A DNA stretch of 64,000 bases. It comes from Sulfurimonas sp. RIFOXYB12_FULL_35_9 (GTDB lineage Bacteria > Campylobacterota > Campylobacteria > Campylobacterales > Sulfurimonadaceae). Made by a program: the position numbers and the translations under genes. The stretch spans positions 1 through 64,000 of the forward strand of contig MICC01000090.1 of the NCBI GenBank assembly GCA_001829715.1, read 5' to 3'. Below are positions 1 through 64,000 of the stretch, piece after piece; the stretch's first letter is position 1, and the number at the start of each line of letters is the position of its first letter. A model generated the notes under the pieces. The model saw nothing but the letters and a program-made list of their open reading frames with translations, had not been told where the DNA came from and did not search any database.

Positions 1-25
1 CTCTGTAATAATAGAGGATAAATTA

Positions 26-289
26 TTGAGCGAGTTTAACGATATTGAAAATTTTACAGATGATCAGTTAGAAGAGTTTTATAAGCGTATAGGCAGTAAT
101 GTTTCCAGACTTCGTAAAAAACATAAACTTTCACAGTTAAGATTATCTGAGATGTTAAATCACACATCGACTTCGCTTGTGTCAGGAGCTGAGATTTACT
201 ATAAAAAACAGCACTTCAACTTAGAACATCTACTTAAAATATCTTTTGTACTAAATGAAGATATCTCCGAGTTTTTTAAAAAACCATAA
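26..289 (+). CDS. Small XRE-family helix-turn-helix regulator
   Basis: This 87-residue protein has a single lambda-repressor-like (XRE) helix-turn-helix at about residues 21-80, with the typical RIGSNVSRLRKKHKLSQ opening, a recognition-helix region around LNHTSTSLVSGAE and a final ISEFF segment. No other domain is present, so it probably acts as a small DNA-binding regulator; its target is unknown. The start is TTG at 26, supported by an AGAGGA ribosome-binding site at 13-18, seven bases upstream. It lies 53 bp before rimO, but rimO has its own -10 element, so they may be separate units. The family call is firm; the role is not visible. Confidence 0.8.
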   Translation: MSEFNDIENFTDDQLEEFYKRIGSNVSRLRKKHKLSQLRLSEMLNHTSTSLVSGAEIYYKKQHFNLEHLLKISFVLNEDISEFFKKP

Positions 290-311
290 AAGAAACATTT
301 GAGCTTTTAGC

Positions 312-317
312 TATAAT
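312..317 (+). promoter_or_regulatory. -10 element of the rimO-tilS promoter
   Basis: A perfect TATAAT lies 25 bp upstream of the rimO start, inside an AT-rich intergenic gap. Campylobacterota housekeeping promoters often show a good -10 and a poor -35, which fits here. Position and consensus only. Confidence 0.55.
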
Positions 318-342
318 AGCAAAAAAATAAAAAGTGGCATAA

Positions 343-1656
343 ATGGGCAATAAACTTCATATCGTATCTTTGGGATGCACAAAAAATCTAGTAGACACCG
401 AAGTTATGATGGGTAAACTTCAAAACTTCACGCTAACTGACAACCAAGAAGAGGCGGATGTTATCATCGTAAATACATGCGGTTTTATCGATGCGGCAAA
501 ACAGGAGTCTATCAACACTGTTTTAAATCTTCATGACACTAGAAAAGAGGACTCTGTTTTGGTTATGGCAGGATGTCTGAGTGAGAGATACAAAGAGGAG
601 TTAGCCAAAGATATGCCTGAGGTTGACATCTTTACAGGTGTCGGCGACTATGACAAGATTGACGAGCTTTTAGTTGAGAAAAAGAGCCGTTTTTCTGAAG
701 CTGTTTATCTCATCGACGGTGCAGAGAGGGTTGTAACCGGTTCTACTTATCATGCTTACATAAAACTCTCTGAAGGGTGTAACCAAACTTGCAGTTTCTG
801 TGCCATCCCATCTTTTAAAGGCAAGCTAAACTCAAGAACTCTTGACTCAATTGCTAAAGAGGTTGAGGGACTTGTTGCAAAAGGTTACTGGGATTTTTCA
901 TTTGTATCGCAAGACAGCTCTTCATTTTTAAGAGACCAAAATGTAAAAGACGGGCTTAGTCTTTTAATCCAAAGAATAGAGCTTATTGAGGGTGTCAAAA
1001 GTGCAAGAATCCTTTACCTGTACCCGTCTACGACGACTATTTCACTGTTAAAAAACATAGCAAAAAGTGAGATTTTTCATAACTATTTTGATATGCCGAT
1101 TCAGCACATCAACGATGACATGTTAAAGCTTATGAAGAGAGGCTTCGGTAAAAAACAGACGCTTGAACTTTTAGAGTTTATGAGAGCGCTTCCTAACTCT
1201 TTTGTAAGGACAAGCTTTATTGTCGGACATCCGCAAGAGAGTGAAGCGATGTTTGATGAGATGTGTGAATTTGCTGCAAACTTCGGATTTGACCGCATAA
1301 ATGTATTTGCATATTCAGATGAAGAGACGACTCCGGCACATGAGATGAGTGAAAAAATTCCTGCAAAAATCATCAATAAAAGAGCTGAGATTTTAGGTAA
1401 AATCGCCTCTAAATGTATGGAAAAGTCTCTTAAAGGCGAGATAGGCAAAGAGGTTCAAATCGTAATTGACGGCGAGAGCGAAGAACATGAGTACCTTTTA
1501 AGCGCAAAAGAACTTATCTGGGCGCCTGAGATCGACGGCGAGATCTATGTAAATGACAGAGCAAGTGATGAAGAGCTTGAATTTGGCAAAATTTACAAAG
1601 CAAAAATTACCGACATTATCGGAAATACATTAACTGCGACTGTAGAGAATGGTTGA
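343..1656 (+). CDS. rimO: Ribosomal protein S12 methylthiotransferase RimO
   Basis: A radical-SAM methylthiotransferase that in this family adds a methylthio group to an aspartate of ribosomal protein S12. The 437 residues match the usual RimO length. The N-terminal UPF0004 domain carries the auxiliary-cluster cysteines C12, C46 and C78. The radical-SAM motif CNQTCSFC gives C146, C150 and C153, and a TRAM domain occupies the last 60 or so residues. The opening IVSLGCTKNLVDTE is RimO-like; the MiaB paralogue in this window (17969-16668) opens with [12 protein letters not shown]. The 3' end overlaps tilS by 8 bp, so the two are co-transcribed. Confidence 0.95.
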   Translation: MGNKLHIVSLGCTKNLVDTEVMMGKLQNFTLTDNQEEADVIIVNTCGFIDAAKQESINTVLNLHDTRKEDSVLVMAGCLSERYKEELAKDMPEVDIFTGVGDYDKIDELLVEKKSRFSEAVYLIDGAERVVTGSTYHAYIKLSEGCNQTCSFCAIPSFKGKLNSRTLDSIAKEVEGLVAKGYWDFSFVSQDSSSFLRDQNVKDGLSLLIQRIELIEGVKSARILYLYPSTTTISLLKNIAKSEIFHNYFDMPIQHINDDMLKLMKRGFGKKQTLELLEFMRALPNSFVRTSFIVGHPQESEAMFDEMCEFAANFGFDRINVFAYSDEETTPAHEMSEKIPAKIINKRAEILGKIASKCMEKSLKGEIGKEVQIVIDGESEEHEYLLSAKELIWAPEIDGEIYVNDRASDEELEFGKIYKAKITDIIGNTLTATVENG

Positions 1657-2653
1657 GCAAAAAACTCTTCTTAAGCTAAAAGATAAAAAAAATCTTTTGG
1701 CATTTTCAGGCGGAGCAGATTCTACTGCTCTGTTTTTTCTTCTTCTTAAACATAACATTCCCTTTGATATAGCCATCGTTGATTACGGCATAAGAGAGCA
1801 GAGCAAAGCCGAAGTTGCTTATGCCCTAGAGCTAGCCACAACGAATAACCTTAAGTGCCATCTGCTGAGTGCTCCAAAAATTGAACAAAACTTTGAGGCA
1901 AAAGCGCGCAAGATTCGATACGACTTTTTTGAAGAGCTGATTTTAAAATACAATTATGAAAACCTCTTAACGGCTCATCATCTTGGAGACAGATTTGAGT
2001 GGATGCTTATGCAGTTTTGTAAAGGTGCAGGATGTGCTGAGATCGCCGGGATGCAAAAAGAGCAAAACAGAGGCTTTTACAAACTCATCCGCCCTCTGCT
2101 TCATCTGGATAAAAAAGAGCTTTTAGCCTATCTTCATGCGAATAAAAAAGTATATTTTGAAGATGAGAGCAACTTGGATGAGGATATAAAGAGAAATGCA
2201 TTTAGACACAACTACTCTCTTCCTCTCTTGGAGAAGTATTTGGGCGGAATCAAAAAAAGTTTTGAGTATCTTGATGAAGACAGAAACCAATTAATCAAAG
2301 ATATAGAGATAAAAACCGTAGATGAGCTTGCATACTTCAAAAGTTCACACAACAAAAGAGCCGACATTTTTGCGATAGACAAATACCTAAAAACAAAGGA
2401 TTATATGCTAAGTGCAAACGAGAGAGAAGCCCTAAGGAGCAGCTCTTCAGCTGTTGTAGGAAGATGTTTTTTAATAACTCAAGAGAGAAATTTTATCTTT
2501 ATTGTGCCATACGAAAAAGAGGTACCGAAAATGGATGAGAAATTTAAAGATGCGTGCAGAATTTTAAAAATAGAACCAAAACTTCGTCCATATCTGTACA
2601 AAAACCGAGAGGCTTTTCAAATAGTTACAGAACTTCTAACTACAGTTTCATAA
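1649..2653 (+). CDS. tilS: tRNA(Ile)-lysidine synthetase TilS
   Basis: An N-type ATP pyrophosphatase that converts the wobble cytidine of the minor isoleucine tRNA to lysidine so that it reads AUA. The PP-loop is FSGGADS at about residues 19-25. Further family signatures are TAHHLGDRFEW (about 109-119) and a conserved RHNYSLPLLEKY-type segment near 187-198. At 334 residues it is shorter than the E. coli enzyme, mainly in the C-terminal region, which is usual for this phylum. The start overlaps rimO by 8 bp, indicating translational coupling. It is expected to be essential in an AT-rich genome that uses many ATA codons. Confidence 0.93.
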   Translation: MVEQKTLLKLKDKKNLLAFSGGADSTALFFLLLKHNIPFDIAIVDYGIREQSKAEVAYALELATTNNLKCHLLSAPKIEQNFEAKARKIRYDFFEELILKYNYENLLTAHHLGDRFEWMLMQFCKGAGCAEIAGMQKEQNRGFYKLIRPLLHLDKKELLAYLHANKKVYFEDESNLDEDIKRNAFRHNYSLPLLEKYLGGIKKSFEYLDEDRNQLIKDIEIKTVDELAYFKSSHNKRADIFAIDKYLKTKDYMLSANEREALRSSSSAVVGRCFLITQERNFIFIVPYEKEVPKMDEKFKDACRILKIEPKLRPYLYKNREAFQIVTELLTTVS

Positions 2654-2673
2654 ATATAATTTATACATAAGAC

Positions 2674-2691
2674 TTAACACAAAATTAACAC
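2674..2691 (+). promoter_or_regulatory. Tandem TTAACAC repeat upstream of the TonB receptor gene
   Basis: Two identical heptamers TTAACAC (2674-2680 and 2685-2691) are separated by AAAA, giving an 11-bp period, one helical turn. They lie just upstream of a TATACT at 2700-2705, where a regulator could overlap the -35 region. OmpR-type regulators often bind tandem direct repeats with about this spacing. No regulator gene is adjacent, so the binding protein is unknown. Confidence 0.35.
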
Positions 2692-2699
2692 TTTATTAT

Positions 2700-2705
2700 T
2701 ATACT
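2700..2705 (+). promoter_or_regulatory. Candidate -10 element of the TonB-receptor operon
   Basis: TATACT lies 41 bp upstream of the receptor start codon in an AT-rich 93-bp gap after tilS. No -35 consensus is evident. It would drive the receptor, exbB and exbD, and possibly the genes beyond. Confidence 0.4.
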
Positions 2706-2746
2706 TCGTTTACAAATATTAAAACTTACTTAAGCGGAGCATATAA

Positions 2747-4939
2747 ATGAAAAAAATTGTATATCTTTCAGCAATCTGTGCACTAGCAATTAATGCTACA
2801 GCATCAGATCTAGGAACGATACAGGTTGAGTCTTCTACAATTGATAGCAAATTTGACACAAAAAAGGCAGAGGTGTCAAACGTTAGTACAATCAGCGGTG
2901 AAGATGTTGATGAAGCGCATGTTGAGAATATTCAGCAAATCTTACAATCAATTCCCGGTGTTACAACAGAAGTTAAAAGTGGCGACACTTTAAAAATCCA
3001 CCTAAGAGGTGTAGAAAATCAGATGTATATGGGCGAAAAACCCGGTGTAGCCATTGTGATTGACGGTGTGCCGGTGTTTGAGAGAACGGGCGCTGTAAAC
3101 GTAGACCTTGACAATATAGAGAGTATCAAAGTTATAAAAGGCGGTGCTTCTTATCTATTTGGCGATGATGCACTATCAGGTGCCGTAATCATAACGACAA
3201 AAAAAGGCGCAAAGTATAACAACAATTTTGGTGCTGTTGAGTTTGGAAGTTTTGGTTATCAAAAACTCTTAGCAAGAAGCGGATATGCGAATGAGGATTT
3301 AAGTTTTCATCTCCAAGCAAGCCAAAAAAAGTCTGACGGATATTGGGAAGATTCAGACTATGACGCAAAGTATTTAAACGGTAAACTGCAATACTACATC
3401 GATAATACATCTGATCTTACTTTTGGATTTGAACATTCAGACAGAAATAAAGATACACATGGAACTGTAGGCGGTGAAACTTCGGCAAGAACAAATCCTA
3501 AGTCTATTTATAGTGGAAATCAAGATGACAGAGATTATACAAGAGCTTATGATGTTGAACTCTTAAAACTATTTCTTACATACTCTAAAGATTTTAGCAA
3601 CAACTCAAACCTGCTTGTAAATGGATATATTTATACGGATGATACTGCATATATGTCGGCACCTCTGACCAAAAACGGCAGCGGAGCAACAGATTCTTCT
3701 CTTGATGATAATGATTACACTTATGACAATGACTATGCGCAGATACAAAGAGGGATAAAGAGTGAATACAGAACCTCATCTGAAAAATATGCAACACTTT
3801 TAGGTCTAGATTTAAGAGCAAACGAGTATGAAAACAAATCGACATACAGAGCAAATCAAGCACTCATAATATATGGTGGTCGTACTCCTACTATAACTCC
3901 TGATTACTATTTGGCAGGTGATTCAAAAAGTGACGACAAAACAGACGAAAATGTTTATGCCCTTTATGGAGAGTATAAACAAGAGATAGCAAAAGATTTA
4001 AGTGCAACTGCAAACCTTAGATATGACCTAATCAAGCTTGACTATAATGATTACCTAAATAATAGTTTTAAAGAGGATTTCAAAGTCTACTCATACAGAG
4101 TAGGCACAAACTATAACCTGAGCAGTAACACTCAGGTTTTTGCAAACTTCTCAACCGGCTTTAGAGCGCCTACAGTTGCTCAGCTTTATGCGGGAAGTGC
4201 AAGCAGTTGGGGATATACTCAAAACAATCCTGACTTAGAACCTGAAAAATCTTACAACTATGAGATAGGAGTAAGAATCCAAATAAGCAAAATCGATTAT
4301 GAAGCTGCAATATTCCAGATTGATAGAAAAGATTTTATCATGAAGACATCAGGAAATTACGGCGCTGCAAATACTGCAAGTACTGACATGTGGGATAATG
4401 TCGGAGGAGCTAAACATAGAGGTCTGGAGCTATCGGCTAATGGTAAAGTTGTTGATGAGTTGTCATTTAACATAGCATATACTTATCTTGACGCATATTA
4501 TACAAACTATGATAACTTCGGTATTGATTTGGACGGAAATACAAGAACTTCTAATTTGACATTTTTTAACGCAACAAAAAATGACATTCCAAGAACTCCA
4601 AAACATCAAGCCAATTTTATTTTAGACTATCTGCCAATGAAAGCTCTAACCTTAACAACAGAGATAAATGCAAAATCAGACTATTATGCTGATGATTTAA
4701 ACCAAATAAAAATACCCGGACATGCAACATTAAACCTGCTTGCAAACTACAGCAATAAAATAGGCGGTTATTCGTATAACCTTTTTGCCAGAGTAGATAA
4801 TGTTTTTGATAAATTTTACTATGGCACGGCAAGATCAAGCGGTGACAGAAATGAAGACGGTGTGTTTAATGCAGAGGATTTATCTATTACCGTAAGTCCG
4901 GGCAGAGTATATACAGCTGGACTCTCAGTTAAATTTTAA
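2747..4939 (+). CDS. TonB-dependent outer-membrane receptor
   Basis: A 22-strand beta-barrel receptor that imports a ligand across the outer membrane using TonB energy. A signal peptide (residues 1-19, MKKIVYLSAICALAINATA) is followed by a TonB-box-like segment GTIQVESS at about 23-30. A plug domain (about 45-150) includes IQQILQSIPGVTTEV, RGVENQMYMGEKPG and GGASYLFGDDALSGAVIITTKKG-like family motifs. The barrel ends in SVKF with the terminal phenylalanine used for Bam insertion. Late barrel motifs (NPDLEPEKSYNYEIG, FARVDNVFDKFYYG) are typical. At 730 residues it is in the siderophore/heme/metallophore size range. The two methionines in the plug loop MYMG could matter for a soft metal, but the ligand cannot be read from sequence. 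It is followed at once by exbB and exbD. Confidence 0.93.
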   Translation: MKKIVYLSAICALAINATASDLGTIQVESSTIDSKFDTKKAEVSNVSTISGEDVDEAHVENIQQILQSIPGVTTEVKSGDTLKIHLRGVENQMYMGEKPGVAIVIDGVPVFERTGAVNVDLDNIESIKVIKGGASYLFGDDALSGAVIITTKKGAKYNNNFGAVEFGSFGYQKLLARSGYANEDLSFHLQASQKKSDGYWEDSDYDAKYLNGKLQYYIDNTSDLTFGFEHSDRNKDTHGTVGGETSARTNPKSIYSGNQDDRDYTRAYDVELLKLFLTYSKDFSNNSNLLVNGYIYTDDTAYMSAPLTKNGSGATDSSLDDNDYTYDNDYAQIQRGIKSEYRTSSEKYATLLGLDLRANEYENKSTYRANQALIIYGGRTPTITPDYYLAGDSKSDDKTDENVYALYGEYKQEIAKDLSATANLRYDLIKLDYNDYLNNSFKEDFKVYSYRVGTNYNLSSNTQVFANFSTGFRAPTVAQLYAGSASSWGYTQNNPDLEPEKSYNYEIGVRIQISKIDYEAAIFQIDRKDFIMKTSGNYGAANTASTDMWDNVGGAKHRGLELSANGKVVDELSFNIAYTYLDAYYTNYDNFGIDLDGNTRTSNLTFFNATKNDIPRTPKHQANFILDYLPMKALTLTTEINAKSDYYADDLNQIKIPGHATLNLLANYSNKIGGYSYNLFARVDNVFDKFYYGTARSSGDRNEDGVFNAEDLSITVSPGRVYTAGLSVKF

Positions 4940-4960
4940 TACTAAAAATTGGACAAATAT

Positions 4961-5404
4961 ATGAACATAGAACTAATAAAAGATATTGTTGATTATGGAA
5001 TTATCGGACTTCTAGGAGTTATGAGTTTTATTGCTTTTTGGTTTTGGATCGAGAGACTTCTATTTTACAAAGATATAGATGTAAAGAACTTTGAGACAAA
5101 AGAGGAGCTTGAAATTGCTCTTACCAATAACATTAACATAATTGCAACATTTGGTTCTAATGCACCTTATATCGGTCTTCTTGGAACAGTATTTGGAATA
5201 ATTATCACTTTTTACGCGATGGGTCAAAGTGATTCTTTAGATGCCAAAATGATTATGACATCCCTAGCTCTTGCACTAAAAGCAACCGCTATGGGTCTTT
5301 TAGTAGCTATACCGGCAACTGTATTTTATAACCATTTGGCTAGAAAAATTGAGGTTGTTTTGGCTTTTTGGGATATTCATCAAAAGAAAAAACATGCAAA
5401 TTAA
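4961..5404 (+). CDS. exbB: ExbB-type proton-channel subunit (MotA/TolQ/ExbB family)
   Basis: Inner-membrane proton-channel component that with ExbD powers TonB. The 147-residue short form is usual in Campylobacterota. Transmembrane helices lie at about 12-30, 60-85 and 100-125, and the conserved pattern PYIGLLGTVFGIIITFYAMG is followed by ALKATAMGLLVAIPATVFYN. I chose ATG 4961 because GGA lies seven bases upstream; an in-frame TTG at 4949 would add MDKY without a ribosome-binding site. It overlaps exbD by 11 bp and follows the receptor by about 20 bp. Confidence 0.92.
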   Translation: MNIELIKDIVDYGIIGLLGVMSFIAFWFWIERLLFYKDIDVKNFETKEELEIALTNNINIIATFGSNAPYIGLLGTVFGIIITFYAMGQSDSLDAKMIMTSLALALKATAMGLLVAIPATVFYNHLARKIEVVLAFWDIHQKKKHAN

Positions 5405-5774
5405 GAAATTTGATTCTATAAATGTAGTACCTTTTATAGACATTATGCTTGTGCTTCTTGTAATAGTGCTAACTACTGCTACTTTTGTTGCGAAGGGAGT
5501 TATTCCTGTTGATCTTCCGGAGTCAAAAGTAGCAGCAAAACAGGATAATAAAAAAAACTTAACTATTAGCATAAAACAAAACGGCGAAATTTCATTTGAT
5601 ACAACGGTTGTTTTAATCGAGAATATCGAGACGAAGTTATGTGATTATGAAGCAGATATACCTATTTATATAAATTGTGACAAAAATGCGAAGTTTGATC
5701 ATTTCGTTGTTCTCATAGATATCTTAAAACAAAAGAACTTTACAAACCTTGGAATAATCACGAAAAAAGATTAA
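5394..5774 (+). CDS. exbD: ExbD-type energy-transducing protein (ExbD/TolR family)
   Basis: Partner of ExbB. The 126 residues comprise a short cytoplasmic start, one transmembrane helix (VVPFIDIMLVLLVIVLTTAT, about 10-29) containing the conserved membrane aspartate D15 used in proton transfer, and a periplasmic domain ending in a FDHFVVLIDILKQKNFTNLG-type TolR fold. I start it at ATG 5394, inside the end of exbB, because the conserved KKFDSINVVPFIDIM opening follows directly; upstream in-frame codons do not look like ExbD. It is the last gene before the structured element at 5784-5912. Confidence 0.92.
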   Translation: MQIKKFDSINVVPFIDIMLVLLVIVLTTATFVAKGVIPVDLPESKVAAKQDNKKNLTISIKQNGEISFDTTVVLIENIETKLCDYEADIPIYINCDKNAKFDHFVVLIDILKQKNFTNLGIITKKD

Positions 5775-5783
5775 TCACTAATG

Positions 5784-5912
5784 TTACGCACTAAAACGAA
5801 CTCGTCCGTTTTAGTGGCAGGGACAGATGTCCCTACAACCCCCTAAAGCTACGAAAAACTTTGTTTTTCGAGAATTACAGGGTATTTACGCTCTTTTTAT
5901 AAAAGTGCGTAA
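5784..5912. repeat. Compact element with terminal inverted repeats and internal hairpins
   Basis: A 129-bp non-coding block between exbD and the next gene is packed with perfect inverted repeats. The outer arms are TTACGCACT (5784-5792) and AGTGCGTAA (5904-5912). Inside are CACTAAAACG (5789-5798) with CGTTTTAGTG (5807-5816); AGGGACA (5819-5825) with TGTCCCT (5828-5834); and CGAAAAAC (5852-5859) with GTTTTTCG (5863-5870), enclosed by CCCT/AGGG. This density of pairing is unlike the other intergenic gaps here. It could be a MITE-like or REP-like mobile repeat, or an RNA structure that attenuates or terminates transcription between exbD and the membrane genes. No transposase is near. Confidence 0.6.
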
Positions 5913-5939
5913 GGTCACTTAGTCAAAGAGAGGTTATCT

Positions 5940-6599
5940 ATGGAATCTACAGCTTTTTTATCAATTTTCATAATAGGTCTCTCTTACGGAGCAACAGCAT
6001 GTATGTTCTCATGTATGCCGTTTTTAACGCCTCTGCTTGTAAGTAATTCAAACAGCACAAAACAGGCGTTGGGGATTATTTTGCCTTTTAGTCTAGGCAG
6101 GATAGTGAGCTATACGCTCTTGGCAATTGTTGCATATCTGAGTTCTGCTTGGATAAAACAGCTGCTTAACGACAACTCTTTATTTGGATTTATTCTTGGG
6201 ATGAGCACTTTTGGCATGGGAGCGTTTTTACTTTACAAAAGCTTTAAGCCCATCTCCTCATGCGGACATACAACACCGCTAATAAAGAAACCTAAATTAA
6301 ATAAATTTGGTTTTTTTGCTATCGGTGCAACAATGTCTATAAACCCATGTGCCCCGATTATGGCACTTTTGGCAGTTGCGGCAAACAGCAACAATATTTA
6401 CAACACTATAGGGTTGGGGCTCTTTTTTGGGCTTGGAGCCGTTATGTTCTCAATCCTGTTTTACGGATTTATAGTATCAAAAGTTATTAAGGGATTTATG
6501 ATTCAGTTCTCCTCTTACAAACTTTTTATAGAACGAGCAGCGGCACTTTTGCTTATGATAGTAGGCGTGCTTGTACTGAGTGGAACTTTAGGGCATTAA
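5940..6599 (+). CDS. DsbD/TauE-SafE-type six-helix membrane protein
   Basis: A polytopic 219-residue inner-membrane protein of the DsbD_2/CcdA/TauE-SafE type, with about six helices and an internal pseudo-repeat. Key features are a CMFSCMP motif in helix 1 (about residues 21-27), an SSCGHT loop (about 106-111) and NPCAP in helix 4 (about 139-143). CcdA-like proteins pass electrons from cytoplasmic thioredoxin to the periplasm through helix cysteines beside proline; relatives in copper-handling clusters are annotated as heavy-metal or sulfite exporters. It is preceded by AGAGG and followed after 18 bp by the polyferredoxin fusion, suggesting thiol redox or metal handling for that protein. Thiol transfer and metal transport cannot be separated from sequence. 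Confidence 0.7.
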   Translation: MESTAFLSIFIIGLSYGATACMFSCMPFLTPLLVSNSNSTKQALGIILPFSLGRIVSYTLLAIVAYLSSAWIKQLLNDNSLFGFILGMSTFGMGAFLLYKSFKPISSCGHTTPLIKKPKLNKFGFFAIGATMSINPCAPIMALLAVAANSNNIYNTIGLGLFFGLGAVMFSILFYGFIVSKVIKGFMIQFSSYKLFIERAAALLLMIVGVLVLSGTLGH

Positions 6600-6617
6600 A
6601 ATAGAAAAAGGACAAAA

Positions 6618-9371
6618 ATGGTAAATTTTATAAAACGTGACAAAGATGATATTTATGCGAAACCTCTCCTTGGGTTTTTCTTTAAAAATCAAAAATTTTT
6701 ACTCTCGTTAAAAATAGCAGTCTCAGCACTGTTTGTGTATGCTCTTTACTTTGGTTTTGCACATACAGGCAAAGAAAACACATTTACTACTGCGGTTTTT
6801 TGGGGAATTTTCTGGTCTTTGTTTATGGTTACAACACTTCCGACATTTGGACGAATTTTTTGCGGTATCTGCCCTCACGGATTTATGGGAAAATACATCA
6901 CAAAATATGGACTTAAAAAAACCATGCCAAAATGGATGCAAAACAGATATATCGGCGTAATGCTGCTTGTGTTTGGCTGGTGGGGCGTTTACTATATGTT
7001 TCCGGGTCTCTTTAGAACAGCTCAGGGCACGGCAATTTTATTTACCGTTATGACGCTTATCGCTTTTGTAGTTTACTTTCTCTACAAAGACATGAGCTAC
7101 TGCAAATATATCTGTCCCATCGGAACGCTTACAAGAGCCTACTCAAAACTCTCATTTACATGGCTTGGCACATATAAGAGTGCATGTGATGAGTGTAGAA
7201 CTTTTGAGTGTGCCACCGCATGTCCGTACAATTTAAAACCTTTTACATTTGACAACAGAAACTCTATGACGGATTGTACGCTCTGCATGGATTGCAGCAG
7301 TGCATGTGAAGCCGTCAGTTTTAAATTTAAAAAGCCCTCTTTTTCTCTTTTTTCAAAACTTCAAGTTCTAAAAGCAGAGGTTTGGGCATTTATCCTTATC
7401 CTCGCTTCCATATCCATCAGCATGTCATTTCATCACGGCATAGGAAGAAGCAACGCTGCGGATATTATGATATGGTCAAAAACAGCCGAGTTTTTGAAAA
7501 ATTATATAAATTTTGGCTCCATTGATGCAGTCGGTCTTTTTGCATTTATCTATGCCCTTATTTTTACTATTTCAGCTGCGCTTATAGGTATGTTTATAGC
7601 TGCTAAAATTCTCAAAAAAGATTTTAATACTACATTTTATGATTTGGGATACTCCTACGCGCCACTCTTTATCTTAGGTTCTATCGCCCATTCGCTTGAA
7701 ATGTTTTTTCTTAAAGGGTACGAGCATATCACAGAGGGGTTTGCTTATGGATTTGGATTTACTTTAGATGTTGCACCGTTGGCAAACAGAGGAGATAGCT
7801 GGCTGCATCTATTTGGCTTACTGAAATGGGTTGCAATCATCTGGGCACTTATCATTCTCTACAAAAGAGTGAAGCTTTTAAATGTGACTAAACTAAGAAA
7901 AATAGTCGCTTTTCCTTTTGCGGCATCTTTAATCATCTTCTTTCTCAGTATTGATATCTACACAGGGTATATCTTCAAAACTTACGGCAAAGCATCAAGC
8001 GGACACGCAAATCATGGAGGCGGTGAAAAACTTTTCCAAGGCGTTCCTGCAGAAGCTGCTACTATTTTACAATCCGGAAAAAACAAAAACAGTTGTACTA
8101 CATGCGGTATGGAACTGGCAAAATCCTACAAGGCAAATCATGTTGCAAAACAAAACGATGAAATAAAACAGTTTTGTTCTATGCACTGCCTTGCACAAGA
8201 GATGTCAATCAACAAAACTCAGCTTGAAGATATTCAAACTGTTGATACAAAGAGTTTAAAATTTATAAATGCAAAAGAGGCTTATTATGTCTTAGGAAGC
8301 AAAATAAGAGGCATCATGACAAAGAGCAGCAAGTTTGCTTTTGCAGACAAAAATGATGCTTTGGATTTTGTAAAAGAAAACGGCGGAAAAGTAGTTACTT
8401 TTGAAGAAGCATATAAGAATGCTCTGGATGATTTTAAGCCCTCGCAAGCAACTGACATGAAAAAACCTGCCATAAACGACAGCGTATATTTTTCACAAAG
8501 CAATCCCCAAATCAAAAAAACAGGTTACGGCGGCGAGCATAATCATGGTGGAGACAGAGTTCCGACAAAAGAGGTATGGCCTGTTTTTGAAGACAGTCTG
8601 GGCAGTAAAAACTGTTTTACAGAGATAGATGCCTCGATATATCTTCTTGATGCAAATCTAAGCACAACGCAAGCAACTGCTTCAAAAAGTGCAGGATGTA
8701 AATCCGTAAGCTTTAAAATGCCCGACAACGGATACTACAACGTTTTTTATATAGATAAAAAAATCCAAGACAACACGCTGCATGTAAAAACCGCAAAGTA
8801 TGAGTTTATGAGATTTAACCACAGTAACGACGCCGTTTATGACAAAGAGAAGATGGCGGCACACACAATCAAAGAGACTCCTTTTGATATAGTAAGAATC
8901 AGAGAAGAGGATGAAACTTTTTACCACAATCTCTATTCCGGTGAAAATTTAAGGGTTCAGGTTCTGCTTGATGGAAAGCCTCTTGAGAGAGCGGACATAA
9001 CGCTAAGAACAAAAACTCTCTGGTCTAAGAGTTTAAAAACCGACAAAGATGGAGTTGCAACTTTTGCACTTATTGAGGACTATTTTCCGAACTGGAGTGA
9101 CTTTGACAAAAGATATAAAAACGAATTTTTATTAACCGCCTCTTACGAGAGAGATATACATGGCGATATAAACGGTACAAAATTTGAGAAAATAAGATAT
9201 AGCGCAACATATCCCTCCTTCTACCATCCAAACAACTCACAATACCGCTCTTATGCTTATGGTTTATCGGCGGCTATTGTAACTATCATAGTCTCAGGAT
9301 TTGCCATCTACTGGTATAGAGCAAGACGAGAAAAACCATTTAAAGAGGTCTCTTTTAATGAAAAAGATTAG
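6618..9371 (+). CDS. Polyferredoxin fusion: NapH-like + NosL-like + NikK/DUF4198-like
   Basis: A 917-residue membrane protein with an unusual domain order. Residues 1-240 are a NapH/NosR-type module with CGICP (82-86) and CKYICP (162-167), then two [4Fe-4S] motifs: C190, C193, C198, C202 and C220, C223, C226, C230. Further helices run to about 455. A histidine-rich patch (HANHGGG, 463-469) precedes a NosL-like part with CTTCGM (493-498) and CSMHC (520-524), which suggests soft-metal binding. A second His patch (GGEHNHGG, 638-645) leads to a DUF4198/NikK-like beta domain (about 770-870, GKPLERADITLR and TDKDGVATFAL). One C-terminal helix (881-899) re-anchors it. The metal-binding parts probably face the periplasm. 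I infer quinol-linked electron transfer coupled to periplasmic metal handling. It overlaps the next gene by 14 bp. Confidence 0.75.
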   Translation: MVNFIKRDKDDIYAKPLLGFFFKNQKFLLSLKIAVSALFVYALYFGFAHTGKENTFTTAVFWGIFWSLFMVTTLPTFGRIFCGICPHGFMGKYITKYGLKKTMPKWMQNRYIGVMLLVFGWWGVYYMFPGLFRTAQGTAILFTVMTLIAFVVYFLYKDMSYCKYICPIGTLTRAYSKLSFTWLGTYKSACDECRTFECATACPYNLKPFTFDNRNSMTDCTLCMDCSSACEAVSFKFKKPSFSLFSKLQVLKAEVWAFILILASISISMSFHHGIGRSNAADIMIWSKTAEFLKNYINFGSIDAVGLFAFIYALIFTISAALIGMFIAAKILKKDFNTTFYDLGYSYAPLFILGSIAHSLEMFFLKGYEHITEGFAYGFGFTLDVAPLANRGDSWLHLFGLLKWVAIIWALIILYKRVKLLNVTKLRKIVAFPFAASLIIFFLSIDIYTGYIFKTYGKASSGHANHGGGEKLFQGVPAEAATILQSGKNKNSCTTCGMELAKSYKANHVAKQNDEIKQFCSMHCLAQEMSINKTQLEDIQTVDTKSLKFINAKEAYYVLGSKIRGIMTKSSKFAFADKNDALDFVKENGGKVVTFEEAYKNALDDFKPSQATDMKKPAINDSVYFSQSNPQIKKTGYGGEHNHGGDRVPTKEVWPVFEDSLGSKNCFTEIDASIYLLDANLSTTQATASKSAGCKSVSFKMPDNGYYNVFYIDKKIQDNTLHVKTAKYEFMRFNHSNDAVYDKEKMAAHTIKETPFDIVRIREEDETFYHNLYSGENLRVQVLLDGKPLERADITLRTKTLWSKSLKTDKDGVATFALIEDYFPNWSDFDKRYKNEFLLTASYERDIHGDINGTKFEKIRYSATYPSFYHPNNSQYRSYAYGLSAAIVTIIVSGFAIYWYRARREKPFKEVSFNEKD

Positions 9372-10338
9372 AGATTTTATAAACAATGCGGATATTAGAA
9401 GATTTCGCTTTTGGCTGCAACTCCTCTTTTTTGTCATCTTTATCTACGGCGGATATTTTGCTATCAACTTAGGAAACAGCATCCCCGTATTTTCCTGCGG
9501 ATACGATAAAGCAGTTGGAGGCATGTGTTATTTTCTGCCGCTTCAGCATCAACTTGCCCGTCCATTGGATGTACTCTTTAGCGTAGCAAGCATTTCGGTT
9601 TTGATTGGCTTTGTCACTTTTTTGCTCTGGTTTATCATCTTCAACAAAGCATGGTGCGGTTATGCATGTCCTCTTGGAACTATGCAGGATTGGATTACGG
9701 GACTACGAAAAAAGATGGGCATAAGATACAGCACCTACACGCAGCCTCAGTTTGACAAGCTGAAAAAGATAAAATATATCATGTTGGCTTTAGTAATTTT
9801 AGCACCGATGGGTGTGGGCATGGGGCTTCTTGGAGGCGAATGGAGAACCGCATTTTGCGAAATATGCCCCGGCAGGATGATAACGCCTCTTTTTGTAGGC
9901 GATGTCTCGCAATGGAGTTTGGACTTTTCAACAAAAACAGCGATGATACTGACTACGCTGGGGCTGATTTTTACGGGTCTTTTTCTTATAGGTTCCTTTT
10001 TTAAGAAAAGGTTTTTCTGCTTTTTCTGTCCGATGAGTGCCATGCACTACATTTTTAGCGACGGGGCACTTTTAAAACTGAAAAAAGAGGGCGACAAATG
10101 CACAAAATGCGGCGACTGCTACAATGTCTGCGATATGCAGATAAAAGATATCGCCGATGATGTCAAAAGTACAAACATCCTAAGAGACGACTGCATCTTT
10201 TGCATGAAGTGTGTAGCCGCATGTCCTGAGGATGACGCTCTGCATGTAGATATTTTAAATATGAAACTCTTCACATCGACAAAAGGCGGCTTTGCAAAAA
10301 GAATGGAGATGGATAGGTTGGAGAAAAAAAATGACTGA
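9358..10338 (+). CDS. NapH/NosR-like membrane polyferredoxin
   Basis: A 326-residue membrane iron-sulfur protein. Four or five helices carry paired-cysteine motifs CGYACP (C100, C104), CEICP (C167, C170) and CFFCP (C221, C224). Two classical ferredoxin motifs follow: C248, C251, C254, C258 and C279, C282, C285, C289. In NapH and relatives this arrangement takes electrons from the quinone pool. Here it lies directly before the double-cubane protein and its activase, so it is a candidate electron donor. The start is ATG 9358, preceded by AGAGG and overlapping the previous gene by 14 bp; the frame is open upstream to 9301 but lacks support. Its end overlaps the next gene by 8 bp. Confidence 0.82.
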   Translation: MKKIRDFINNADIRRFRFWLQLLFFVIFIYGGYFAINLGNSIPVFSCGYDKAVGGMCYFLPLQHQLARPLDVLFSVASISVLIGFVTFLLWFIIFNKAWCGYACPLGTMQDWITGLRKKMGIRYSTYTQPQFDKLKKIKYIMLALVILAPMGVGMGLLGGEWRTAFCEICPGRMITPLFVGDVSQWSLDFSTKTAMILTTLGLIFTGLFLIGSFFKKRFFCFFCPMSAMHYIFSDGALLKLKKEGDKCTKCGDCYNVCDMQIKDIADDVKSTNILRDDCIFCMKCVAACPEDDALHVDILNMKLFTSTKGGFAKRMEMDRLEKKND

Positions 10339-11596
10339 ACATAAAATTGAGACACCAAAAGAGAGACAAAACCGACATAAAGCGATGGAAGCCGCTGCCG
10401 TTTTGGAGAAGATAAAACATGATTTCAAAGAACCGCCTAAAGCAATGGAGTATTTTTACGACCTTTTTGAGAGAGTGCATTGCAAACATGAGGCTCTTCA
10501 CGGCGATAAAGCCAAAGTAGGAACCATGTGTATTCAAGTTCCCTCCGAGATAATCCATGCGCTTGACGCTGTTCCGCTTAGACTCTGCAACGGTTTTTAC
10601 ACGGATGACGAGATAGGAAGCGACCTGCTCCCATCAAAATCATGCCCTTTAGTAAAAGCAACAGTTGGACAATTCGCTTCAAACAACTTCTCTGACAAGC
10701 CCGATATAGTTATATCTCCCACTACATGTGATCAAAAAGCAAAATCGGGAGCGATTATAGAAAATATGGGATTTGAAGTTTACGACATGGAGTTTCCGCG
10801 AACAAAAGAGAGCCATGAGAGCAGAGAGTACTGGAGACGAAGTGTGAGAAAATTTACAAAAGATCTCTCGCAAAATCTCAACACAAAACTCTCAAAGAAA
10901 AAACTCAAAGATGCCATTAAAAAAGTGGGATATGCCCAACATCTCTACCACAAATTAAATATATTGCGAAAAAATAACAACTCCCCCATCTTAGGCAAAG
11001 ATATGTTTTTGGTAACCAATGCATTCTTTTTTGACAAGATAGATAATTGGGTTGAAGCGGTGGAAGCTCTTGCAAATGAGTGTGAGCAGAGAGTTAAAGA
11101 TGAAATAAGCGTAGCTTCAAAAAGAAGCCCCAGAATCGTCTATACGGGTTCACCTCCGATATTTCCAAATCTCAAAATCCCTCTTTTGATAGAACTCTCA
11201 GACGCTATTATCGTTGCAGACGAAACATGCTCGTCAAACCGAATGTTCAATGACATGGTAAGCGTGGATGAGTGGTTTGTGAATGATATGGTTGATTCCA
11301 TAGCAGACAGATATCTCAAAGGGTGTACATGCCCCATTTTTACCAAAAATGAGGATAGAAAAAGAAGAATATTAGACCTTGTTAGGGACTATAAAGCCGA
11401 CGGTGTAATTTATCAGGCATTTGCCGGATGTCAGGTATATGAGATGGAGCAAAAATCTGTTTTAGAAGCGATGGAGAAGGCTGGAGTGCCGATACTCTAT
11501 CTTGAAACAGACTACTCTCCAAGCCATTTGGGACAACTTACAACGAGAATAGAAGCTTTTGTAGAGTCGCTTAAAAATAGGAAAAGGAGACAATAA
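10331..11596 (+). CDS. Double-cubane-type protein of the 2-hydroxyacyl-CoA dehydratase family
   Basis: A 421-residue single-subunit member of the HgdB/BcrB superfamily. Cysteines that could ligate clusters are C67, C86 (LRLCNGF), C105 (SCPLVK), C133 (SPTTCDQ), C300 (DETCSSNR), C332/C334 (GCTCP) and C367 (FAGCQVYE). The ending LETDYSPSHLGQLTTRIEAF is the usual family C-terminus. CoA dehydratases and reductases have two such subunits; a single subunit beside one activase fits the double-cubane cluster proteins (DCCP; the Carboxydothermus member reduces acetylene, azide and hydrazine with ATP) and E. coli YjiM. No CoA ligase, CoA transferase or second subunit is nearby, so an acyl-CoA substrate is unlikely. 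The substrate is unknown. The start ATG 10331 lies inside the previous gene; the 3' end overlaps the activase by one base. Confidence 0.8.
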   Translation: MTEHKIETPKERQNRHKAMEAAAVLEKIKHDFKEPPKAMEYFYDLFERVHCKHEALHGDKAKVGTMCIQVPSEIIHALDAVPLRLCNGFYTDDEIGSDLLPSKSCPLVKATVGQFASNNFSDKPDIVISPTTCDQKAKSGAIIENMGFEVYDMEFPRTKESHESREYWRRSVRKFTKDLSQNLNTKLSKKKLKDAIKKVGYAQHLYHKLNILRKNNNSPILGKDMFLVTNAFFFDKIDNWVEAVEALANECEQRVKDEISVASKRSPRIVYTGSPPIFPNLKIPLLIELSDAIIVADETCSSNRMFNDMVSVDEWFVNDMVDSIADRYLKGCTCPIFTKNEDRKRRILDLVRDYKADGVIYQAFAGCQVYEMEQKSVLEAMEKAGVPILYLETDYSPSHLGQLTTRIEAFVESLKNRKRRQ

Positions 11597-12402
11597 TGCA
11601 CTATTTTGCAGGGATTGACATAGGATCAACGGCAATTAAAATTGCGATTGTGGATGAGAGCAAAAAATTGGTTGGACATAAGATAAGTGCGAGCGGCAGT
11701 ATGTTTTATAAATATGCGAAACAGGCTTTAGGGGATATGTTGAACGAACTTAGCATTGATGCAAATGATTTGGTTTATACAGTCGCAACCGGATATGGAA
11801 GAAAACTCTTTAAAGAAGCGGATGAAAACATAAGCGAAATTACCGCAAATGCGATGGGTGCCTTAGCTGCGGCAGATGGAAAATGCGATATCAGAACCAT
11901 CATAAACATCGGCGGTCAGGATTCAAAAGCCATTTCACTCGATAGCGAAGGTCATGTTGTCAACTTTGCCATGAATGACAGATGTGCGGCAGGAACGGGA
12001 AAATTTTTGGATGTTGTTGCTATGAACTTAGAGATTGAAGTAGATGAACTAGGCGAATATCACTTCAAATCAAAAGGCACGCCGCTGGCAATCAATAGCA
12101 CATGTGCGGTGTTTGCAGAATCAGAGATTATCGGACTTTTGGGAAACAACAACAGTGTAGAGGATATCGTAGCCGGTGTTCACTACTCTATCGCAAAGAG
12201 AATTATTAAACTTGTAAAAAGAGTAGGAATAAAAGAGGGCATCTATTTTGACGGCGGACCTGCACTCAACAGTGGTTTAGTCAGTGCAATCGAGAATGAG
12301 CTTGGCATGCGGATATTTATCCCTCAGTTTCCTCAGATAACGACCTCTTTAGGTGCTGCAATATTGGCACATGAATCTCATGGGTATGAAAGCAAAGAAT
12401 AA
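11596..12402 (+). CDS. ATP-dependent activase of the HgdC/BcrA/YjiL type
   Basis: A 268-residue ASKHA-fold ATPase that in this family, as a homodimer with one shared [4Fe-4S] cluster, drives single low-potential electrons into its partner at the cost of ATP. Visible motifs are GIDIGST (6-12), ATGYGR (64-69), IGGQDSK (105-111), NDRCAAGTGKFL with C130, NSTCAVFAESE with C170, and FDGGPALN. C130 and C170 correspond to the bridging-cluster ligands. Length matches HgdC (about 260). The stop of the double-cubane gene and this start share one base, with AGGAGA just upstream, so the two are translationally coupled. The pair is the catalytic core of the locus. Confidence 0.9.
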   Translation: MHYFAGIDIGSTAIKIAIVDESKKLVGHKISASGSMFYKYAKQALGDMLNELSIDANDLVYTVATGYGRKLFKEADENISEITANAMGALAAADGKCDIRTIINIGGQDSKAISLDSEGHVVNFAMNDRCAAGTGKFLDVVAMNLEIEVDELGEYHFKSKGTPLAINSTCAVFAESEIIGLLGNNNSVEDIVAGVHYSIAKRIIKLVKRVGIKEGIYFDGGPALNSGLVSAIENELGMRIFIPQFPQITTSLGAAILAHESHGYESKE

Positions 12403-12471
12403 TGAAAATCATAAAAAACTTAAAAATTTTATCTTTACACAATATATTATTTTATAAAAAGTAGCAAAAAC

Positions 12472-13170
12472 ATGCACAGATATCTCTCTTCATCTATTAT
12501 TAGCACTCTTTTTTATCTCTGTGTCGGTGCATTGATTTTTTACTTTTTTTCAGTTCATAAGTACAGTGCGGAGGATATTGAAATTGTCAAGATTGAGAGA
12601 GTATGCTTATCAACAATTACTCAAAAAAGTGAGCCGATAATAGAAAAAGAAAAAATAAAAGAAGTTGAACCTGAACCCAAAGAGATAAAAGAGAAACCAA
12701 AACCGATTAAAAAAGAACCGATTGCAAAACCTACTCCCAAGCCCGATACTAAACCTACTCCGGACTTTGAACCCATTGCTGAGCCAACTCAAAAATCAAC
12801 TGAGCACGAGACAAAAGAAATCGTAACAGAACAAAAAAACAGCGTTTCAACAAGTACAAATAACGTACCGGATATTGACATGTCAGAGGCAAAAAGAGAA
12901 CTGTTTATCGCAAATTTAATTCAACGAATCAATAGCAATAAATCATACCCCAACTCAGCCAGAAGAAGATCTATAGAGGGGAGCGTAGAAGTTGAATTTA
13001 CCGTATTAGCCGATGGAAATGTAAAAAATATTGAGATTATTTCAGGTCAAAATATTTTTGCAGAATCAACTATAGAGGCGATAAAAAATAGCTTTCCCGT
13101 AAAAATAGATGATGGATTATTTGTTTTTCCAAAAAAGTTTAAAGTTGATATTTTATATATCTTAAAATAA
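12472..13170 (+). CDS. tonB: TonB energy-transducing protein
   Basis: A 232-residue TonB: one N-terminal helix (about 8-26, TLFYLCVGALIFYFF), a long Pro/Lys/Glu-rich periplasmic spacer (about 50-120 with repeated EPKP-like units), and a C-terminal TonB domain with YPNSARRRSIEGSVEVEF and VKNIEIISGQ. It would contact the TonB box of the receptor at 2747 and be powered by ExbB/ExbD at 4961-5774. Placing tonB 7 kb from exbBD, after the redox genes, suggests that import and reduction genes form one unit. A 69-bp AT-rich gap precedes it, so it may have its own promoter. It converges on the PilO-like gene, with only 5 bp between the stops. Confidence 0.9.
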   Translation: MHRYLSSSIISTLFYLCVGALIFYFFSVHKYSAEDIEIVKIERVCLSTITQKSEPIIEKEKIKEVEPEPKEIKEKPKPIKKEPIAKPTPKPDTKPTPDFEPIAEPTQKSTEHETKEIVTEQKNSVSTSTNNVPDIDMSEAKRELFIANLIQRINSNKSYPNSARRRSIEGSVEVEFTVLADGNVKNIEIISGQNIFAESTIEAIKNSFPVKIDDGLFVFPKKFKVDILYILK

Positions 13171-13175
13171 AAGAG

Positions 13176-13712
13176 TTATTTAGAGCTGTTTGAATCTTTA
13201 TTGTTATAAACTCTCATAGTAAAAGAGGAGTCTATCATTTCACCGTCTCTTTTAAAAGCTATAGGAAAATTAACCGCTATAATCCAGTTACTTTTATTTA
13301 CCGCATCTAAAAAATCATAAAAACTCTTCGGTGAACTTATCTCAGAAGTTGTGTTGACCTCATATACACTAAAACCGTCTTCATCTCCAAGCTGACTCCT
13401 TTTAGTAATGCTCAAAGCACTAAAAAAGCCTTGATGCTGCTTTTTAAATTTATCTGCACTAAACTCGTTCTCAAAGGCTTTGATAGCATGGGAGTTATCA
13501 CCTTGAAGTTTTTGAAGAATTACTTCTTTCTCGATTGCAAAATCAGATAACTGTTTTAGCTCTAAGTTCTCTTTTTTAAGTTCGCCTCTTTTTAGCCTAT
13601 AATCTTTGCCCTCCGGAATTAAAACGGCAAAAGAAAAAACCAAAACAAACACAAGTAAAAATAGGCAAAGTGTAAAAAGATAGATATTTTGTCTGGAGAA
13701 ACTACTCTTCAC
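13176..13712 (-). CDS. PilO-like membrane protein
   Basis: A 178-residue protein with one N-terminal helix (about 10-32), a charged coiled coil (about 38-80) and a small C-terminal alpha/beta domain (PKSFYDFLDAVNKSNWII then SFTMRVYN). That architecture is the PilO/GspM type of type IV pilus and type II secretion assembly platforms. It is the last of three overlapping genes with PilM-, PilN- and PilO-like order. The call rests on architecture and position, since such proteins diverge strongly. Campylobacter Cts transformation proteins are possible counterparts. Confidence 0.5.
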   Translation of the reverse strand: MKSSFSRQNIYLFTLCLFLLVFVLVFSFAVLIPEGKDYRLKRGELKKENLELKQLSDFAIEKEVILQKLQGDNSHAIKAFENEFSADKFKKQHQGFFSALSITKRSQLGDEDGFSVYEVNTTSEISSPKSFYDFLDAVNKSNWIIAVNFPIAFKRDGEMIDSSFTMRVYNNKDSNSSK

Positions 13713-14229
13713 TGCTTAACTCCTCTTCATTGTCTATATAGTTGGTAGATACAAACCGCAGCCAACCGTTTTGTGCAGGGTAAAAACTGCTGTATGTTCT
13801 ATGAAAAATCGAGCGCAGCGGTGCTTGAAGCATAAAATTATATACATCTTTGTTTGGTGTTATCCCGTGAAGGATAAGAGCATTTTCCATTATTTTTGCT
13901 TCGGAGAGAGTTATTCTACTTGGAACTAAATCAAATAGATTATTGATACTGTCCCTTAGTACGCTGTTCTTTGTAAATATCTTCTCTGATAATAAAAGCT
14001 GCTTCTCAATAGTCGCAATCTCATTATTCATTTTTACAATATTTGCACGATACTCGTCTTTTTGCATTTTAATATCAGACATCTCCTGCATAAATCTTTG
14101 ATCTTTAAAGATTAAAAAAGCATAAGTACTAAAAAGCATAAAAAGAGTAACACTAAAAAAGGTAAAAAGCAGTTGTATCTCTTTTGTAAAGACACTCTTT
14201 TTTCTCGGATTTATATAACTATATCTCAT
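13702..14229 (-). CDS. PilN-like membrane protein
   Basis: A 175-residue protein with a basic N-terminus (MRYSYINPRKKS), one helix (about 18-42), a coiled coil (about 45-80) and a fold segment LFDLVPSRITLSEAKIMENAL then LILHGITPNKDVYNFML that resembles the PilN/GspL periplasmic domain. The short cytoplasmic tail with INPR is reminiscent of the PilN motif that binds PilM. It overlaps both neighbours by 11 bp. Confidence is moderate because no single residue is diagnostic. Confidence 0.5.
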   Translation of the reverse strand: MRYSYINPRKKSVFTKEIQLLFTFFSVTLFMLFSTYAFLIFKDQRFMQEMSDIKMQKDEYRANIVKMNNEIATIEKQLLLSEKIFTKNSVLRDSINNLFDLVPSRITLSEAKIMENALILHGITPNKDVYNFMLQAPLRSIFHRTYSSFYPAQNGWLRFVSTNYIDNEEELSSEE

Positions 14230-15226
14230 TCGCCTCTGCCTTTGCCAAATCGCATAATGAGATTGCCAGATCTATCTTTCTTACATAAACGCTTAAAAAC
14301 ATCTCCTCTTCCAAATAGTTTTTAAGGTCAGGACTTACTCCGACACCGTCTGCTATATATATAATCTCTATAAATTTACTGTCATATTTTGAATCTTTGT
14401 AAAAAGTATTTAACGAACTCTGTATCAATGAAAATCTCTGATAATCTTCATTAAATCCGTCATGTGAAACATCAACGTCTTTAACTACAATCGGTTTTAC
14501 CTCTTGTTCTTCAGAAAACTCATCAATCGTGTCTCCCTCGTCAAGTTCCTCAATATTTGCAAAATCATCAAAAACCATAGAATCATCTTCCAAACTCACC
14601 TCTTCTAAATCAATCCCTTCCATTTCAAAAGAGAGATCATCATACGCTGGTGAGTCTATCATAAGATTGTCATCATCTTTGTGATTATCCATATCCAGAT
14701 ACTTAGCATAGAGAAGTCTCGAATTCTCAAAAACAGTAAAAGAGAGATAATTGTCCTCAATCAAAACAAACATCGATAGGCTATTGTCTATCTTGTCTTT
14801 AAAGAAATTTGTCAATATAACAAAAGGTGAAAAGATAAAATCAATGCCAATATTTCTATATTCAAGCTTTATTGCCGTTAAATCATATTCTGACGTATAG
14901 TATGCCCAATCTTTAGAAAAACATCTATATTCAGAAGAATTAATATCACAAAACTTTTTCATCTCACTTACCGTACATGTCGGAATTGCACCTTGATGTC
15001 TAGATTTATCTAAAATTGAAATATAGAAAAACGGTGACTCTTTCACATATGTTTGTATGAATTCATACATTTTAGAATTCATAACTGTAGTATCGAAACT
15101 TTTACGAATACTCTGCTCTACCTCTTTCTTTGAGCACACTTCAACATATATAGTTGTCTGTAAATTTCCAATAATAATATTTATAAAAACTTTTGTATAC
15201 AAAGCCTCTAAAAACTTCGTTATCAT
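14219..15226 (-). CDS. PilM-like cytoplasmic protein (uncertain)
   Basis: A 335-residue soluble protein without transmembrane segment, with alternating strands and helices (FVLIEDNYLSFTVFENSRLLYAKYLDMD; IIYIADGVGVSPDLKNYLEEE) that resemble an ASKHA-type PilM/GspL-N fold, plus a highly acidic insert at about 195-245. Clear actin-like phosphate motifs are not visible, so nucleotide binding is doubtful. The order PilM-like, PilN-like, PilO-like argues for a pilus or competence assembly platform. Its start overlaps the recombinase stop by 4 bp (ATGA). Confidence 0.42.
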   Translation of the reverse strand: MITKFLEALYTKVFINIIIGNLQTTIYVEVCSKKEVEQSIRKSFDTTVMNSKMYEFIQTYVKESPFFYISILDKSRHQGAIPTCTVSEMKKFCDINSSEYRCFSKDWAYYTSEYDLTAIKLEYRNIGIDFIFSPFVILTNFFKDKIDNSLSMFVLIEDNYLSFTVFENSRLLYAKYLDMDNHKDDDNLMIDSPAYDDLSFEMEGIDLEEVSLEDDSMVFDDFANIEELDEGDTIDEFSEEQEVKPIVVKDVDVSHDGFNEDYQRFSLIQSSLNTFYKDSKYDSKFIEIIYIADGVGVSPDLKNYLEEEMFLSVYVRKIDLAISLCDLAKAEANEI

Positions 15227-16062
15227 GACTTACTTACCCCGCAAAGAGGATGAGCCGTATTGTAATTTTTTTGTTTCAATGCACTACCCAATTTTGTATA
15301 TATTTGTGTCGTCGCCATAGACGAATGTCCCAATAACTCACTTACATCGGCAATCGGAGCATTTCCGTTTAATAACTGCGATGCATAAGAGTGACGAAGT
15401 TGATGAGGAGTGACTTTAAGCCCTACTCTTCCAAAGACTTTTATAATAATATATCTTAGACTGTTTTGACTTAATCTTTCGCCATTTTTCTCAAAAAGAA
15501 ATTTTTTTTCTCTAGAAATAGTTAAATATTCATCTAATAATTTTTTTGTTTGTGCCAAGAGTGGAATATCTCTCTGTTTATTGCCTTTTCCGACAACCCT
15601 AACCCACTCTTCGGATATATCGCTTATCTCTAGCAAAGAGAGCTCCGATATCCTTAAACCCAATGTATAAAAAAGCGTTACAACCAATTTTTCAAGAGGC
15701 TCGCCCTGCGACAATGCTTCAAGTATATGCTCATGAGAAATTGGCTTTGGCAAAGTCTTGGCAACCTTTACACTCTCATCAGCTTTTAATATAACAGCTA
15801 TACCATTTTCGCTCAAATACTCCGAAAATGAACGAATTGCACTTAGTTTTTTGCTGATTGTTTTTGGATTGAGCGAAGATATTTTTATACGATAAGGCAT
15901 AAGATTAAAAAGAAGATGTTTCTCTTCTTGAACTATCTCTATATGCGAAAATGCCTCTTTCAAAGACTCGGCATAACTCTTAATCGTCAAATCCGAGTAG
16001 CCTCTTCTCTGCTCTAGATAGAGTAAAAACTCTTTTATTTTAACTTCTATCAACTTTTTCAT
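15223..16062 (-). CDS. Xer-family tyrosine recombinase
   Basis: A 279-residue tyrosine recombinase, shorter than the roughly 350-residue XerH of Helicobacter and close to XerC/XerD. All catalytic residues are visible: R137 (LGLRISEL), K159 (GKGNKQR), H220 and R223 (HQLRHSYASQL), H246 (LGHSSMATTQ) and the nucleophile Y255 (QIYTKL). The N-terminal SAM-like DNA-binding domain occupies about 1-100. Its place inside a housekeeping operon rather than a mobile element favours chromosome-dimer resolution. No dif-like site was found in the window. It overlaps the upstream gene by 23 bp. Confidence 0.88.
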   Translation of the reverse strand: MKKLIEVKIKEFLLYLEQRRGYSDLTIKSYAESLKEAFSHIEIVQEEKHLLFNLMPYRIKISSLNPKTISKKLSAIRSFSEYLSENGIAVILKADESVKVAKTLPKPISHEHILEALSQGEPLEKLVVTLFYTLGLRISELSLLEISDISEEWVRVVGKGNKQRDIPLLAQTKKLLDEYLTISREKKFLFEKNGERLSQNSLRYIIIKVFGRVGLKVTPHQLRHSYASQLLNGNAPIADVSELLGHSSMATTQIYTKLGSALKQKNYNTAHPLCGVSKS

Positions 16063-16675
16063 GCTTTAGTAATTCGCTCTTAACTAAACTTTTTGCCTCT
16101 TTCATATCCAAAGAAGTAACATCTATAGGTGATGTAGAATAGTATTTTAAGGTACCAAAGGGCTTTGGAATTATAAACCTGTCCCAACTGCGCAATTGCC
16201 AAAATTTTGTAGGTTTCATCTCAACCAATACTATTTTAGCTTTAGTTTTTTGTGCCATGGCTATTATGCCATCTGCAACTTCATGCCTTGGACCTTTTGG
16301 ACCATCAGGCGTAATTCCTATGTCGTACCCATCTTTTAAAGCTCTTATTCCCTGCATTAAAACTCTAGCCGCATTTCGATTTGTTGAACCCTCTATGGTA
16401 TCCAATCCAAAATATTTTATGGTTTTAGAAATCAACATTCCGTCAAAATGGCTTGATATTAAAACTTTTGCATGTGGAGTTTTTCTATATTTAGAGTAGA
16501 GGTATGGAAGCATTAAAAGCTCACCATGCCAGCATGCAAAGATGATAGGCTCATCCCCGACATTTTGGGGAGAGTGAAACTCTTTTTTGTTTGTTAAGTA
16601 AATCAGCCTGATTAATATCGATGCTATAAAAGGGACAGCGAAGAGTGCTAAGGCACGAAAAAACTTTTTAGCCAA
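16040..16675 (-). CDS. DUF374 lysophospholipid-acyltransferase-like membrane protein
   Basis: A 211-residue protein of the DUF374/LPLAT group. An N-terminal membrane segment (about 7-27) is followed by the acyltransferase-like blocks [13 protein letters not shown] (about 46-58), [11 protein letters not shown] and [13 protein letters not shown] (about 120-132). The family is thought to acylate lipid A or a phospholipid, but members are poorly characterised. It overlaps miaB by 8 bp and the recombinase by 23 bp, so it is part of the miaB operon. Confidence 0.8.
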
Positions 16676-17969
16676 CTATCTCTCCGGTTAAGATAGTTCT
16701 GCCTATTTGTGTAATTTTAACATCCCTAAATTGACCTAAAAGCTCGTCAGAACCCTTAACTTTTATAACCAGATTATTATCGCTTCTGCCACTGACAAAA
16801 TAGCCCTGATTTAAATCCTCAAAATAGACGTTATAAATCTTGTCCAAATGCGTTAGATTTTTTTCATCTAAAATCTCAGTATGAAGATTTTGAAGCGTTG
16901 TAAGCCTAAATGAAGCCACATCCTCATCAACCACATTTGTAAAATGTTCAGCTTCTGTCTCCGGACGAGGTGAATATTTAAACGAAAATATCTGATCAAA
17001 CTTAACTCTTCTTACAACATCAAGCGTATCTTGAAAATCTTCATCACACTCACCCGGAAATGCGACGATTATATCCGTAGATAAACTAACGTCGGGACAT
17101 ATATTTTTGAGTTTTTCAACTCGGTTTAAAAACCACTCTTTCGTATATCCCCTCTTCATATCTTTTAGCACTTTGTTAGATCCGCTTTGAAGCGGAATAT
17201 GCATAGATTTGCAGATTTTAGGATTTTTTGCAAACTCTTCTATAAATTCATTATCCATGTGAAAAGGGTGCGGAGATGTAAAACGAATTCTCTCTAGGGC
17301 GTCTATCTTGCTTAATCTTCGTAAAAGTTCTGTAAAATTTACTCTCTCATGTTCACCTGAAAAACGACGACCATAGTTGTTTACATTCTGCCCCAAAAGA
17401 AAAAGCTCTTTTGCACCGGTATTTACAGCTTTTTGTGCTTCACGCAAAATAAGTTCGCTCGGGATAGAGATCTCATCTCCACGAGTTTTTGGAACTATGC
17501 AGTATGTACAAGATTTATCGCAGCCGATAGAGATATTTATGTATGCTTTATAAGGAGATGTTCTAAAATCATTAAAAGCAAATTCGCTCTCATCGTAGTT
17601 TATATCTACCTCAACAGCTTTATCTTTGTGTAAGACATCTGTAATTTTAGATACGTTTCTAGCTCCCAAAACAAAACTCACATATGGCGCTCTTTTGATT
17701 ATCTCATCACCGAGGTGTGATGCCGTACAGCCGCAAACACCGATTTTTGCGCCCTCTTTTTTCTTTTTGTTAAAAACTCCGAGTTCTGAAAATAGTTTTG
17801 CAACCGGTTTTTCTCTTACCGAACATGTATTTATCAAAATAAGGTCAGCGCTTTTTAAATCATCAGTAGTCTCATATCCCTCTTTTTCTCGCAGCTGGGC
17901 AATAATATGCTCACTGTCGCGAGAGTTCATAGCACAACCTAATGTTTCAATAAATAGTTTTTTTGACAC
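16668..17969 (-). CDS. miaB: tRNA-2-methylthio-N6-dimethylallyladenosine synthase MiaB
   Basis: A radical-SAM methylthiotransferase that modifies A37 of tRNAs reading UNN codons. Across 433 residues it has the UPF0004 domain with C12 ([11 protein letters not shown]), C49 (NTCSVREK) and C79/C81 (GVCGC), the radical-SAM motif CDKSCTYC (C150, C154, C157), and a C-terminal TRAM domain. The SVREK and CAMNSRD signatures separate it from RimO. It lies 9 bp after the HP0268-like gene, as in Helicobacter where the two are neighbours. Confidence 0.95.
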
Positions 17970-17978
17970 TCTAAAAAC

Positions 17979-18224
17979 TCAGTTTATAATATGCACTTGG
18001 TACATGTACTCACTGTCAGCAAGTCCATATTTCACTTCGTTCATGTAAAAACTTTTCCCTTTTGCTTCAAAATAGTCTTGAAGTTCCAACAAATCTTTAT
18101 GTGAATTTTCTCTATCAAAGTAGAAAATCACACTGTCATCTTTCTCAAGACTAGCCTCTATTTTTGCTAATTCAGCCTTTTTTGGCTTTGCGGTAATATC
18201 TGTTCTTGCAAACTTTAAATCCAT
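17979..18224 (-). CDS. HP0268-like small nuclease family protein
   Basis: An 81-residue protein whose pattern matches H. pylori HP0268: an N-terminal strand, then VIFYFDRENSHKDLL, then YFEAKGKSFYMNEVKYGLADSEYMYQVHII. HP0268 is described as a small nicking endonuclease with a Smr-like fold. The conserved HKDLL/HKDML helix and the C-terminal YQVHII support the match. The genomic position beside miaB is also shared. Biological role remains unclear. It is the first gene of the reverse-strand operon, with AAAGGAT upstream of the start. Confidence 0.78.
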   Translation of the reverse strand: MDLKFARTDITAKPKKAELAKIEASLEKDDSVIFYFDRENSHKDLLELQDYFEAKGKSFYMNEVKYGLADSEYMYQVHIIN

Positions 18225-18317
18225 AATTTATCCTTTTTTTACTCTGCTCTACTTTTTTTGCATTATAGTGGAACTCTACTAAAAATCGCATTAAAGCTGA
18301 TTTTATGGCTATTTTGG

Positions 18318-18323
18318 TACAAT
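18318..18323 (+). promoter_or_regulatory. Extended -10 element of the nusA promoter
   Basis: TTTTGGTACAAT places TACAAT 74 bp before the nusA start, with an upstream TGG resembling an extended -10. The roughly 65-nt leader that follows has no strong hairpin that I can see. Confidence 0.5.
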
Positions 18324-18397
18324 TACGGTCTTCATAAGAAATCCCTTATATTTTTTAACACTGTTTTTTATGAGATACCCTATACAAGGATACGATA

Positions 18398-19540
18398 ATG
18401 GAAAAAATTTTAGATATAGTAGAAGCAATTGCACATGAAAAAGGTCTTAATCCTGAGAGAGTAAAAGAAGCTCTAAAAACAGCATTTGTTCAAACTGCCA
18501 AAAGAGTAATCAATCAAAAATACGCTTTTGAAGCAGTTATAAACAACCAGACAAAAACTCTTGATGTTATCCAAACAATTACGGTTGTAGCAGACAATGA
18601 TGAGAAACTCCAAGATGAAAATATAGCTCCGGCTTATATCTCAATATCAGAAGCAAGAGGATATGATGATCAAGTAGAACTTGATGATCAGCTTCAAATT
18701 CCACATAATTTAGAAGATTACGGTAGAACAGCCGCATCATCGCTTCATCGTGAAATAGAGTACCACATACAAAGATTGGTTGAAGATGAGATCTTTAACA
18801 AATACAAATCTAAAATAGGCACGCTTGTTAACGGCAGAGTTACAAGGGTAGATTCTCAAAATGCAACATATATTGAAATAGACGAGATTCGTGCCGTGCT
18901 GCCTATGAAAAGCCGTATAAAAGGTGAAAAATTTAAAGTCGGAGATCATCTAAAAGCAGTTGTTCGCCATGTAAATATGGATAAAGAAAACGGCATACAA
19001 ATCGAACTCTCACGTACTTCACCGAAATTTTTAGAAGAACTTTTAGCACTTGAAGTTCCTGAAATTGCAGACGGAACGGTAATTGTGGAAAAAAGCGCTC
19101 GTATCCCCGGAGAGAGAGCTAAAATAGCGCTTATCAGCACACATCCTCAAGTAGATGCGGTAGGCGCAACGGTAGGTGTAAAAGGTGTCCGCATAAATGC
19201 CGTAAGCCAAGAACTTATCGGAGAGAATATAGACTGTATCGAGTATACATCAATTCCTGAGCTATTTTTATCAAGAATTATGAGTCCTGCTATTATATCT
19301 GCCGTTGAGATTATAAAAAATGAGAGAGGTGAAGCGGAAAAAGCCATCATTACTCTTCCGTCTGATCAAAAATCAAAAGCTATCGGTAAAAACGGTATAA
19401 ATATTCGTCTTGCATCAATGCTTAGCGGATTAAATATTGAGCTTGTTGAAAATGACAGTAAAGCAAACAGCAATATAGAAAAAGGCGAATCACCAAAACA
19501 AAAAGATGGTGTTGATGCATTAAAGGCACTGTTTAACTAA
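18398..19540 (+). CDS. nusA: Transcription termination/antitermination factor NusA
   Basis: An RNA-polymerase-associated factor that modulates pausing, termination and rRNA antitermination. The 380 residues contain an N-terminal RNAP-binding domain (about 1-125), an S1 domain (about 133-200, VNGRVTRVDSQNATYIEI) and tandem KH domains with GVKGVRINAVSQEL (about 257-270) and KAIGKNGINIRLASML (about 328-343). It lacks the acidic repeats of the E. coli protein, as is normal in this phylum. AAGGA lies just upstream of ATG 18398. It stands alone rather than in a rimP-infB operon. Confidence 0.95.
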   Translation: MEKILDIVEAIAHEKGLNPERVKEALKTAFVQTAKRVINQKYAFEAVINNQTKTLDVIQTITVVADNDEKLQDENIAPAYISISEARGYDDQVELDDQLQIPHNLEDYGRTAASSLHREIEYHIQRLVEDEIFNKYKSKIGTLVNGRVTRVDSQNATYIEIDEIRAVLPMKSRIKGEKFKVGDHLKAVVRHVNMDKENGIQIELSRTSPKFLEELLALEVPEIADGTVIVEKSARIPGERAKIALISTHPQVDAVGATVGVKGVRINAVSQELIGENIDCIEYTSIPELFLSRIMSPAIISAVEIIKNERGEAEKAIITLPSDQKSKAIGKNGINIRLASMLSGLNIELVENDSKANSNIEKGESPKQKDGVDALKALFN

Positions 19541-19568
19541 TATTACACACTATAATAAAAAAATATCT

Positions 19569-20528
19569 CTAACTTCTCTTCATATATGGATTTAGTTTTA
19601 AAAGAATTAAATCCGCAACCATATTTCCAAGCAGTGTCAGAAATGCCGTTATCATTAAAGTACCCATGATAACGGGATAATCACGGCTTAATGCGCTCAT
19701 AAAAAAAAGCTGTCCCATTCCCTCTATACCGAAGATAGACTCTAAAATCACACTGCCGCCAATTAAACCAGGAAGCGACAATCCAAGAAGTGTAACAATA
19801 GGGGGAAGCAGATTTGGAAGTATATAATAACGAAGCAGCTCTTTTTTCTTTAGCCCCCTAGAAACGGCAAAATAGTAGTAGTCACTCTTTAAAATCTCAA
19901 GCGTTAGAGATCTAATGTAGATTATCATACTCCCAAGCCCTACAAACACCATGACACCAATCGGCAAAACCAAGTGCCATGTCATATCAAGATAGTATGA
20001 AAGCCCATCTTTTGGTTCTATAGAGTGCAGACCTGCTATGGGAAAAAGATCTAATGTCAAAGAAAAAAGAATAATAAAAAGCAATGCTAAATAGTAAGAG
20101 GGCATAGAAAAAGAGATAAGAGAAATTTGACGGATAATATAATCACTCTTTTTTTCGTAATGCAAAGCTGATTTTATGCCCAAATATAGGGATATAACAA
20201 ATACTGCAATAAGGGCTGTAATATTCATAACCAAAGTTACACCGAGCCTCTTTAGGATTTCGCTGCTAACCTCTTGACCGCTTACGAAAGAGATGCCAAA
20301 ATTGAGAGAAAATATATTTGCAACCCAGCCGATATACTGCTCGCTCAAAGGCTTATCAAGCCCATAAACCGCTTTAAGTGCTGCAACAGCCTCTTGTGTC
20401 ATATTTGGATTAAGTTCGCCTGCTCCAAAAAAACTATTCGGCGCTGCATGAATCGCTAAGAAAGAAATCAAGGAGATTAAAAATAGCATAAACAATATAT
20501 ATGAGATTTTTTTAAGAAGTTCTGTCAT
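19569..20528 (-). CDS. OppB/DppB-type ABC transporter permease (orphan)
   Basis: A 319-residue inner-membrane permease of the peptide/nickel family, with six helices and the EAA loop FAVSRGLKKKELLRYYILPN (about 217-236). In this family the protein pairs with a second permease, ATPases and a binding protein, none of which are adjacent, so partners must be encoded elsewhere. The start at 20528 has no ribosome-binding site and lies just after a TATAAT on the same strand, so its mRNA may be leaderless. The substrate could be peptides or nickel; sequence does not decide. Confidence 0.85.
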   Translation of the reverse strand: MTELLKKISYILFMLFLISLISFLAIHAAPNSFFGAGELNPNMTQEAVAALKAVYGLDKPLSEQYIGWVANIFSLNFGISFVSGQEVSSEILKRLGVTLVMNITALIAVFVISLYLGIKSALHYEKKSDYIIRQISLISFSMPSYYLALLFIILFSLTLDLFPIAGLHSIEPKDGLSYYLDMTWHLVLPIGVMVFVGLGSMIIYIRSLTLEILKSDYYYFAVSRGLKKKELLRYYILPNLLPPIVTLLGLSLPGLIGGSVILESIFGIEGMGQLFFMSALSRDYPVIMGTLMITAFLTLLGNMVADLILLKLNPYMKRS

Positions 20529-20534
20529 AAAGAG

Positions 20535-20540
20535 ATTATA
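20535..20540 (-). promoter_or_regulatory. -10 element immediately before the oppB-like start
   Basis: On the reverse strand TATAAT ends only six bases before the start codon, so transcription would begin at or next to the ATG. No Shine-Dalgarno sequence is present between them. Confidence 0.45.
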
Positions 20541-20556
20541 TCAAAAAAGCTTGCCT

Positions 20557-20592
20557 ATATCTCACTTTCCAAAAAAGGAGAAGTGAGGATAT
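20557..20592 (-). terminator. Hairpin after the TorF-like porin gene
   Basis: The arms CTCACTT (20561-20567) and AAGTGAG (20581-20587) pair perfectly, extended by ATAT on each side with one bulged base. On the reverse strand the stem is followed by a GCTTTTTTG tract, giving a rho-independent terminator for the porin gene. Confidence 0.6.
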
Positions 20593-20601
20593 TTTATAAC
20601 A

Positions 20602-21264
20602 CTAAAAGTTTACGCCCACTCTAACTACAATATTATCTTGATCAGAGTTATCGGCATCAGCCTCGATTCCGGTATAACTAAGAGCTACCTCAAATTTATC
20701 TATTGATTTTGCAACTCCGACAGAGTAATAATTTCCAATATTATTATAATCACCATAAAGAGCATTTAAACTTATATCCATTGGAAGTGGAACAGATATA
20801 GTCGCTTCCCATGCATTGGGAGCATCAAACTGATCTGTTTTAATCCCATAATAATACTTTGCTCCAACTTCAACAATTTCAAAATCTTTACTTAGCCCAA
20901 AATAAGCTTCTGCAAAATTAAGCTCTTTAGACTCATTTGGATATGCATATTGAATTGCACCAATATCATAACTAATTCCATAGAGTTCATTAGTATAACC
21001 ACCATAGATATCAAACTCTGCAGAAGCTCTGCTATCGTCTCCAAACTCAATGTTTGAGCCCCATACACCTGCATATAAACCCTTATACTCTAAATCAAAA
21101 CCGCCTTGAATCGCAGGGCTGTTATCACTTTGAGTCATACCTCTCCAGATATAATCACTAACAATGGACATATTAGCACTAACACCTAAATCTGATTTTG
21201 CATCTGTACCAAACGCTAAACTTGCTGCCAAAGCTGCTGCTAAACTAATTTTTATCAATTTCAT
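20602..21264 (-). CDS. TorF/Gcw_chp-family putative porin
   Basis: A 220-residue outer-membrane protein with a clear signal peptide (residues 1-22, MKLIKISLAAALAASLAFGTDA). A small beta-barrel with the family patterns SIVSDYIWRGMTQSDNSPAIQGGFDLEYKGLYAGVWGS-like (split by strands at about 33-70) and IGNYYSVGVAKS follows, and it ends in VRVGVNF with a terminal phenylalanine. The family is often annotated as TorF-like porin of unknown substrate. It is monocistronic, with AAGAAGGA upstream of its start and a hairpin terminator downstream. Confidence 0.8.
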   Translation of the reverse strand: MKLIKISLAAALAASLAFGTDAKSDLGVSANMSIVSDYIWRGMTQSDNSPAIQGGFDLEYKGLYAGVWGSNIEFGDDSRASAEFDIYGGYTNELYGISYDIGAIQYAYPNESKELNFAEAYFGLSKDFEIVEVGAKYYYGIKTDQFDAPNAWEATISVPLPMDISLNALYGDYNNIGNYYSVGVAKSIDKFEVALSYTGIEADADNSDQDNIVVRVGVNF

Positions 21265-21349
21265 TTTTATATCCTTCTTTTTGTATATAGGAAAATTTTA
21301 ACATATACATTTATTAATTTATACAAAAAGATGATTAAAAATTAATCAA

Positions 21350-22174
<825 letters not shown>

Positions 22175-22192
22175 TCAATCTTCTCCTAATAT

Positions 22193-22900
22193 TTATTTAT
22201 CTAATTTTTGTGCATATTCACACATTGTGCAAAAATGCTCCGCATAAAGTGCCGCACTTCCGACTAAAATCCCATCTACTCCATCAAGTGCCAAAACTTC
22301 TTTGGCATTTGTTACTTTTACGCTTCCACCGTAAAGAAGCGGTGCACTTGATTTCTCTTTTAACTCTTTATGTATAGCTACGATATCTTCTAAGGTCGGA
22401 GTGAGTCCTGTTCCTATTGCCCAAACCGGCTCATACGCAATAATCAATTTTTCATATGACGCATCTATTCCTTCATACTGGTTAGATATGTACTCCATCA
22501 TCTTATCATGTCCGGCTTCTCGAACCGCTAAAGGCTCTCCGACACAGTAGATAATTTTAAAACCGAGTTCTTTATAAAAATTAAATTTTTTAACAAGCAT
22601 CCCTTGTGTCTCGCCTATAACATGTCTTCGCTCACTATGCCCTATTAAAATAGTTTTGATTCCAAATTCTTCTAACTGTTCATATCCTGTTTCACCCGTA
22701 AATGCGCCGTTTATGGCAGGATATGCATTTTGTGCGCCTACTGTAACCTTGCCTACATGCAAATTTAAACTGGATATGGCAGGAAAAACTATAACCTCCT
22801 GAGAGATACTGTTTTTACTCAAAAAACTCTCTACCTCTTTTATATATTTAGCAGTTTTTTCTCGTGTTAGGTTTGTTTTTAAATTTGCAGCAATTATCAT
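22193..22900 (-). CDS. tpiA: Triose-phosphate isomerase
   Basis: A TIM-barrel enzyme interconverting dihydroxyacetone phosphate and glyceraldehyde 3-phosphate. The N-terminal AANLKTN carries the catalytic lysine region, IGHSERRHVIGE holds the electrophilic histidine, and AYEPVWAIGTG contains the catalytic glutamate. LLYGGSVK is the C-terminal phosphate site. At 235 residues it is slightly short but typical for Campylobacterota. It starts 3 bp after pgk. Confidence 0.95.
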   Translation of the reverse strand: MIIAANLKTNLTREKTAKYIKEVESFLSKNSISQEVIVFPAISSLNLHVGKVTVGAQNAYPAINGAFTGETGYEQLEEFGIKTILIGHSERRHVIGETQGMLVKKFNFYKELGFKIIYCVGEPLAVREAGHDKMMEYISNQYEGIDASYEKLIIAYEPVWAIGTGLTPTLEDIVAIHKELKEKSSAPLLYGGSVKVTNAKEVLALDGVDGILVGSAALYAEHFCTMCEYAQKLDK

Positions 22901-22903
22901 GAT

Positions 22904-24103
22904 TTAATCCTCTTGAACTACTAAAGATGCTACGCCCGGTAAAATTTTACCCTCTAAGAGTTCTAATGTTGCTCCGCCACCTGTTGAAATAAACGTCATC
23001 TCATCATCAACGCCGATTCTTTGTACAAGGTCTGCCGTATCTCCTCCTCCTACTATGGTCGTCGCATAGCTATCTGCCACGTAGCGAGCTATCTCATTTG
23101 AGCCTCTTGCGAACTTGTCCATCTCATAAACACCCATAGGTCCGTTCCATAAAACGGTTTGAACATCACTTAAAACCTCTTTATACAATCTTACCGTAGC
23201 GGGTCCAATATCAAGCCCCATCCAGCCGTTTGGTATCTCTTGAGCTGCTATTATTTTAATTGCAGCATCTTCTGCAAATTTATCTGCCGCAACAACATCA
23301 ACAGGAAGATAAAGCTTAACTCCAAGTCTTCTGGCTTCATTCATTATGTGCTGCGCATCTCCAAGCAACTCATCTTCAACAAGAGATGAACCAATATCGT
23401 AACCTAGCTGCTTTAAGAATGTAAACGCCATCCCTCCGCCAATGAGAATCTTGTCAACTCTTGGAAGCAGATTGATAAGTGCTTCAAGCTTTCCTGAAAC
23501 CTTTGAACCGCCAACAATTGCGGCAAACGGTCTGACAGGTTTTTCTATAAGTTTGCTAAAAAACTCTATCTCTTTTTGAAGTAAAAAACCTGCTGCTTTA
23601 TGATTATTGTCAAAAAAGTGAGTTATTCCCTCAACCGAAGAGTGTGCACGATGGCTTACGCCGAATGCGTCGTTAATGTAAAAATCTGCCATAGCTGCTA
23701 ATTTTTGAGAGAGTTCTTTAGAATTTTTAGTTTCACCTTCTTCATAACGGAGATTTTCTAAAATTAAAACCTCTCCACCTTTTAGTGCTGAAGCTTTTTG
23801 CATAGCATCTTCGCCGACAACATCTTTTGCCAACACAACTTCTCTCTTTAAAAGATGGTGAATTCTTCTAGCTACGGGAAGCAAAGAGTATTTGGCAACA
23901 ACCTGCCCATCAGGGCGACCGAGATGAGATGCCAAAATAACCGCACAGCCGTGATCTAGACAGTGGTTAATAGTAGAGAGTGCCGAGCGAATACGGCGGT
24001 CATCGGATATATTTCCAAATTCATCCATTGGCACGTTAAAATCACATCTGATAAAAACTTTCTTACCTGCTAAATCTAAATTTTTAATATTTAATAATTC
24101 CAT
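22904..24103 (-). CDS. pgk: Phosphoglycerate kinase
   Basis: A two-domain kinase of 399 residues that transfers phosphate between 1,3-bisphosphoglycerate and ADP. Signatures include [14 protein letters not shown] (about 17-30), ASHLGRPDG (about 59-67), [13 protein letters not shown] (about 193-205), [10 protein letters not shown] and the C-terminal [15 protein letters not shown]. It sits between gap and tpiA with almost no spacing, serving gluconeogenesis or glycolysis. Confidence 0.96.
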
Positions 24104-24111
24104 TTTTTTCC

Positions 24112-25113
24112 CTATTTGCTAATGTGAAGAGCCATATCCAGAAGTCTTGTCGAGTATCCCCACTCATTGTCATACCATGCCATTACCTTAACCATGTCGC
24201 CTTCAATAACTTGAGTTAAATCTTCCGCAACAATTGAGCTATATTCACATCCCACAAAATCTTGAGAAACTCGCATCTCTTTATCTACTAAAAGAATACC
24301 TTTTAAAACACCATCTGCAGCTTTATTAATAACTTCATTTACTTCTTGCTTCGTTGTTTTTCTACTCACTACCACATTTAGATCCACCATTGAAACATTT
24401 GGTGTCGGAACACGAACACTCTGCCCATGGAGTTTGCCTTGAAGCTGAGGGAGAACCAAGCCTATAGCTTTTGCGGCACCCGTCGTAGTCGGAATCATAT
24501 TTATAGCCCCTGCACGAGCACGGCGTTTGTCTTTTGAGTGTTTTACATCTAAAATATTTTGATCATTTGTGTATGAATGGATAGTCGTCATAAGACCTTT
24601 TTGAATTCCAAAAGCATCATCAAGAACTTTTGCAATCGGTCCTAAACAATTTGTCGTACATGAAGCATTTGAAACTATATTTTGCCCTGCGTAAAGATGC
24701 TCATTCACACCCATAACAAAAGTTGGCGTATCATCTTTTGCAGGAGCTGAGAAGAGAACCTTTTTTATCCCGTTATCGATATGGATCTGAGCATCTTCTT
24801 GACTTAAAAATACACCTGTGCACTCTAAGACTATATCTGCACCGCACTCGACAAATTTTAGATTTTTTGGATCACGATCACTGAAAACTCTGATTTTTTT
24901 ACCGTCAATCGTGATATTTTCACCATCAAGTTGAACAATATCATGGTTGAAAGTTCCGTGAACAGAATCGTTTTTAAGAAGATAGAGCATCATATCAATA
25001 CTTGCCATATCATTTATAGCCACTATCTCCACGTCATCTCTTGCTGCAGCTATTCGAGCTACACAGCGACCGATTCTACCAAATCCGTTAATTGCTATTT
25101 TTAATGCCATCAT
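24112..25113 (-). CDS. gap: Glyceraldehyde-3-phosphate dehydrogenase
   Basis: A 333-residue type I GAPDH. It has the NAD-binding INGFGRIGR (8-16), the specificity residue region AINDM (32-36) suggesting NAD preference, catalytic C152 in [10 protein letters not shown], and the ending [15 protein letters not shown]. Two adjacent ATGs are possible; the second (25110) is slightly better placed relative to AGGAA. It heads the gap-pgk-tpiA-fabI operon and is divergent from nadD. Confidence 0.95.
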
Positions 25114-25159
25114 ATTTCCTAATTAAAATAAAAATTGGGCAATTTTACCTAAACTTAGT

Positions 25160-25165
25160 TATAAT
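25160..25165 (+). promoter_or_regulatory. -10 element of nadD, very close to the start
   Basis: TATAAT ends 11 bases before the nadD ATG, which leaves an expected leader of only about 4-6 nt and no Shine-Dalgarno sequence. The nadD-rsfS message is therefore probably leaderless or nearly so. Confidence 0.5.
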
Positions 25166-25176
25166 TCCCTTTAAAT

Positions 25177-25725
25177 ATGGATACAATCGCACTTTTTGGC
25201 GGCTCTTTTGACCCGCCGCATATCGGTCATGAGGCTATTGTCAAGGCTTTGATAAAATTCAGAGATTTTGACAAAATTATAATAATGCCGACGTTTTTAA
25301 ATCCGTTTAAATCTCAGTTTTATGCTCCTGCACCTCTTAGAGTAAAGTGGCTAAAAGAGATTTTTAACGACTATAAAAATGTTGAGATCTCTGAGTATGA
25401 AGTTCTTCAAGAGAAAAAAGTATCTACCATAGAGACGGTCAAACACCTTTTAAAAAGTTATAAAAAAATATATCTTGTTATCGGTGCCGACAATCTTGCT
25501 TCACTCCACGAGTGGAATAGATACAGTGAACTTAGAGATTTAGTTACTTTTATTGTCGTTCCAAGAGATGAGATTGAAGTTTCACAAGAGTTTTTAAAAC
25601 TTGATATTGATGAAAAAGTTTCATCTACAAGGCTTAGAGAAGATATTGAAATTTCAAAACTGCCGAAAAAATGTGCAAAAGAGATATATAATTTTTACAA
25701 GGAAAACAATTGCAAAACAGAATAG
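25177..25725 (+). CDS. nadD: Nicotinate-nucleotide adenylyltransferase NadD
   Basis: An adenylyltransferase that makes deamido-NAD from nicotinate mononucleotide and ATP. The 182 residues begin IALFGGSFDPPHIGHEAI, containing the nucleotidyltransferase motifs GSFDPPHxGH, and contain VSSTRLREDI, the C-terminal ISSTxxR motif, at about 147-156. It overlaps rsfS by 16 bp, an arrangement common across bacteria. Confidence 0.95.
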   Translation: MDTIALFGGSFDPPHIGHEAIVKALIKFRDFDKIIIMPTFLNPFKSQFYAPAPLRVKWLKEIFNDYKNVEISEYEVLQEKKVSTIETVKHLLKSYKKIYLVIGADNLASLHEWNRYSELRDLVTFIVVPRDEIEVSQEFLKLDIDEKVSSTRLREDIEISKLPKKCAKEIYNFYKENNCKTE

Positions 25726-26045
25726 AAAATATAGTTCAAATTTTAGACAAAAATAAAGCCGAAAATATTGAGGTTTTTGATCTTAGAGCAAAAAATTACT
25801 TTGTTGACTATGCAATCATAGCATCGTCACTCGGTTCTAAACACACGGTAGCTCTGCTTGACCATCTAAGAAGTGAGCTAAAACCGGAAGAAAAGTTCAA
25901 TAACGTAGACGAAAGCAACGACTGGGTTGTTATAGATTTAGGCGATATCCTTATTCATATTATGACGCCTGAATACAGAATAAAGTATGACATGGAGAGT
26001 TTTTTAACTTCTCTAATTGACGGCAAAGAGGGCACACCTTTATAA
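25710..26045 (+). CDS. rsfS: Ribosomal silencing factor RsfS
   Basis: A 111-residue RsfS/DUF143 protein that binds ribosomal protein L14 and blocks subunit joining when nutrients are scarce. Family motifs are KAENIEVFDLRAKNYFVDYAI-like (about 15-35), IIASSLGSKHTVALLDHL and DWVVIDLGDILIHIMTPEYR-like (about 68-87). It is translationally coupled to nadD by a 16-bp overlap and followed by a strong terminator shared with the converging transglycosylase gene. Confidence 0.93.
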   Translation: MQNRIENIVQILDKNKAENIEVFDLRAKNYFVDYAIIASSLGSKHTVALLDHLRSELKPEEKFNNVDESNDWVVIDLGDILIHIMTPEYRIKYDMESFLTSLIDGKEGTPL

Positions 26046-26051
26046 AAACCA

Positions 26052-26078
26052 TGCTTGAGTTTTTTTTAAACTCAAGCA
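26052..26078. terminator. Bidirectional terminator between rsfS and the mltF-like gene
   Basis: The arms TGCTTGAGTTT (26052-26062) and AAACTCAAGCA (26068-26078) are perfect complements around a T5 loop. It lies exactly between two convergent stop codons and can end transcription from both sides. Confidence 0.8.
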
Positions 26079-26079
26079 A

Positions 26080-27501
26080 TTATTCTGTCGTTTTAGCTGG
26101 TAATAAATCTACACTGTTTTTTTGTAAAATATTCATATAATCATAAACCGCATCTACATATTTTACGGCTTCACTGCCTCTCGCATACCCATGTTTTAAT
26201 GTTTTGTGATACTTTTTCTGGGAAAGAAGCGGAAGAACCTTTTTTAAGTCTGTCCAGCTATTTTGATTGAGTCCGATTTGTTGTGCTATTTTTTGAGCAT
26301 CAAGCACATGTCCCATCCCTATATTGTAAGCGGCAAGTGCAAATTTTAGACGATCTTCTCCAACTACTTCATTTGGAACAGCCTTTTTCATGTCATTTAA
26401 ATGTTTTGCTCCACCAAAAATGCTCTCTTTTGGGTGTGTTCTATCTTTTACGCCAAGTCCCTCCGCAGTTATTTGTGTTAGCATCATTAACCCTAAAACT
26501 CCGGTATTGCTTCTTGCATTAGAATCCCAATGGGACTCTTGATAGGAGAGAGCTGCAAGCACAGAAAAAGGTATTTGATATTTTAGAGAAGCTTCTTGAA
26601 AATATTTTTCAAACTGAGGCAATCTAGATTTTATCCTCTCACTAAAGACTGCAGTATCATAATAATCAAAAAAGAGCACATAACTGTAGTAGTGATCTTT
26701 TAGCCTTGCCATCTCTCCGTTTTGTGTAAAAAAGTTAAGCCAAGAGTACATGTCCTCTTTTAGCTCAGGTATATCTTGTGTCAAAATCCACGCTTGCTGC
26801 ACTCTGCTGCTTATATCAAAAGCGAGTGCTATATTTGAAAAATAGCGCTGGTTTAATACATAAATATTTGAATCAACTAAAGTGCAATCTATCTCGTTAG
26901 AGTCAACTTGTGCGATAAGCTCTTCAGTTGAGTAATCTGAAGTATAGGTAGCATTGATATCAAAACCTTCCGCCTTTAAAAACTCTATATTTTCGCTATA
27001 CCCTGTATCTGCCCCTACAACAATTTTAAGTTTGGTTAAATCATCTACACTATTTGGAAATCTTCCATCAACCAACATCTTTTTATGGCAGATAACTTGT
27101 TCCTGAGCTTCAAAATAAGATGGACCGAAATTATAGATTTTTTCTCTCTCTTTTGTTTTTGAGAGAGCCGCCGAGATGATATGAATATCCGGATTTTTAC
27201 TAAATTCGAGAGCCTCTTTTGTGGTATTTACCGTAATAATATTTAGCTTAACTCCCAAGTGCTTTGAGTATGCATTAAGCAAATCGTACTCAAAACCTTT
27301 GGGTCCGTCAGATCCTATGTAGTAAGTAGATGCAGAGTTTAAAAGCACCACATTAAGCACTCCACCCTCTTTTATTTTTGTAAGAGTTTTTGCTCCAATC
27401 TCTTTTTGTGCACCTTGAAAAATAGAATGGCTTATCCAGCCAAAAACAAAGAAATAGATTGCAAAATAAGCAATTGTTGAATTTTTCATAAAATTATTCA
27501 T
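26080..27501 (-). CDS. MltF-like membrane-bound lytic transglycosylase
   Basis: A 473-residue cell-wall enzyme. An N-terminal signal or anchor helix (about 10-28) is followed by a solute-binding-protein-3-like domain (about 45-275, with [16 protein letters not shown]) and an SLT lysozyme-like domain (about 300-470). The catalytic glutamate is E322 in [15 protein letters not shown], and GVLGLMMLT plus [13 protein letters not shown] are SLT motifs. The amino-acid-binding-like domain probably regulates activity, as in MltF of Pseudomonas. It is separated by 23 bp from the histidine kinase upstream and may be co-transcribed. Confidence 0.9.
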
Positions 27502-27524
27502 TTTAGCAGTTTACACTCAAAAAC

Positions 27525-28799
27525 TTATGCAAATATAAAACGGTTGATACCGTTATCATACTCATGTGCTAAAACTTGTCCATGAGCTTTTAAGATGGAA
27601 TCAACCAGATATAGCCCAAGCCCAAAACTATTTTTAGAAGGATTGTCTTTTGTAAAAGGTTCAATATAGTACTGTAGAGGGTGTGCTATGCAAGCTCCTT
27701 TGCTCTCAAAACAGAGTTCATTATTCTTTACCAAAATCCTTACATGTGCGTCGGTTGAGTACTTGATGCCGTTATCTATCATATTTTTTATAGCCGTAGT
27801 ATAGAGCCTATAGTTTGCACTTATTTTATGTGCTGCATCTACCTCTACATCTATAGAACTTTTCTCAATCATCGCCATATCGATAGCCCCGTCAATAATG
27901 TCAACAAGACGGTACTCTTTAAATTCTGCCTTATCCCCAAGACTTGTCACCTCTTCTATAAGGGCAAATTCATTAATAAGCGACTCTAGGCGACCGAAAA
28001 TAGAACAAAATCTATCTTTTTGTTTTTGAGATTCCAGCATTTGGGTTGCTATGGTTCCCTTTGCTATAGGAGTTTTTAGCTCATGCATAATATTTCTCAA
28101 AAAAAGAGTTCTTGATTCTAAGATAGTGTTTATTTTTTCTCTTGTTGATTCAAGCTCGTTTGATATGAGTGAAATTTCATCACACCCTTTTGTTTTAAAA
28201 GAGACATTCATATCTCCGTTACCGTAGAGTGCAATTTTTTTTCTAAGTCTGATAAGCGGACGCAATTTTTGTAAAATCAACACAAATGAAAAAGAGAGTA
28301 TCGCTATTATTATCAAATATGCGTAAGCAACATTCCAGTATTTATATGGCTTTAAATCCTCATCCAAAATAAGTACGGAAGATGAAGGAGACTCAATATT
28401 AAAATATATCTTCTTGTTAAATTCAAGCATAGTGGCTTTTAAATCTGTAATAACCTTTTTAGTATAGAGACCTTTTTGGGAAAGCATCAAAGAAGCATCA
28501 ATACTTTTGAAATCTTTTTTCTTTAAAACTTCTGCATTTTTTAAAATATTATCTATTACTCTTCTATCTTTTTCAAGTACAAACTCATAAATGGCTAAAT
28601 TTGCTTCAAGCATAATCTGAGAGGTGACTTCCTGCTCATGTTGACGAAATATCTGGGTAATAGTTGCATGTTTTGTAAAAATATGATCTATATAGTGCTG
28701 TTTATTTAGTTGAAAGAATTTCCAAAAGACGACGCTCACACTTACCAAGGTAACGGTAAGTGCAAATAAAACGGTAATTAAGACGGCATGCTGACGCAT
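27525..28799 (-). CDS. Sensor histidine kinase (ArsS-like)
   Basis: A 424-residue membrane kinase. Transmembrane helices at about 8-28 and 158-176 flank a periplasmic sensor of some 130 residues, followed by a HAMP-like linker, the H box RNIMHELKTP with H239, an N box around KNMIDNGIKYS and a degenerate ATP-lid ending in FGLGLYLVDSIL. The short catalytic domain resembles ArsS/HP0165 of Helicobacter, which senses acid; the stimulus here is unknown. It lies 18 bp downstream of its response regulator and forms one unit with it. Confidence 0.87.
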   Translation of the reverse strand: MRQHAVLITVLFALTVTLVSVSVVFWKFFQLNKQHYIDHIFTKHATITQIFRQHEQEVTSQIMLEANLAIYEFVLEKDRRVIDNILKNAEVLKKKDFKSIDASLMLSQKGLYTKKVITDLKATMLEFNKKIYFNIESPSSSVLILDEDLKPYKYWNVAYAYLIIIAILSFSFVLILQKLRPLIRLRKKIALYGNGDMNVSFKTKGCDEISLISNELESTREKINTILESRTLFLRNIMHELKTPIAKGTIATQMLESQKQKDRFCSIFGRLESLINEFALIEEVTSLGDKAEFKEYRLVDIIDGAIDMAMIEKSSIDVEVDAAHKISANYRLYTTAIKNMIDNGIKYSTDAHVRILVKNNELCFESKGACIAHPLQYYIEPFTKDNPSKNSFGLGLYLVDSILKAHGQVLAHEYDNGINRFIFA

Positions 28800-28817
28800 A
28801 GAATCTCCTTTTTAGAG

Positions 28818-29480
28818 TTACTTAAGGAGTTTATAGCCTACGCCTCTGACGGATTCGATAAGAGACTTGTCTCCGAGTTTGTTTCTAATTCTACCCACCA
28901 TTACGTCAATGCTTTTGTTTGAAGAGTCCTCATTAATCGCATTTACGTTGTGAATCAAATCCTCTCTTGAGACTACTAAACCTTGCTTGGCTATCATGTA
29001 GGACAAAATTCCAAACTCTGCGTTTGTAAGATCTATGTTTCTGCCTTTGTATGTAATCATCATGGATGAAACGTCACATTTAAAATCGCTTTTAGACTCC
29101 TCTTTTTGCTGCGACTTTGCCTCATAGCGTCTCAAAACAGAATGAATCCTAGCTTCAAGTTCACGCGGATCATAAGGCTTTGGAATATAGTCATCCGCCC
29201 CAAGTTCAAGTGCTTTTACCTTGTCGGTAACATCACTTCTGGCAGATGAGATGATAATAGGAATATCTTGTCGCTCACGAATTGCTTCACAAACTTCCAA
29301 ACCGTCCATTCCCGGAAGAGTCAAATCTAAAATAACCAAATCAAATGGCTCCAACTTCAATATACTTACCGCTTTAAAAGGGTCGTCCTCTGTGACAACC
29401 TCAAACTGAAACTGTTGGAGATACTCTGTTAATATCTCCGCCAACTCCAAGTCATCTTCAATCATTAATATTTTTTTCAT
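28818..29480 (-). CDS. OmpR-family response regulator (ArsR/HP0166-like)
   Basis: A 220-residue regulator with a receiver domain (1-120: acidic pocket EDD at 8-10, phospho-acceptor D52 in LDLTLPGMDG, K101 in IPKPYDP) and a C-terminal winged-helix domain (about 130-218, ending VRGVGYKLLK). It partners with the kinase immediately downstream. OmpR-type proteins bind tandem half-sites, which makes it one possible reader of the repeat upstream of the TonB receptor, though nothing shows this directly. Confidence 0.92.
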   Translation of the reverse strand: MKKILMIEDDLELAEILTEYLQQFQFEVVTEDDPFKAVSILKLEPFDLVILDLTLPGMDGLEVCEAIRERQDIPIIISSARSDVTDKVKALELGADDYIPKPYDPRELEARIHSVLRRYEAKSQQKEESKSDFKCDVSSMMITYKGRNIDLTNAEFGILSYMIAKQGLVVSREDLIHNVNAINEDSSNKSIDVMVGRIRNKLGDKSLIESVRGVGYKLLK

Positions 29481-29543
29481 AAATGAATCTTAACAGACAT
29501 CAACTAATAACAAGTTAACAATCTATAAACATTTTTTTCTGCT

Positions 29544-31682
29544 CTAACTATATAACATCGATGTAATATTAAATGCTAAAAAAGCAAGCGAGTAAGCTGC
29601 TATGGATGTAAAAGCCAAAAGATAAAAGAAATATTTTATACCGCCCGCTTCACGTGTAAATACAACCGAAGCCGCCAAACAAGGAAGATATATCATGACT
29701 ACGACTATAAATGCCACTGCCGATGGAAGCGGAATATTTTTAGATATTATCTCTTTTAACGAGCTGTTCTCTTCATCTACATCCTTACCCAGAGCATATA
29801 AAACACCAAGAGTCGAAACTACAACCTCTTTCGCCGCAAGCCCTGTTTGAAGTGCTACGCTCATCTTCCAGTCAAACCCAAGCGGTGCAAAAACAGGCTC
29901 TGAAAATTTACCGATTTGACCTAAATAACTCTGCTCTAAATGTGCTTCTAAAAGTTCATTTTCTATATTTTGCTTCTCATCCTGAGTCTGTGCATTTTCG
30001 ATTTTTGCACCATATTTCTCTTTAAGATCTAAATTGTGAGGATAGTTACTTAAAAACCATATAAGCATTGAAGCCGCTGCAATGAAAGTACCCGCTTTTT
30101 TTAGATACATCAAAGTTTTTGTAACAACCGTATGCCAAATTAGCTTAAAAGAAGGGAGTCTATACTTTGGCATCTCCATAACAAACGGTTCATCTATGCC
30201 TTTAAAAGCGGTGAGTTTCAATATCTTAGCTGCAAAGAGACCAAGCATCGCACCTGTAATATAGATGGCGAAGAGGACATTTCCAGCCATTGACTCCGAA
30301 AAAAACGCACCTGCAAAAAGCACATAAACAGGGAGCCTAGCCCCGCAACTCATAAAACCGATGATAAAAAGAGTCAAAAGTCTATCACGATCATTTTTTA
30401 AGATTCTAGCACTCATGTAAGCCGGAATAGAGCAGCCAAAGCCGGTTACAAGCGGAATAAACGACTGACCATGAAGACCGAATTTATGAAAAAAGCCATC
30501 AAGCAAAAATGCGACTCTCGACATGTAACCCGTACTCTCTAAAAGGGCAATCCCTACAAATAGTATTGCGATATTCGGAACAAACAAAACAACTGCGCCG
30601 ACACCCGATATAACTCCATCCACAACAAGCGAACGAATATCGTCATTTTGGATTGTAGCTCCGACAGTAGAGCCAAACCATGAGAAAAAGGCATCTATCC
30701 AATCCATAGGAATAGAACCTATCTCAAATGTCAACTGAAACAGTGCCCACATAAAAAATAGAAATATCGGTATACCGAATGTTTGGTGTATTAAGATTGA
30801 GTCGATTTTATCGGTAATTGTTTTTTTCTCAATCTCTCTGCTTTGTTTTAAAACCTCGGCAACCACACCTCTGTTAAATGCGGCATATTCACAAGCAAAA
30901 GCCTCTTTTATATCATCGGTGTCATGGTGAAGTTCAACATGTTTTGACGCCTCTATGAGAATCGGCTGCAACTCCGTCCAAATCGGATCATCATGAAGTT
31001 TAGCATACGTTTTTTTATTGTTTTTAAGAAGGTTTATCGCTATGTTTCTATATGAATTTTCATCTTCATACTTATGCTTAGCCAAATACTCCGCTATTAT
31101 CGAGATTTCCTCTTCTACCGCCTCACCGAAGATAAGCTTATGCTCCATAGTCTCATTTTCATACTCTTCTATTATCGCTTCTATAAGTTCACGAATACCC
31201 TCTTTTGTCGCAGCGGAGACTTTTACACAAGGAAATCCAAGAAGCGCAGACATATATTTGTTGTCTATCTCTATGCTCTCTTTTTTTGCTTCATCGCTCA
31301 TATTTAGGGCGACTACCATCTTTTTGCCGACACTCATCAGTTCAGAGGTCAGTTGAAGATTTTTTTCCAAATTGGTAGAATCTACGACATTGATAATGAG
31401 ATCATAATCTTCACTCAATAGATATTGTGTCGTAACTCTCTCTTCGATGGAGTAGTCGCTTAGAGCGTAAGTTCCCGGCAGATCCACTACGGTAAAGTGA
31501 TAATCTTTATAGTCAAATAACACCTCACTCTTCTCAACCGTTACACCCGTAAAATTTCCTACATGCAGATGTGCGTTTGAGATAGAGTTTATAAGCATGC
31601 TTTTGCCGACATTAGGCTGTCCGACAAGTGCTACTTTTATGTGTTTTGCCGTAATGGGACATACTTTTACATTTTTCTTCAT
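29544..31682 (-). CDS. feoB: Ferrous iron transporter FeoB
   Basis: A 712-residue inner-membrane Fe2+ transporter. The N-terminal G domain shows G1 GQPNVGKS (21-28), G3 DLPG (67-70) and G4 NMSD (127-130), followed by a helical spacer and two Gate domains with GYMSRVAFLLDGFFHKFG-like and GCSIPAYMSAR motifs. The start overlaps feoA by 4 bp. Length is normal for Campylobacterota. A candidate Fur box upstream of feoA would make it iron-repressed. Confidence 0.96.
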   Translation of the reverse strand: MKKNVKVCPITAKHIKVALVGQPNVGKSMLINSISNAHLHVGNFTGVTVEKSEVLFDYKDYHFTVVDLPGTYALSDYSIEERVTTQYLLSEDYDLIINVVDSTNLEKNLQLTSELMSVGKKMVVALNMSDEAKKESIEIDNKYMSALLGFPCVKVSAATKEGIRELIEAIIEEYENETMEHKLIFGEAVEEEISIIAEYLAKHKYEDENSYRNIAINLLKNNKKTYAKLHDDPIWTELQPILIEASKHVELHHDTDDIKEAFACEYAAFNRGVVAEVLKQSREIEKKTITDKIDSILIHQTFGIPIFLFFMWALFQLTFEIGSIPMDWIDAFFSWFGSTVGATIQNDDIRSLVVDGVISGVGAVVLFVPNIAILFVGIALLESTGYMSRVAFLLDGFFHKFGLHGQSFIPLVTGFGCSIPAYMSARILKNDRDRLLTLFIIGFMSCGARLPVYVLFAGAFFSESMAGNVLFAIYITGAMLGLFAAKILKLTAFKGIDEPFVMEMPKYRLPSFKLIWHTVVTKTLMYLKKAGTFIAAASMLIWFLSNYPHNLDLKEKYGAKIENAQTQDEKQNIENELLEAHLEQSYLGQIGKFSEPVFAPLGFDWKMSVALQTGLAAKEVVVSTLGVLYALGKDVDEENSSLKEIISKNIPLPSAVAFIVVVMIYLPCLAASVVFTREAGGIKYFFYLLAFTSIAAYSLAFLAFNITSMLYS

Positions 31683-31918
31683 ATTTTTTCAACCTCTATC
31701 AAATCGGCTTCTACTGCACGAAGAGCTATTCTTGTTTTTCCTACTTTTATCTCTATCGTACTCTTGGCAGGTGCGAGTTCCAGCACTTCTACAACCGCAT
31801 CTTTCATAATTCCAAAAGAGATAAGTCTCTGTTTAAGCTCTGAATCGGCATTTAACTTTGTAATTCTCACCGTACAAGCTTTTTTGCAATCGCTTAATTT
31901 TTTTACTTTATTGGGCAT
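31679..31918 (-). CDS. feoA: FeoA, SH3-like partner of FeoB
   Basis: A 79-residue FeoA protein: an SH3-like beta domain with RLISFGIMKDAVVEVLELAP (about 30-49) and a closing IALRAVEADLIEVE segment. FeoA is needed for FeoB activity, probably through its cytoplasmic G domain. It overlaps feoB by 4 bp and follows a Fur-box-like sequence by 26 bp. Confidence 0.92.
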   Translation of the reverse strand: MPNKVKKLSDCKKACTVRITKLNADSELKQRLISFGIMKDAVVEVLELAPAKSTIEIKVGKTRIALRAVEADLIEVEKI

Positions 31919-31944
31919 ATTCTTCTCTTTTTATCTTTTCATAA

Positions 31945-31959
31945 TGATAATAAATATCA
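31945..31959 (-). promoter_or_regulatory. Candidate Fur box upstream of feoAB
   Basis: TGATAATAAATATCA (reverse complement TGATATTTATTATCA) matches the 7-1-7 Fur consensus TGATAAT-N-ATTATCA at 14 of the 15 positions, counting the free centre. It lies 26 bp upstream of the feoA start in the 59-bp gap after the porin stop, where it would block an feoA promoter. Confidence 0.65.
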
Positions 31960-31977
31960 TGTTAAATACTGGTTAAA

Positions 31978-33204
31978 TTAAAAACTGTAAGAAGCCATTA
32001 TTTGAAGGCGATTCCAGTCGTTTTCAGTTTTAGCAGAACTTTCTTTATCTTTTTCTATTGCATAAATTGCACTGAGAGTAAATTTATCCTTTAGCACGTT
32101 ATATTCTAAACCAATATTTTGCTCTACGATATGTGCTTTATCACCTATACTGTCTGCTTTGCCGTCAAAATCGCCGTAAGCATAAGAGAGAGTAGTCACA
32201 TTGTCTATCTCATATCTTATACCACCGACAATCGCTCTTGCATCACGATCATTTGTTATCTCATCCAAAATCATAGTATCCATGCTTGTAAAGAGTGTTC
32301 CTCCTCCAAATCCGCTAAAACTTGCTTTGCCGCTCTCTTTTTCAGATTTGTTATATGCTGCACTTAGAGTAAATCCGTAAGCTGAAGCCTCCGCCAATAA
32401 GCCATATATAGAAGCTTCGGTACTACTATTGCCAATCTCATTTTCTCTTAAGTATTGAGCTGCTCCCGAAACAGAGAAATCATCAGTTATCCCATGAGTA
32501 AACTTCGCATCTAGATATGTTGCATTTGTTAATTTTGAGATATTGTAATACCAAGCATTTGCTTCTAGTATATCGTTTGAATATGCGATACCGCTAAAGA
32601 GAGTACCGTCTTCACCTGTTTTTATCCATCTTTCATCTAAGCCCGCATCATAACCTTGCCATTTTTCGAGTTTTCCTGCCATAACACTAAAACCAGAAGC
32701 TTCATAAGTAGCGATATATGCTTCAAAAGTATTAAAAATCATTCTTATATCATCGCTGTCTGCCAAAGGAGTATCTATAAGCTGGCGACCAGCACGAAAA
32801 TTAAAACTATCATACTTGTAGTTTAAATATACTTCACTCAGCATACTGTATTTTCCCTCTGATGAAGATAGTTCATCGTTGTGCTTGCTTTCTTTATCTC
32901 CGGTAGCAAAACCTATATCATGTGAGGTTGCAAAAGCCGCAGCTGCACTAAAGCCGTTTAGTTCAGAGAGTTCATATTTTAAATATCCGCCTATTGCTGT
33001 AGCATATATGTTATTTTCACCTGCTTGCTTTTGGTCATATCCCGCATACATAGATCTGAGGTTTCCGGAAACAGCGCTTTTTTCAAACATCTGTGCAAAG
33101 GTTGAAGCTTTATCTTCTTTTGCTTCCACATTTTCATCTGCGGCGATTGCCACACCTGATGTCAAAGTACAAATTAAAAGTATACTTTTTACCGAAATAC
33201 TCAT
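31978..33204 (-). CDS. OprD-like outer-membrane porin
   Basis: A 408-residue porin with a signal peptide (MSISVKSILLICTLTSGVAIA, then ADENVEAKED) and a repeated amphipathic-strand barrel. It contains the OprD-like FRAGRQLIDTPLADSDDIRMI-type segment (about 137-157) and ends MASYSF with a terminal phenylalanine. The substrate is unknown. Two candidate Fur boxes precede it and feoAB follow it on the same strand, which suggests a role in iron supply, perhaps passage of Fe2+ or a ferric chelate. Confidence 0.82.
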   Translation of the reverse strand: MSISVKSILLICTLTSGVAIAADENVEAKEDKASTFAQMFEKSAVSGNLRSMYAGYDQKQAGENNIYATAIGGYLKYELSELNGFSAAAAFATSHDIGFATGDKESKHNDELSSSEGKYSMLSEVYLNYKYDSFNFRAGRQLIDTPLADSDDIRMIFNTFEAYIATYEASGFSVMAGKLEKWQGYDAGLDERWIKTGEDGTLFSGIAYSNDILEANAWYYNISKLTNATYLDAKFTHGITDDFSVSGAAQYLRENEIGNSSTEASIYGLLAEASAYGFTLSAAYNKSEKESGKASFSGFGGGTLFTSMDTMILDEITNDRDARAIVGGIRYEIDNVTTLSYAYGDFDGKADSIGDKAHIVEQNIGLEYNVLKDKFTLSAIYAIEKDKESSAKTENDWNRLQIMASYSF

Positions 33205-33237
33205 ATAAACCCTTTTATTATTTTTAAACTTACGAAA

Positions 33238-33252
33238 TGATAATCACTATCA
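33238..33252 (-). promoter_or_regulatory. Candidate Fur box 1 upstream of the porin
   Basis: TGATAATCACTATCA matches the palindromic 7-1-7 Fur consensus except at one base of the second half. It lies 34 bp upstream of the porin start, overlapping the expected promoter. Confidence 0.65.
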
Positions 33253-33272
33253 GCTTATAAGCTTCTTAATAT

Positions 33273-33287
33273 TGATAACAAGTATCA
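33273..33287 (-). promoter_or_regulatory. Candidate Fur box 2 upstream of the porin
   Basis: TGATAACAAGTATCA keeps the palindromic TGATA...TATCA ends of the Fur consensus and lies 35 bp from box 1. Two boxes in one control region are typical of strongly Fur-repressed genes; it could also influence the divergent pssA promoter. Confidence 0.5.
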
Positions 33288-33324
33288 AATAATTTTTTAA
33301 GGCATTATGTTTGTATAAATTCGT

Positions 33325-33330
33325 TATAAT
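33325..33330 (+). promoter_or_regulatory. -10 element of pssA
   Basis: A perfect TATAAT lies 30 bp before the pssA ATG in an AT-rich intergenic region. Consensus and position only. Confidence 0.5.
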
Positions 33331-33360
33331 TTTATATATTTCAACCATATTAGGCAATAC

Positions 33361-33918
33361 ATGAAATTTCTTTACAATGCATCATCACACTTTAACTTAG
33401 CAAATATGTTTACTTTCGTAAATATCACAGCAGGACTTTTGGCAACTTACTTTATTACTCAAAATAATTTTTTCCTTGCTATTGTACTCGCATGGGTTGG
33501 TGGAGCTTTTGATATATTTGACGGCAAAATAGCTCGAAAATACCATTTATCTAATGAATTTGGCGTTCAGTTGGACAGCTTTGCAGATTTTTTAAGCTTT
33601 GTGCTTGTTCCGGTATTTTTGATTTTTCAAGCAGTTTATACTGTTAATTTTTCTAATGCTTCGATAGTATTAGCAGCTATTGTAAGCATCTACTATGTTA
33701 TCTCAGGACTTAGAAGGCTTATTCAGTTTAATATAAATACGGATGCAGGAGATGTTAAAAAGTTTTTTACAGGTGTTCCGACTCCTCTGGGTGCTATTTT
33801 GCTTTGGATAGTCTACCTAGCATCTATATATGGCATGTTGAACGCTTTTGGCGTTGTACTTCTTATGATAATAATAGGATGGAGCTTAAACTCTAAAATA
33901 AAAGTTCCCCATCTCTAG
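33361..33918 (+). CDS. pssA: CDP-diacylglycerol--serine O-phosphatidyltransferase
   Basis: A 185-residue membrane CDP-alcohol phosphotransferase with several helices. The full catalytic motif DG-x2-AR-x8-G-x3-D-x3-D is present at about residues 53-75 (DGKIARKYHLSNEFGVQLD then SFAD). ADFLSF, GLRRLIQFN and FTGVPTP are features of PssA rather than PgsA. It is shorter than the usual 230-240 residues, lacking some C-terminal helices. The product leads to phosphatidylethanolamine. Confidence 0.88.
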   Translation: MKFLYNASSHFNLANMFTFVNITAGLLATYFITQNNFFLAIVLAWVGGAFDIFDGKIARKYHLSNEFGVQLDSFADFLSFVLVPVFLIFQAVYTVNFSNASIVLAAIVSIYYVISGLRRLIQFNINTDAGDVKKFFTGVPTPLGAILLWIVYLASIYGMLNAFGVVLLMIIIGWSLNSKIKVPHL

Positions 33919-33920
33919 TG

Positions 33921-34304
33921 CTATTTATTATTAATAGCATATTTTCCGCTTCCTAACATAAATATTAGAATCGACATAACAAGATACAAAAACGGAAGTT
34001 CAAATACGGGAGCGCCATGTTTACCCAATGAAAATAATGAATTACCGTATGCCAAAAAAATAGCAACTGCCATATTAAATGCCAGAACTAAAGAGGCAGC
34101 TCTTGCGTACGCTCCAAGAAGAATAAATATCGGTACTACAACTTCTCCAATAAATACACTATAAGCTAAAAATTCAAGAAACCCGGCACTGACAGTTAGC
34201 TGTTTTATGCCATCTATACCGTTTATAACTTTGTCAAATCCATGAAAAAGCATCATGACACCAACACTAACTCTTAAAATAAGTTTTGCTATATCATTTG
34301 TCAT
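33921..34304 (-). CDS. DoxX-family membrane protein
   Basis: A 127-residue DoxX/SURF4-like protein with four helices. The opening LILRVSVGVMMLFHGFDKVING is the family signature, and VFIGEVVVPIFILLGAYAR fits the second helix. DoxX proteins are linked to quinone-dependent thiosulfate oxidation or redox stress in some organisms, but the exact role here is not evident. It follows the 65-residue gene by 5 bp. Confidence 0.82.
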   Translation of the reverse strand: MTNDIAKLILRVSVGVMMLFHGFDKVINGIDGIKQLTVSAGFLEFLAYSVFIGEVVVPIFILLGAYARAASLVLAFNMAVAIFLAYGNSLFSLGKHGAPVFELPFLYLVMSILIFMLGSGKYAINNK

Positions 34305-34309
34305 TTTTT

Positions 34310-34507
34310 TTAACTCTCTTTTTTCTCTGTTCTAAACCTGCAATTTCCTACAGTTATTACTTTACCGCTCTTTATAGCTTCCTTAACATAAGCTAGTGTA
34401 CCTTTTGGATCTGCATCACCAATCTCTTCTTCTATAATTTTTAAGAGAGCATCCTCTTTTGTCATTCTCCATATTTTCTCATAACTATATTGTGTTTCTA
34501 TCTGCAT
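34310..34507 (-). CDS. Small hypothetical protein
   Basis: A 65-residue soluble protein with no recognised family: mostly charged helices (KIWRMTKEDALLKIIEEEIGDAD) followed by LAYVKEAIKSGKVITVGNCRFRTEK, with one cysteine. It has a plausible start (ATG 34507) and is separated from doxX by only 5 bp, so it is probably co-transcribed. It has no coding competitor on the other strand. Function unknown. Confidence 0.6.
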   Translation of the reverse strand: MQIETQYSYEKIWRMTKEDALLKIIEEEIGDADPKGTLAYVKEAIKSGKVITVGNCRFRTEKKES

Positions 34508-34698
34508 AATAAAAATATTCCTCTACTTTTATATCAATTCTTACAATAATATCTAAAAATTAAAAAATTGTAGTTTTTACAGAAGAGCCAAAAATGCACC
34601 CAGCAGTAACTGCGTTATTTTCATCCATTTTTTACACACTATAAACTTAAATAATTTTAAATATAAATTATTTAAATCAAAAACAAAATATATTTGGG

Positions 34699-34704
34699 TA
34701 TAAT
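34699..34704 (+). promoter_or_regulatory. Extended -10 element of the DEAD-box helicase promoter
   Basis: TTGGGTATAATTC holds a perfect TATAAT about 75 bp before the helicase start, with an upstream TGGG. It leaves a leader of around 65 nt containing a perfect palindrome. The 268-bp gap before the gene is otherwise AT-rich and holds only a weak inverted repeat (AAATAATTT at 34649 with AAATTATTT at 34665). Confidence 0.55.
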
Positions 34705-34732
34705 TCGCCAAATATTTTAGGGGAAGATGCCT

Positions 34733-34746
34733 TGTCATTAATGACA
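34733..34746 (+). promoter_or_regulatory. Palindrome in the helicase 5' leader
   Basis: TGTCATTAATGACA is a perfect 14-base palindrome in the untranslated leader, about 33 bases before the start codon and flanked by partly complementary GGGAAGATG and TCATCTCC. It could be a protein-binding site or an RNA stem controlling translation, as seen for cold-responsive helicases in other bacteria. Confidence 0.4.
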
Positions 34747-34778
34747 TGCTTGTATCATCTCCTACTTAAAGGAAAATG

Positions 34779-36434
34779 ATGCAAGAAAATGCACAAACAC
34801 TCACAGAAGAAAAAGTAATCACATTTGATGATTTAGGATTGAAAAAAGAGATACTTCAAAGTGTCAAAGATGCCGGATTTACAACTCCAAGCCCGATTCA
34901 AGCGGCAGCAATACCGTTTATTTTAGCTGGTCGCGATATAGTTGGTCAGGCTCATACTGGTACGGGTAAAACTGCAGCGTTTGGTCTTCCTGCGCTTAAT
35001 AATATAGATGTAAGAAACGGTGTAGGCATTTTGGTTATTACTCCTACTCGTGAACTTGCAACACAAGTTAGTGATGAACTCTTTAAATACGGTAGAAATA
35101 TCGGTGCTAAAACAGTAACGGTGTATGGCGGTAGTTCATACAACAGACAGATAGATCTTATAGAAAGAGGTGCAAGCGTTGTTGTTGCAACTCCGGGTAG
35201 ACTTTTAGACATACTTAAAAAGAACCTTATAAAAGATTTTGCTCCAAGTATTGTTGTACTTGATGAAGCCGATGAGATGCTTGACATGGGATTTTTAGAT
35301 GATATCAATGAAATCTTCTCATACCTTCCGTCAAATCGCCAAACACTTCTCTTCTCTGCAACTATGCCAAAGCCTATCAAACTCCTTGCTGAGAGAATTT
35401 TAGATAATCCGGAATTTATTAGTATCACAAAAGGTGAAACTACAAATGCAGATATTAACCAAGAGTACTATGTAATCGAAGAGTCTGAGAGAGATGACGC
35501 TATCATTCGTCTTATGGATTCTGAAAAAAGTAAAAAATCAATAGTATTTTGTAGAACAAAAAGTGAAGTAGATAGACTCTCAAATGTTCTCTCAAGTGCC
35601 GGATACCTAGCAAACGGTCTTCATGGAGATATGGAGCAGAGACAAAGAGAAACTGTAATCAAGGGCTTTAAAAACAATAGCGTTAAAGTTTTAGTTGCTA
35701 CAGATGTTGCCGCTCGCGGTATACATGTAGACAATATCTCTCATGTTTTCAACTATCATATCCCATTTGATCCGGAGTCTTATGTTCACCGTATAGGTAG
35801 AACAGGTCGTGCAGGAACAAAAGGTAAGGCGATTACACTTTTAACTCCTTTAGAGTTCAAAGAATTGCAAAAAATCAAAGTAAAAGTTGGAACAACAATG
35901 ACTCATGCATTTGTTCCAAGCAAAAATGATTTAAGAGCTATTAACTTAAAATCAATAGTTACAAATATAGAAGATCAAAAAATTTATGATGAGGCACATC
36001 AAATTCTTGATATGCTAAAAGAAGATATAGACGAAGCAACTATTATGTTTAAGTTAGTTTCTATGATATTGGATAAGCAAACAATTCAAGGTCCAAATTC
36101 GATAGGAATACCTGCTGATAAATTAGCCGCTATTTTAGATCGCGCTAGCAAAAGAGGCGATAACAGAAGTGGCGGTCGTGGCGGCTACAAAGGAACAAGA
36201 AGTCGTTCAAGCAGCGGCAGTGGAAGTAGTGATAGAAACCGTTCTGGAAGTGGTGACAGAAATCGTACAGGTGGTGCTGAAAGAAGCAGCTCAGGTGAGA
36301 GAAGCGGTGAAAGAAGCAGTCGCCCAAGTAGCGGAGGCGGTTACCGTGGTACAAATCCTAGTGGTGGAACAGGTGGCGGAGAAAGAAGTCGCTCAGGAAG
36401 CGGTGATAGAAACCGTACTAGAACTAGAGACTAA
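34779..36434 (+). CDS. deaD: DEAD-box ATP-dependent RNA helicase (DeaD/CsdA-like)
   Basis: An RNA helicase core (about 15-370): Q motif FDDLGLKKEILQSVKDAGFT-like, motif I AHTGTGKTAA, motif II LDEADEML, motif III FSATMPK and motif VI HRIGRTGRAG. A DbpA/CsdA-like region follows, then a low-complexity Arg/Gly/Ser tail (from about 455) with repeats such as GDRNRSGS and ERSSSGERSG that probably binds RNA. AAAGGA at 34768-34773 is better spaced for the second of two adjacent ATGs, so I start at 34779 rather than 34776. It is likely involved in ribosome assembly or RNA decay at low temperature. Confidence 0.92.
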   Translation: MQENAQTLTEEKVITFDDLGLKKEILQSVKDAGFTTPSPIQAAAIPFILAGRDIVGQAHTGTGKTAAFGLPALNNIDVRNGVGILVITPTRELATQVSDELFKYGRNIGAKTVTVYGGSSYNRQIDLIERGASVVVATPGRLLDILKKNLIKDFAPSIVVLDEADEMLDMGFLDDINEIFSYLPSNRQTLLFSATMPKPIKLLAERILDNPEFISITKGETTNADINQEYYVIEESERDDAIIRLMDSEKSKKSIVFCRTKSEVDRLSNVLSSAGYLANGLHGDMEQRQRETVIKGFKNNSVKVLVATDVAARGIHVDNISHVFNYHIPFDPESYVHRIGRTGRAGTKGKAITLLTPLEFKELQKIKVKVGTTMTHAFVPSKNDLRAINLKSIVTNIEDQKIYDEAHQILDMLKEDIDEATIMFKLVSMILDKQTIQGPNSIGIPADKLAAILDRASKRGDNRSGGRGGYKGTRSRSSSGSGSSDRNRSGSGDRNRTGGAERSSSGERSGERSSRPSSGGGYRGTNPSGGTGGGERSRSGSGDRNRTRTRD

Positions 36435-36452
36435 AAAACTACTATAAACTAC

Positions 36453-36476
36453 AAACCCGAAATTTATTTCGGGTTT
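36453..36476 (+). terminator. Terminator after the DEAD-box helicase
   Basis: The arms AAACCCGAAAT (36453-36463) and ATTTCGGGTTT (36466-36476) form a perfect 11-bp stem just after the stop codon. The stem itself ends in T residues, although no long T tract follows. Confidence 0.7.
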
Positions 36477-36524
36477 ACTCCAATATAAACTACTCTCAAC
36501 CTCACTCAAAAATCCAAAAAACGA

Positions 36525-36530
36525 TATAAT
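36525..36530 (+). promoter_or_regulatory. -10 element of the HIT-family gene
   Basis: GATATAATT places TATAAT 21 bp before the start, followed by an AAGAGAAA ribosome-binding region. Confidence 0.5.
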
Positions 36531-36551
36531 TAAATCAAAAAAGAGAAAAAT

Positions 36552-36917
36552 ATGATTATTTATGAAGACAATGATTTTTTCATAGAAAAAGAGATAAGCA
36601 AAATTCCATGGCTTAAAATCTTTACAAAAGAGCCTTACAAAGAGTTAGGTGATATGCCAAAAGATTTACGCTCAAAACTTTGGAAAATTTACGATATTAT
36701 AGAATATGAGATGAAAAAATATTACAATCCTACTAAAATAAACATGGCATCATTCGCGAATATGCTTCCACGTGTTCACATACATGTAATGGCAAGATTT
36801 GAAAATGACAGCCATTTTCCAAATTCAATGTGGGGGGAGAAATTAAGAGAATCAGATTTACAGCTCCCAAGTGAGGAAGAATTTTATAGAAAAGTTCTTA
36901 AAACTTTGGAAAAATAG
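36552..36917 (+). CDS. HIT-family protein
   Basis: A 121-residue protein with the histidine-triad segment PRVHIHVMARFENDSHFPNS (about 75-94); HIHVM gives two of the triad histidines and a further histidine follows in SHFPN, an atypical spacing. HIT proteins are nucleotide hydrolases or transferases. The N-terminus (IIYEDNDFFIEKEISKIPWLKIF) also fits the fold. It stands alone between two terminators. The substrate is unknown. Confidence 0.78.
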   Translation: MIIYEDNDFFIEKEISKIPWLKIFTKEPYKELGDMPKDLRSKLWKIYDIIEYEMKKYYNPTKINMASFANMLPRVHIHVMARFENDSHFPNSMWGEKLRESDLQLPSEEEFYRKVLKTLEK

Positions 36918-36930
36918 CTAATAAAAGAAA

Positions 36931-36956
36931 ACCAGATTTAAATGAACAAATCTGGT
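36931..36956 (-). terminator. Terminator between the HIT gene and fabH
   Basis: The arms ACCAGATTT (36931-36939) and AAATCTGGT (36948-36956) are complementary around an 8-base loop. On the reverse strand the stem is followed by a TTTTCTTTTATT tract, so it ends the fabH operon; it can also serve the converging HIT gene. Confidence 0.7.
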
Positions 36957-36963
36957 AAAAGAG

Positions 36964-37965
36964 TTACTTTTTTAACGGAGAGAATGGGACAAGGGCACTT
37001 CCCCATGTAAGCCCTCCGCCAAATGCGTCAAGCAACATAAGCTCACCTGCTTTTAGCGTTTTGTTTTCATAAATATCGTTAATTGCCATCGGAATAGATG
37101 CACCGGATGTGTTTCCATATTTTTCAACCGTGATTACTACCTGCTTGTCATCTAGCTTAAGAGCATCTCCAACGGCTTTAATAATTCTCAAATTTGCTTG
37201 ATGCGGAACAAAATGCTTAATATCTGAAGCTTCAATACCATTATCATTTAAGATATCTACAACATCTTTTGTTAATGTTTTAACTGCAACTTTAAAAGTT
37301 TCATTCCCTTTCATCTGCATAAAACAACTCGCTGCTTCTTGATCAAGGCTATCGTGCATGGAGCCACTTCCACCGTTAGGCGTCATTAAGAGATCTGCAA
37401 ACTGCCCATCAGCTCCGGTATGCACATCAATGATTGCCTCTTCTTTATTGTCCGTTGCACTGATAATTGCAGCACCTGCACCGTCCCCAAAAAGGATACA
37501 TGTACCTCTATCTGAATAATCTGTGATTGCAGAGAGTTTTTCAGCCCCGATTATTAGAACATTTTTTTTCATTCCTGATTCAATAAACGCCTTTGCAATA
37601 GAAAGAACATATACAAAACCGGTACATGCTGCAGAAATATCAAATGCAGTAACATTTCCAAGACCTAATTTTGTAGATATTATTGTTGCCGTAGATGGCA
37701 TGCAAAAGTAATCAGGCGAAATTGTAGCACATACGACCATGTCAATTTCACTTTTATCAATACCGCTTCTATCTATCGCTTTTTGGGCAGCTTTCGCACC
37801 CATATCACTTGTAAACTCGTCATCTGCTGCAATACGACGCTCTTTTATACCTGTTCTTTTTGTTATCCACTCATCCGAAGTATCAACCATTTGAGACAAT
37901 TCACTATTTGAGAGTATTTTACTAGGAGTATAAGCTCCTATAGAACGAAAAGCAGCATATGCCAT
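36964..37965 (-). CDS. fabH: 3-oxoacyl-[ACP] synthase III FabH
   Basis: A condensing enzyme of 333 residues that starts fatty-acid synthesis from acetyl-CoA and malonyl-ACP. The catalytic triad is visible: C114 in SAACTGFVY, a histidine in [10 protein letters not shown] (about 253) and an asparagine in KYGNTSGAS (about 283). GDGAGAAII is the conserved glycine segment. Its start shares one base with the plsX stop, so translation is coupled. Confidence 0.95.
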
Positions 37966-38963
37966 TATTTTTCCTTGTTTTTTAACGCTTCAAGTCTTTC
38001 GATAATATGTTCATTAACACCTGTATCAACATAATTTATTGCTTGGAAAATTGCATTTTTTATTGCTTTAGGATTACTTTTACCATGGCTTACAATCACA
38101 CAACCCTCTATACCAATAAGCGGCGCACCGCCTATTTCTGCATAATCCATCTGTTTTTTGAGCAAAACAAACACTTTTCTCATCAAAAGTGCACCGGTAA
38201 TTGCTACTGGAGATTTTCTAATATAATCTTTTATTAAACCGCTTATCGTTGAAGCTACGCCCTCAGATGCTTTTAAAACCAGATTTCCTACAAAACCGTC
38301 ACAAACTATAACATCACAACTTGCATTGAAAATATCACTACCTTCAACATTTCCTTTGAAGCCTTTATAACCCTCTAACAGCTTGAATGCTACCTTCGTA
38401 ACTTCATTACCTTTGCTTTTTTCTTCACCGTTAGCTAAAAGCCCTATCGAAGGAAGACTTATGCGAAACATATCTTCAGCATAGCATCCGCCCATTACAG
38501 CAAACTGTGCTAAGTGTTCAGGCTTAGAATCAACATTGGCTCCAACATCCAAAACTACTGATTTACGAGCACTTTTTGTCGGCATTAACGCAACAAGTGC
38601 AGGTCTTAAAACACCTTTAAGACGTCCCAATCTAAGAGTAGCCAGAGTCATCGTTGCTCCGCTGTGACCGGCAGAAACAACACCGTCAGCTTCACCATTT
38701 TTTACAAGTTCAATCGCCTTATAAATCGTACTCTCTTTTCTTTTTATTGCATCTGTTGCGGCATCATCCATAGATATAACATCATCAGCTTCAACTATAG
38801 AAATCTTATCTCTATAACGTTTTGGTAACAGAGGTAAAATTTCTGATTTTTTACCTACAAGAATAGGAATGAAATTTTTTTGTTTGAGAGCTTGAATACA
38901 ACCTTCTACAATTGGCTTAGGACCGAAGTCCCCGCCCATTGCGTCAATAGCAATCTTTACCAT
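37965..38963 (-). CDS. plsX: Phosphate acyltransferase PlsX
   Basis: A 332-residue enzyme making acyl-phosphate from acyl-ACP for phospholipid synthesis. It begins with the family motif [18 protein letters not shown] and contains SAGHSGATM and [17 protein letters not shown]-type segments. It lies between rpmF and fabH in the widely conserved rpmF-plsX-fabH operon, 3 bp after rpmF. Confidence 0.95.
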
Positions 38964-38966
38964 TGA

Positions 38967-39116
38967 CTATTTATACTCACCAGTCGTTGGGTTAATATGG
39001 TGTGGAAGTTTGTAAGTTCCATCTTTATCTTTAACCGGACGAGCTAAAGAGATTTTATAGTGAGTTCTTCTTTTCGCTGCGCGAGAATGAGAGACTCTTC
39101 GTTTTGGTACTGCCAT
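38967..39116 (-). CDS. rpmF: 50S ribosomal protein L32
   Basis: A 49-residue gene encoding [20 protein letters not shown] and then [13 protein letters not shown], the standard L32 start, ending [11 protein letters not shown]. The zinc-ribbon cysteines of some L32 forms are absent, so this is the C-minus form. GAAAGGA lies upstream of ATG 39116. A GC-rich, potentially folded leader of about 120 nt separates it from the upstream yceD-like gene. Confidence 0.95.
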
Positions 39117-39127
39117 AATATATTCCT

Positions 39128-39236
39128 TTCTTTTTTGTTTAAAAATGCAATGTGAGCAATACCCAAAAATAAGGATACTAGAACCCGTCTTGCTACGCCG
39201 GCCACTTGGGCACTAAAGCTTACCTCATATGAGGCA
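39128..39236 (-). promoter_or_regulatory. Structured leader upstream of rpmF (candidate)
   Basis: On the reverse strand the gap between yceD and rpmF carries a palindrome CCTCATATGAGG (39223-39234), then a GC-rich stretch with GCCCAA pairing TTGGGT and AGCAA pairing TTGCT, and a small GGGT/ATCC stem. It is the most GC-rich non-coding sequence in the window. A ribosomal-protein leader or processing site is possible; a tRNA is not supported. Confidence 0.4.
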
Positions 39237-39240
39237 GAAA

Positions 39241-39627
39241 CTATCTTAAAAATGCTTCTTCTTCAAAAACACTATTTTTTTGACAATTTTCACAGATATT
39301 ATAATCGCTTTTTATAAGTTCTATCTCTGAATTCATAATCTCTTCTAAATCTGCTACAGAATTCAATACTTCTACAACATCCAACAAAGAGTCTTCATCT
39401 TTTTCATAGATACCGTCTGAGATGAAAAATTCTATATCTTCATCAACATCAAGCTTAAACTCATCAGCACAAATATCACAATCTGCATCAATTTTCCCAC
39501 TTAACTTTGCTTTTAACAAAATTAATTTGCCGGAATCATACTGTAAATAACCTTTAAAAGTTATTTCATTAGATTTAATTTCAAAGTCTAAGGGCGTAGT
39601 ATTCACTTTTCGCAATACTACTTTCAT
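39241..39627 (-). CDS. YceD/DUF177-family protein
   Basis: A 128-residue acidic protein of the YceD/DUF177 family, with two CxxC pairs (CDICADEF at about 54-61 and CENCQKNS near 116-123) that could bind zinc, and an acidic middle. The family is tied to large-subunit rRNA biology and nearly always precedes rpmF, as it does here. It lies in the fdxA-ndk-rpmF-plsX-fabH block. Confidence 0.85.
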   Translation of the reverse strand: MKVVLRKVNTTPLDFEIKSNEITFKGYLQYDSGKLILLKAKLSGKIDADCDICADEFKLDVDEDIEFFISDGIYEKDEDSLLDVVEVLNSVADLEEIMNSEIELIKSDYNICENCQKNSVFEEEAFLR

Positions 39628-39675
39628 AAAGACAACCTCATTGGAGGAAGTTTTACTAATCTATTTTTCATTGTA

Positions 39676-40089
39676 TTAAGAAATTTCTCTCTCTGAGAAG
39701 AAAAATGCGATTTCAACAGCTGCATTTTCAGCAGAATCACTTCCGTGAACTGCATTTGCATCTATATTTTCAGCAAAATCTGCACGGATTGTTCCAGCTT
39801 CTGCCTCTTTAGGATTCGTTGCACCCATTAAGTTACGGTTTTTCATTACTGCGTTTTCACCCTCTAGTACTGAAACAACTACTGGACCGCTAATCATAAA
39901 ATCAACTAAATCCCCGAAAAAAGATCTTTCTGAGTGTACTGCATAAAAAGCCTCTGCATCTGCGCGAGAAAGCTGAATTTTTCTTGTCGCTGCTATTTTA
40001 AGACCATTACTCTCAAAACGATCTAAAATTTTACCTATAACACCTTTCGCAACGGCGTCTGGTTTTATTATTGATAGTGTGCGTTCCAT
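39676..40089 (-). CDS. ndk: Nucleoside diphosphate kinase
   Basis: A 137-residue NDK that balances nucleoside triphosphates through a phosphohistidine. It begins [15 protein letters not shown], contains [17 protein letters not shown] and [15 protein letters not shown], and has the active-site H115 in NAVHGSDS. I start at ATG 40089 because AGGAG is just upstream; the frame remains open to 40242 but that extension is not NDK-like. Confidence 0.95.
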
Positions 40090-40195
40090 CAAATCTCCTA
40101 TGTAAGTATATAAAATTAAAATGGAATTGTATCCAAAAAGAGTCTGTTTTAAGTTGAAATAGGAAAATTTATTATCTAAAAATAAAAAGAAGTGG

Positions 40196-40220
40196 CCACA
40201 AAGTATTTTACTCTTTGTGG
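40196..40220 (-). terminator. Terminator after fdxA
   Basis: The arms CCACAAAG (40196-40203) and CTTTGTGG (40213-40220) pair perfectly. On the reverse strand the stem is followed by GCCACTTCTTTTTATTTTT, a T-rich tail. It separates fdxA from ndk transcripts at least partly. Confidence 0.65.
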
Positions 40221-40234
40221 TTTTAATAGAAAAG

Positions 40235-40519
40235 TTATGCAACTATAGCTTTGCCGATTCCACGCATATCATCTGTAATATCATCGCGATGTGAAGGACT
40301 GTCACCTACCGCATCCCAAGTTATACACCCTTCGGTAGGACATGCAGTAGCACATGCCGGCTCATCATGATGACCTACACACTCTACACATTTGTTACCG
40401 TATACATAATAAGTCTCTTCACCCGTTGGATTATCATCCTCGTCTACAATTGCTTCTACCGGACACTCATCAATACAAGCGCCACAGTTAATACATGTAT
40501 CACCAATAATTACTGCCAT
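40235..40519 (-). CDS. fdxA: 2[4Fe-4S] ferredoxin FdxA
   Basis: A 94-residue ferredoxin. Cluster 1 ligands are C9, C12, C15, C19 ([12 protein letters not shown]). Cluster 2 ligands are C44, C47, C56, C60 with an 8-residue insertion between the second and third, as in the YfhL/Allochromatium type. It resembles Campylobacter FdxA, linked to aerotolerance. Start ATG 40519 has GGAG upstream. Upstream DNA contains a Fur-box-like palindrome next to the metK stop, and a peroxiredoxin gene lies nearby as in Campylobacter. Confidence 0.9.
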
Positions 40520-40656
40520 AAGAATTCTCCTAGTTATTAATTTCGAAGTAAGTTTAACCAAAGATTTTTAAACATAGCTAAAATATCTTTGATAAAACTA
40601 CAATAATATAAATTTGTTACTCTTTTTATGGAGTATATCCCAAAAAACAAGGGCTT

Positions 40657-40671
40657 TGATAATGATTATTA
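40657..40671 (-). promoter_or_regulatory. Candidate Fur box between metK and fdxA
   Basis: TGATAATGATTATTA (reverse complement TAATAATCATTATCA) matches the 7-1-7 Fur consensus with one mismatch. It abuts the metK stop and lies about 140 bp upstream of the fdxA start, so it could be a distal site for fdxA. Confidence 0.5.
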
Positions 40672-41847
40672 TTAAATTTTTAGATACTTTTTAATATCCT
40701 CAACCCTGTCTCTTCTCTCCCATGTAAAATCTTCATCTTCTCTTCCGAAATGACCGTATGCTGCCGTTTTTCTATATATAGGACGAAGAAGATTTAAAGA
40801 TTTTATAATGCCTCTAGGAGAGAGATCAAAAAGTTCTCTTACACACTCTTCTATTTTTTTCTCTTCTACTATGCCTGTATTGTGAGTGTCTACCATAATA
40901 GAGACAGGCTGAGGGACACCTATCGCATAAGCAATTTGTATGGTTACCTTATCGCATACTCCGGCTGCCACAAGATTTTTAGCCACATGTCTTGCCGCAT
41001 AAGCAGCACTTCTATCTACTTTTGTCGGGTCTTTACCGCTAAACGCACCGCCGCCGTGAGGGCAACTTCCGCCATATGTATCAACAATAATTTTTCTGCC
41101 GGTTAAGCCTGCATCACCCTGCGGACCGCCTATTACAAATTTTCCGGTTGGGTTTATGTGAAATATAGTATTTTCATCTATCATGTGTGCAGGAATCACA
41201 TGTCTAATAACTTCTCTAATAATATCTTTATGAATCTTCTCTTGAGAAACATCAGGAGCATGCTGCGACGAAACGACTACAGTATCTACATAAACAGGTT
41301 TATCTCCTACATATTTAATACTGATTTGTGCTTTTCCATCAGGACGAAGATACGGAATAATTCCCTCTTTGCGAACCTCGGCGAGTCTTTGAGTTAAGCG
41401 GTGAGCCAAATATATAGGCAGCGGCATTAGCACATCCGTCTCACGACATGCATAGCCGAACATTAAGCCCTGATCTCCGGCTCCTATCTCTCCATCTGCA
41501 AGGTTTACTCCTTGATTGATATCGGGCGATTGCTCCCCGACGGCATTTAAAACTGCTGCGGAACGGTAGTCAAAACCGTAAGTTGCATCGGTATAGCCAA
41601 TCTCTTGAACAACTTTGCGGACAATTTCCTGCATCGGTGCATATGTCGTAGTTTTGAGTTCGCCTGCTATTATACAAAATCCATTTGACACCAGTGTCTC
41701 ACATGCGACATGTGCGAAAGTGTCTCTCTCAATAATATAATCCAAAATTGCATCGCTGATTTGATCTGCCATCTTATCAGGGTGCCCTTCTGTTACAGAC
41801 TCTGAAGTAAAGATATACTCTTTTAGAGCTTTTGCTTCTTTTGTCAT
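40672..41847 (-). CDS. metK: S-adenosylmethionine synthetase
   Basis: A 391-residue enzyme making SAM from methionine and ATP. Motifs include [53 protein letters not shown]-like (split), [22 protein letters not shown]-like and a conserved C-terminus. An N-terminal extension of about 8 residues (MTKEAKALK) precedes the usual start. The SAM-using enzymes RimO and MiaB are also in this window. No SAM riboswitch is visible in the 209-bp gap before it. Confidence 0.96.
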
Positions 41848-42056
41848 CGATTTTCCTTATTGAAATACAGAATCTAGTCCTGTAAATCAACAAAATTATA
41901 TCTTATAATATTTAATATCTATTTTTTATAGAATATATTAATTATTAAATGATAAAAATTATCCTTAAGAATTAATATTACTTTTCAAAATCAGATTTTT
42001 ATTACTTTTATTTAGTTAAAATTTTTCCAACAAATAAAAAGTTAAAAGGAAATTAC

Positions 42057-42653
42057 ATGTTGGTAACAAATAAAGCTCCGGATTTTACGGCAAAAGCAGT
42101 TTTAGCAGACGGTTCTATAGTTGATAGTTTTAAACTCTCTGAAAATTTTGGTCCAAAGGGTACAGTTCTATTTTTTTATCCACTAGATTTTACATTCGTA
42201 TGCCCATCTGAAATTATTGCATTTTCACATAGAATAGAAGAGTTTAAAAGCCGTGGCGTAAATGTTATAGGTGTTTCGGTTGACAGTCAGTTTTCACACT
42301 TTGCATGGAGAGAAACGCCTGTAAATAATGGCGGTATCGGTAGAGTAAAATATCCGCTGGTTGCAGATTTAACTAAACAAATTTCTAAAGATTACGATGT
42401 ACTTTTCGGTGAGTCCGTTGCACTTCGCGGTTCATTTTTGATTGACGGCAAAGGTGTTATTCGCCATGCAGTGATTAATGACCTTCCACTTGGCAGAAAC
42501 ATCGATGAGATGATTCGTATGGTAGATGCAATGCAGTTTACTGATGAGCATGGTGAAGTTTGTGCCGCAGGATGGCAAAAAGGCGATGAAGGAATGAAAG
42601 CTACAACTGAGGGTGTTGCTGAGTACTTAGCGAAAAACAGCGAAAAACTATAA
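42057..42653 (+). CDS. Typical 2-Cys peroxiredoxin (AhpC/TsaA family)
   Basis: A 198-residue thiol peroxidase with peroxidatic C49 in DFTFVCPSE and resolving C169 in GEVCAAGW. A GGIG loop (92-95) is present but the C-terminal YF motif that makes some peroxiredoxins sensitive to overoxidation is missing, so this form is expected to be robust. It probably removes H2O2, organic peroxides or peroxynitrite. It has its own terminator and is near fdxA, as ahpC is in Campylobacter. Confidence 0.92.
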   Translation: MLVTNKAPDFTAKAVLADGSIVDSFKLSENFGPKGTVLFFYPLDFTFVCPSEIIAFSHRIEEFKSRGVNVIGVSVDSQFSHFAWRETPVNNGGIGRVKYPLVADLTKQISKDYDVLFGESVALRGSFLIDGKGVIRHAVINDLPLGRNIDEMIRMVDAMQFTDEHGEVCAAGWQKGDEGMKATTEGVAEYLAKNSEKL

Positions 42654-42664
42654 CTCTTTTTCAT

Positions 42665-42686
42665 AGCATGTGAGTTTTCACATGCT
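42665..42686 (+). terminator. Rho-independent terminator of the peroxiredoxin gene
   Basis: The arms AGCATGTGA (42665-42673) and TCACATGCT (42678-42686) form a perfect 9-bp stem with a GTTT loop, followed by GTTTTTACTGTTTT. It lies just after the stop codon. Confidence 0.85.
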
Positions 42687-42723
42687 GTTTTTACTGTTTT
42701 ATACCCAAACAGCAAACTCAACC

Positions 42724-43983
42724 TTACAAATCTTTATTAAAACTAAGAGCTTTCTGATTTACAAAAACTATATCTCTCCACTGTTTTTTTGGGGCAATCA
42801 AGTTTAAGCGCTTGGGATTTGAACTTCTCGATATTGCGACATAAAACTGAGACGGAGCAAAAATTTCATTTGTCTCAATTATCAGATCTTCAATACTCAT
42901 CCCTTGGGACTTATGAATGGTTATGGCATAGGCAAGTTTGATAGGGTATTGGTAGATTGTAAAAAGTGCCTCTTCTGCAATCTCTTTTTTTCCGCTCACA
43001 CTTTTTTCGCTCCATACGCTTTTGCTTTGAGCCACAGCTTCAAGCTTTACAACAGTAGCATCACTTTTTTGTACATACACAAAATTATTCTCTATATTTA
43101 CGATAACTCCGTGTTCACCGTTAAAATAGTTCCATGAGTTTCTGCTAAAAAGCACTCTTACGCCAATCTTTAGTTCTAGTTCTTTCTCTATTCTGGCATC
43201 TTCCATAAAACGTTCTATTTCAATATCTTTTACACTTTTTAGATGCTTGATAATTTGAGCCTCTTTAACATGCAGCTCTTTATCCACATGTAGAAGCTGA
43301 TTTTTATTGTGAAGTGATGCCGAGCTGTTTTTACCGAATAAAAAGGTGAATTCGCTTAAATTTTCACTTAGAGGTTTTATAAACTCATTTAAAGCGTTGT
43401 GGATACATTCGTCTACAAAACCATTTCTGATATTTGACAAAAGCTCTATAAAATCTTTATCATCCGTTCTATAAATATGAGTTAACTCCACTATCTCAAA
43501 ATAAAAATTCTCCCATGCAGAAGACTCAAACGCAAATCGAACTTCACTATTTCCTCTCACAACAGGAGGAAGCTGCAAAAAATCACCGACTACTAAAACA
43601 GAGCCTTTAAAATCAGCCTGTTTTAGTCTAAGTTCTATCATATCAAGCAAAGTATCGCTTACCATAGAAATCTCGTCTATAACTATAAGATCCATACTTT
43701 GAATAAGTTTTTTAATCTTTTTGCTAATTTCAAGCTTGCCTCTGTGCTCAAGATCTTTCAAATCATTAGCAATTCCCAAATCTAAGAAACTATGCAGAGT
43801 TTGACCGTTTATAAGCGTAGCTGCCATTCCTGTTGAGGCAAGTTTTGCCACTTTTTTTGCATCATCTTCATACTGTTTTATAATATTTTTAGTCATTGTA
43901 GTTTTTCCTACGCCTGCACCGCCGGTTAAAAAAACATTTTTCTTATCTTTTAATTTTTCTATAATATTTTTCAAATAATCCAT
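42724..43983 (-). CDS. Pif1/RecD-like SF1 helicase
   Basis: A 419-residue ATPase. Walker A is GGAGVGKTTMT (21-31), Walker B is VIDEISMVSD (about 99-108), motif III is VGDFLQLPPV (about 131-140), and the C-terminal YAITIHKSQGMS and YVAISRSSNPKRL are SF1B motifs V and VI. This places it with Pif1/RecD2-type 5'-3' DNA helicases. A compact form without accessory nuclease domains, it could resolve G4 structures, R-loops or replication blocks. It is divergent from the diguanylate cyclase gene. Confidence 0.85.
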   Translation of the reverse strand: MDYLKNIIEKLKDKKNVFLTGGAGVGKTTMTKNIIKQYEDDAKKVAKLASTGMAATLINGQTLHSFLDLGIANDLKDLEHRGKLEISKKIKKLIQSMDLIVIDEISMVSDTLLDMIELRLKQADFKGSVLVVGDFLQLPPVVRGNSEVRFAFESSAWENFYFEIVELTHIYRTDDKDFIELLSNIRNGFVDECIHNALNEFIKPLSENLSEFTFLFGKNSSASLHNKNQLLHVDKELHVKEAQIIKHLKSVKDIEIERFMEDARIEKELELKIGVRVLFSRNSWNYFNGEHGVIVNIENNFVYVQKSDATVVKLEAVAQSKSVWSEKSVSGKKEIAEEALFTIYQYPIKLAYAITIHKSQGMSIEDLIIETNEIFAPSQFYVAISRSSNPKRLNLIAPKKQWRDIVFVNQKALSFNKDL

Positions 43984-43995
43984 AAAAAATTATAC

Positions 43996-44001
43996 TATAA
44001 T
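43996..44001 (+). promoter_or_regulatory. -10 element of the diguanylate cyclase gene
   Basis: TATAAT lies 29 bp before the start, in the 47-bp gap between divergent genes. The start is preceded by AAGGA. Confidence 0.5.
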
Positions 44002-44030
44002 AAAAAAAAGTTTATAAGGATATTTATAGC

Positions 44031-45278
44031 ATGGCAGAGAGAATATTAATAGTTGAAGATAACAAAACGCTAGCAAAATTAATAGCAAAAAAAATAGGTG
44101 CTGAACTTGATTTTGAAGTTGACATGGCACATAGCTTATCCGAAACCAAGTTGTTTTTAAGCAGATACAGCTACTTTTTAACACTTTTAGATATTAATCT
44201 TCCTGATGCTCCAAACGGTGAAGTTGTAGACTATGTTATAGAGAAAAAAAACCATGTAATTGTTTTGAGCGGAAATATTGACAAAGAGTTTAGAGCTAAA
44301 GTACTTAAGAAAAACATTATAGATTATGTAAATAAAAGCGGCATCAATGATGTAAATTATATAATTCAAATGATAAAAAGAGTTCAAAAAAATCAAAATC
44401 ATAAAATTTTGGTGGTAGATGACTCACTTGTATTTAGAAAACAGATGCAAAGTATGCTTGAGAATATGTTTTTTAAAGTTATAACAGTTGCTCATGGCGA
44501 AGAGGCATTAGGCATGCTTAATGCAAATCCTGATATAAGTCTGGTATTAACCGACTATCATATGCCTGTTTTAAATGGGCTTGAGCTAACTTATGAAATC
44601 AGAAAAAATTTCACTAAAAATGATTTGGCGATTATAGTAGTCTCTAGCGACAATGATGAAGAGACAACAGCACTTTTTCTAAAAAACGGTGCAAACGACT
44701 ACATTAAAAAGCCTTTTTCTAAAGAGGAGTTCTCATGCCGCATCAATAACTCCATTGAAGCACTGGAAAACATACATGCTGTAACAAATCATGCAAGCCG
44801 TGACTTTTTAACCGGACTCTATAATAGAAGATACTTTTTTAGCAATATGCCTGCTTATTTTGAAAAGGCGATGAATGAGAATGAATACTTTGCGATTGCT
44901 ATGATAAATATTGACCATTTTAAAAAAATCAACGATACTTATGGACATGACTCAGGAGACAAAATAATAAATACTTTAGCCGATATTCTAAGAGCAAATA
45001 CAAATCAAGATGATATGGTTTCAAGATTTGGCGGAGAGGAGTTTTGTGTTGTCGTAAAAAACACATCAAAAAACAGTGCATTGGAAATATTTGAAAAATT
45101 AAGAGAAATGGCACAAAATTCAACCACTCTCTCAGATAAGGGAGAAGCAATAAAATTCACCGTTTCTATCGGCGTCGCAATAAACCACGAAGATACTCTT
45201 GAAGAAAGTGTAAGTCAAGCCGACATGATGCTATATAACGCAAAACAAAACGGAAGAAATCAAGTAGTACATAACTAG
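44031..45278 (+). CDS. Diguanylate cyclase with two receiver domains (PleD-like)
   Basis: A 415-residue response regulator: REC1 (1-118) with phospho-acceptor D54 in LLDINLPDAP, REC2 (123-245) with D175 in LTDYHMPVLNG, and a GGDEF domain (about 253-415) with active-site GGEEF at 334-338. The inhibitory I-site RxxD normally upstream of GGEEF is NQDD here, so product inhibition is probably lost. It should make cyclic di-GMP on phosphorylation, controlling surface life or motility. No kinase is adjacent. It overlaps the convergent VWA gene by 4 bp. Confidence 0.92.
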   Translation: MAERILIVEDNKTLAKLIAKKIGAELDFEVDMAHSLSETKLFLSRYSYFLTLLDINLPDAPNGEVVDYVIEKKNHVIVLSGNIDKEFRAKVLKKNIIDYVNKSGINDVNYIIQMIKRVQKNQNHKILVVDDSLVFRKQMQSMLENMFFKVITVAHGEEALGMLNANPDISLVLTDYHMPVLNGLELTYEIRKNFTKNDLAIIVVSSDNDEETTALFLKNGANDYIKKPFSKEEFSCRINNSIEALENIHAVTNHASRDFLTGLYNRRYFFSNMPAYFEKAMNENEYFAIAMINIDHFKKINDTYGHDSGDKIINTLADILRANTNQDDMVSRFGGEEFCVVVKNTSKNSALEIFEKLREMAQNSTTLSDKGEAIKFTVSIGVAINHEDTLEESVSQADMMLYNAKQNGRNQVVHN

Positions 45279-46432
45279 TCTCTCAGAATTATAAGATCTC
45301 CAAAAGGAACTTCTCTCTCTTTTGGAGATACCCATTTCACGGCATAAGTCGGTTCATCTTTTGGAAAAATCCCCTCTAAATCACTAAAGTATAGAAGAAG
45401 TTTTACATCTTCAAGCGAATGTTTTACAAACTCAAAAACAGGTCGAAAATCGGTTGCTCCTCCGCCTTGGAATGCAACTTCTAAAATATCTCCGCTATAA
45501 AAAGTTTTATGTTCTTGAATCATATCATCACAAACCAGCAGCTCAATCTGATAATTTTGCAGCGTATTTGTAAGAGAGTTCAACTCGCTTACAAATTCAC
45601 CTAAAAGTTTTTCATCAACTGAACCTGAACTGTCTATAGCTATGACAAACTTAAATCTTTGGCTGATACATGAGGGGAGATAAATTCCGGCATGAAGGAA
45701 TTTTTTACTTGGAGGAAGAAGCGTATAGTCATCTTTATGAAATCTATCCAGTGTGGCTTTTAGCTCATCTCTCCAGTTGATTTTGCAATCACTCTTTTTT
45801 ATGTTAAAAAATCTATCTATTGAAGTCGGCACTTCACCGTTTTTAAGCTCAGTGTCTAATAGAGCCTTTGCAAACTCTTCAAAAAGCTGTTCACTCAGCT
45901 CTTCATCATCATTGATACTTTCATTTTTATTATTATCTTGCTGTACGTCATCTAAAGTGTCTGCCTCATACTCTAGCTCATTTTGTAAAATATCAGCTTT
46001 CAACTCTTCATAAATCTCTTCGGCATAAAGTCCGCTAAATCTTTTTGAGTAGTGTGCTTCTATCGGGCAGTCCAACCCATTTTGCACCAGCATGTCATTG
46101 ACGGCATAGTCCGTTGCTAACTGCCAGAGCCAGCCGCTTCTGCCGTTTTTTCTTCTCTCATGTGAGAGTGAAGCATGCATTGCACCGTTTGCAAAGACAA
46201 ATTCCATCTGAGCAAGTTCGAGCTTTTCTAAAAAATCGCTGTTATATTCAAGCTTAATACCGTTGCTTTTAAAACTTTGTATATCACTGTTTTGCACAAG
46301 TTCAAGCTTTGAAGCCATCATGCCAAAGAGCGGATATTGAACTAAAAGTTTAGCTTTTGCCTGCGAAATTTTACTTTGAAGACTCGACAAGTATCTCAAC
46401 TCTTTTTGCCAGTTGATGCGGAAGCAGTCCAA
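45275..46432 (-). CDS. VWA-like (DUF2201) protein
   Basis: A 385-residue protein of the DUF2201/COG3864 type: an N-terminal helical region and a C-terminal von Willebrand A domain with the metal-ion motif DSSGS (in IAIDSSGSVDEK) and GGGATDFRP. An acidic insert lies at about 150-200. Homologues usually act with a MoxR AAA ATPase, but none is adjacent. The longest reading starts at ATG 46432, inside dxs, a 62-bp overlap; TTG 46390 is an alternative with a 20-bp overlap. Start therefore uncertain. Confidence 0.78.
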   Translation of the reverse strand: MDCFRINWQKELRYLSSLQSKISQAKAKLLVQYPLFGMMASKLELVQNSDIQSFKSNGIKLEYNSDFLEKLELAQMEFVFANGAMHASLSHERRKNGRSGWLWQLATDYAVNDMLVQNGLDCPIEAHYSKRFSGLYAEEIYEELKADILQNELEYEADTLDDVQQDNNKNESINDDEELSEQLFEEFAKALLDTELKNGEVPTSIDRFFNIKKSDCKINWRDELKATLDRFHKDDYTLLPPSKKFLHAGIYLPSCISQRFKFVIAIDSSGSVDEKLLGEFVSELNSLTNTLQNYQIELLVCDDMIQEHKTFYSGDILEVAFQGGGATDFRPVFEFVKHSLEDVKLLLYFSDLEGIFPKDEPTYAVKWVSPKEREVPFGDLIILRD

Positions 46433-48203
46433 GTGACTCTTCTACCAACTTGGTGTTTCCGTGTGTTATAAAGCTATCCTCATATTCGAAACTCTCTACG
46501 CTTACATGTAGGATTTTTTCTTTTGCTAAAAACTCTAAAATAGCTGAGCCGACTCCGCCCATTTTGGCACTGTCGCTAAAGACAAACCATTTTTTATGTT
46601 TTTTTGAGAGTTCAAGAAGCATCTTCTCATCAAGAGGTTTTACAAACCTTAAATCTAATATGCTAACTTCCATCTCTAAAAACTCTGCGCTCTGGTATGC
46701 ACGTCCGACTCCGTTTCCATAACCTATAAACAAAATATCACTTGCATTTGAACGAAGCAGTTGAGACTTTGCAAATGCAAAAGGAAGCGACTCCGGTAAG
46801 TTACTCTCCATAAAAGAGCCTCTTGGATATCGTAAAGAACATGGGTGTTCATACTGTGCCGCAAACGCCATTGCCTGATGAAAAGATTTTTCGTCTCTTG
46901 GAGCAAAAAGAGTCATGTTCGGAACAGCTCTTAAAAAACTGATATCAAAAACTCCTTGATGCGTCTCACCGTCTTCTCCGACTATTCCGGCACGATCAAG
47001 TGCAAAAACAACCGGCAAATCCATCAAACAAGTATCATGTATTATCTGATCATATCCGCGTTGCAAAAATGTAGAGTAGATGGTACAAAACGGCTTAAAG
47101 CCCTCTTTTGCCAAAGCTGACATAGAAGTAACCGCATGCTGCTCTGCGATTGCCACATCCCAAAATCTATCAGGGAATAGTTCCATAAGTTCGCTTAGTC
47201 CTGTGCCGCTTGGCATAGCTGCCGTTGCACCGACTATTTTTTTATCATGTTTTGCAAGATGAAGCAGAGCTTCGGAGTAGATCTGAGTAGCACTTTTAGA
47301 AGAGCTTTTTTTAGCTGAATTTCCGCTGTCTAAATCAAAAGGACCTACGCCGTGCCACTTCTCCTCTTTACCCTCGGCTATCTGATATCCTTTGCCTTTT
47401 AGTGTCTGTACATGAACTATTACGGGCTTTTTAAGTTCTTTTGCTTTTTGCAGAATTTCTATAAGAGACGATAAATTATGACCATCCACCGGTCCTATAT
47501 AATTAATCCCCATTTCTTCAAAAAGAATCCCTGGGGTAATCAATTTTAAAGACTCTTCCATTCTTTTTGCAATGTAGTGTGCGCTCTCCCCAAAATTATC
47601 TACAAAATTCTCGGTATGTCTCTTAAAAGATTGGTAAAACGGAGATGCCATCGCTGAGCTTAACATTCTGCTTATAGCGCCTATCGGTTTTGCTATACTC
47701 ATCTCGTTATCATTGAGTATGATAACCATCGGATATTTTCTATCACCCAACTCGTTTAAGGCTTCATACACCATACCTGCCGTCATAGAGCCATCACCAA
47801 TCATGACTACTGGGACTCTTGAATCCTGTTCTCCTTTTAGTGCTATAGCTTTGGCGGCACCTACACCTAAAGAGATAGATGTTGAGCTATGCCCTGCTAC
47901 AAAATAGTCATGTTCGCTCTCGTTTGGTTTTGTATATCCGGATATACCGTTAAATTGTCTTAGCGTGTCAAATGCATCCCATCTTCCAGTTAAAAGCTTA
48001 TGAGCGTATGATTGGTGAGATACATCAAAAATAAAGGGATCTTTTTTGGAATCAAATACTTCATGCATAGCAACTATAATCTCTGTAGCTCCGAGCGTAG
48101 AACTCAAATGTCCGCCGTTTTTACTAACGACTCTTAATATCTCTTCTCTTATTTTTGCACAGAGATTTTCTAACTCTTTAATTGAACTTTTTTTTATATT
48201 CAT
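46371..48203 (-). CDS. dxs: 1-deoxy-D-xylulose-5-phosphate synthase
   Basis: A 610-residue thiamine-diphosphate enzyme that begins the MEP isoprenoid pathway by condensing pyruvate and glyceraldehyde 3-phosphate. Motifs: GHLSSTLGATEI, GDGSMTAGMVYEALNELG-like ThDP site (about 137-154), and the transketolase-like DRAGIVGEDGETHQGVFD segment (about 403-420). It follows fliH by 9 bp, the order seen in Campylobacter. Confidence 0.96.
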   Translation of the reverse strand: MNIKKSSIKELENLCAKIREEILRVVSKNGGHLSSTLGATEIIVAMHEVFDSKKDPFIFDVSHQSYAHKLLTGRWDAFDTLRQFNGISGYTKPNESEHDYFVAGHSSTSISLGVGAAKAIALKGEQDSRVPVVMIGDGSMTAGMVYEALNELGDRKYPMVIILNDNEMSIAKPIGAISRMLSSAMASPFYQSFKRHTENFVDNFGESAHYIAKRMEESLKLITPGILFEEMGINYIGPVDGHNLSSLIEILQKAKELKKPVIVHVQTLKGKGYQIAEGKEEKWHGVGPFDLDSGNSAKKSSSKSATQIYSEALLHLAKHDKKIVGATAAMPSGTGLSELMELFPDRFWDVAIAEQHAVTSMSALAKEGFKPFCTIYSTFLQRGYDQIIHDTCLMDLPVVFALDRAGIVGEDGETHQGVFDISFLRAVPNMTLFAPRDEKSFHQAMAFAAQYEHPCSLRYPRGSFMESNLPESLPFAFAKSQLLRSNASDILFIGYGNGVGRAYQSAEFLEMEVSILDLRFVKPLDEKMLLELSKKHKKWFVFSDSAKMGGVGSAILEFLAKEKILHVSVESFEYEDSFITHGNTKLVEESLGLLPHQLAKRVEILVESSK

Positions 48204-48212
48204 TATCTTTTT

Positions 48213-49001
48213 TTACTCACTTAATGCCACTCGCTTTACCCTCTCAAATCTCTTTGCTATTTGTGCATCAATATTGCCTGCATCGCTGATAGCTATAACA
48301 CCGCCAAGACTAACCGCACTGTCCGACATAACTTCTACATGAGCAAGAGAGCCTGTTGCTTGCGAAATAGCTCCATGATCTGCCGGATTGACTTTTAAAA
48401 TTATTTTTGAAGAACTTTGCAACTCTTTAATAAGTTCTCCGGATAAAGTTATAGCAACTTTGCTTGAATTTTCACTCAGCTCAACCTTGATTACCTCTTT
48501 AGAAATATCCAAAGCTGCACCTATTAACTCTTTTTTTATCTCTTCCAATGCTGATTCAAACTCTTTTGCACTGCTTTCCAGCTTTACGATAGACGATGCA
48601 TACAAAGAGAGAGCATTTACCATATTTTTATCTTCTTCTTTAAGAGCGAGTGCTTTGCCTGCTTCTAAACCTGCAGCATAAGACTCATCTTTAACTTTTT
48701 TAAGCTCTGCTTTGTGTTCATCACTCATACTCTCCAGTTTCATCTGAAGCTTTATGAAATTTGATGACATCTCATCTGTTTTATTGAGAAGAGACTCAAT
48801 TAATGAGTCTTTAGAGCTTTGGCTAATCCCGCTAGTATCAACTTCACGTTCGACTTTCTTCTCTTCTTTAGAGGCAGGATTGCTAGATAAAAAGGTTTTC
48901 TCTGCCTCTTCCTGAGATTCTGAGCCTAAGGACAACACCTTAAAATTATACCTATCGACATTGTGCTTTTGAATCTTTTCACTTGTAATTATACTTGGCA
49001 A
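48213..49001 (-). CDS. fliH: Flagellar assembly protein FliH
   Basis: A 262-residue regulator of the flagellar export ATPase FliI. A variable N-terminus, a long coiled coil (about 60-150, many E/K/A heptads) and a C-terminal domain resembling V-ATPase subunit E (ELIGAALDISKEVIKVEL; VEVMSDSAVSLGGVIAISDAGNID) fit FliH. It lies 1 bp after fliG in the fliF-fliG-fliH order, which supports the call strongly. The FliI gene is not in the window. Confidence 0.88.
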   Translation of the reverse strand: MPSIITSEKIQKHNVDRYNFKVLSLGSESQEEAEKTFLSSNPASKEEKKVEREVDTSGISQSSKDSLIESLLNKTDEMSSNFIKLQMKLESMSDEHKAELKKVKDESYAAGLEAGKALALKEEDKNMVNALSLYASSIVKLESSAKEFESALEEIKKELIGAALDISKEVIKVELSENSSKVAITLSGELIKELQSSSKIILKVNPADHGAISQATGSLAHVEVMSDSAVSLGGVIAISDAGNIDAQIAKRFERVKRVALSE

Positions 49002-49002
49002 A

Positions 49003-50031
49003 TTATTCCACCATCTCTTCCGAAGAGCTTCCTAATTGAATTGTTCCTGCCTCTGCAAGACCGTTTACAACCTCGACGATTCTTCTTTGAGCACCCTCGA
49101 CTTCTTTCATTTTTACGGCACCCATAAACTGCATCTCTTCTTCAAATGCCTCTCTTGCTCTCTCACTCATAGCACTAAAGAACTTCTGTCTAAGATCCTC
49201 AGGAGCACTTTTCAGCCCAAGCATCAAATCCTGTTTTTCTACAGATTTAAGAATTTCATTAATTGCACCCTTGTCAAGTTTTGCAATATCTTCAAATGTA
49301 AACATCATCTCTTTGATAAGATTTGACATCTCTTCATCCCGCTCTTCAATCTTAGCAAGTGTCTCTTTAGAAGCTTTTGCTCCAAGTCGATTGAAGATAT
49401 CTGCAACAGCACGAGGACCGCCGACTTCAACCTTGTAAGAAGCAAGAGATTCAAGTTTTGACTCTAAAACTGCAGAAACTCTTTTAATTACCGAAGGAGA
49501 TATGTCTCCAAGTTTTGCCATTCTCATAGAAACTTCACTTCTAAGATCATCAGGAAAGTACTGAAGCGTATCAGCCGCTTCTGTAGCATCCATGTGAGCT
49601 AAAATCAGTGCTATCGTTTGAGGATGCTCGTTAATTATAAAGTCTGAGAGTTGTTGAGGCTTGATTTTTGAGAGATACGCAAAATTTTGGCTCTCTTGCA
49701 TACTTCTTGAGAGCTTTTCTAAAACTTTTTTTGCTTCCTCAGGACCAAGTGTTCTATAAAGCAGTTCTCTTGCATACTCCATACCGCCTGATGTTATGAA
49801 CTGACCTGATTGTAGAATTGCATAAAACTCTTCAAGCACTGCAGTTGCAACAGCTTTTTCTACACTTTTATTCATAGCGATATATTTTGAAACATCAGTT
49901 ATGGCATCTACAGTCATATTTGTAAATATAGCAGCTGTCGCATCTTCGCCCATCTGCAATAGTAAAATTGCAACCTTCTCTCCCATCCCCATTTCATCAA
50001 ATCTTGCTTGTTGCGATGCACTTAAATTCAC
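49003..50031 (-). CDS. fliG: Flagellar motor switch protein FliG
   Basis: A 342-residue rotor protein that couples the stator to torque. It has N-terminal (EKVAILLLQMGEDATAAIF), middle (NEHPQTIALILAHMD, the EHPQ motif) and C-terminal domains (MFTFEDIAKLDKGAINEILK, with the charged torque helix following). It sits between fliF and fliH. Confidence 0.96.
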   Translation of the reverse strand: MNLSASQQARFDEMGMGEKVAILLLQMGEDATAAIFTNMTVDAITDVSKYIAMNKSVEKAVATAVLEEFYAILQSGQFITSGGMEYARELLYRTLGPEEAKKVLEKLSRSMQESQNFAYLSKIKPQQLSDFIINEHPQTIALILAHMDATEAADTLQYFPDDLRSEVSMRMAKLGDISPSVIKRVSAVLESKLESLASYKVEVGGPRAVADIFNRLGAKASKETLAKIEERDEEMSNLIKEMMFTFEDIAKLDKGAINEILKSVEKQDLMLGLKSAPEDLRQKFFSAMSERAREAFEEEMQFMGAVKMKEVEGAQRRIVEVVNGLAEAGTIQLGSSSEEMVE

Positions 50032-50046
50032 TTGTTTTTCCCCCTT

Positions 50047-51762
50047 TTACCTATTAGAAGAAGATGAAGAAGCAGTATCGGAATCTTCCGCCACTAACGC
50101 CTGCAGAACTAGAGCAACTGCTTCAGGCGACTCTTCTATCATAGCCCGTACTTTTTCAAGAAGAACATCGTACTTAAGTTCATCTTCACTAAAGTTTTCA
50201 CCGACACCTAGTTGCTCTTCGACTTTTTTACGCATTAATTGAACTTTTTCAACCAAATCTTCAGCATCATCAGTTCCTATGTCTAAAACAGGTCTATTAA
50301 ACTCATCCTCTTCTTTTGAAACCTCAAGCATTCTCTCTGCGAACGGAGAGATAACCTTCTTGTAAACAATAAGAAGAAGAAGAAGCACAAAAATATATTT
50401 AAAGAGTCCAGAAAACGGCTCCAAATAGAGTTTAGAAAATTCAACTGCCTGATTTACTCTCTCCTCAGCCGTATTAACCTCAACAGTTTTAAATTGTAAA
50501 TTTTTGACGCTTAACTGATCGCCTCTTTCTTCGCTAATGCCAATTGAGCGGCTAACCAAAGCAGACAGAGCCTCTAAATCACTCTCTGATAGAGGCTGAT
50601 ACTCTAATTCACTTGTTGCCTTTCCTTCAGCATCAGTTTTATACTTATACTTTCCGTCTACAACAACGGCAGCCGTAACTCTTTTGATGCGTGCGAACTC
50701 GCTTTTTACCGTTGAGACTGTTTTACCGATTTCATAGTTAGTTGTACCTGTGTTTTTTTCATACTTTTCACTTGTCTGGTTGTTAGACAGCCCTTCAACC
50801 GGTCCTATATTGCTTACAGTACCGGGAACTCCACCTACTTCGTTAGGACTCTTGCCTTCCCTTTTCTCTTCGCTAACCTGCTCACTTCTAATTACATTCT
50901 CGGGATCATATTTCTCGGAGGTAGAGTTTTGAATGGAAAAATCATACTCAATTGTAACTTGAGCAACAACTTTTTGTCCTCCACCTACAAAAGGAGAGAC
51001 AACTTCTATAATTTTTTGCTGTTTTTTCTTCTCTTCTTTTGTTTTAAAATTTTGCTGAACAGATGATAACTCACTCATTTGAGCCATCTCATTCTCATCA
51101 CCCAATGTTTCGCCGTCACTGTCAATCAACATAACATTTGCCGGCGTCAAGTTCGGTACGGCAGCAGATACAAGGTTTTTTATCCCTCGAATCTGCTTGG
51201 TACTGAGCTTTCCACCCTCAACCAATTTAAGCATAACAGAGGCTGTAGGAGCAGTCTGTTTTTCAACAAAAAGTGAATCTTTAGGCAGTGCTAAACTAAC
51301 ATTGGCACTCTCTATGGGAGCAAGTGCATCGATTGTGCGAGAAAGTTCACCTTCTAGCGCACGAAGATACTTTACATTTTGGTCAAAACTTGTAGCACCG
51401 AACTGTTGGCTGTCAAAAAGCTCAAAACCAACACCGCTATTCTTTGGAATTCCCATTGAAGCTACGGCAATACGTTCTTTATATACTACATTTTTAGGAA
51501 CTTTAATAACATTATTGTCAAGTATTTCATAAGGTATATTGCCCTTTTCTAAGTACTCTACTACTTTTGCGGCATCCTCCGAGGTTAAAGAGTCAAAAAG
51601 CACTTCCATCTTGTTATTTGCTTCTTTTTTTGTGGTATAAACAACCATAAAAATTAAAAATGATACAATACCGACAATAGCAGCAGCAATTATAAACTTC
51701 TGCTGTTTAGTCAGCTTGTCATAGAAAATAACTAATTGCGAAAAAAGTACTTTAAAATCCAT
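50047..51762 (-). CDS. fliF: Flagellar MS-ring protein FliF
   Basis: A 571-residue inner-membrane ring protein with helices at about 25-45 and 445-465 and a long periplasmic region of ring-building motifs (LEGELSRTIDALAPIESANVSLA-like, then SAAVPNLTPANVMLIDSDG). The cytoplasmic C-terminal tail (DEDSDT-rich) binds FliG, whose gene follows by 15 bp. It is the first flagellar gene of the block. Confidence 0.96.
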   Translation of the reverse strand: MDFKVLFSQLVIFYDKLTKQQKFIIAAAIVGIVSFLIFMVVYTTKKEANNKMEVLFDSLTSEDAAKVVEYLEKGNIPYEILDNNVIKVPKNVVYKERIAVASMGIPKNSGVGFELFDSQQFGATSFDQNVKYLRALEGELSRTIDALAPIESANVSLALPKDSLFVEKQTAPTASVMLKLVEGGKLSTKQIRGIKNLVSAAVPNLTPANVMLIDSDGETLGDENEMAQMSELSSVQQNFKTKEEKKKQQKIIEVVSPFVGGGQKVVAQVTIEYDFSIQNSTSEKYDPENVIRSEQVSEEKREGKSPNEVGGVPGTVSNIGPVEGLSNNQTSEKYEKNTGTTNYEIGKTVSTVKSEFARIKRVTAAVVVDGKYKYKTDAEGKATSELEYQPLSESDLEALSALVSRSIGISEERGDQLSVKNLQFKTVEVNTAEERVNQAVEFSKLYLEPFSGLFKYIFVLLLLLIVYKKVISPFAERMLEVSKEEDEFNRPVLDIGTDDAEDLVEKVQLMRKKVEEQLGVGENFSEDELKYDVLLEKVRAMIEESPEAVALVLQALVAEDSDTASSSSSNR

Positions 51763-51780
51763 TAACTTCCCATTTTTAAA

Positions 51781-52875
51781 CTATAAGAATTGTATTACTA
51801 AGCCAAAAAAACGACTGTTTTGTTCTTCTGTACCCACTGTTACTCGAATTGCATTCATATTATAACTGCTTAAATCTCTAACTATCATACCCTTTTGAAG
51901 TAATAAGTTTGATATCTTTGATGAGTTTTGGTTTGGATTTAAACATAACGTAACAAAATTTGTATAACTGTTTATTATATCAATTTTTTGTTCTTTTGCA
52001 AACTCTTCATATCTTTTCATCTGTTGTAAATTAAGCGTTACACTTTTTTTCACAAAATCTTCATCTTCCAAAGCGACGCTTGCAGCTTCAAGAGAGAGCG
52101 TCGTAATATTAAATGGCGGTCTGAGTTTATAAAGTTCTTTTATTATCTTCGCATTTGCCACACCGTATCCTACTCTCATTCCGCCAAGACCATAAGCCTT
52201 AGAGAAAGTTCCCAGATAAATCACATTGTCAAACTGCTCTATCAACTCTTTGACGACTATCTCTTTTTTGGCATCTTTTGCAATTGCATACTCCATGTAA
52301 GCACCGTCAATTACAACTAAAGTATCACTGTCTATCTTCTTCAAAAACTCAAATATTTTCTGTGCATCCAAAGCATCCCCAGTCGGATTATTCGGGGTAC
52401 ATATAAATATGATTTCTGGCTTTTCTTGCCTATAAAGCTCATAAAATTCATCCATATCATGCTCTTGTGAAGCAGTTCTTATAACCTCTGCTCCTACATG
52501 TTTTGCATATATCTCATACATAGCAAATGTTATGCTGTTCATCAAAATTTTTGAACCATGGGTTGCTTTTGCATGAATCAAAAACTCTATAACCTGATCA
52601 CTTCCGGATCCGATTATAATATTCTCATTTGCAACACCCATTTTTACGCTTAGTGCATTTTTTAGCTTTATCATAGAGTCATCAGGGTAGAGTGCCATTT
52701 TGGATAGAATAGCTCCAACTGCCTCTACTACCTTAGGTGAACATCCGCTGGGGTTCTCGTTTGATGCCAGCTTTACGATATCTTTTGGATCTATGCCAAA
52801 CTCTCTTACAACAAGTTCTATCGGCTTTCCTGCTTCATATGTTTTAATATTTTCTAAATTTTTATTGAACTTCAA
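51781..52875 (-). CDS. hisC: Histidinol-phosphate aminotransferase
   Basis: A 364-residue PLP-dependent class II aminotransferase of histidine biosynthesis. Motifs: [15 protein letters not shown] (substrate-binding), [11 protein letters not shown], and [19 protein letters not shown] with the PLP lysine. It overlaps pheA by 14 bp and precedes fliF, as in Campylobacter. It could also serve aromatic amino acids, consistent with its coupling to pheA. Confidence 0.93.
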
Positions 52876-53956
52876 TGTTTTGTCCTTTTATGTAACTTCC
52901 TAGCCAAGTTACTTCTCCTTTATGTTTTTGTAACACTTTTTGAAACTTCTCATCATCAATATGACCGTAAAAATCTATAAAAAACCAGTAATCAAAACCG
53001 CCTTTATCTTTAGATGGACGAGACTCTATTTTTGAGAGATTTATATTTTGATCGTCAAAATCCTGTAGAAAATGAACAAGAGATCCGGCTTTTACAGAGT
53101 CTTTGAGTCTAACTAAAATAGAAGTTTTGTCATCTTGGCTTTTTTCGTTTTTAAAGTCGCTAAGTATTACAAATCTTGTCTGAGATCCTATATCATCTTC
53201 TATACGATCAAACATAGTAGGTATGCCGTATAACTTTGCCGCAATATGGCTGCAAATAGCGGCTGCATTTGGATTTTCCGCTGCAAGAATTGCCGCTTTT
53301 GCCGTTGATTCAACAGGTATTTGCTCGACATTTACAAGGTCATGTTCTATTAAAAACTCCCTACACTGTCCAAATCCCTTATCTTTCGAGTAGATCTTAG
53401 TTATTTGAGAAAGCTTTGTCGCTTTAGTGGCAAAAGACATATGTATGGGCATATAAAGTTCGGCTACGATTTTTACAGAGCTTTTTGCAAGCAGATCTAA
53501 AGTTTCACTTACGATTCCGTCTCTTGAATTTTCAATCGGAACTACGCCGAATTTAGCGCGTTTTGCTTCAAGAGTTTTAAAAACGGAGTGGATAGAGCTT
53601 AGCGAAAGATAGTCACTCATAGCCCCAAAACGGCTCTCTGCCGCTTGATGAGTAAAGCTTCCCTCCGGTCCGAGATATGCTATACGTTCAGGCAGTTCCA
53701 GATTTCTTGAAACTGCAAAAATTTCTAAAAATATCGCTTCAATAGCACTTGCATTTAAAAGCCCTTTTTGCTCAATACTATTTTGCGTCAATCTTTGAAT
53801 AATAGCATTTTCCCTCTCAGGTCTGTATATTGCCCCGCCGTTCTCTTTTTTTATCTCGCCTACTCGCTTGACTATCTCCATTCTTCTGTTAAGAAGTTCC
53901 AATATCTCATCATCGATAGTATCGATAGCGACTCTGCAATCATCTAAAGTTTTCAT
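52862..53956 (-). CDS. pheA: Bifunctional chorismate mutase/prephenate dehydratase
   Basis: A 364-residue P-protein with an N-terminal AroQ chorismate mutase (about 1-85, [22 protein letters not shown]), a prephenate dehydratase domain (about 90-270, [14 protein letters not shown] and [11 protein letters not shown]) and a C-terminal ACT domain (about 280-360, ending in [19 protein letters not shown]-type) for phenylalanine feedback. It overlaps the downstream hisC by 14 bp. Confidence 0.94.
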
Positions 53957-54729
53957 ATACTCTCCAAAATTTCCTGCATATCTGCATATACATAATCAGG
54001 TCTTAGCTCAGGTTTTAAAAACGGGACTATCTCATCGGCACTCTTATATTTTCCGCTTGTTACAAAAATAGTTTTCATCCCCATCTCCTTAGCACCCCCC
54101 AAATCACCTTTTACATCATCACTTATAATCGTTACGTCACAAAACTCGGCATCTGCAACCTGCTTGCGAAGCATTGCCAACGACTCCTCATAAAAAGCTA
54201 CACTGGGTTTTCCCACTACGCTGTAACTGCATGATGTTGCAAATTCAAGCATTTTAAGTATTGCCCCTACTCCCGGATAACGCTTGTTATTTTTAGCATA
54301 TATTGATGTCTCATGCATACCAACAAGCTTTGCGCCACAGAGTATAAAGTCTATCATCTGTGCAAATTCGTCATTCGTAAAACTATCTTTTATGGAAACC
54401 AAAACTGTTTTTGGGTTTTTATAATCTAGCTCAAAACCCATATTCACTAAACCATCTAGAAATTCCTGCGTACCGTAAGCTGCAACACCCGCTTTTTCAA
54501 CATGCAGCTCTAAAATCATCAAAGGATCCAAGTAGAATGAAAAGTCAAAATCAAAACCTATTGATTTAAGATAGGCATAAAAATCTTTTGAAACATTTTT
54601 GGTATTGTTGGTAATAATCATATAAGGAATTTTTTTCTTATTTAGTATGTCGATAAACTCCCTGCTTCCACGGATAGGAGATTTATCACTGTCGCTAATC
54701 AAAGTACCCTGAACATCAATAAAATACAT
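53953..54729 (-). CDS. HAD-family (NagD-like) phosphatase
   Basis: A 258-residue haloacid-dehalogenase hydrolase. The first aspartate motif is degenerate: IDVQGTLISDSDKSPIRGS has DVQGT where DxDGT is typical. MIITNNTKNVS is motif II and IISDDVKGDLGGAKEMGM carries the metal-binding aspartates. Substitution of the second aspartate by glutamine (acid/base catalyst) may reduce activity. It shares ends with pheA (4 bp overlap) and lysA. Substrate unknown. Confidence 0.85.
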   Translation of the reverse strand: MYFIDVQGTLISDSDKSPIRGSREFIDILNKKKIPYMIITNNTKNVSKDFYAYLKSIGFDFDFSFYLDPLMILELHVEKAGVAAYGTQEFLDGLVNMGFELDYKNPKTVLVSIKDSFTNDEFAQMIDFILCGAKLVGMHETSIYAKNNKRYPGVGAILKMLEFATSCSYSVVGKPSVAFYEESLAMLRKQVADAEFCDVTIISDDVKGDLGGAKEMGMKTIFVTSGKYKSADEIVPFLKPELRPDYVYADMQEILESI

Positions 54730-54730
54730 C

Positions 54731-55942
54731 TTACTTAACCAAAAAATCTTTCTCTAAGGCGATTAAATCTTCAAACTCTTCTCTTTTTCTGATAACTCTT
54801 GCCTCGCCACCCTTAATTGCAACTTCGGCACTTCTTCCTCTTGTGTTATAGTTGCTTCCCATGCCAAAACCGTAAGCTCCTGCACTGTGAATAACAAGCA
54901 AATCATTATGTTCTAAAATAGGCAGAGAGTAATTTTTTGCAAAAAAGTCACCGCTCTCACAAACAGGACCAACAACATCTGCTTCGCTCTCATCAGTCGT
55001 GCTATTTGTAATCGCTTCTATCTTATGATATGCTTTATATAGACTAGGGCGCAGAAGATCATTCATAGCACCGTCTACCACAACAAATCTTTTAGAACCG
55101 TTTTGCTTCTCATATAAAACTTTTGTTAAAAAATATCCGCCGTTTGCCGTTAAAAATCTTCCCGGCTCACAGATTATCGTTAAATCCAGCCCTTTTAATG
55201 CCCCTAAAATTGCTTGTGCATAATCGTAAGGTTTGATTGTCGTTTCGTTTTTGTAAACAACACCAAGCCCTCCTCCTATATCAAAAAACTTCAGTTCTAT
55301 CTTTATATTTGAAAGAGAACGAACAAGGTCCGCCACTATTACCGCAGATTCATAAATCGGTTTTAGTTCGGTAAGCTGAGAGCCTATATGAAAGTGAATT
55401 CCGACAGGATCGAGATGCTCAGAGTTGTTTGCTTTGATATACATTCTCTTTGCGGCATCTATCTCAACACCGAATTTATTGTCATGAAGACCCGTAGAGA
55501 TATAAGGATGCGTTAAAGGATCTATGTTTGGGTTAACACGAATACTGATTCTGCATACCGCACCAAGCTCTTTTGCTATAAGTTCTACACGTCCGAGTTC
55601 TGCTTCGCTCTCGACATTTATGTATAAAATATCGCTCTCTATTGCTTCACGTATCTCATCATCGCTTTTTCCGACACCGGAAAAAATAATCTTATAGCTA
55701 GGAACTCCCGCCAAAAATGCACGACGCACCTCACCGATGGAGACACAATCAGCGCCGCTTCCTAAAGTGGCAAAATGTTTGATAACACTAAGGTTAGAGT
55801 TGGATTTTATAGCATATGCCAAGATAGATTTTTTACCTTTAAAAGCCTCTTTAAGCTCTTCATACTGCTTTGTCATGTAATCTAAATCATATATATAGAG
55901 CGGAGTTTTATATGTAGTTGCAAGTTCTTTAAAATTTATCAT
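54731..55942 (-). CDS. lysA: Diaminopimelate decarboxylase
   Basis: A 403-residue PLP-dependent enzyme that makes lysine from meso-diaminopimelate. It has the PLP lysine in SILAYAIKSNSNL, the glycine loop GGGLG, a substrate site CEPGRFLTANGG and the second active-site block VCESGDFFAKN. Start ATG 55942 gives the usual FKELATTYKTPLYIYD opening; the frame continues to 55978 but that adds non-conserved residues. Confidence 0.95.
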   Translation of the reverse strand: MINFKELATTYKTPLYIYDLDYMTKQYEELKEAFKGKKSILAYAIKSNSNLSVIKHFATLGSGADCVSIGEVRRAFLAGVPSYKIIFSGVGKSDDEIREAIESDILYINVESEAELGRVELIAKELGAVCRISIRVNPNIDPLTHPYISTGLHDNKFGVEIDAAKRMYIKANNSEHLDPVGIHFHIGSQLTELKPIYESAVIVADLVRSLSNIKIELKFFDIGGGLGVVYKNETTIKPYDYAQAILGALKGLDLTIICEPGRFLTANGGYFLTKVLYEKQNGSKRFVVVDGAMNDLLRPSLYKAYHKIEAITNSTTDESEADVVGPVCESGDFFAKNYSLPILEHNDLLVIHSAGAYGFGMGSNYNTRGRSAEVAIKGGEARVIRKREEFEDLIALEKDFLVK

Positions 55943-56010
55943 AAAAGTCCCAAATATTTTTTGAGCCATTCTATCCAAAAAGTACTTATATTTTTGTTAT
56001 GAGCCGATGA

Positions 56011-57081
56011 TTATGTTGCTAAACGATACTTTCTCCACTGTCCAAAAGCGACTAAAAACAGAATCATAACAGGAACTATTATACCGATTTCACTCGGTAT
56101 CACTTTATGAGTGGAGAGTTCAATAAATGTAAAAAGAAGTGCCCAAACCAGAAGTGATGCAAGTATAGCTCCAAAACTAAATAGCGAAACATTTAAAAAT
56201 CTCACACTCACGGGAACAAAAAAGAAGATTATAACAATTACAAAAGGAACAAAAAACGGATAAATAAATATTTTATATAAAGAACTCTTTATGACATTCG
56301 TATTGATTTTCTGCTCTTTTAGAAGTACATATGCATCTATTGCATCTTTTATCGTGAAGTTCACTTTTCCCTCGTAAACCTGATCTAATATTTTTGGTCT
56401 AAAGCCCTCAAGAATTTTCAGGTTTTTATGTTCATCTACTTTTATTCCTAGAGAATCAAAATTAATTGCGTCAGGTTTGGTAATAACATCGGCACTATTT
56501 ATTTGCCATGCATCATCTCTATAGAGTGCTTTTGATGCTATCAATACCTCTTTTAGGGAGTTGTTACTAAAACTAAAGACCCTTATGTCTTCGGCACTCT
56601 CTTGCAGAGGAAGCATTTTTGAAAAATAGACAAATTTATCTTTATATGTGAAAAACAGATCCCGTGTGGGGCTTAGATATTGTGCATTTTTACGAATATT
56701 TTTTGCAAACTCATCGGCTCTTGCAAAATTTGAAATTGAGTGAAGTGATATAAAAAGTAAAATAATTAGTGTAGATACTACGATAAAGGGCTTTAAAATA
56801 TCTACTCTTGAGTATCCAAGGGAGTAAAACGAAACTAACGCATTGGAGCGGATTAATAATATTTTAGTACTTATCATCGCAAATACAAGTGAAATAGGAA
56901 GCAGCATATCAATAGCAAAAAAAGCTTTATAAACTAGATATATAATAAAAAGGTTTGCCGATAGCTCAAGTTTTTCGGCACTTCCTATATAATCAAATCC
57001 GACTAAAAACAGGACAAGTGCAGATAATATGATGATGAAATATTTTATATAATGAAAAGATATATATTTAAAAGCCAGCAT
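56011..57081 (-). CDS. LptF/LptG-family permease
   Basis: A 356-residue YjgP/YjgQ inner-membrane protein, with helices at the N-terminus (about 7-100, three) and C-terminus (about 265-352, three) flanking a periplasmic beta-jellyroll region. These permeases form half of the LptB2FG complex that extracts lipopolysaccharide. The position beside lysA corresponds to the Campylobacter homologue. LptF and LptG cannot be told apart with certainty. Confidence 0.87.
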   Translation of the reverse strand: MLAFKYISFHYIKYFIIILSALVLFLVGFDYIGSAEKLELSANLFIIYLVYKAFFAIDMLLPISLVFAMISTKILLIRSNALVSFYSLGYSRVDILKPFIVVSTLIILLFISLHSISNFARADEFAKNIRKNAQYLSPTRDLFFTYKDKFVYFSKMLPLQESAEDIRVFSFSNNSLKEVLIASKALYRDDAWQINSADVITKPDAINFDSLGIKVDEHKNLKILEGFRPKILDQVYEGKVNFTIKDAIDAYVLLKEQKINTNVIKSSLYKIFIYPFFVPFVIVIIFFFVPVSVRFLNVSLFSFGAILASLLVWALLFTFIELSTHKVIPSEIGIIVPVMILFLVAFGQWRKYRLAT

Positions 57082-57111
57082 ATATTACAAATCCCACAAA
57101 GAAGTTAGGTG

Positions 57112-57669
57112 CTATTTTAGCTGAAAATTTTTAATTGTATATTTAGTGCTAACATCTTCCAGTGAATTATTTAACAAATACTCAACTGCCTTAGATGCGG
57201 CAGAAATCCACTCCATGAGATGTTCTTGCTCACCTTTGTTAAAATCACTCAAAACATAGGAAGCGACCTCACCTTTATGCTCAGGTTTCCCTATGCCCAT
57301 CCTAACTCTGATATACTCTTTTGAGATATTTTCATCTGTAGATTTAAGCCCGTTATGCCCGCCATGTCCGCCCCCTTTTTTAAAGCGAAGCGTACCAAAG
57401 GGCAAATCCAAATCATCATGTATTACAACTACCTCATTGATTTTATAGAACTTTTTGACGGCTGCTATAGCATTGCCCGACAGGTTCATAAAAGTAAGCG
57501 GTTTTAATAAAAAATGATTTGAAAATTTGAAAAGTTCGCCGTTAAATGACGATGAAGAGAGTTTTTGTGCATTTTGCCTTTTAACAAGCTCGTCAATAAC
57601 CATAAAACCTATGTTATGACGAGTATGTTCATAATTCGGGCCAGGATTTCCCAGTCCGACTATTAGCAT
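57112..57669 (-). CDS. pth: Peptidyl-tRNA hydrolase
   Basis: A 185-residue enzyme that releases peptides from stalled peptidyl-tRNA. It shows VGLGNPGPNYEHTRHNIGFM (about 4-23, with catalytic His), FMNLSG (about 62-67), VIHDDLDLPFGTLRFKKGGG-like and GGHGGHNGLKS (about 94-104). It starts 2 bp after rplY, the usual rplY-pth arrangement. Confidence 0.95.
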   Translation of the reverse strand: MLIVGLGNPGPNYEHTRHNIGFMVIDELVKRQNAQKLSSSSFNGELFKFSNHFLLKPLTFMNLSGNAIAAVKKFYKINEVVVIHDDLDLPFGTLRFKKGGGHGGHNGLKSTDENISKEYIRVRMGIGKPEHKGEVASYVLSDFNKGEQEHLMEWISAASKAVEYLLNNSLEDVSTKYTIKNFQLK

Positions 57670-57671
57670 AA

Positions 57672-58208
57672 TTACTTAGCTTTAATGATACTTAGTACTG
57701 ATACACGCTCAGCATCTGTAAATGTAACATTATCAATTCTTGCAATATCACGAACAAGCATAGAATCACCAACATCCATTTTTGCGATATCTACATTGAT
57801 ACTATTTGGAACGTTTTCAATTGTAGCTTTAACTCTTAAACGAGATTTTGAAAGATTTACAAGACCTTTGTTTTTAAGACCGATTGCATCACCTTCTGGA
57901 ACAACAGGAACATGATAATGAGTTAAAACACCTGATTGTGCTACCATTAAATCTACATGTAACAGTTTTCCTGTTAATGGGTGTGCTTCATATGATTGAA
58001 CAACAACATTCATCTCTTTTGCTCCTATCTTGATAGGAAACGCCAAAGTCTCTTTGTTGCGAACAGTACGGATATACTCATTGTCTTTAAATGCAGCGTG
58101 AATATTTTCAAGCCCTTTTCCGTAAATGTTTGCAATTAGATAACCATCACGGCGAAGCGCCTTCGTGCCTTTTTTGCCAGTACTCTCTCTAATAATGCCT
58201 TCTAACAT
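57672..58208 (-). CDS. rplY: 50S ribosomal protein L25 (Ctc/TL5 form)
   Basis: A 178-residue L25 of the long Ctc type: an N-terminal 5S rRNA-binding domain (about 1-90, REST-GKKGTKALRRDGYLIANIYG) and a C-terminal TL5 domain (about 95-178, VPVVPEGDAIGLKNKG and AKMDVGDSMLVRDI). It precedes pth directly. Confidence 0.95.
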   Translation of the reverse strand: MLEGIIRESTGKKGTKALRRDGYLIANIYGKGLENIHAAFKDNEYIRTVRNKETLAFPIKIGAKEMNVVVQSYEAHPLTGKLLHVDLMVAQSGVLTHYHVPVVPEGDAIGLKNKGLVNLSKSRLRVKATIENVPNSINVDIAKMDVGDSMLVRDIARIDNVTFTDAERVSVLSIIKAK

Positions 58209-58274
58209 ATTAAATCCTTAATAAAAAATGTTTGGAATTATACCGACTCAAGCTTTAAGTGCAGTTAAAAGAGA

Positions 58275-59471
58275 TTATTTCAAATCAAAAACTTCATCAT
58301 CAGAGAATTCTTGTTTACTTTTTTTCTCAGCCATGTTTGCAAAATCAGATGCTTTGCCACTGTTAAACCCACTCATTTTCAACTCCAGATCTGCAGCACT
58401 AGTTGCATAATCTTTTGCTTTTTCTTTTGTGATAATTCCTTGATTGTATATATCCAAAATATGCTGATCAAAACTTTGTGATTTATAGTGCTCTCTACCC
58501 TTTTCTATCGCATCACGAATCTCATAATCTCTATTTTCTAAGATTAACTTCTCGATAGTAGGTGTTTTTACAAGTACCTCCATTGCGGCTACTCGCTTAC
58601 CATCTATTGTAGGGATAAGTCTTTGGGAGACAACACCTTTTAAAACTCCTGAAAGCGAAAGGCGAACACGATTTTGCTCCTCATTTGGGAACATTGCTAT
58701 TATACGGTTTATAGTCTCTTTGGCATCTATCGTATGCAGTGTTGAAAAAACCAAGTGTCCGGTATCCGCAGCATGCAGAGCTAACTCTACCGTCTCACGA
58801 TCTCTCATCTCTCCGACAAGTATAATGTCCGGATCTTCACGCAAAGCTGCTCTCAAAGCTCTACCAAAAGAGAGAGTATCTTGTCCCACTGAACGCTGAT
58901 TTATGACACATCCTCTATCTTTATGAACAAACTCGATTGGATCTTCAATAGTAACAATATGCTTTTTTTCTGTTAGATTAATCTCATGTATCATAGCCGC
59001 GAGAGTTGTTGATTTCCCGCTTCCGGTTGCTCCCGTAACAAGAACAAGTCCACGCCCCTCTTTTGTAAGAGTCCTAACAATTTCCGGAAATTTCATCTGA
59101 TCAATCGTCGGAATCTGCATGGGAATAATACGAAAAACAAAAGATGGACCATCCGTCTGAAAAAAGATATTTACACGAAAACGGTTGCCTTCATCAAATT
59201 GGTAGACCAAATCTATCTCTTTATTCTGTACAAACTCAGAAAATCTTCCTCTTAAAAGCTCTTTTGCAAGCGTCATAGCATCCTCATACGAAAGTACCGA
59301 CCCAGAAAATGGGACTATACTCCCGTTTACCCTTGCACGAATAATACCTTTTGATTTTACATGTAAGTCACTTCCACCGTTGTCAATAAGCTTTTTAAGA
59401 TACTCTCGAATCTTTTTTAGCTGCTCAAACGTTAACTTGCTTATATCTACTTCATTTTTTTTATCACTCAT
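58275..59471 (-). CDS. pilT: Type IV pilus retraction ATPase PilT-like
   Basis: A 398-residue secretion ATPase with an N-terminal PAS-like domain, Walker A VTGATGSGKSTTLAAM (about 143-158), an Asp box with TIEDPIEFVH, a His box HAADTGHLVFSTLHT and the Walker B region LREDPDIILVGEMRD. The C-terminal 40 or so residues (ADLELKMSGFNSGKAS onward) extend beyond usual PilT. It would power pilus retraction or DNA uptake and may work with the PilMNO-like genes at 13176-15226. It overlaps tal by 4 bp. Confidence 0.9.
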   Translation of the reverse strand: MSDKKNEVDISKLTFEQLKKIREYLKKLIDNGGSDLHVKSKGIIRARVNGSIVPFSGSVLSYEDAMTLAKELLRGRFSEFVQNKEIDLVYQFDEGNRFRVNIFFQTDGPSFVFRIIPMQIPTIDQMKFPEIVRTLTKEGRGLVLVTGATGSGKSTTLAAMIHEINLTEKKHIVTIEDPIEFVHKDRGCVINQRSVGQDTLSFGRALRAALREDPDIILVGEMRDRETVELALHAADTGHLVFSTLHTIDAKETINRIIAMFPNEEQNRVRLSLSGVLKGVVSQRLIPTIDGKRVAAMEVLVKTPTIEKLILENRDYEIRDAIEKGREHYKSQSFDQHILDIYNQGIITKEKAKDYATSAADLELKMSGFNSGKASDFANMAEKKSKQEFSDDEVFDLK

Positions 59472-60448
59472 AATGACTCCAGTATATCATTAAATGCGTC
59501 TTTAAAAGATTTCAACCCATCAGATATCTGCTTGTCCAAAACAGCATCAAAATCTATGCCTAAGCCTCGGATTTTTTCAAAGTGCTTCTCTATAGTTTGA
59601 GCTGCAATTGGCAGTGCACTCTCTTTTGCTCCATCTGCATGAAAAGCTTTTATAGTGTCTACCGGTGCGGTATTTACGCTATTATATGCCAAAAGTTTTT
59701 CTACATAGTAGTAAGGAGGAAGCGAGTCGTCTTTTACGCCGGTACTTGCGAAAAGCACCCGACATCCGTTAACTTTCATCTTTTGAATCTCTGCGTAGAT
59801 GTCGGCACTGTTATATATTCCGCTGAGTGCCACATCCACACCTCCTTTAGCCAAGAGATCATCTAAAGCTCTATCTACACGACTTACAAAAACACTTATA
59901 ACCGTATCAACTTTTGCTCCATACTCTAAAACTCCCTCTTCAAAAGCTTTTGCACATTTAACTGCCTGCTCTTTTTTAAAGATAAGCGTTGCGTTTACCG
60001 GAATTCCTTTAGCACTCAGAACTCTCATAGCTTTGTAACCTGAGTCTGTAGCAGGTACTTTTATCATAACATTTTTGCGATTTATCTCTTTATAAAGTCG
60101 CTCTCCCTCTGCTGCAGTCGCATCGGCATCATCACAAAGAAATGGATCTACTTCTATGCTAACATAACCGTCATCACCTGCTTCATGCAAAGATTTCAAT
60201 ATATCTGCGGCTTTTCGTATATCATGGATTGCAAGAGCTTCGTATTTCTCCTTTGGACTAAAAGAAGCAAGAGTAGAAAGCTGATCTTTATATGCATTTG
60301 AGCTAAGTATTGCATTTTTAAATATAGCAGGATTTGAGGTAGCACCGTTTATGATTTTATTATCTATAAGCTCTCTAAATTCATTGTCCAAATAGTCTCT
60401 CTCAATAAAATCTGCCCATAAAGAGAACTTCAAATCTTCTAAATACAT
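59468..60448 (-). CDS. tal: Transaldolase
   Basis: A 326-residue TIM-barrel enzyme of the non-oxidative pentose phosphate pathway. The Schiff-base lysine lies in NVMIKVPATDSGYKA, and SLWADFIERDYL and GATSNPAIFKNAI are N-terminal signatures of the longer TalB-like subfamily. Its 3' end overlaps the pilT start. Confidence 0.93.
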   Translation of the reverse strand: MYLEDLKFSLWADFIERDYLDNEFRELIDNKIINGATSNPAIFKNAILSSNAYKDQLSTLASFSPKEKYEALAIHDIRKAADILKSLHEAGDDGYVSIEVDPFLCDDADATAAEGERLYKEINRKNVMIKVPATDSGYKAMRVLSAKGIPVNATLIFKKEQAVKCAKAFEEGVLEYGAKVDTVISVFVSRVDRALDDLLAKGGVDVALSGIYNSADIYAEIQKMKVNGCRVLFASTGVKDDSLPPYYYVEKLLAYNSVNTAPVDTIKAFHADGAKESALPIAAQTIEKHFEKIRGLGIDFDAVLDKQISDGLKSFKDAFNDILESL

Positions 60449-60504
60449 CTACACACCCTCGTTTTTTGATAAATTATATCTCAAAAACTATCAAATTATT
60501 GCTC

Positions 60505-61902
60505 TTATGCAATGTTTTTAGGGATTTTTATAGTAAATACAGCTCCGCTTTGAGAAGTTTTAACATCAATTACGCCGCCAAACTGTTTTTGGATAATCAT
60601 CTGGCTCATGTAGAGTCCAAGCCCCGTTCCATTTTTGCCTTTTGTACTAAAATATGGCTCAAACAGATGTGCCAAGTGTTGGCTTTGTATCCCTCCCGCA
60701 TTATCTTCAATAGATATAAAAATGCTATCACTCTGCGCAGCAACCTCTATTGCGATAAAAGGGTCTTTAACTTTAAGCTCATTATGCGCATCTATTGCAT
60801 TGTTTAAGATATTTAAAACAACTTGAACAAGTTCATTAATATATGTTTTTACCTCTATATCAAGATGTTTATTTATTCGTATCTTGATATTTTCATATTT
60901 CACTCTCGATAGTGCAAAATTAAGAGCTCTTTGAAGCAGCTCATGTATTTCGATAGAGGCAACCTCTTTATTTGGGCGAAAATAGGTTTGAAAATCATCC
61001 ACGGTATCGGACAGATATACTATGGTGTCGCTTATATTACTCAGTGCTTTATCTATATCCTCATCACTTCTACCCTTTCCAAGCATCTGCTTAAACTGCA
61101 AATCCGCTATCTGAAGCGTAATCGTAGAGAGAGGCTGTCTCCATTGATGTGCAATCATGCTTATCATTTCTCCCATTACGGCCTGTTTTGACTGGGATTG
61201 GAGTATCTGGTCTTTGCTTCTTAGCTCTTCTAACTTTTGTTCAACTTTAAGCTCCAAAGATTCATTTAGCTTCATAAGCTCAATCATTTTATCTTTTACC
61301 TGTTTTTCAAGTTCTGAATTAAAATCATGGAGCATATTTTGTTTTTCTAAAATAATGGTTCTTGCTTCATCTATTTTCTTTTGATAAAAATAGATAATTA
61401 TGCTGATAATTATTAAAACAAACGAAATATATGTCACTTGATACATGGAGTATTGTATCTCTACAAAATCTTGCATCGGTGCAACAAGAAGCATAAAAAT
61501 GATAAAACATAGCCAGTAGAGTGCACTTATGGTTTTTTGAAAGTAGAGAAGTATTATCGGATAGGTAAATATCCATAGATGTTTTAACTCACTCGGCTCA
61601 CCTACATAGATAAGGTACAAAAATAAAAACGTGTATTGCAACGTCATAGTTATTGCAAAAAACTCAAAAAAATGGCGATACACTCTCAAGGCAAAAAACA
61701 TTACAAAATTCATACATAAAAGAGCAATTTCTATAGGAATAAACCCTTGCACATCTCTTACATAGTTTCCTATAATTCCATAAATGAGCCCACTGGCAGA
61801 GAGTAAAATGCCAACATTTACCATCTGGTATCTATTTTTTAAATAATGTTCGGATTCATCAAATGTCCATCCGCTTGTAAAGAAACCATCTATTTTAAAC
61901 AT
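60505..61902 (-). CDS. Membrane-bound sensor histidine kinase
   Basis: A 465-residue kinase with five or six N-terminal helices (to about residue 185) and no large periplasmic loop. It then has a coiled coil (about 190-260), an H box MIAHQWRQPLSTITL, and a CA domain with N box NNAIDAHNE, G1 DNAGGIQSQH and GTGLGLYMSQMI. The AHQWRQPL motif is common in Campylobacterota kinases. I use ATG 61902 with AGAGG upstream; the frame is open to 61971, overlapping pabB. No response regulator is adjacent. Confidence 0.86.
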   Translation of the reverse strand: MFKIDGFFTSGWTFDESEHYLKNRYQMVNVGILLSASGLIYGIIGNYVRDVQGFIPIEIALLCMNFVMFFALRVYRHFFEFFAITMTLQYTFLFLYLIYVGEPSELKHLWIFTYPIILLYFQKTISALYWLCFIIFMLLVAPMQDFVEIQYSMYQVTYISFVLIIISIIIYFYQKKIDEARTIILEKQNMLHDFNSELEKQVKDKMIELMKLNESLELKVEQKLEELRSKDQILQSQSKQAVMGEMISMIAHQWRQPLSTITLQIADLQFKQMLGKGRSDEDIDKALSNISDTIVYLSDTVDDFQTYFRPNKEVASIEIHELLQRALNFALSRVKYENIKIRINKHLDIEVKTYINELVQVVLNILNNAIDAHNELKVKDPFIAIEVAAQSDSIFISIEDNAGGIQSQHLAHLFEPYFSTKGKNGTGLGLYMSQMIIQKQFGGVIDVKTSQSGAVFTIKIPKNIA

Positions 61903-61918
61903 TTGCCAAAAACCTCTT

Positions 61919-62857
61919 TTAGGGTAGATAAACCTTATCCAAAAGCTCATCATATTCGCTTTTTGCATCACTGTCTATCGTGATACCGCCGCCGCTTTTA
62001 TAAATATAGCCGTCTTTTGAGTTTTGAACAAATCTTATCATAACTGCACTATCAAACGTTTTACCGTCGTAAACACCGAAAACTCCGCTGAAATATCCGC
62101 GTTCATACCCTTCAATTTGGTTAATTATATCCAATGTACTCTTTTTCGGTGCACCGCTTATACTTCCTGCAGGCAGAAGAGAGTTTAAAATATCGCCTAT
62201 TTTTTCATGCCAATCACTTCCGACATCACCGCTGATATGCGAGCTTACATGCAAGAGCTTTTTCGAACCGGCATCTATCTCATGAACATATCTAAAATCT
62301 TCAACTCTTACCTCTTTTGCCACGATTGAGAGATCATTTCTTAGTAAATCTACCACCATTACATGCTCTGCCATCTCTTTTTGATTGGCTAAAATTATCT
62401 CTTTTGCATTTAAAATGGATGCGTCAATTGTGCCTTTCATGGGAAAGGTAGAGATTTTGGACTCACTTATTTGGATAAATTTTTCCGGAGAGAAGCATAC
62501 AAACTCATCTTTATATCTGAGTTTATAGTGGGCATTGGCACACTTAAATATCTCTTTTAATGTAAGCTGAGTTTTTATAAATGAGGGCTGAGTAAGATTT
62601 AAAAGATAGGTCTCGCCGGCTTTTATCTTCTCTATGACAAAATCAAATTTTTTTTTATATTCGTTAAAATCTACACCATTTTTCTCTAAAAAATCTACAT
62701 GCTCTTTTACTTGATAATTTTCATCTATACAAAATTCAACATCATTTGCCTCAAGCTTGCCTAGAGGTATAACCTTTAAGTTTTGGGCTTTAAAATCGGA
62801 TATAAATAAAAAAGGCTCTCGTCTCTTACCAAAAGAGTTTATATCATCAAACGTCAT
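61919..62857 (-). CDS. pabB: Aminodeoxychorismate synthase component I (PabB)
   Basis: A 312-residue chorismate-binding enzyme that makes 4-amino-4-deoxychorismate for folate. The chorismate-binding core shows [32 protein letters not shown] and [19 protein letters not shown]-type motifs. It is shorter than E. coli PabB (453), lacking much of the N-terminal domain, which is common in this phylum. It overlaps the pyrB start region by 11 bp. Confidence 0.9.
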
Positions 62858-63722
62858 ATATAAGTTTTTTTAGCACTGCCATTCTGATTGCCACGCCGTT
62901 TGAGACTTGCTCCAAAACTTTGCATCTTTTATCTGCCAAAAGTGCATCGCAGATATCGATATTTCTATGAACTGGTCCGGGATGAAGCAAGATTATATCT
63001 CTCTCGCCCACGATTTCAGAAGTGATACAAAAATCACTCGCATAATCTTTTAGTGAAGCATAAGTTTGAGAAGAGTGTCTCTCCGTCTGAGTTCTAAGGC
63101 TCATGATGGCATCCACTTCATCTATAACTTCACTTAAAAAGTGGGTAGTTTTTAGATCTGTTTTTGGCAAAAATTGCGGAGGAGCAACCAAAATAACCTC
63201 CATGCCGAATCTGCCAAGCAAATCAATATTTGAGTTTGCAACGCGTGAGTTTTTTATATCTCCGACGATTGCAATTTTCTTACCTCTAACATCACCAAAA
63301 TGTTTTTTTAGCGTAAAGAGGTCTAAAAGTGCCTGCGTAGGGTGTGCATGTGCCCCGTCTCCCGCATTTATGATAGAAGCATTCGTATGGTTTGAGAGAA
63401 TTTTGGGAACACCTGAATTTTGATGTCGCACAATGATGGCATGCGGACCCATAGCATCCAAGTTCATAGCAGTATCCACTAAAGTCTCACCTTTTTTGGT
63501 AGAGCTGTTTGCAACATCAAGATGAACTATCTCAGCCCCAAGCCTCTTTGCGGCTATCTCAAAAGAGCTTCTGGTTCTTGTCGAGTTTTCAAAAAAGAGG
63601 GTAATTATAATCTTGTCTTTTAATATTCTATCGAATCTGCCGTCACTAAAAACTTTTGCGTCATCTAAAATCGACTCTATCTCTTGAAGTGTTAAATCAT
63701 TGGTTGCAATTAGATGCTTCAT
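62847..63722 (-). CDS. pyrB: Aspartate carbamoyltransferase catalytic chain
   Basis: A 291-residue enzyme of de novo pyrimidine synthesis. It contains the carbamoyl-phosphate motif [13 protein letters not shown] (about 48-60), [17 protein letters not shown] (about 122-138) and HPGPVHRN (about 248-255). It overlaps pabB by 11 bp. No pyrI regulatory chain is present. Confidence 0.95.
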
Positions 63723-63743
63723 GTTACTCTTTTTTTAAATAAT

Positions 63744-64000
63744 TTATAAATTATACAAGACATCGCATATTTTTTCAATATCATCGCCTACTTTTAACAC
63801 CTCAAAACCCGTTCTTGAAAAATACGGCTCTGATATTTGTGAAAAACTTGTATCATCATCTCTACAATTAAAAGCTGTTACATGTGGGATATTTCTTTGC
63901 TCTAAAACCTCTTTGCTCAAAAGCGTATCGTTGATGCAGCCAATTGAACAGTGCGTAACCAAGAGTGCTACAGCCTCTAATTTGGCAATTAAATCAATCA
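63744..64000 (-). CDS. bioD: 3' part of a dethiobiotin synthetase-like gene (BioD), cut by the window end
   Basis: The reading frame runs off the window edge on the reverse strand. The visible C-terminal 85 or so residues include ALLVTHCSIGCINDTLLSKEV and FNCRDDDTSFSQISEPYF, resembling the Campylobacterota BioD C-terminus after the ATP-grasping N-terminal half. A TTG in frame at 63962 is an internal leucine codon, not a start. Identity is probable, not certain. Confidence 0.6.
   Translation of the reverse strand, partial: IDLIAKLEAVALLVTHCSIGCINDTLLSKEVLEQRNIPHVTAFNCRDDDTSFSQISEPYFSRTGFEVLKVGDDIEKICDVLYNL

Follow-up and report, generated by a model that had tools for sequence, protein, structure and literature searches.

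The window, that is, the whole analysed stretch of 64,000 nucleotides from Sulfurimonas sp. RIFOXYB12_FULL_35_9 (contig MICC01000090.1), carries an operon-like run of nine genes, all open on the plus strand, and the list of open reading frames together with profile searches bore out the places and families given in the preliminary description. The run starts with a TonB-dependent outer-membrane receptor (2747..4939; PF00593 174.1 bits, PF07715 68.7 bits), ExbB (4961..5404; TIGR02805 178.7 bits against a cut-off of 135.35) and ExbD (about 5394..5774; PF02472 91.7 bits, and TIGR02804 114.6 bits, below the cut-off of 123.45). The listed ExbB frame begins at a TTG at 4949, and an ATG lies at 4961. 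Next come a DsbD_2/CcdA-like membrane protein (5940..6599; PF13386 67.4 bits), a fusion of a NapH-like, Fer4_5-matching iron-sulfur membrane part with a NosL domain and a DUF4198-like periplasmic domain with a C-terminal helix (6618..9371), the second NapH-like polyferredoxin, NapH2, with Fer4_5 and two-cluster ferredoxin matches (9358..10338), an HgdB-family protein of the double-cubane type (10331..11596), its ATP-dependent activase (11596..12402) and TonB (12472..13170; PF03544 54.2 bits). From the dsbD_2 gene through the activase gene the neighbours are at most 18 bp apart or overlap, as had been claimed, and the gap of 69 bp between the activase gene and tonB is where some relatives encode an RND transporter roughly 1029 aa long. 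A repeat element bounded by perfect inverted repeats of 9 bp (5784..5912, strand not assigned) lies between exbD and dsbD_2; it has 15 matches in its own genome, itself counted, and since the gap here is 165 bp versus 18 bp in a related locus (L025), it is probably an insertion.

Upstream of the run, a TTAACA-N5-TTAACA direct repeat (2674..2690, plus strand) starts 73 bp before the receptor ATG and is followed by a -10-like stretch (about 2696-2706, plus strand). A simple promoter scan was uninformative (38 found, 32.2 expected). The Rfam search of positions 1-20000 of the window gave no match and hence no riboswitch, and in six loci tRNA was the sole Rfam match, again with no riboswitch.

The arrangement is beyond chance, because the same order was found again in many genomes. 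Among 397 genomes of the phylum, the same 27 carry both this HgdB clade and this NapH2 clade; the gene immediately before HgdB is NapH2 in 57/57 loci with sequence there, the two listed frames overlapping everywhere except in L056, L076 and the decayed L096, and the activase gene lies directly downstream in 56/59 loci. The preliminary description had tied the TonB side to the activase/HgdB pair, and the two do belong together: a receptor is present in 33/36 runs of this clade, which is the opposite of pairs occurring only without TonB genes. ExbB and TonB themselves are found in only 12/36 and 10/36 of these runs. None of 18 ordinary HgdB/activase pairs examined shows this gene context. RND transporters occur in 13/36 runs, and unclassified genes stand between module genes in 3/61 runs (run ends unannotated); no conserved inner-membrane importer was seen between the module genes. 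The locus from Petrimonas (L068) falls among Campylobacterota rows in both trees and is therefore read as mis-binned. Clusters of the type TBDR-P273-NapHdiv-DsbD_2 with the same upstream repeat and without HgdB are also known (L134, L136, L137, L140), and thus the HgdB-activase pair looks like an added engine.

The HgdB protein is, as the first reading of its cysteines had it, nearest to double-cubane proteins (PF06050/HGD-D 325.9 bits), and DCCP was its best PDB match by both sequence and fold. Its model superimposes on DCCP with a TM score of 0.83 at 33% identity, and seven of its cysteines align with those of DCCP and are invariant across the 11 rows of alignment A1; against the curated family NF040772 it reaches 345.7 bits, a near miss of the cut-off of 350. 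The likeness to DCCP with its reductase (PDB 6eno, 7yyl) thus covers the fold, the seven cysteines and an activase gene directly downstream, whereas the protein described here differs in sequence, sharing 33% identity, and in having its gene linked in a set order with those of NapH2 and the receptor. The activase is of the CoA-dehydratase type (TIGR00241, 232.8 bits against a cut-off of 125.4).

Both NapH proteins are NapH-like only, as NapH2 (80.0 bits) and the fusion (29.8 bits) fall below the cut-off of 213.05 for the NapH quinol dehydrogenase TIGR02163. The NosL domain of the fusion (residues 489-598) scores 64.5 bits with PF05573 against a gathering score of 24 and is missing from some relatives, and the DUF4198-like part reaches 33.3 bits in Pfam, just under the cut-off of 34. 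The periplasmic domain nevertheless folds like the DUF4198/Zcp metal binders: it matches copper-bound Zcp (9mhm; Z 18.3, rmsd 2.8, 200 aligned) and nickel-bound DUF4198 (9gcb; Z 15.6, rmsd 3.1, 187 aligned), with the subsequent rows at Z 6.2. The metal ligands of this fold include an N-terminal histidine. Within the fusion the domain does not stand at the N terminus; a low-confidence loop containing histidine and a nearly invariant histidine are present. In the DsbD_2 protein, cysteines 21, 25, 108 and 137 are kept in 45/45 aligned proteins. No PepSY match was found by Pfam in any of the nine proteins.

With at most one mismatch, the TTAACA repeat occurs upstream of 52/57 receptors versus 7/176 controls. 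This loose form is unenriched in the whole genome of origin (39 sites, 34 reversed) and in the window (3 sites; 13/100 shuffles reach as many). A stricter pattern gave 44 sites versus 1 for its reversed form in 60 genomes of the genus, and sites in 119/248 genomes of the order with a reversed total of 9. When 30 site loci out of the 39 sites listed in the genome of origin were scored with a PWM, the box of the window ranked highest (42.9), followed by those of an OprC-like receptor (27.3) and a NosL protein (23.4), and then by 14.5; the best NCBIfam family of this OprC-like receptor is TonB-copper (198 bits, cut-off 472).

We counted the first genes behind 98 distinct box sites, including that of the window. 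They comprise NosL (21), OprC-like (13), PCuAC (6) and CopD-like (1) genes of copper families, nosZ, COX1, MbnP and PepSY_TM identified by Pfam (one each), 18 receptors, 6 DsbD_2, 5 ExbB and 3 response regulators, besides MMPL, VanY and BOF without a copper link; of 16 unclassified first genes, 8 were scanned. Copper families dominate the classified or scanned first genes, among which no iron, nickel or phosphate gene and no CopA- or Cus-type exporter was recognised. The box is a new finding, and with it we propose a copper regulon in many Campylobacterota. A response regulator is a candidate binder: its family lies near modules in L051, L055, L056, L085 and L091 and in L239, L241, L243 and L260 the box precedes the regulator gene itself; its best match in the genome of origin, at most a tentative ortholog, reaches 258 bits versus 305-353 in seven genomes.

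The window receptor has PqqU and YncD as its nearest solved relatives and scores 26.5 bits with the TonB-copper model TIGR01778 (OprC/NosA), whose cut-off is 472.45; its best model is siderophore-type (212 bits, cut-off 223.5). Several other readings were rejected. Corrinoid uptake was considered for a BtuB-like receptor, which reaches 237 bits with TIGR01779 versus 599.7. Fur control finds a best Fur-like match of at least 11/14 in 4/57 receptor upstream regions versus 9/176 controls. A PhoP-like, phosphate-related reading of the box was dropped because the first genes that were classified or scanned included no recognisable phosphate gene. A link of the module with nosZ was likewise discarded, nosZ being present in 14/27 module genomes and in 13/20 module-less members of the genus.

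Our analysis suggests that imported compounds give up their copper with the help of an ATP-powered electron pump. The control site is common to copper genes, which narrows the metal, and we infer that for this receptor it is very probably copper. The fuller reading, that the module acquires copper under shared control of the box and releases it reductively through the ATP-driven pair, has in our view an even chance of being right. The module would share its direct-repeat control with other copper genes, and the receptor, driven by its own ExbBD-TonB, would take a copper complex into the periplasm, where the DUF4198-like and NosL domains of the fusion may bind the imported metal. The activase would charge HgdB using ATP. 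From HgdB, electrons of very low potential would enter NapH2 at its cytoplasmic iron-sulfur part, and NapH2, together with the NapH part of the fusion, would move them to the periplasmic side, where copper could be freed by reduction. The DsbD_2 protein may hold periplasmic thiols reduced, and the RND pump of relatives may export the emptied ligand. Of the two outcomes considered in the preliminary description, reductive release of a metal is thereby favoured, with copper indicated by the shared box, while ATP-driven reduction of an imported substrate in the cytoplasm is less supported, there being no conserved inner-membrane importer.

The same description had cast the NapH-like proteins as electron donors, which is doubtful: those NapH2 proteins whose partner is C309 fall into a single clade (99/97), whereas HgdB needs 4 changes for the same label. 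NapH2 thus groups by its periplasmic partner and HgdB does not form one group, so that flow from HgdB to NapH2 fits better, although we would not put it above an even balance. The HgdB partner labels are likewise clustered compared with shuffles (4 changes versus a mean of 11.7), and therefore the contrast between the two trees is one of degree; fused and free Cdom partners are not separated in the NapH2 tree (4 and 3 changes). The contrast would fit one ATP-driven engine, held in common, that supplies membrane reductases specific to each receptor. In five loci (L058, L059, L071, L080, L098) a single HgdB-activase pair is preceded by two NapH2 genes, whose periplasmic partners differ.

Forward flow, in which quinol feeds NapH2 and then the activase, and HgdB reduces an imported compound such as a chelator in the cytoplasm, would agree with the NapH family being quinol dehydrogenases and with the overlap of the NapH2 and HgdB frames in most loci. 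We consider it rather unlikely, as no conserved inner-membrane importer lies between module genes and a quinol source need not vary with the periplasmic partner, by which NapH2 groups and HgdB less so. Improbable, too, is that HgdB and its activase do not drive turnover but only now and then restore iron-sulfur centres that have become over-oxidised in NapH2 or the fusion. ATP-driven reductive activation is described for MCR and is known for corrinoid proteins, and relatives without HgdB exist, but such a repair function would suit a looser genetic linkage than HgdB directly after NapH2 in all 57 loci with sequence there.

That the same machine serves iron, nickel or another metal, the box marking a broader metal or redox regulon, seems to us distinctly improbable. 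DUF4198 has published links to nickel and iron systems, one solved member prefers nickel, the best model of the window receptor is siderophore-type, and the 18 receptors behind the box have no assigned ligands; yet Fur-like scores upstream of receptors resemble those of controls, and the classified or scanned first genes are led by copper families. A response to toxic copper rather than its acquisition, as the RND transporters and the frequent answering of copper two-component systems to excess might hint, is hardly credible given that the box stands before genes for receptors and chaperones and before nosZ and COX1, while the classified or scanned first genes included no recognisable CopA- or Cus-type exporter.

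A point against the proposed ATP-driven release is that quinol should suffice to reduce ordinary Cu(II), so that a need for ATP-driven electrons would demand an unusual complex. Strong nitrogen or thiolate chelates could be examples of copper complexes beyond the reach of quinol. Somewhat more tentatively than the general reading, we suggest that the DCCP-type pair is an ATP engine that pushes super-reduced electrons via NapH-type proteins and so frees quinol-resistant copper complexes brought in by several interchangeable receptors.

CcoG, a cupric reductase, has a NapH-like iron-sulfur make-up. It is likewise a membrane protein reducing Cu(II), but it serves cbb3 oxidase assembly and is presented without a TonB receptor or ATP-driven donor. 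CrtA/CrpH of Bordetella is similar in that a single operon combines a TonB receptor and a candidate membrane reductase for copper, and certain species have dedicated ExbBD-TonB genes as well (PMC12914433, PMC13038864); its membrane protein is of the heme-type PepSY_TM, in contrast to the NapH-like iron-sulfur proteins and ATP-driven double-cubane-type pair here, and its control is the CruR upstream ORF instead of the proposed DNA box. The Caulobacter PepSY/DUF2271/DUF4198 locus likewise has a DUF4198 partner and is proposed to reduce a metal in the periplasm, but it concerns iron, a Fur target, and PepSY and flavin reductase proteins (PMC11870441). In BzdN, a class I benzoyl-CoA reductase subunit akin to the proposed pair, electrons driven by ATP run via an [8Fe-9S] cluster that is suggested to be a relay or store, but BzdN belongs to a two-subunit CoA enzyme of aromatic degradation, and the same source calls the biological function of DCCP unknown (PMC11971306). 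In titles and abstract openings, our literature search found no description of this gene combination.

If the proposal is true, a physiological role would be assigned to a DCCP-type protein for the first time, and we would know of no earlier case of ATP-driven reductive metal uptake; for one DCCP-type clade, the proposal names a metal and a role concrete enough to be tested. The box precedes nosZ in one genome or more, which bears on the copper supply for nitrous oxide removal by denitrifiers in sulfidic, copper-poor water.

The nine genes that the preliminary description placed on one strand at window positions 2747-13170 (TonB receptor, ExbB, ExbD, DsbD_2, a fusion protein, NapH2, HgdB, its activase and TonB) were all recovered on the plus strand by ORF and family searches with the same coordinates and families, and the tight spacing claimed for the genes running from DsbD_2 through the activase, i.e., overlaps or gaps of 18 bp, held as well. 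The 917-aa fusion protein (6618-9371) combines an iron-sulfur membrane part resembling NapH, a NosL domain and a part resembling DUF4198 that has a C-terminal helix. The NosL domain is variable, being present in the window and in the compared loci L024, L026, L027 and L033, and absent in L025, L028, L030, L032 and L035. The RND protein (PF00873) of relatives is missing from the window, and the family-model search left the window receptor outside the known copper receptor family. Between exbD and dsbD_2 (5784-5912) lies a repeat element with short inverted ends and 15 matches in its own genome including itself, which is likely a MITE-like insertion.

The window HgdB protein (10331-11596) most resembles the double-cubane protein DCCP. 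It scores 345.7 bits with NF040772, under the cut-off of 350, its best PDB relatives are 7yyl and 6eno, and its model compares with DCCP at a TM-score of 0.83 (mean pLDDT 72.6, weak stretches at 300-318 and 331-337). Seven cysteines align with those of DCCP, and all seven are invariant across the 11 rows of an alignment of HgdB relatives (A1). PMC11971306 describes the [8Fe-9S] cluster of BzdNO with six of eight irons bound by cysteine, and calls the biological function of DCCP unknown.

HgdB matches occurred in 18 of 99 relatives, 13 of this clade (62-100% identity) and 5 of the ordinary kind (31-34%). A contig scan with patterns derived from this HgdB clade itself, with distant forms beyond its reach, returned 61 loci, near-duplicates such as L087 and L093 included; 59 are labelled as Campylobacterota lineages, one only as bacterium and one as Petrimonas. 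NapH2, the second NapH-like polyferredoxin (9358-10338 in the window), lies directly upstream of HgdB in 57/57 loci with sequence there, four further loci stopping at a contig edge, and the activase directly downstream in 56/59, with two more at an edge. The search for the HgdB/activase pair beside TonB receptors in Campylobacterota, proposed in the preliminary description, found a receptor in the same run in 33 of the 36 runs with a visible upstream end. The other members of these runs were a DUF4198-like or C309 periplasmic partner protein (35), DsbD_2 (31), an RND transporter (13), ExbB (12) and TonB (10), thus the receptor link is strong and the ExbBD and TonB genes are optional.

Across 397 genomes of the phylum the HgdB scores split sharply, with at least 695 bits in 27 genomes and 259 in the next, and NapH2 reached at least 522 bits in 27 genomes, the next score being 253; the two sets are the same 27 genomes (lists compared by eye). 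Within the stretch examined around 18 ordinary HgdB loci (5 + 13), NapH, ExbBD and TonB matches occurred in none, and the sole receptor match, at L040, was weak and on the opposite strand. The clusters at L134, L136, L137 and L140 combine a receptor, the DUF4198-like periplasmic protein P273, a divergent NapH and DsbD_2, with TonB also at L137 and L140, in genomes without any HgdB match; P273 shares 21% identity with the C-terminal domain of the fusion. Because such clusters exist, the ATP-driven pair seems to be an engine that was joined to a simpler machine of receptor and NapH.

Upstream of the receptor, at 2674-2690, lies the direct repeat TTAACA-N5-TTAACA, a box arrived at from sequence words overrepresented in front of receptor genes. 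Allowing one mismatch at most, it occurs in 52/57 receptor upstream regions vs 7/176 upstream regions of unclassified genes at the same loci; the pattern was picked on the same data, and the 57 regions include near-duplicates (46 distinct sites in the matrix). The exceptions carry two mismatches (L048, L051, L086) or three (a single BtuB-like gene in L085 and another in L139). The HgdB-less systems carry the box too, and a -10-like element follows it at a fixed distance. The loose repeat was not enriched in its own genome (39 sites vs 34 reversed) or in the window (3 sites, as many in 13/100 shuffles). A stricter pattern found 44 sites in 32/60 whole genomes of the genus vs one reversed-control site, and occurred in 119/248 genomes of the order, where the control matched 9 times altogether. 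What carries the signal is not the loose repeat alone but the longer pattern together with its placement at promoters. Fur-like sites were not enriched upstream of receptors.

Among the 30 site loci scored in the own genome (39 sites listed), the window box reached 42.9, followed by those of an OprC-like receptor (27.3), a NosL protein (23.4) and the next at 14.5; the best NCBIfam family of this OprC-like receptor is TonB-copper, at 198 bits under the cut-off of 472. The survey of downstream genes covered 98 distinct sites, counting that of the window, from 30 + 30 tool-chosen loci (genus and order scans) and 40 retrieved by hand. Assigned by the top BLAST match against a single seed for each class, the first genes were NosL (21), OprC-like (13), PCuAC (6) and CopD-like (1) among the copper-type classes, and otherwise module-type receptor (9), BtuB-like receptor (9), DsbD_2 (6), ExbB (5), response regulator (3), FtsX (3), cytochrome-like (2) and thioredoxin-like (1), with 16 unclassified and 3 without an ORF within 350 bases. 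Pfam confirmed PCuAC in two and NosL in L156, L187 and L240; the CopD match was weak. Eight of the 16 unclassified first genes were scanned, giving nosZ, COX1, MbnP, PepSY_TM, MMPL, VanY and BOF once each and one without clear family. The distance between site start and start codon is 50-75 bp in 51/79 classified cases. The box stands just upstream of nosZ at L268 (G136:C1:762290) and of a COX1 oxidase gene at L272 (G492:C24), and at L263 (G082:C12) it precedes the gene of an MbnP-family protein, a family known from methanobactin operons.

Since NosL, OprC-like, PCuAC, nosZ, COX1 and MbnP genes follow it, the box is best read as a putative copper regulon box, and the membership of the regulon, namely receptors, chaperones and copper enzymes, would fit supply better than detoxification. 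Module presence is not tied to nosZ, which occurs in 14/27 module genomes vs 13/20 genus-mates without the module. In the window's genome, nosZ occurs twice above the family cut-off (G000:C5, G000:C126). At L239, L241, L243 and L260 an OmpR-type response regulator gene follows the box, and this regulator family is also found near modules in L051, L055, L056, L085 and L091; this candidate regulator is possibly autoregulated. In the window's genome its best match scores 258 bits, against 305-353 in seven genomes.

In a fold comparison, the modelled C-terminal domain of the fusion (mean pLDDT 85.3) came closest to Zcp, whose structures contain copper, zinc or cobalt (Z up to 18.3), and to the Ni-bound DUF4198 protein (Z 15.6), far ahead of the next rows at 6.2. 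One DUF4198 protein favours nickel over copper, according to PMC12537917, so the metal cannot be read from the fold alone.

For Bordetella, a TonB-linked route of copper uptake that includes a candidate membrane reductase has already been published (PMC12914433, PMC13038864); cupric reductase activity is attributed to CcoG, and for benzoyl-CoA reductase a double-cubane relay driven by ATP has been put forward (PMC11971306). Among the titles and abstract openings listed by full-text literature searches, none dealt with the present gene combination.

As to the direction of electron flow, if NapH2 merely fed quinol electrons to the activase, there would be little reason for it to track the periplasmic partner. 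The NapH2s partnered by C309 group in a single clade (99/97; 98% of 200 bootstrap trees), whereas the HgdBs with this label need four changes on their tree. Shuffled labels gave means of 12.1 (NapH2) and 11.7 (HgdB); both real label sets are clustered, so the contrast is one of degree. NapH2s of fused and free Cdom partner domains were not separated on the tree (4 and 3 changes). In five loci (L058, L059, L071, L080, L098), three of them with runs complete upstream, a single HgdB-activase pair is preceded by two NapH2 genes whose periplasmic partners differ. In these comparisons NapH2 behaves as a putative adapter matched to the receptor side and HgdB-activase as an engine used in common, and from gene trees and gene order we infer that electrons would pass from HgdB to NapH2. 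Ordinary Cu(II) should be reducible without ATP-driven electrons, which would be needed only for an unusual copper complex. Second HgdB copies at L075 and L076 lack an adjoining activase, which in the same genomes adjoins another HgdB copy. At L014/L096 the HgdB copy is decayed, with multiple stops, next to an open activase frame.
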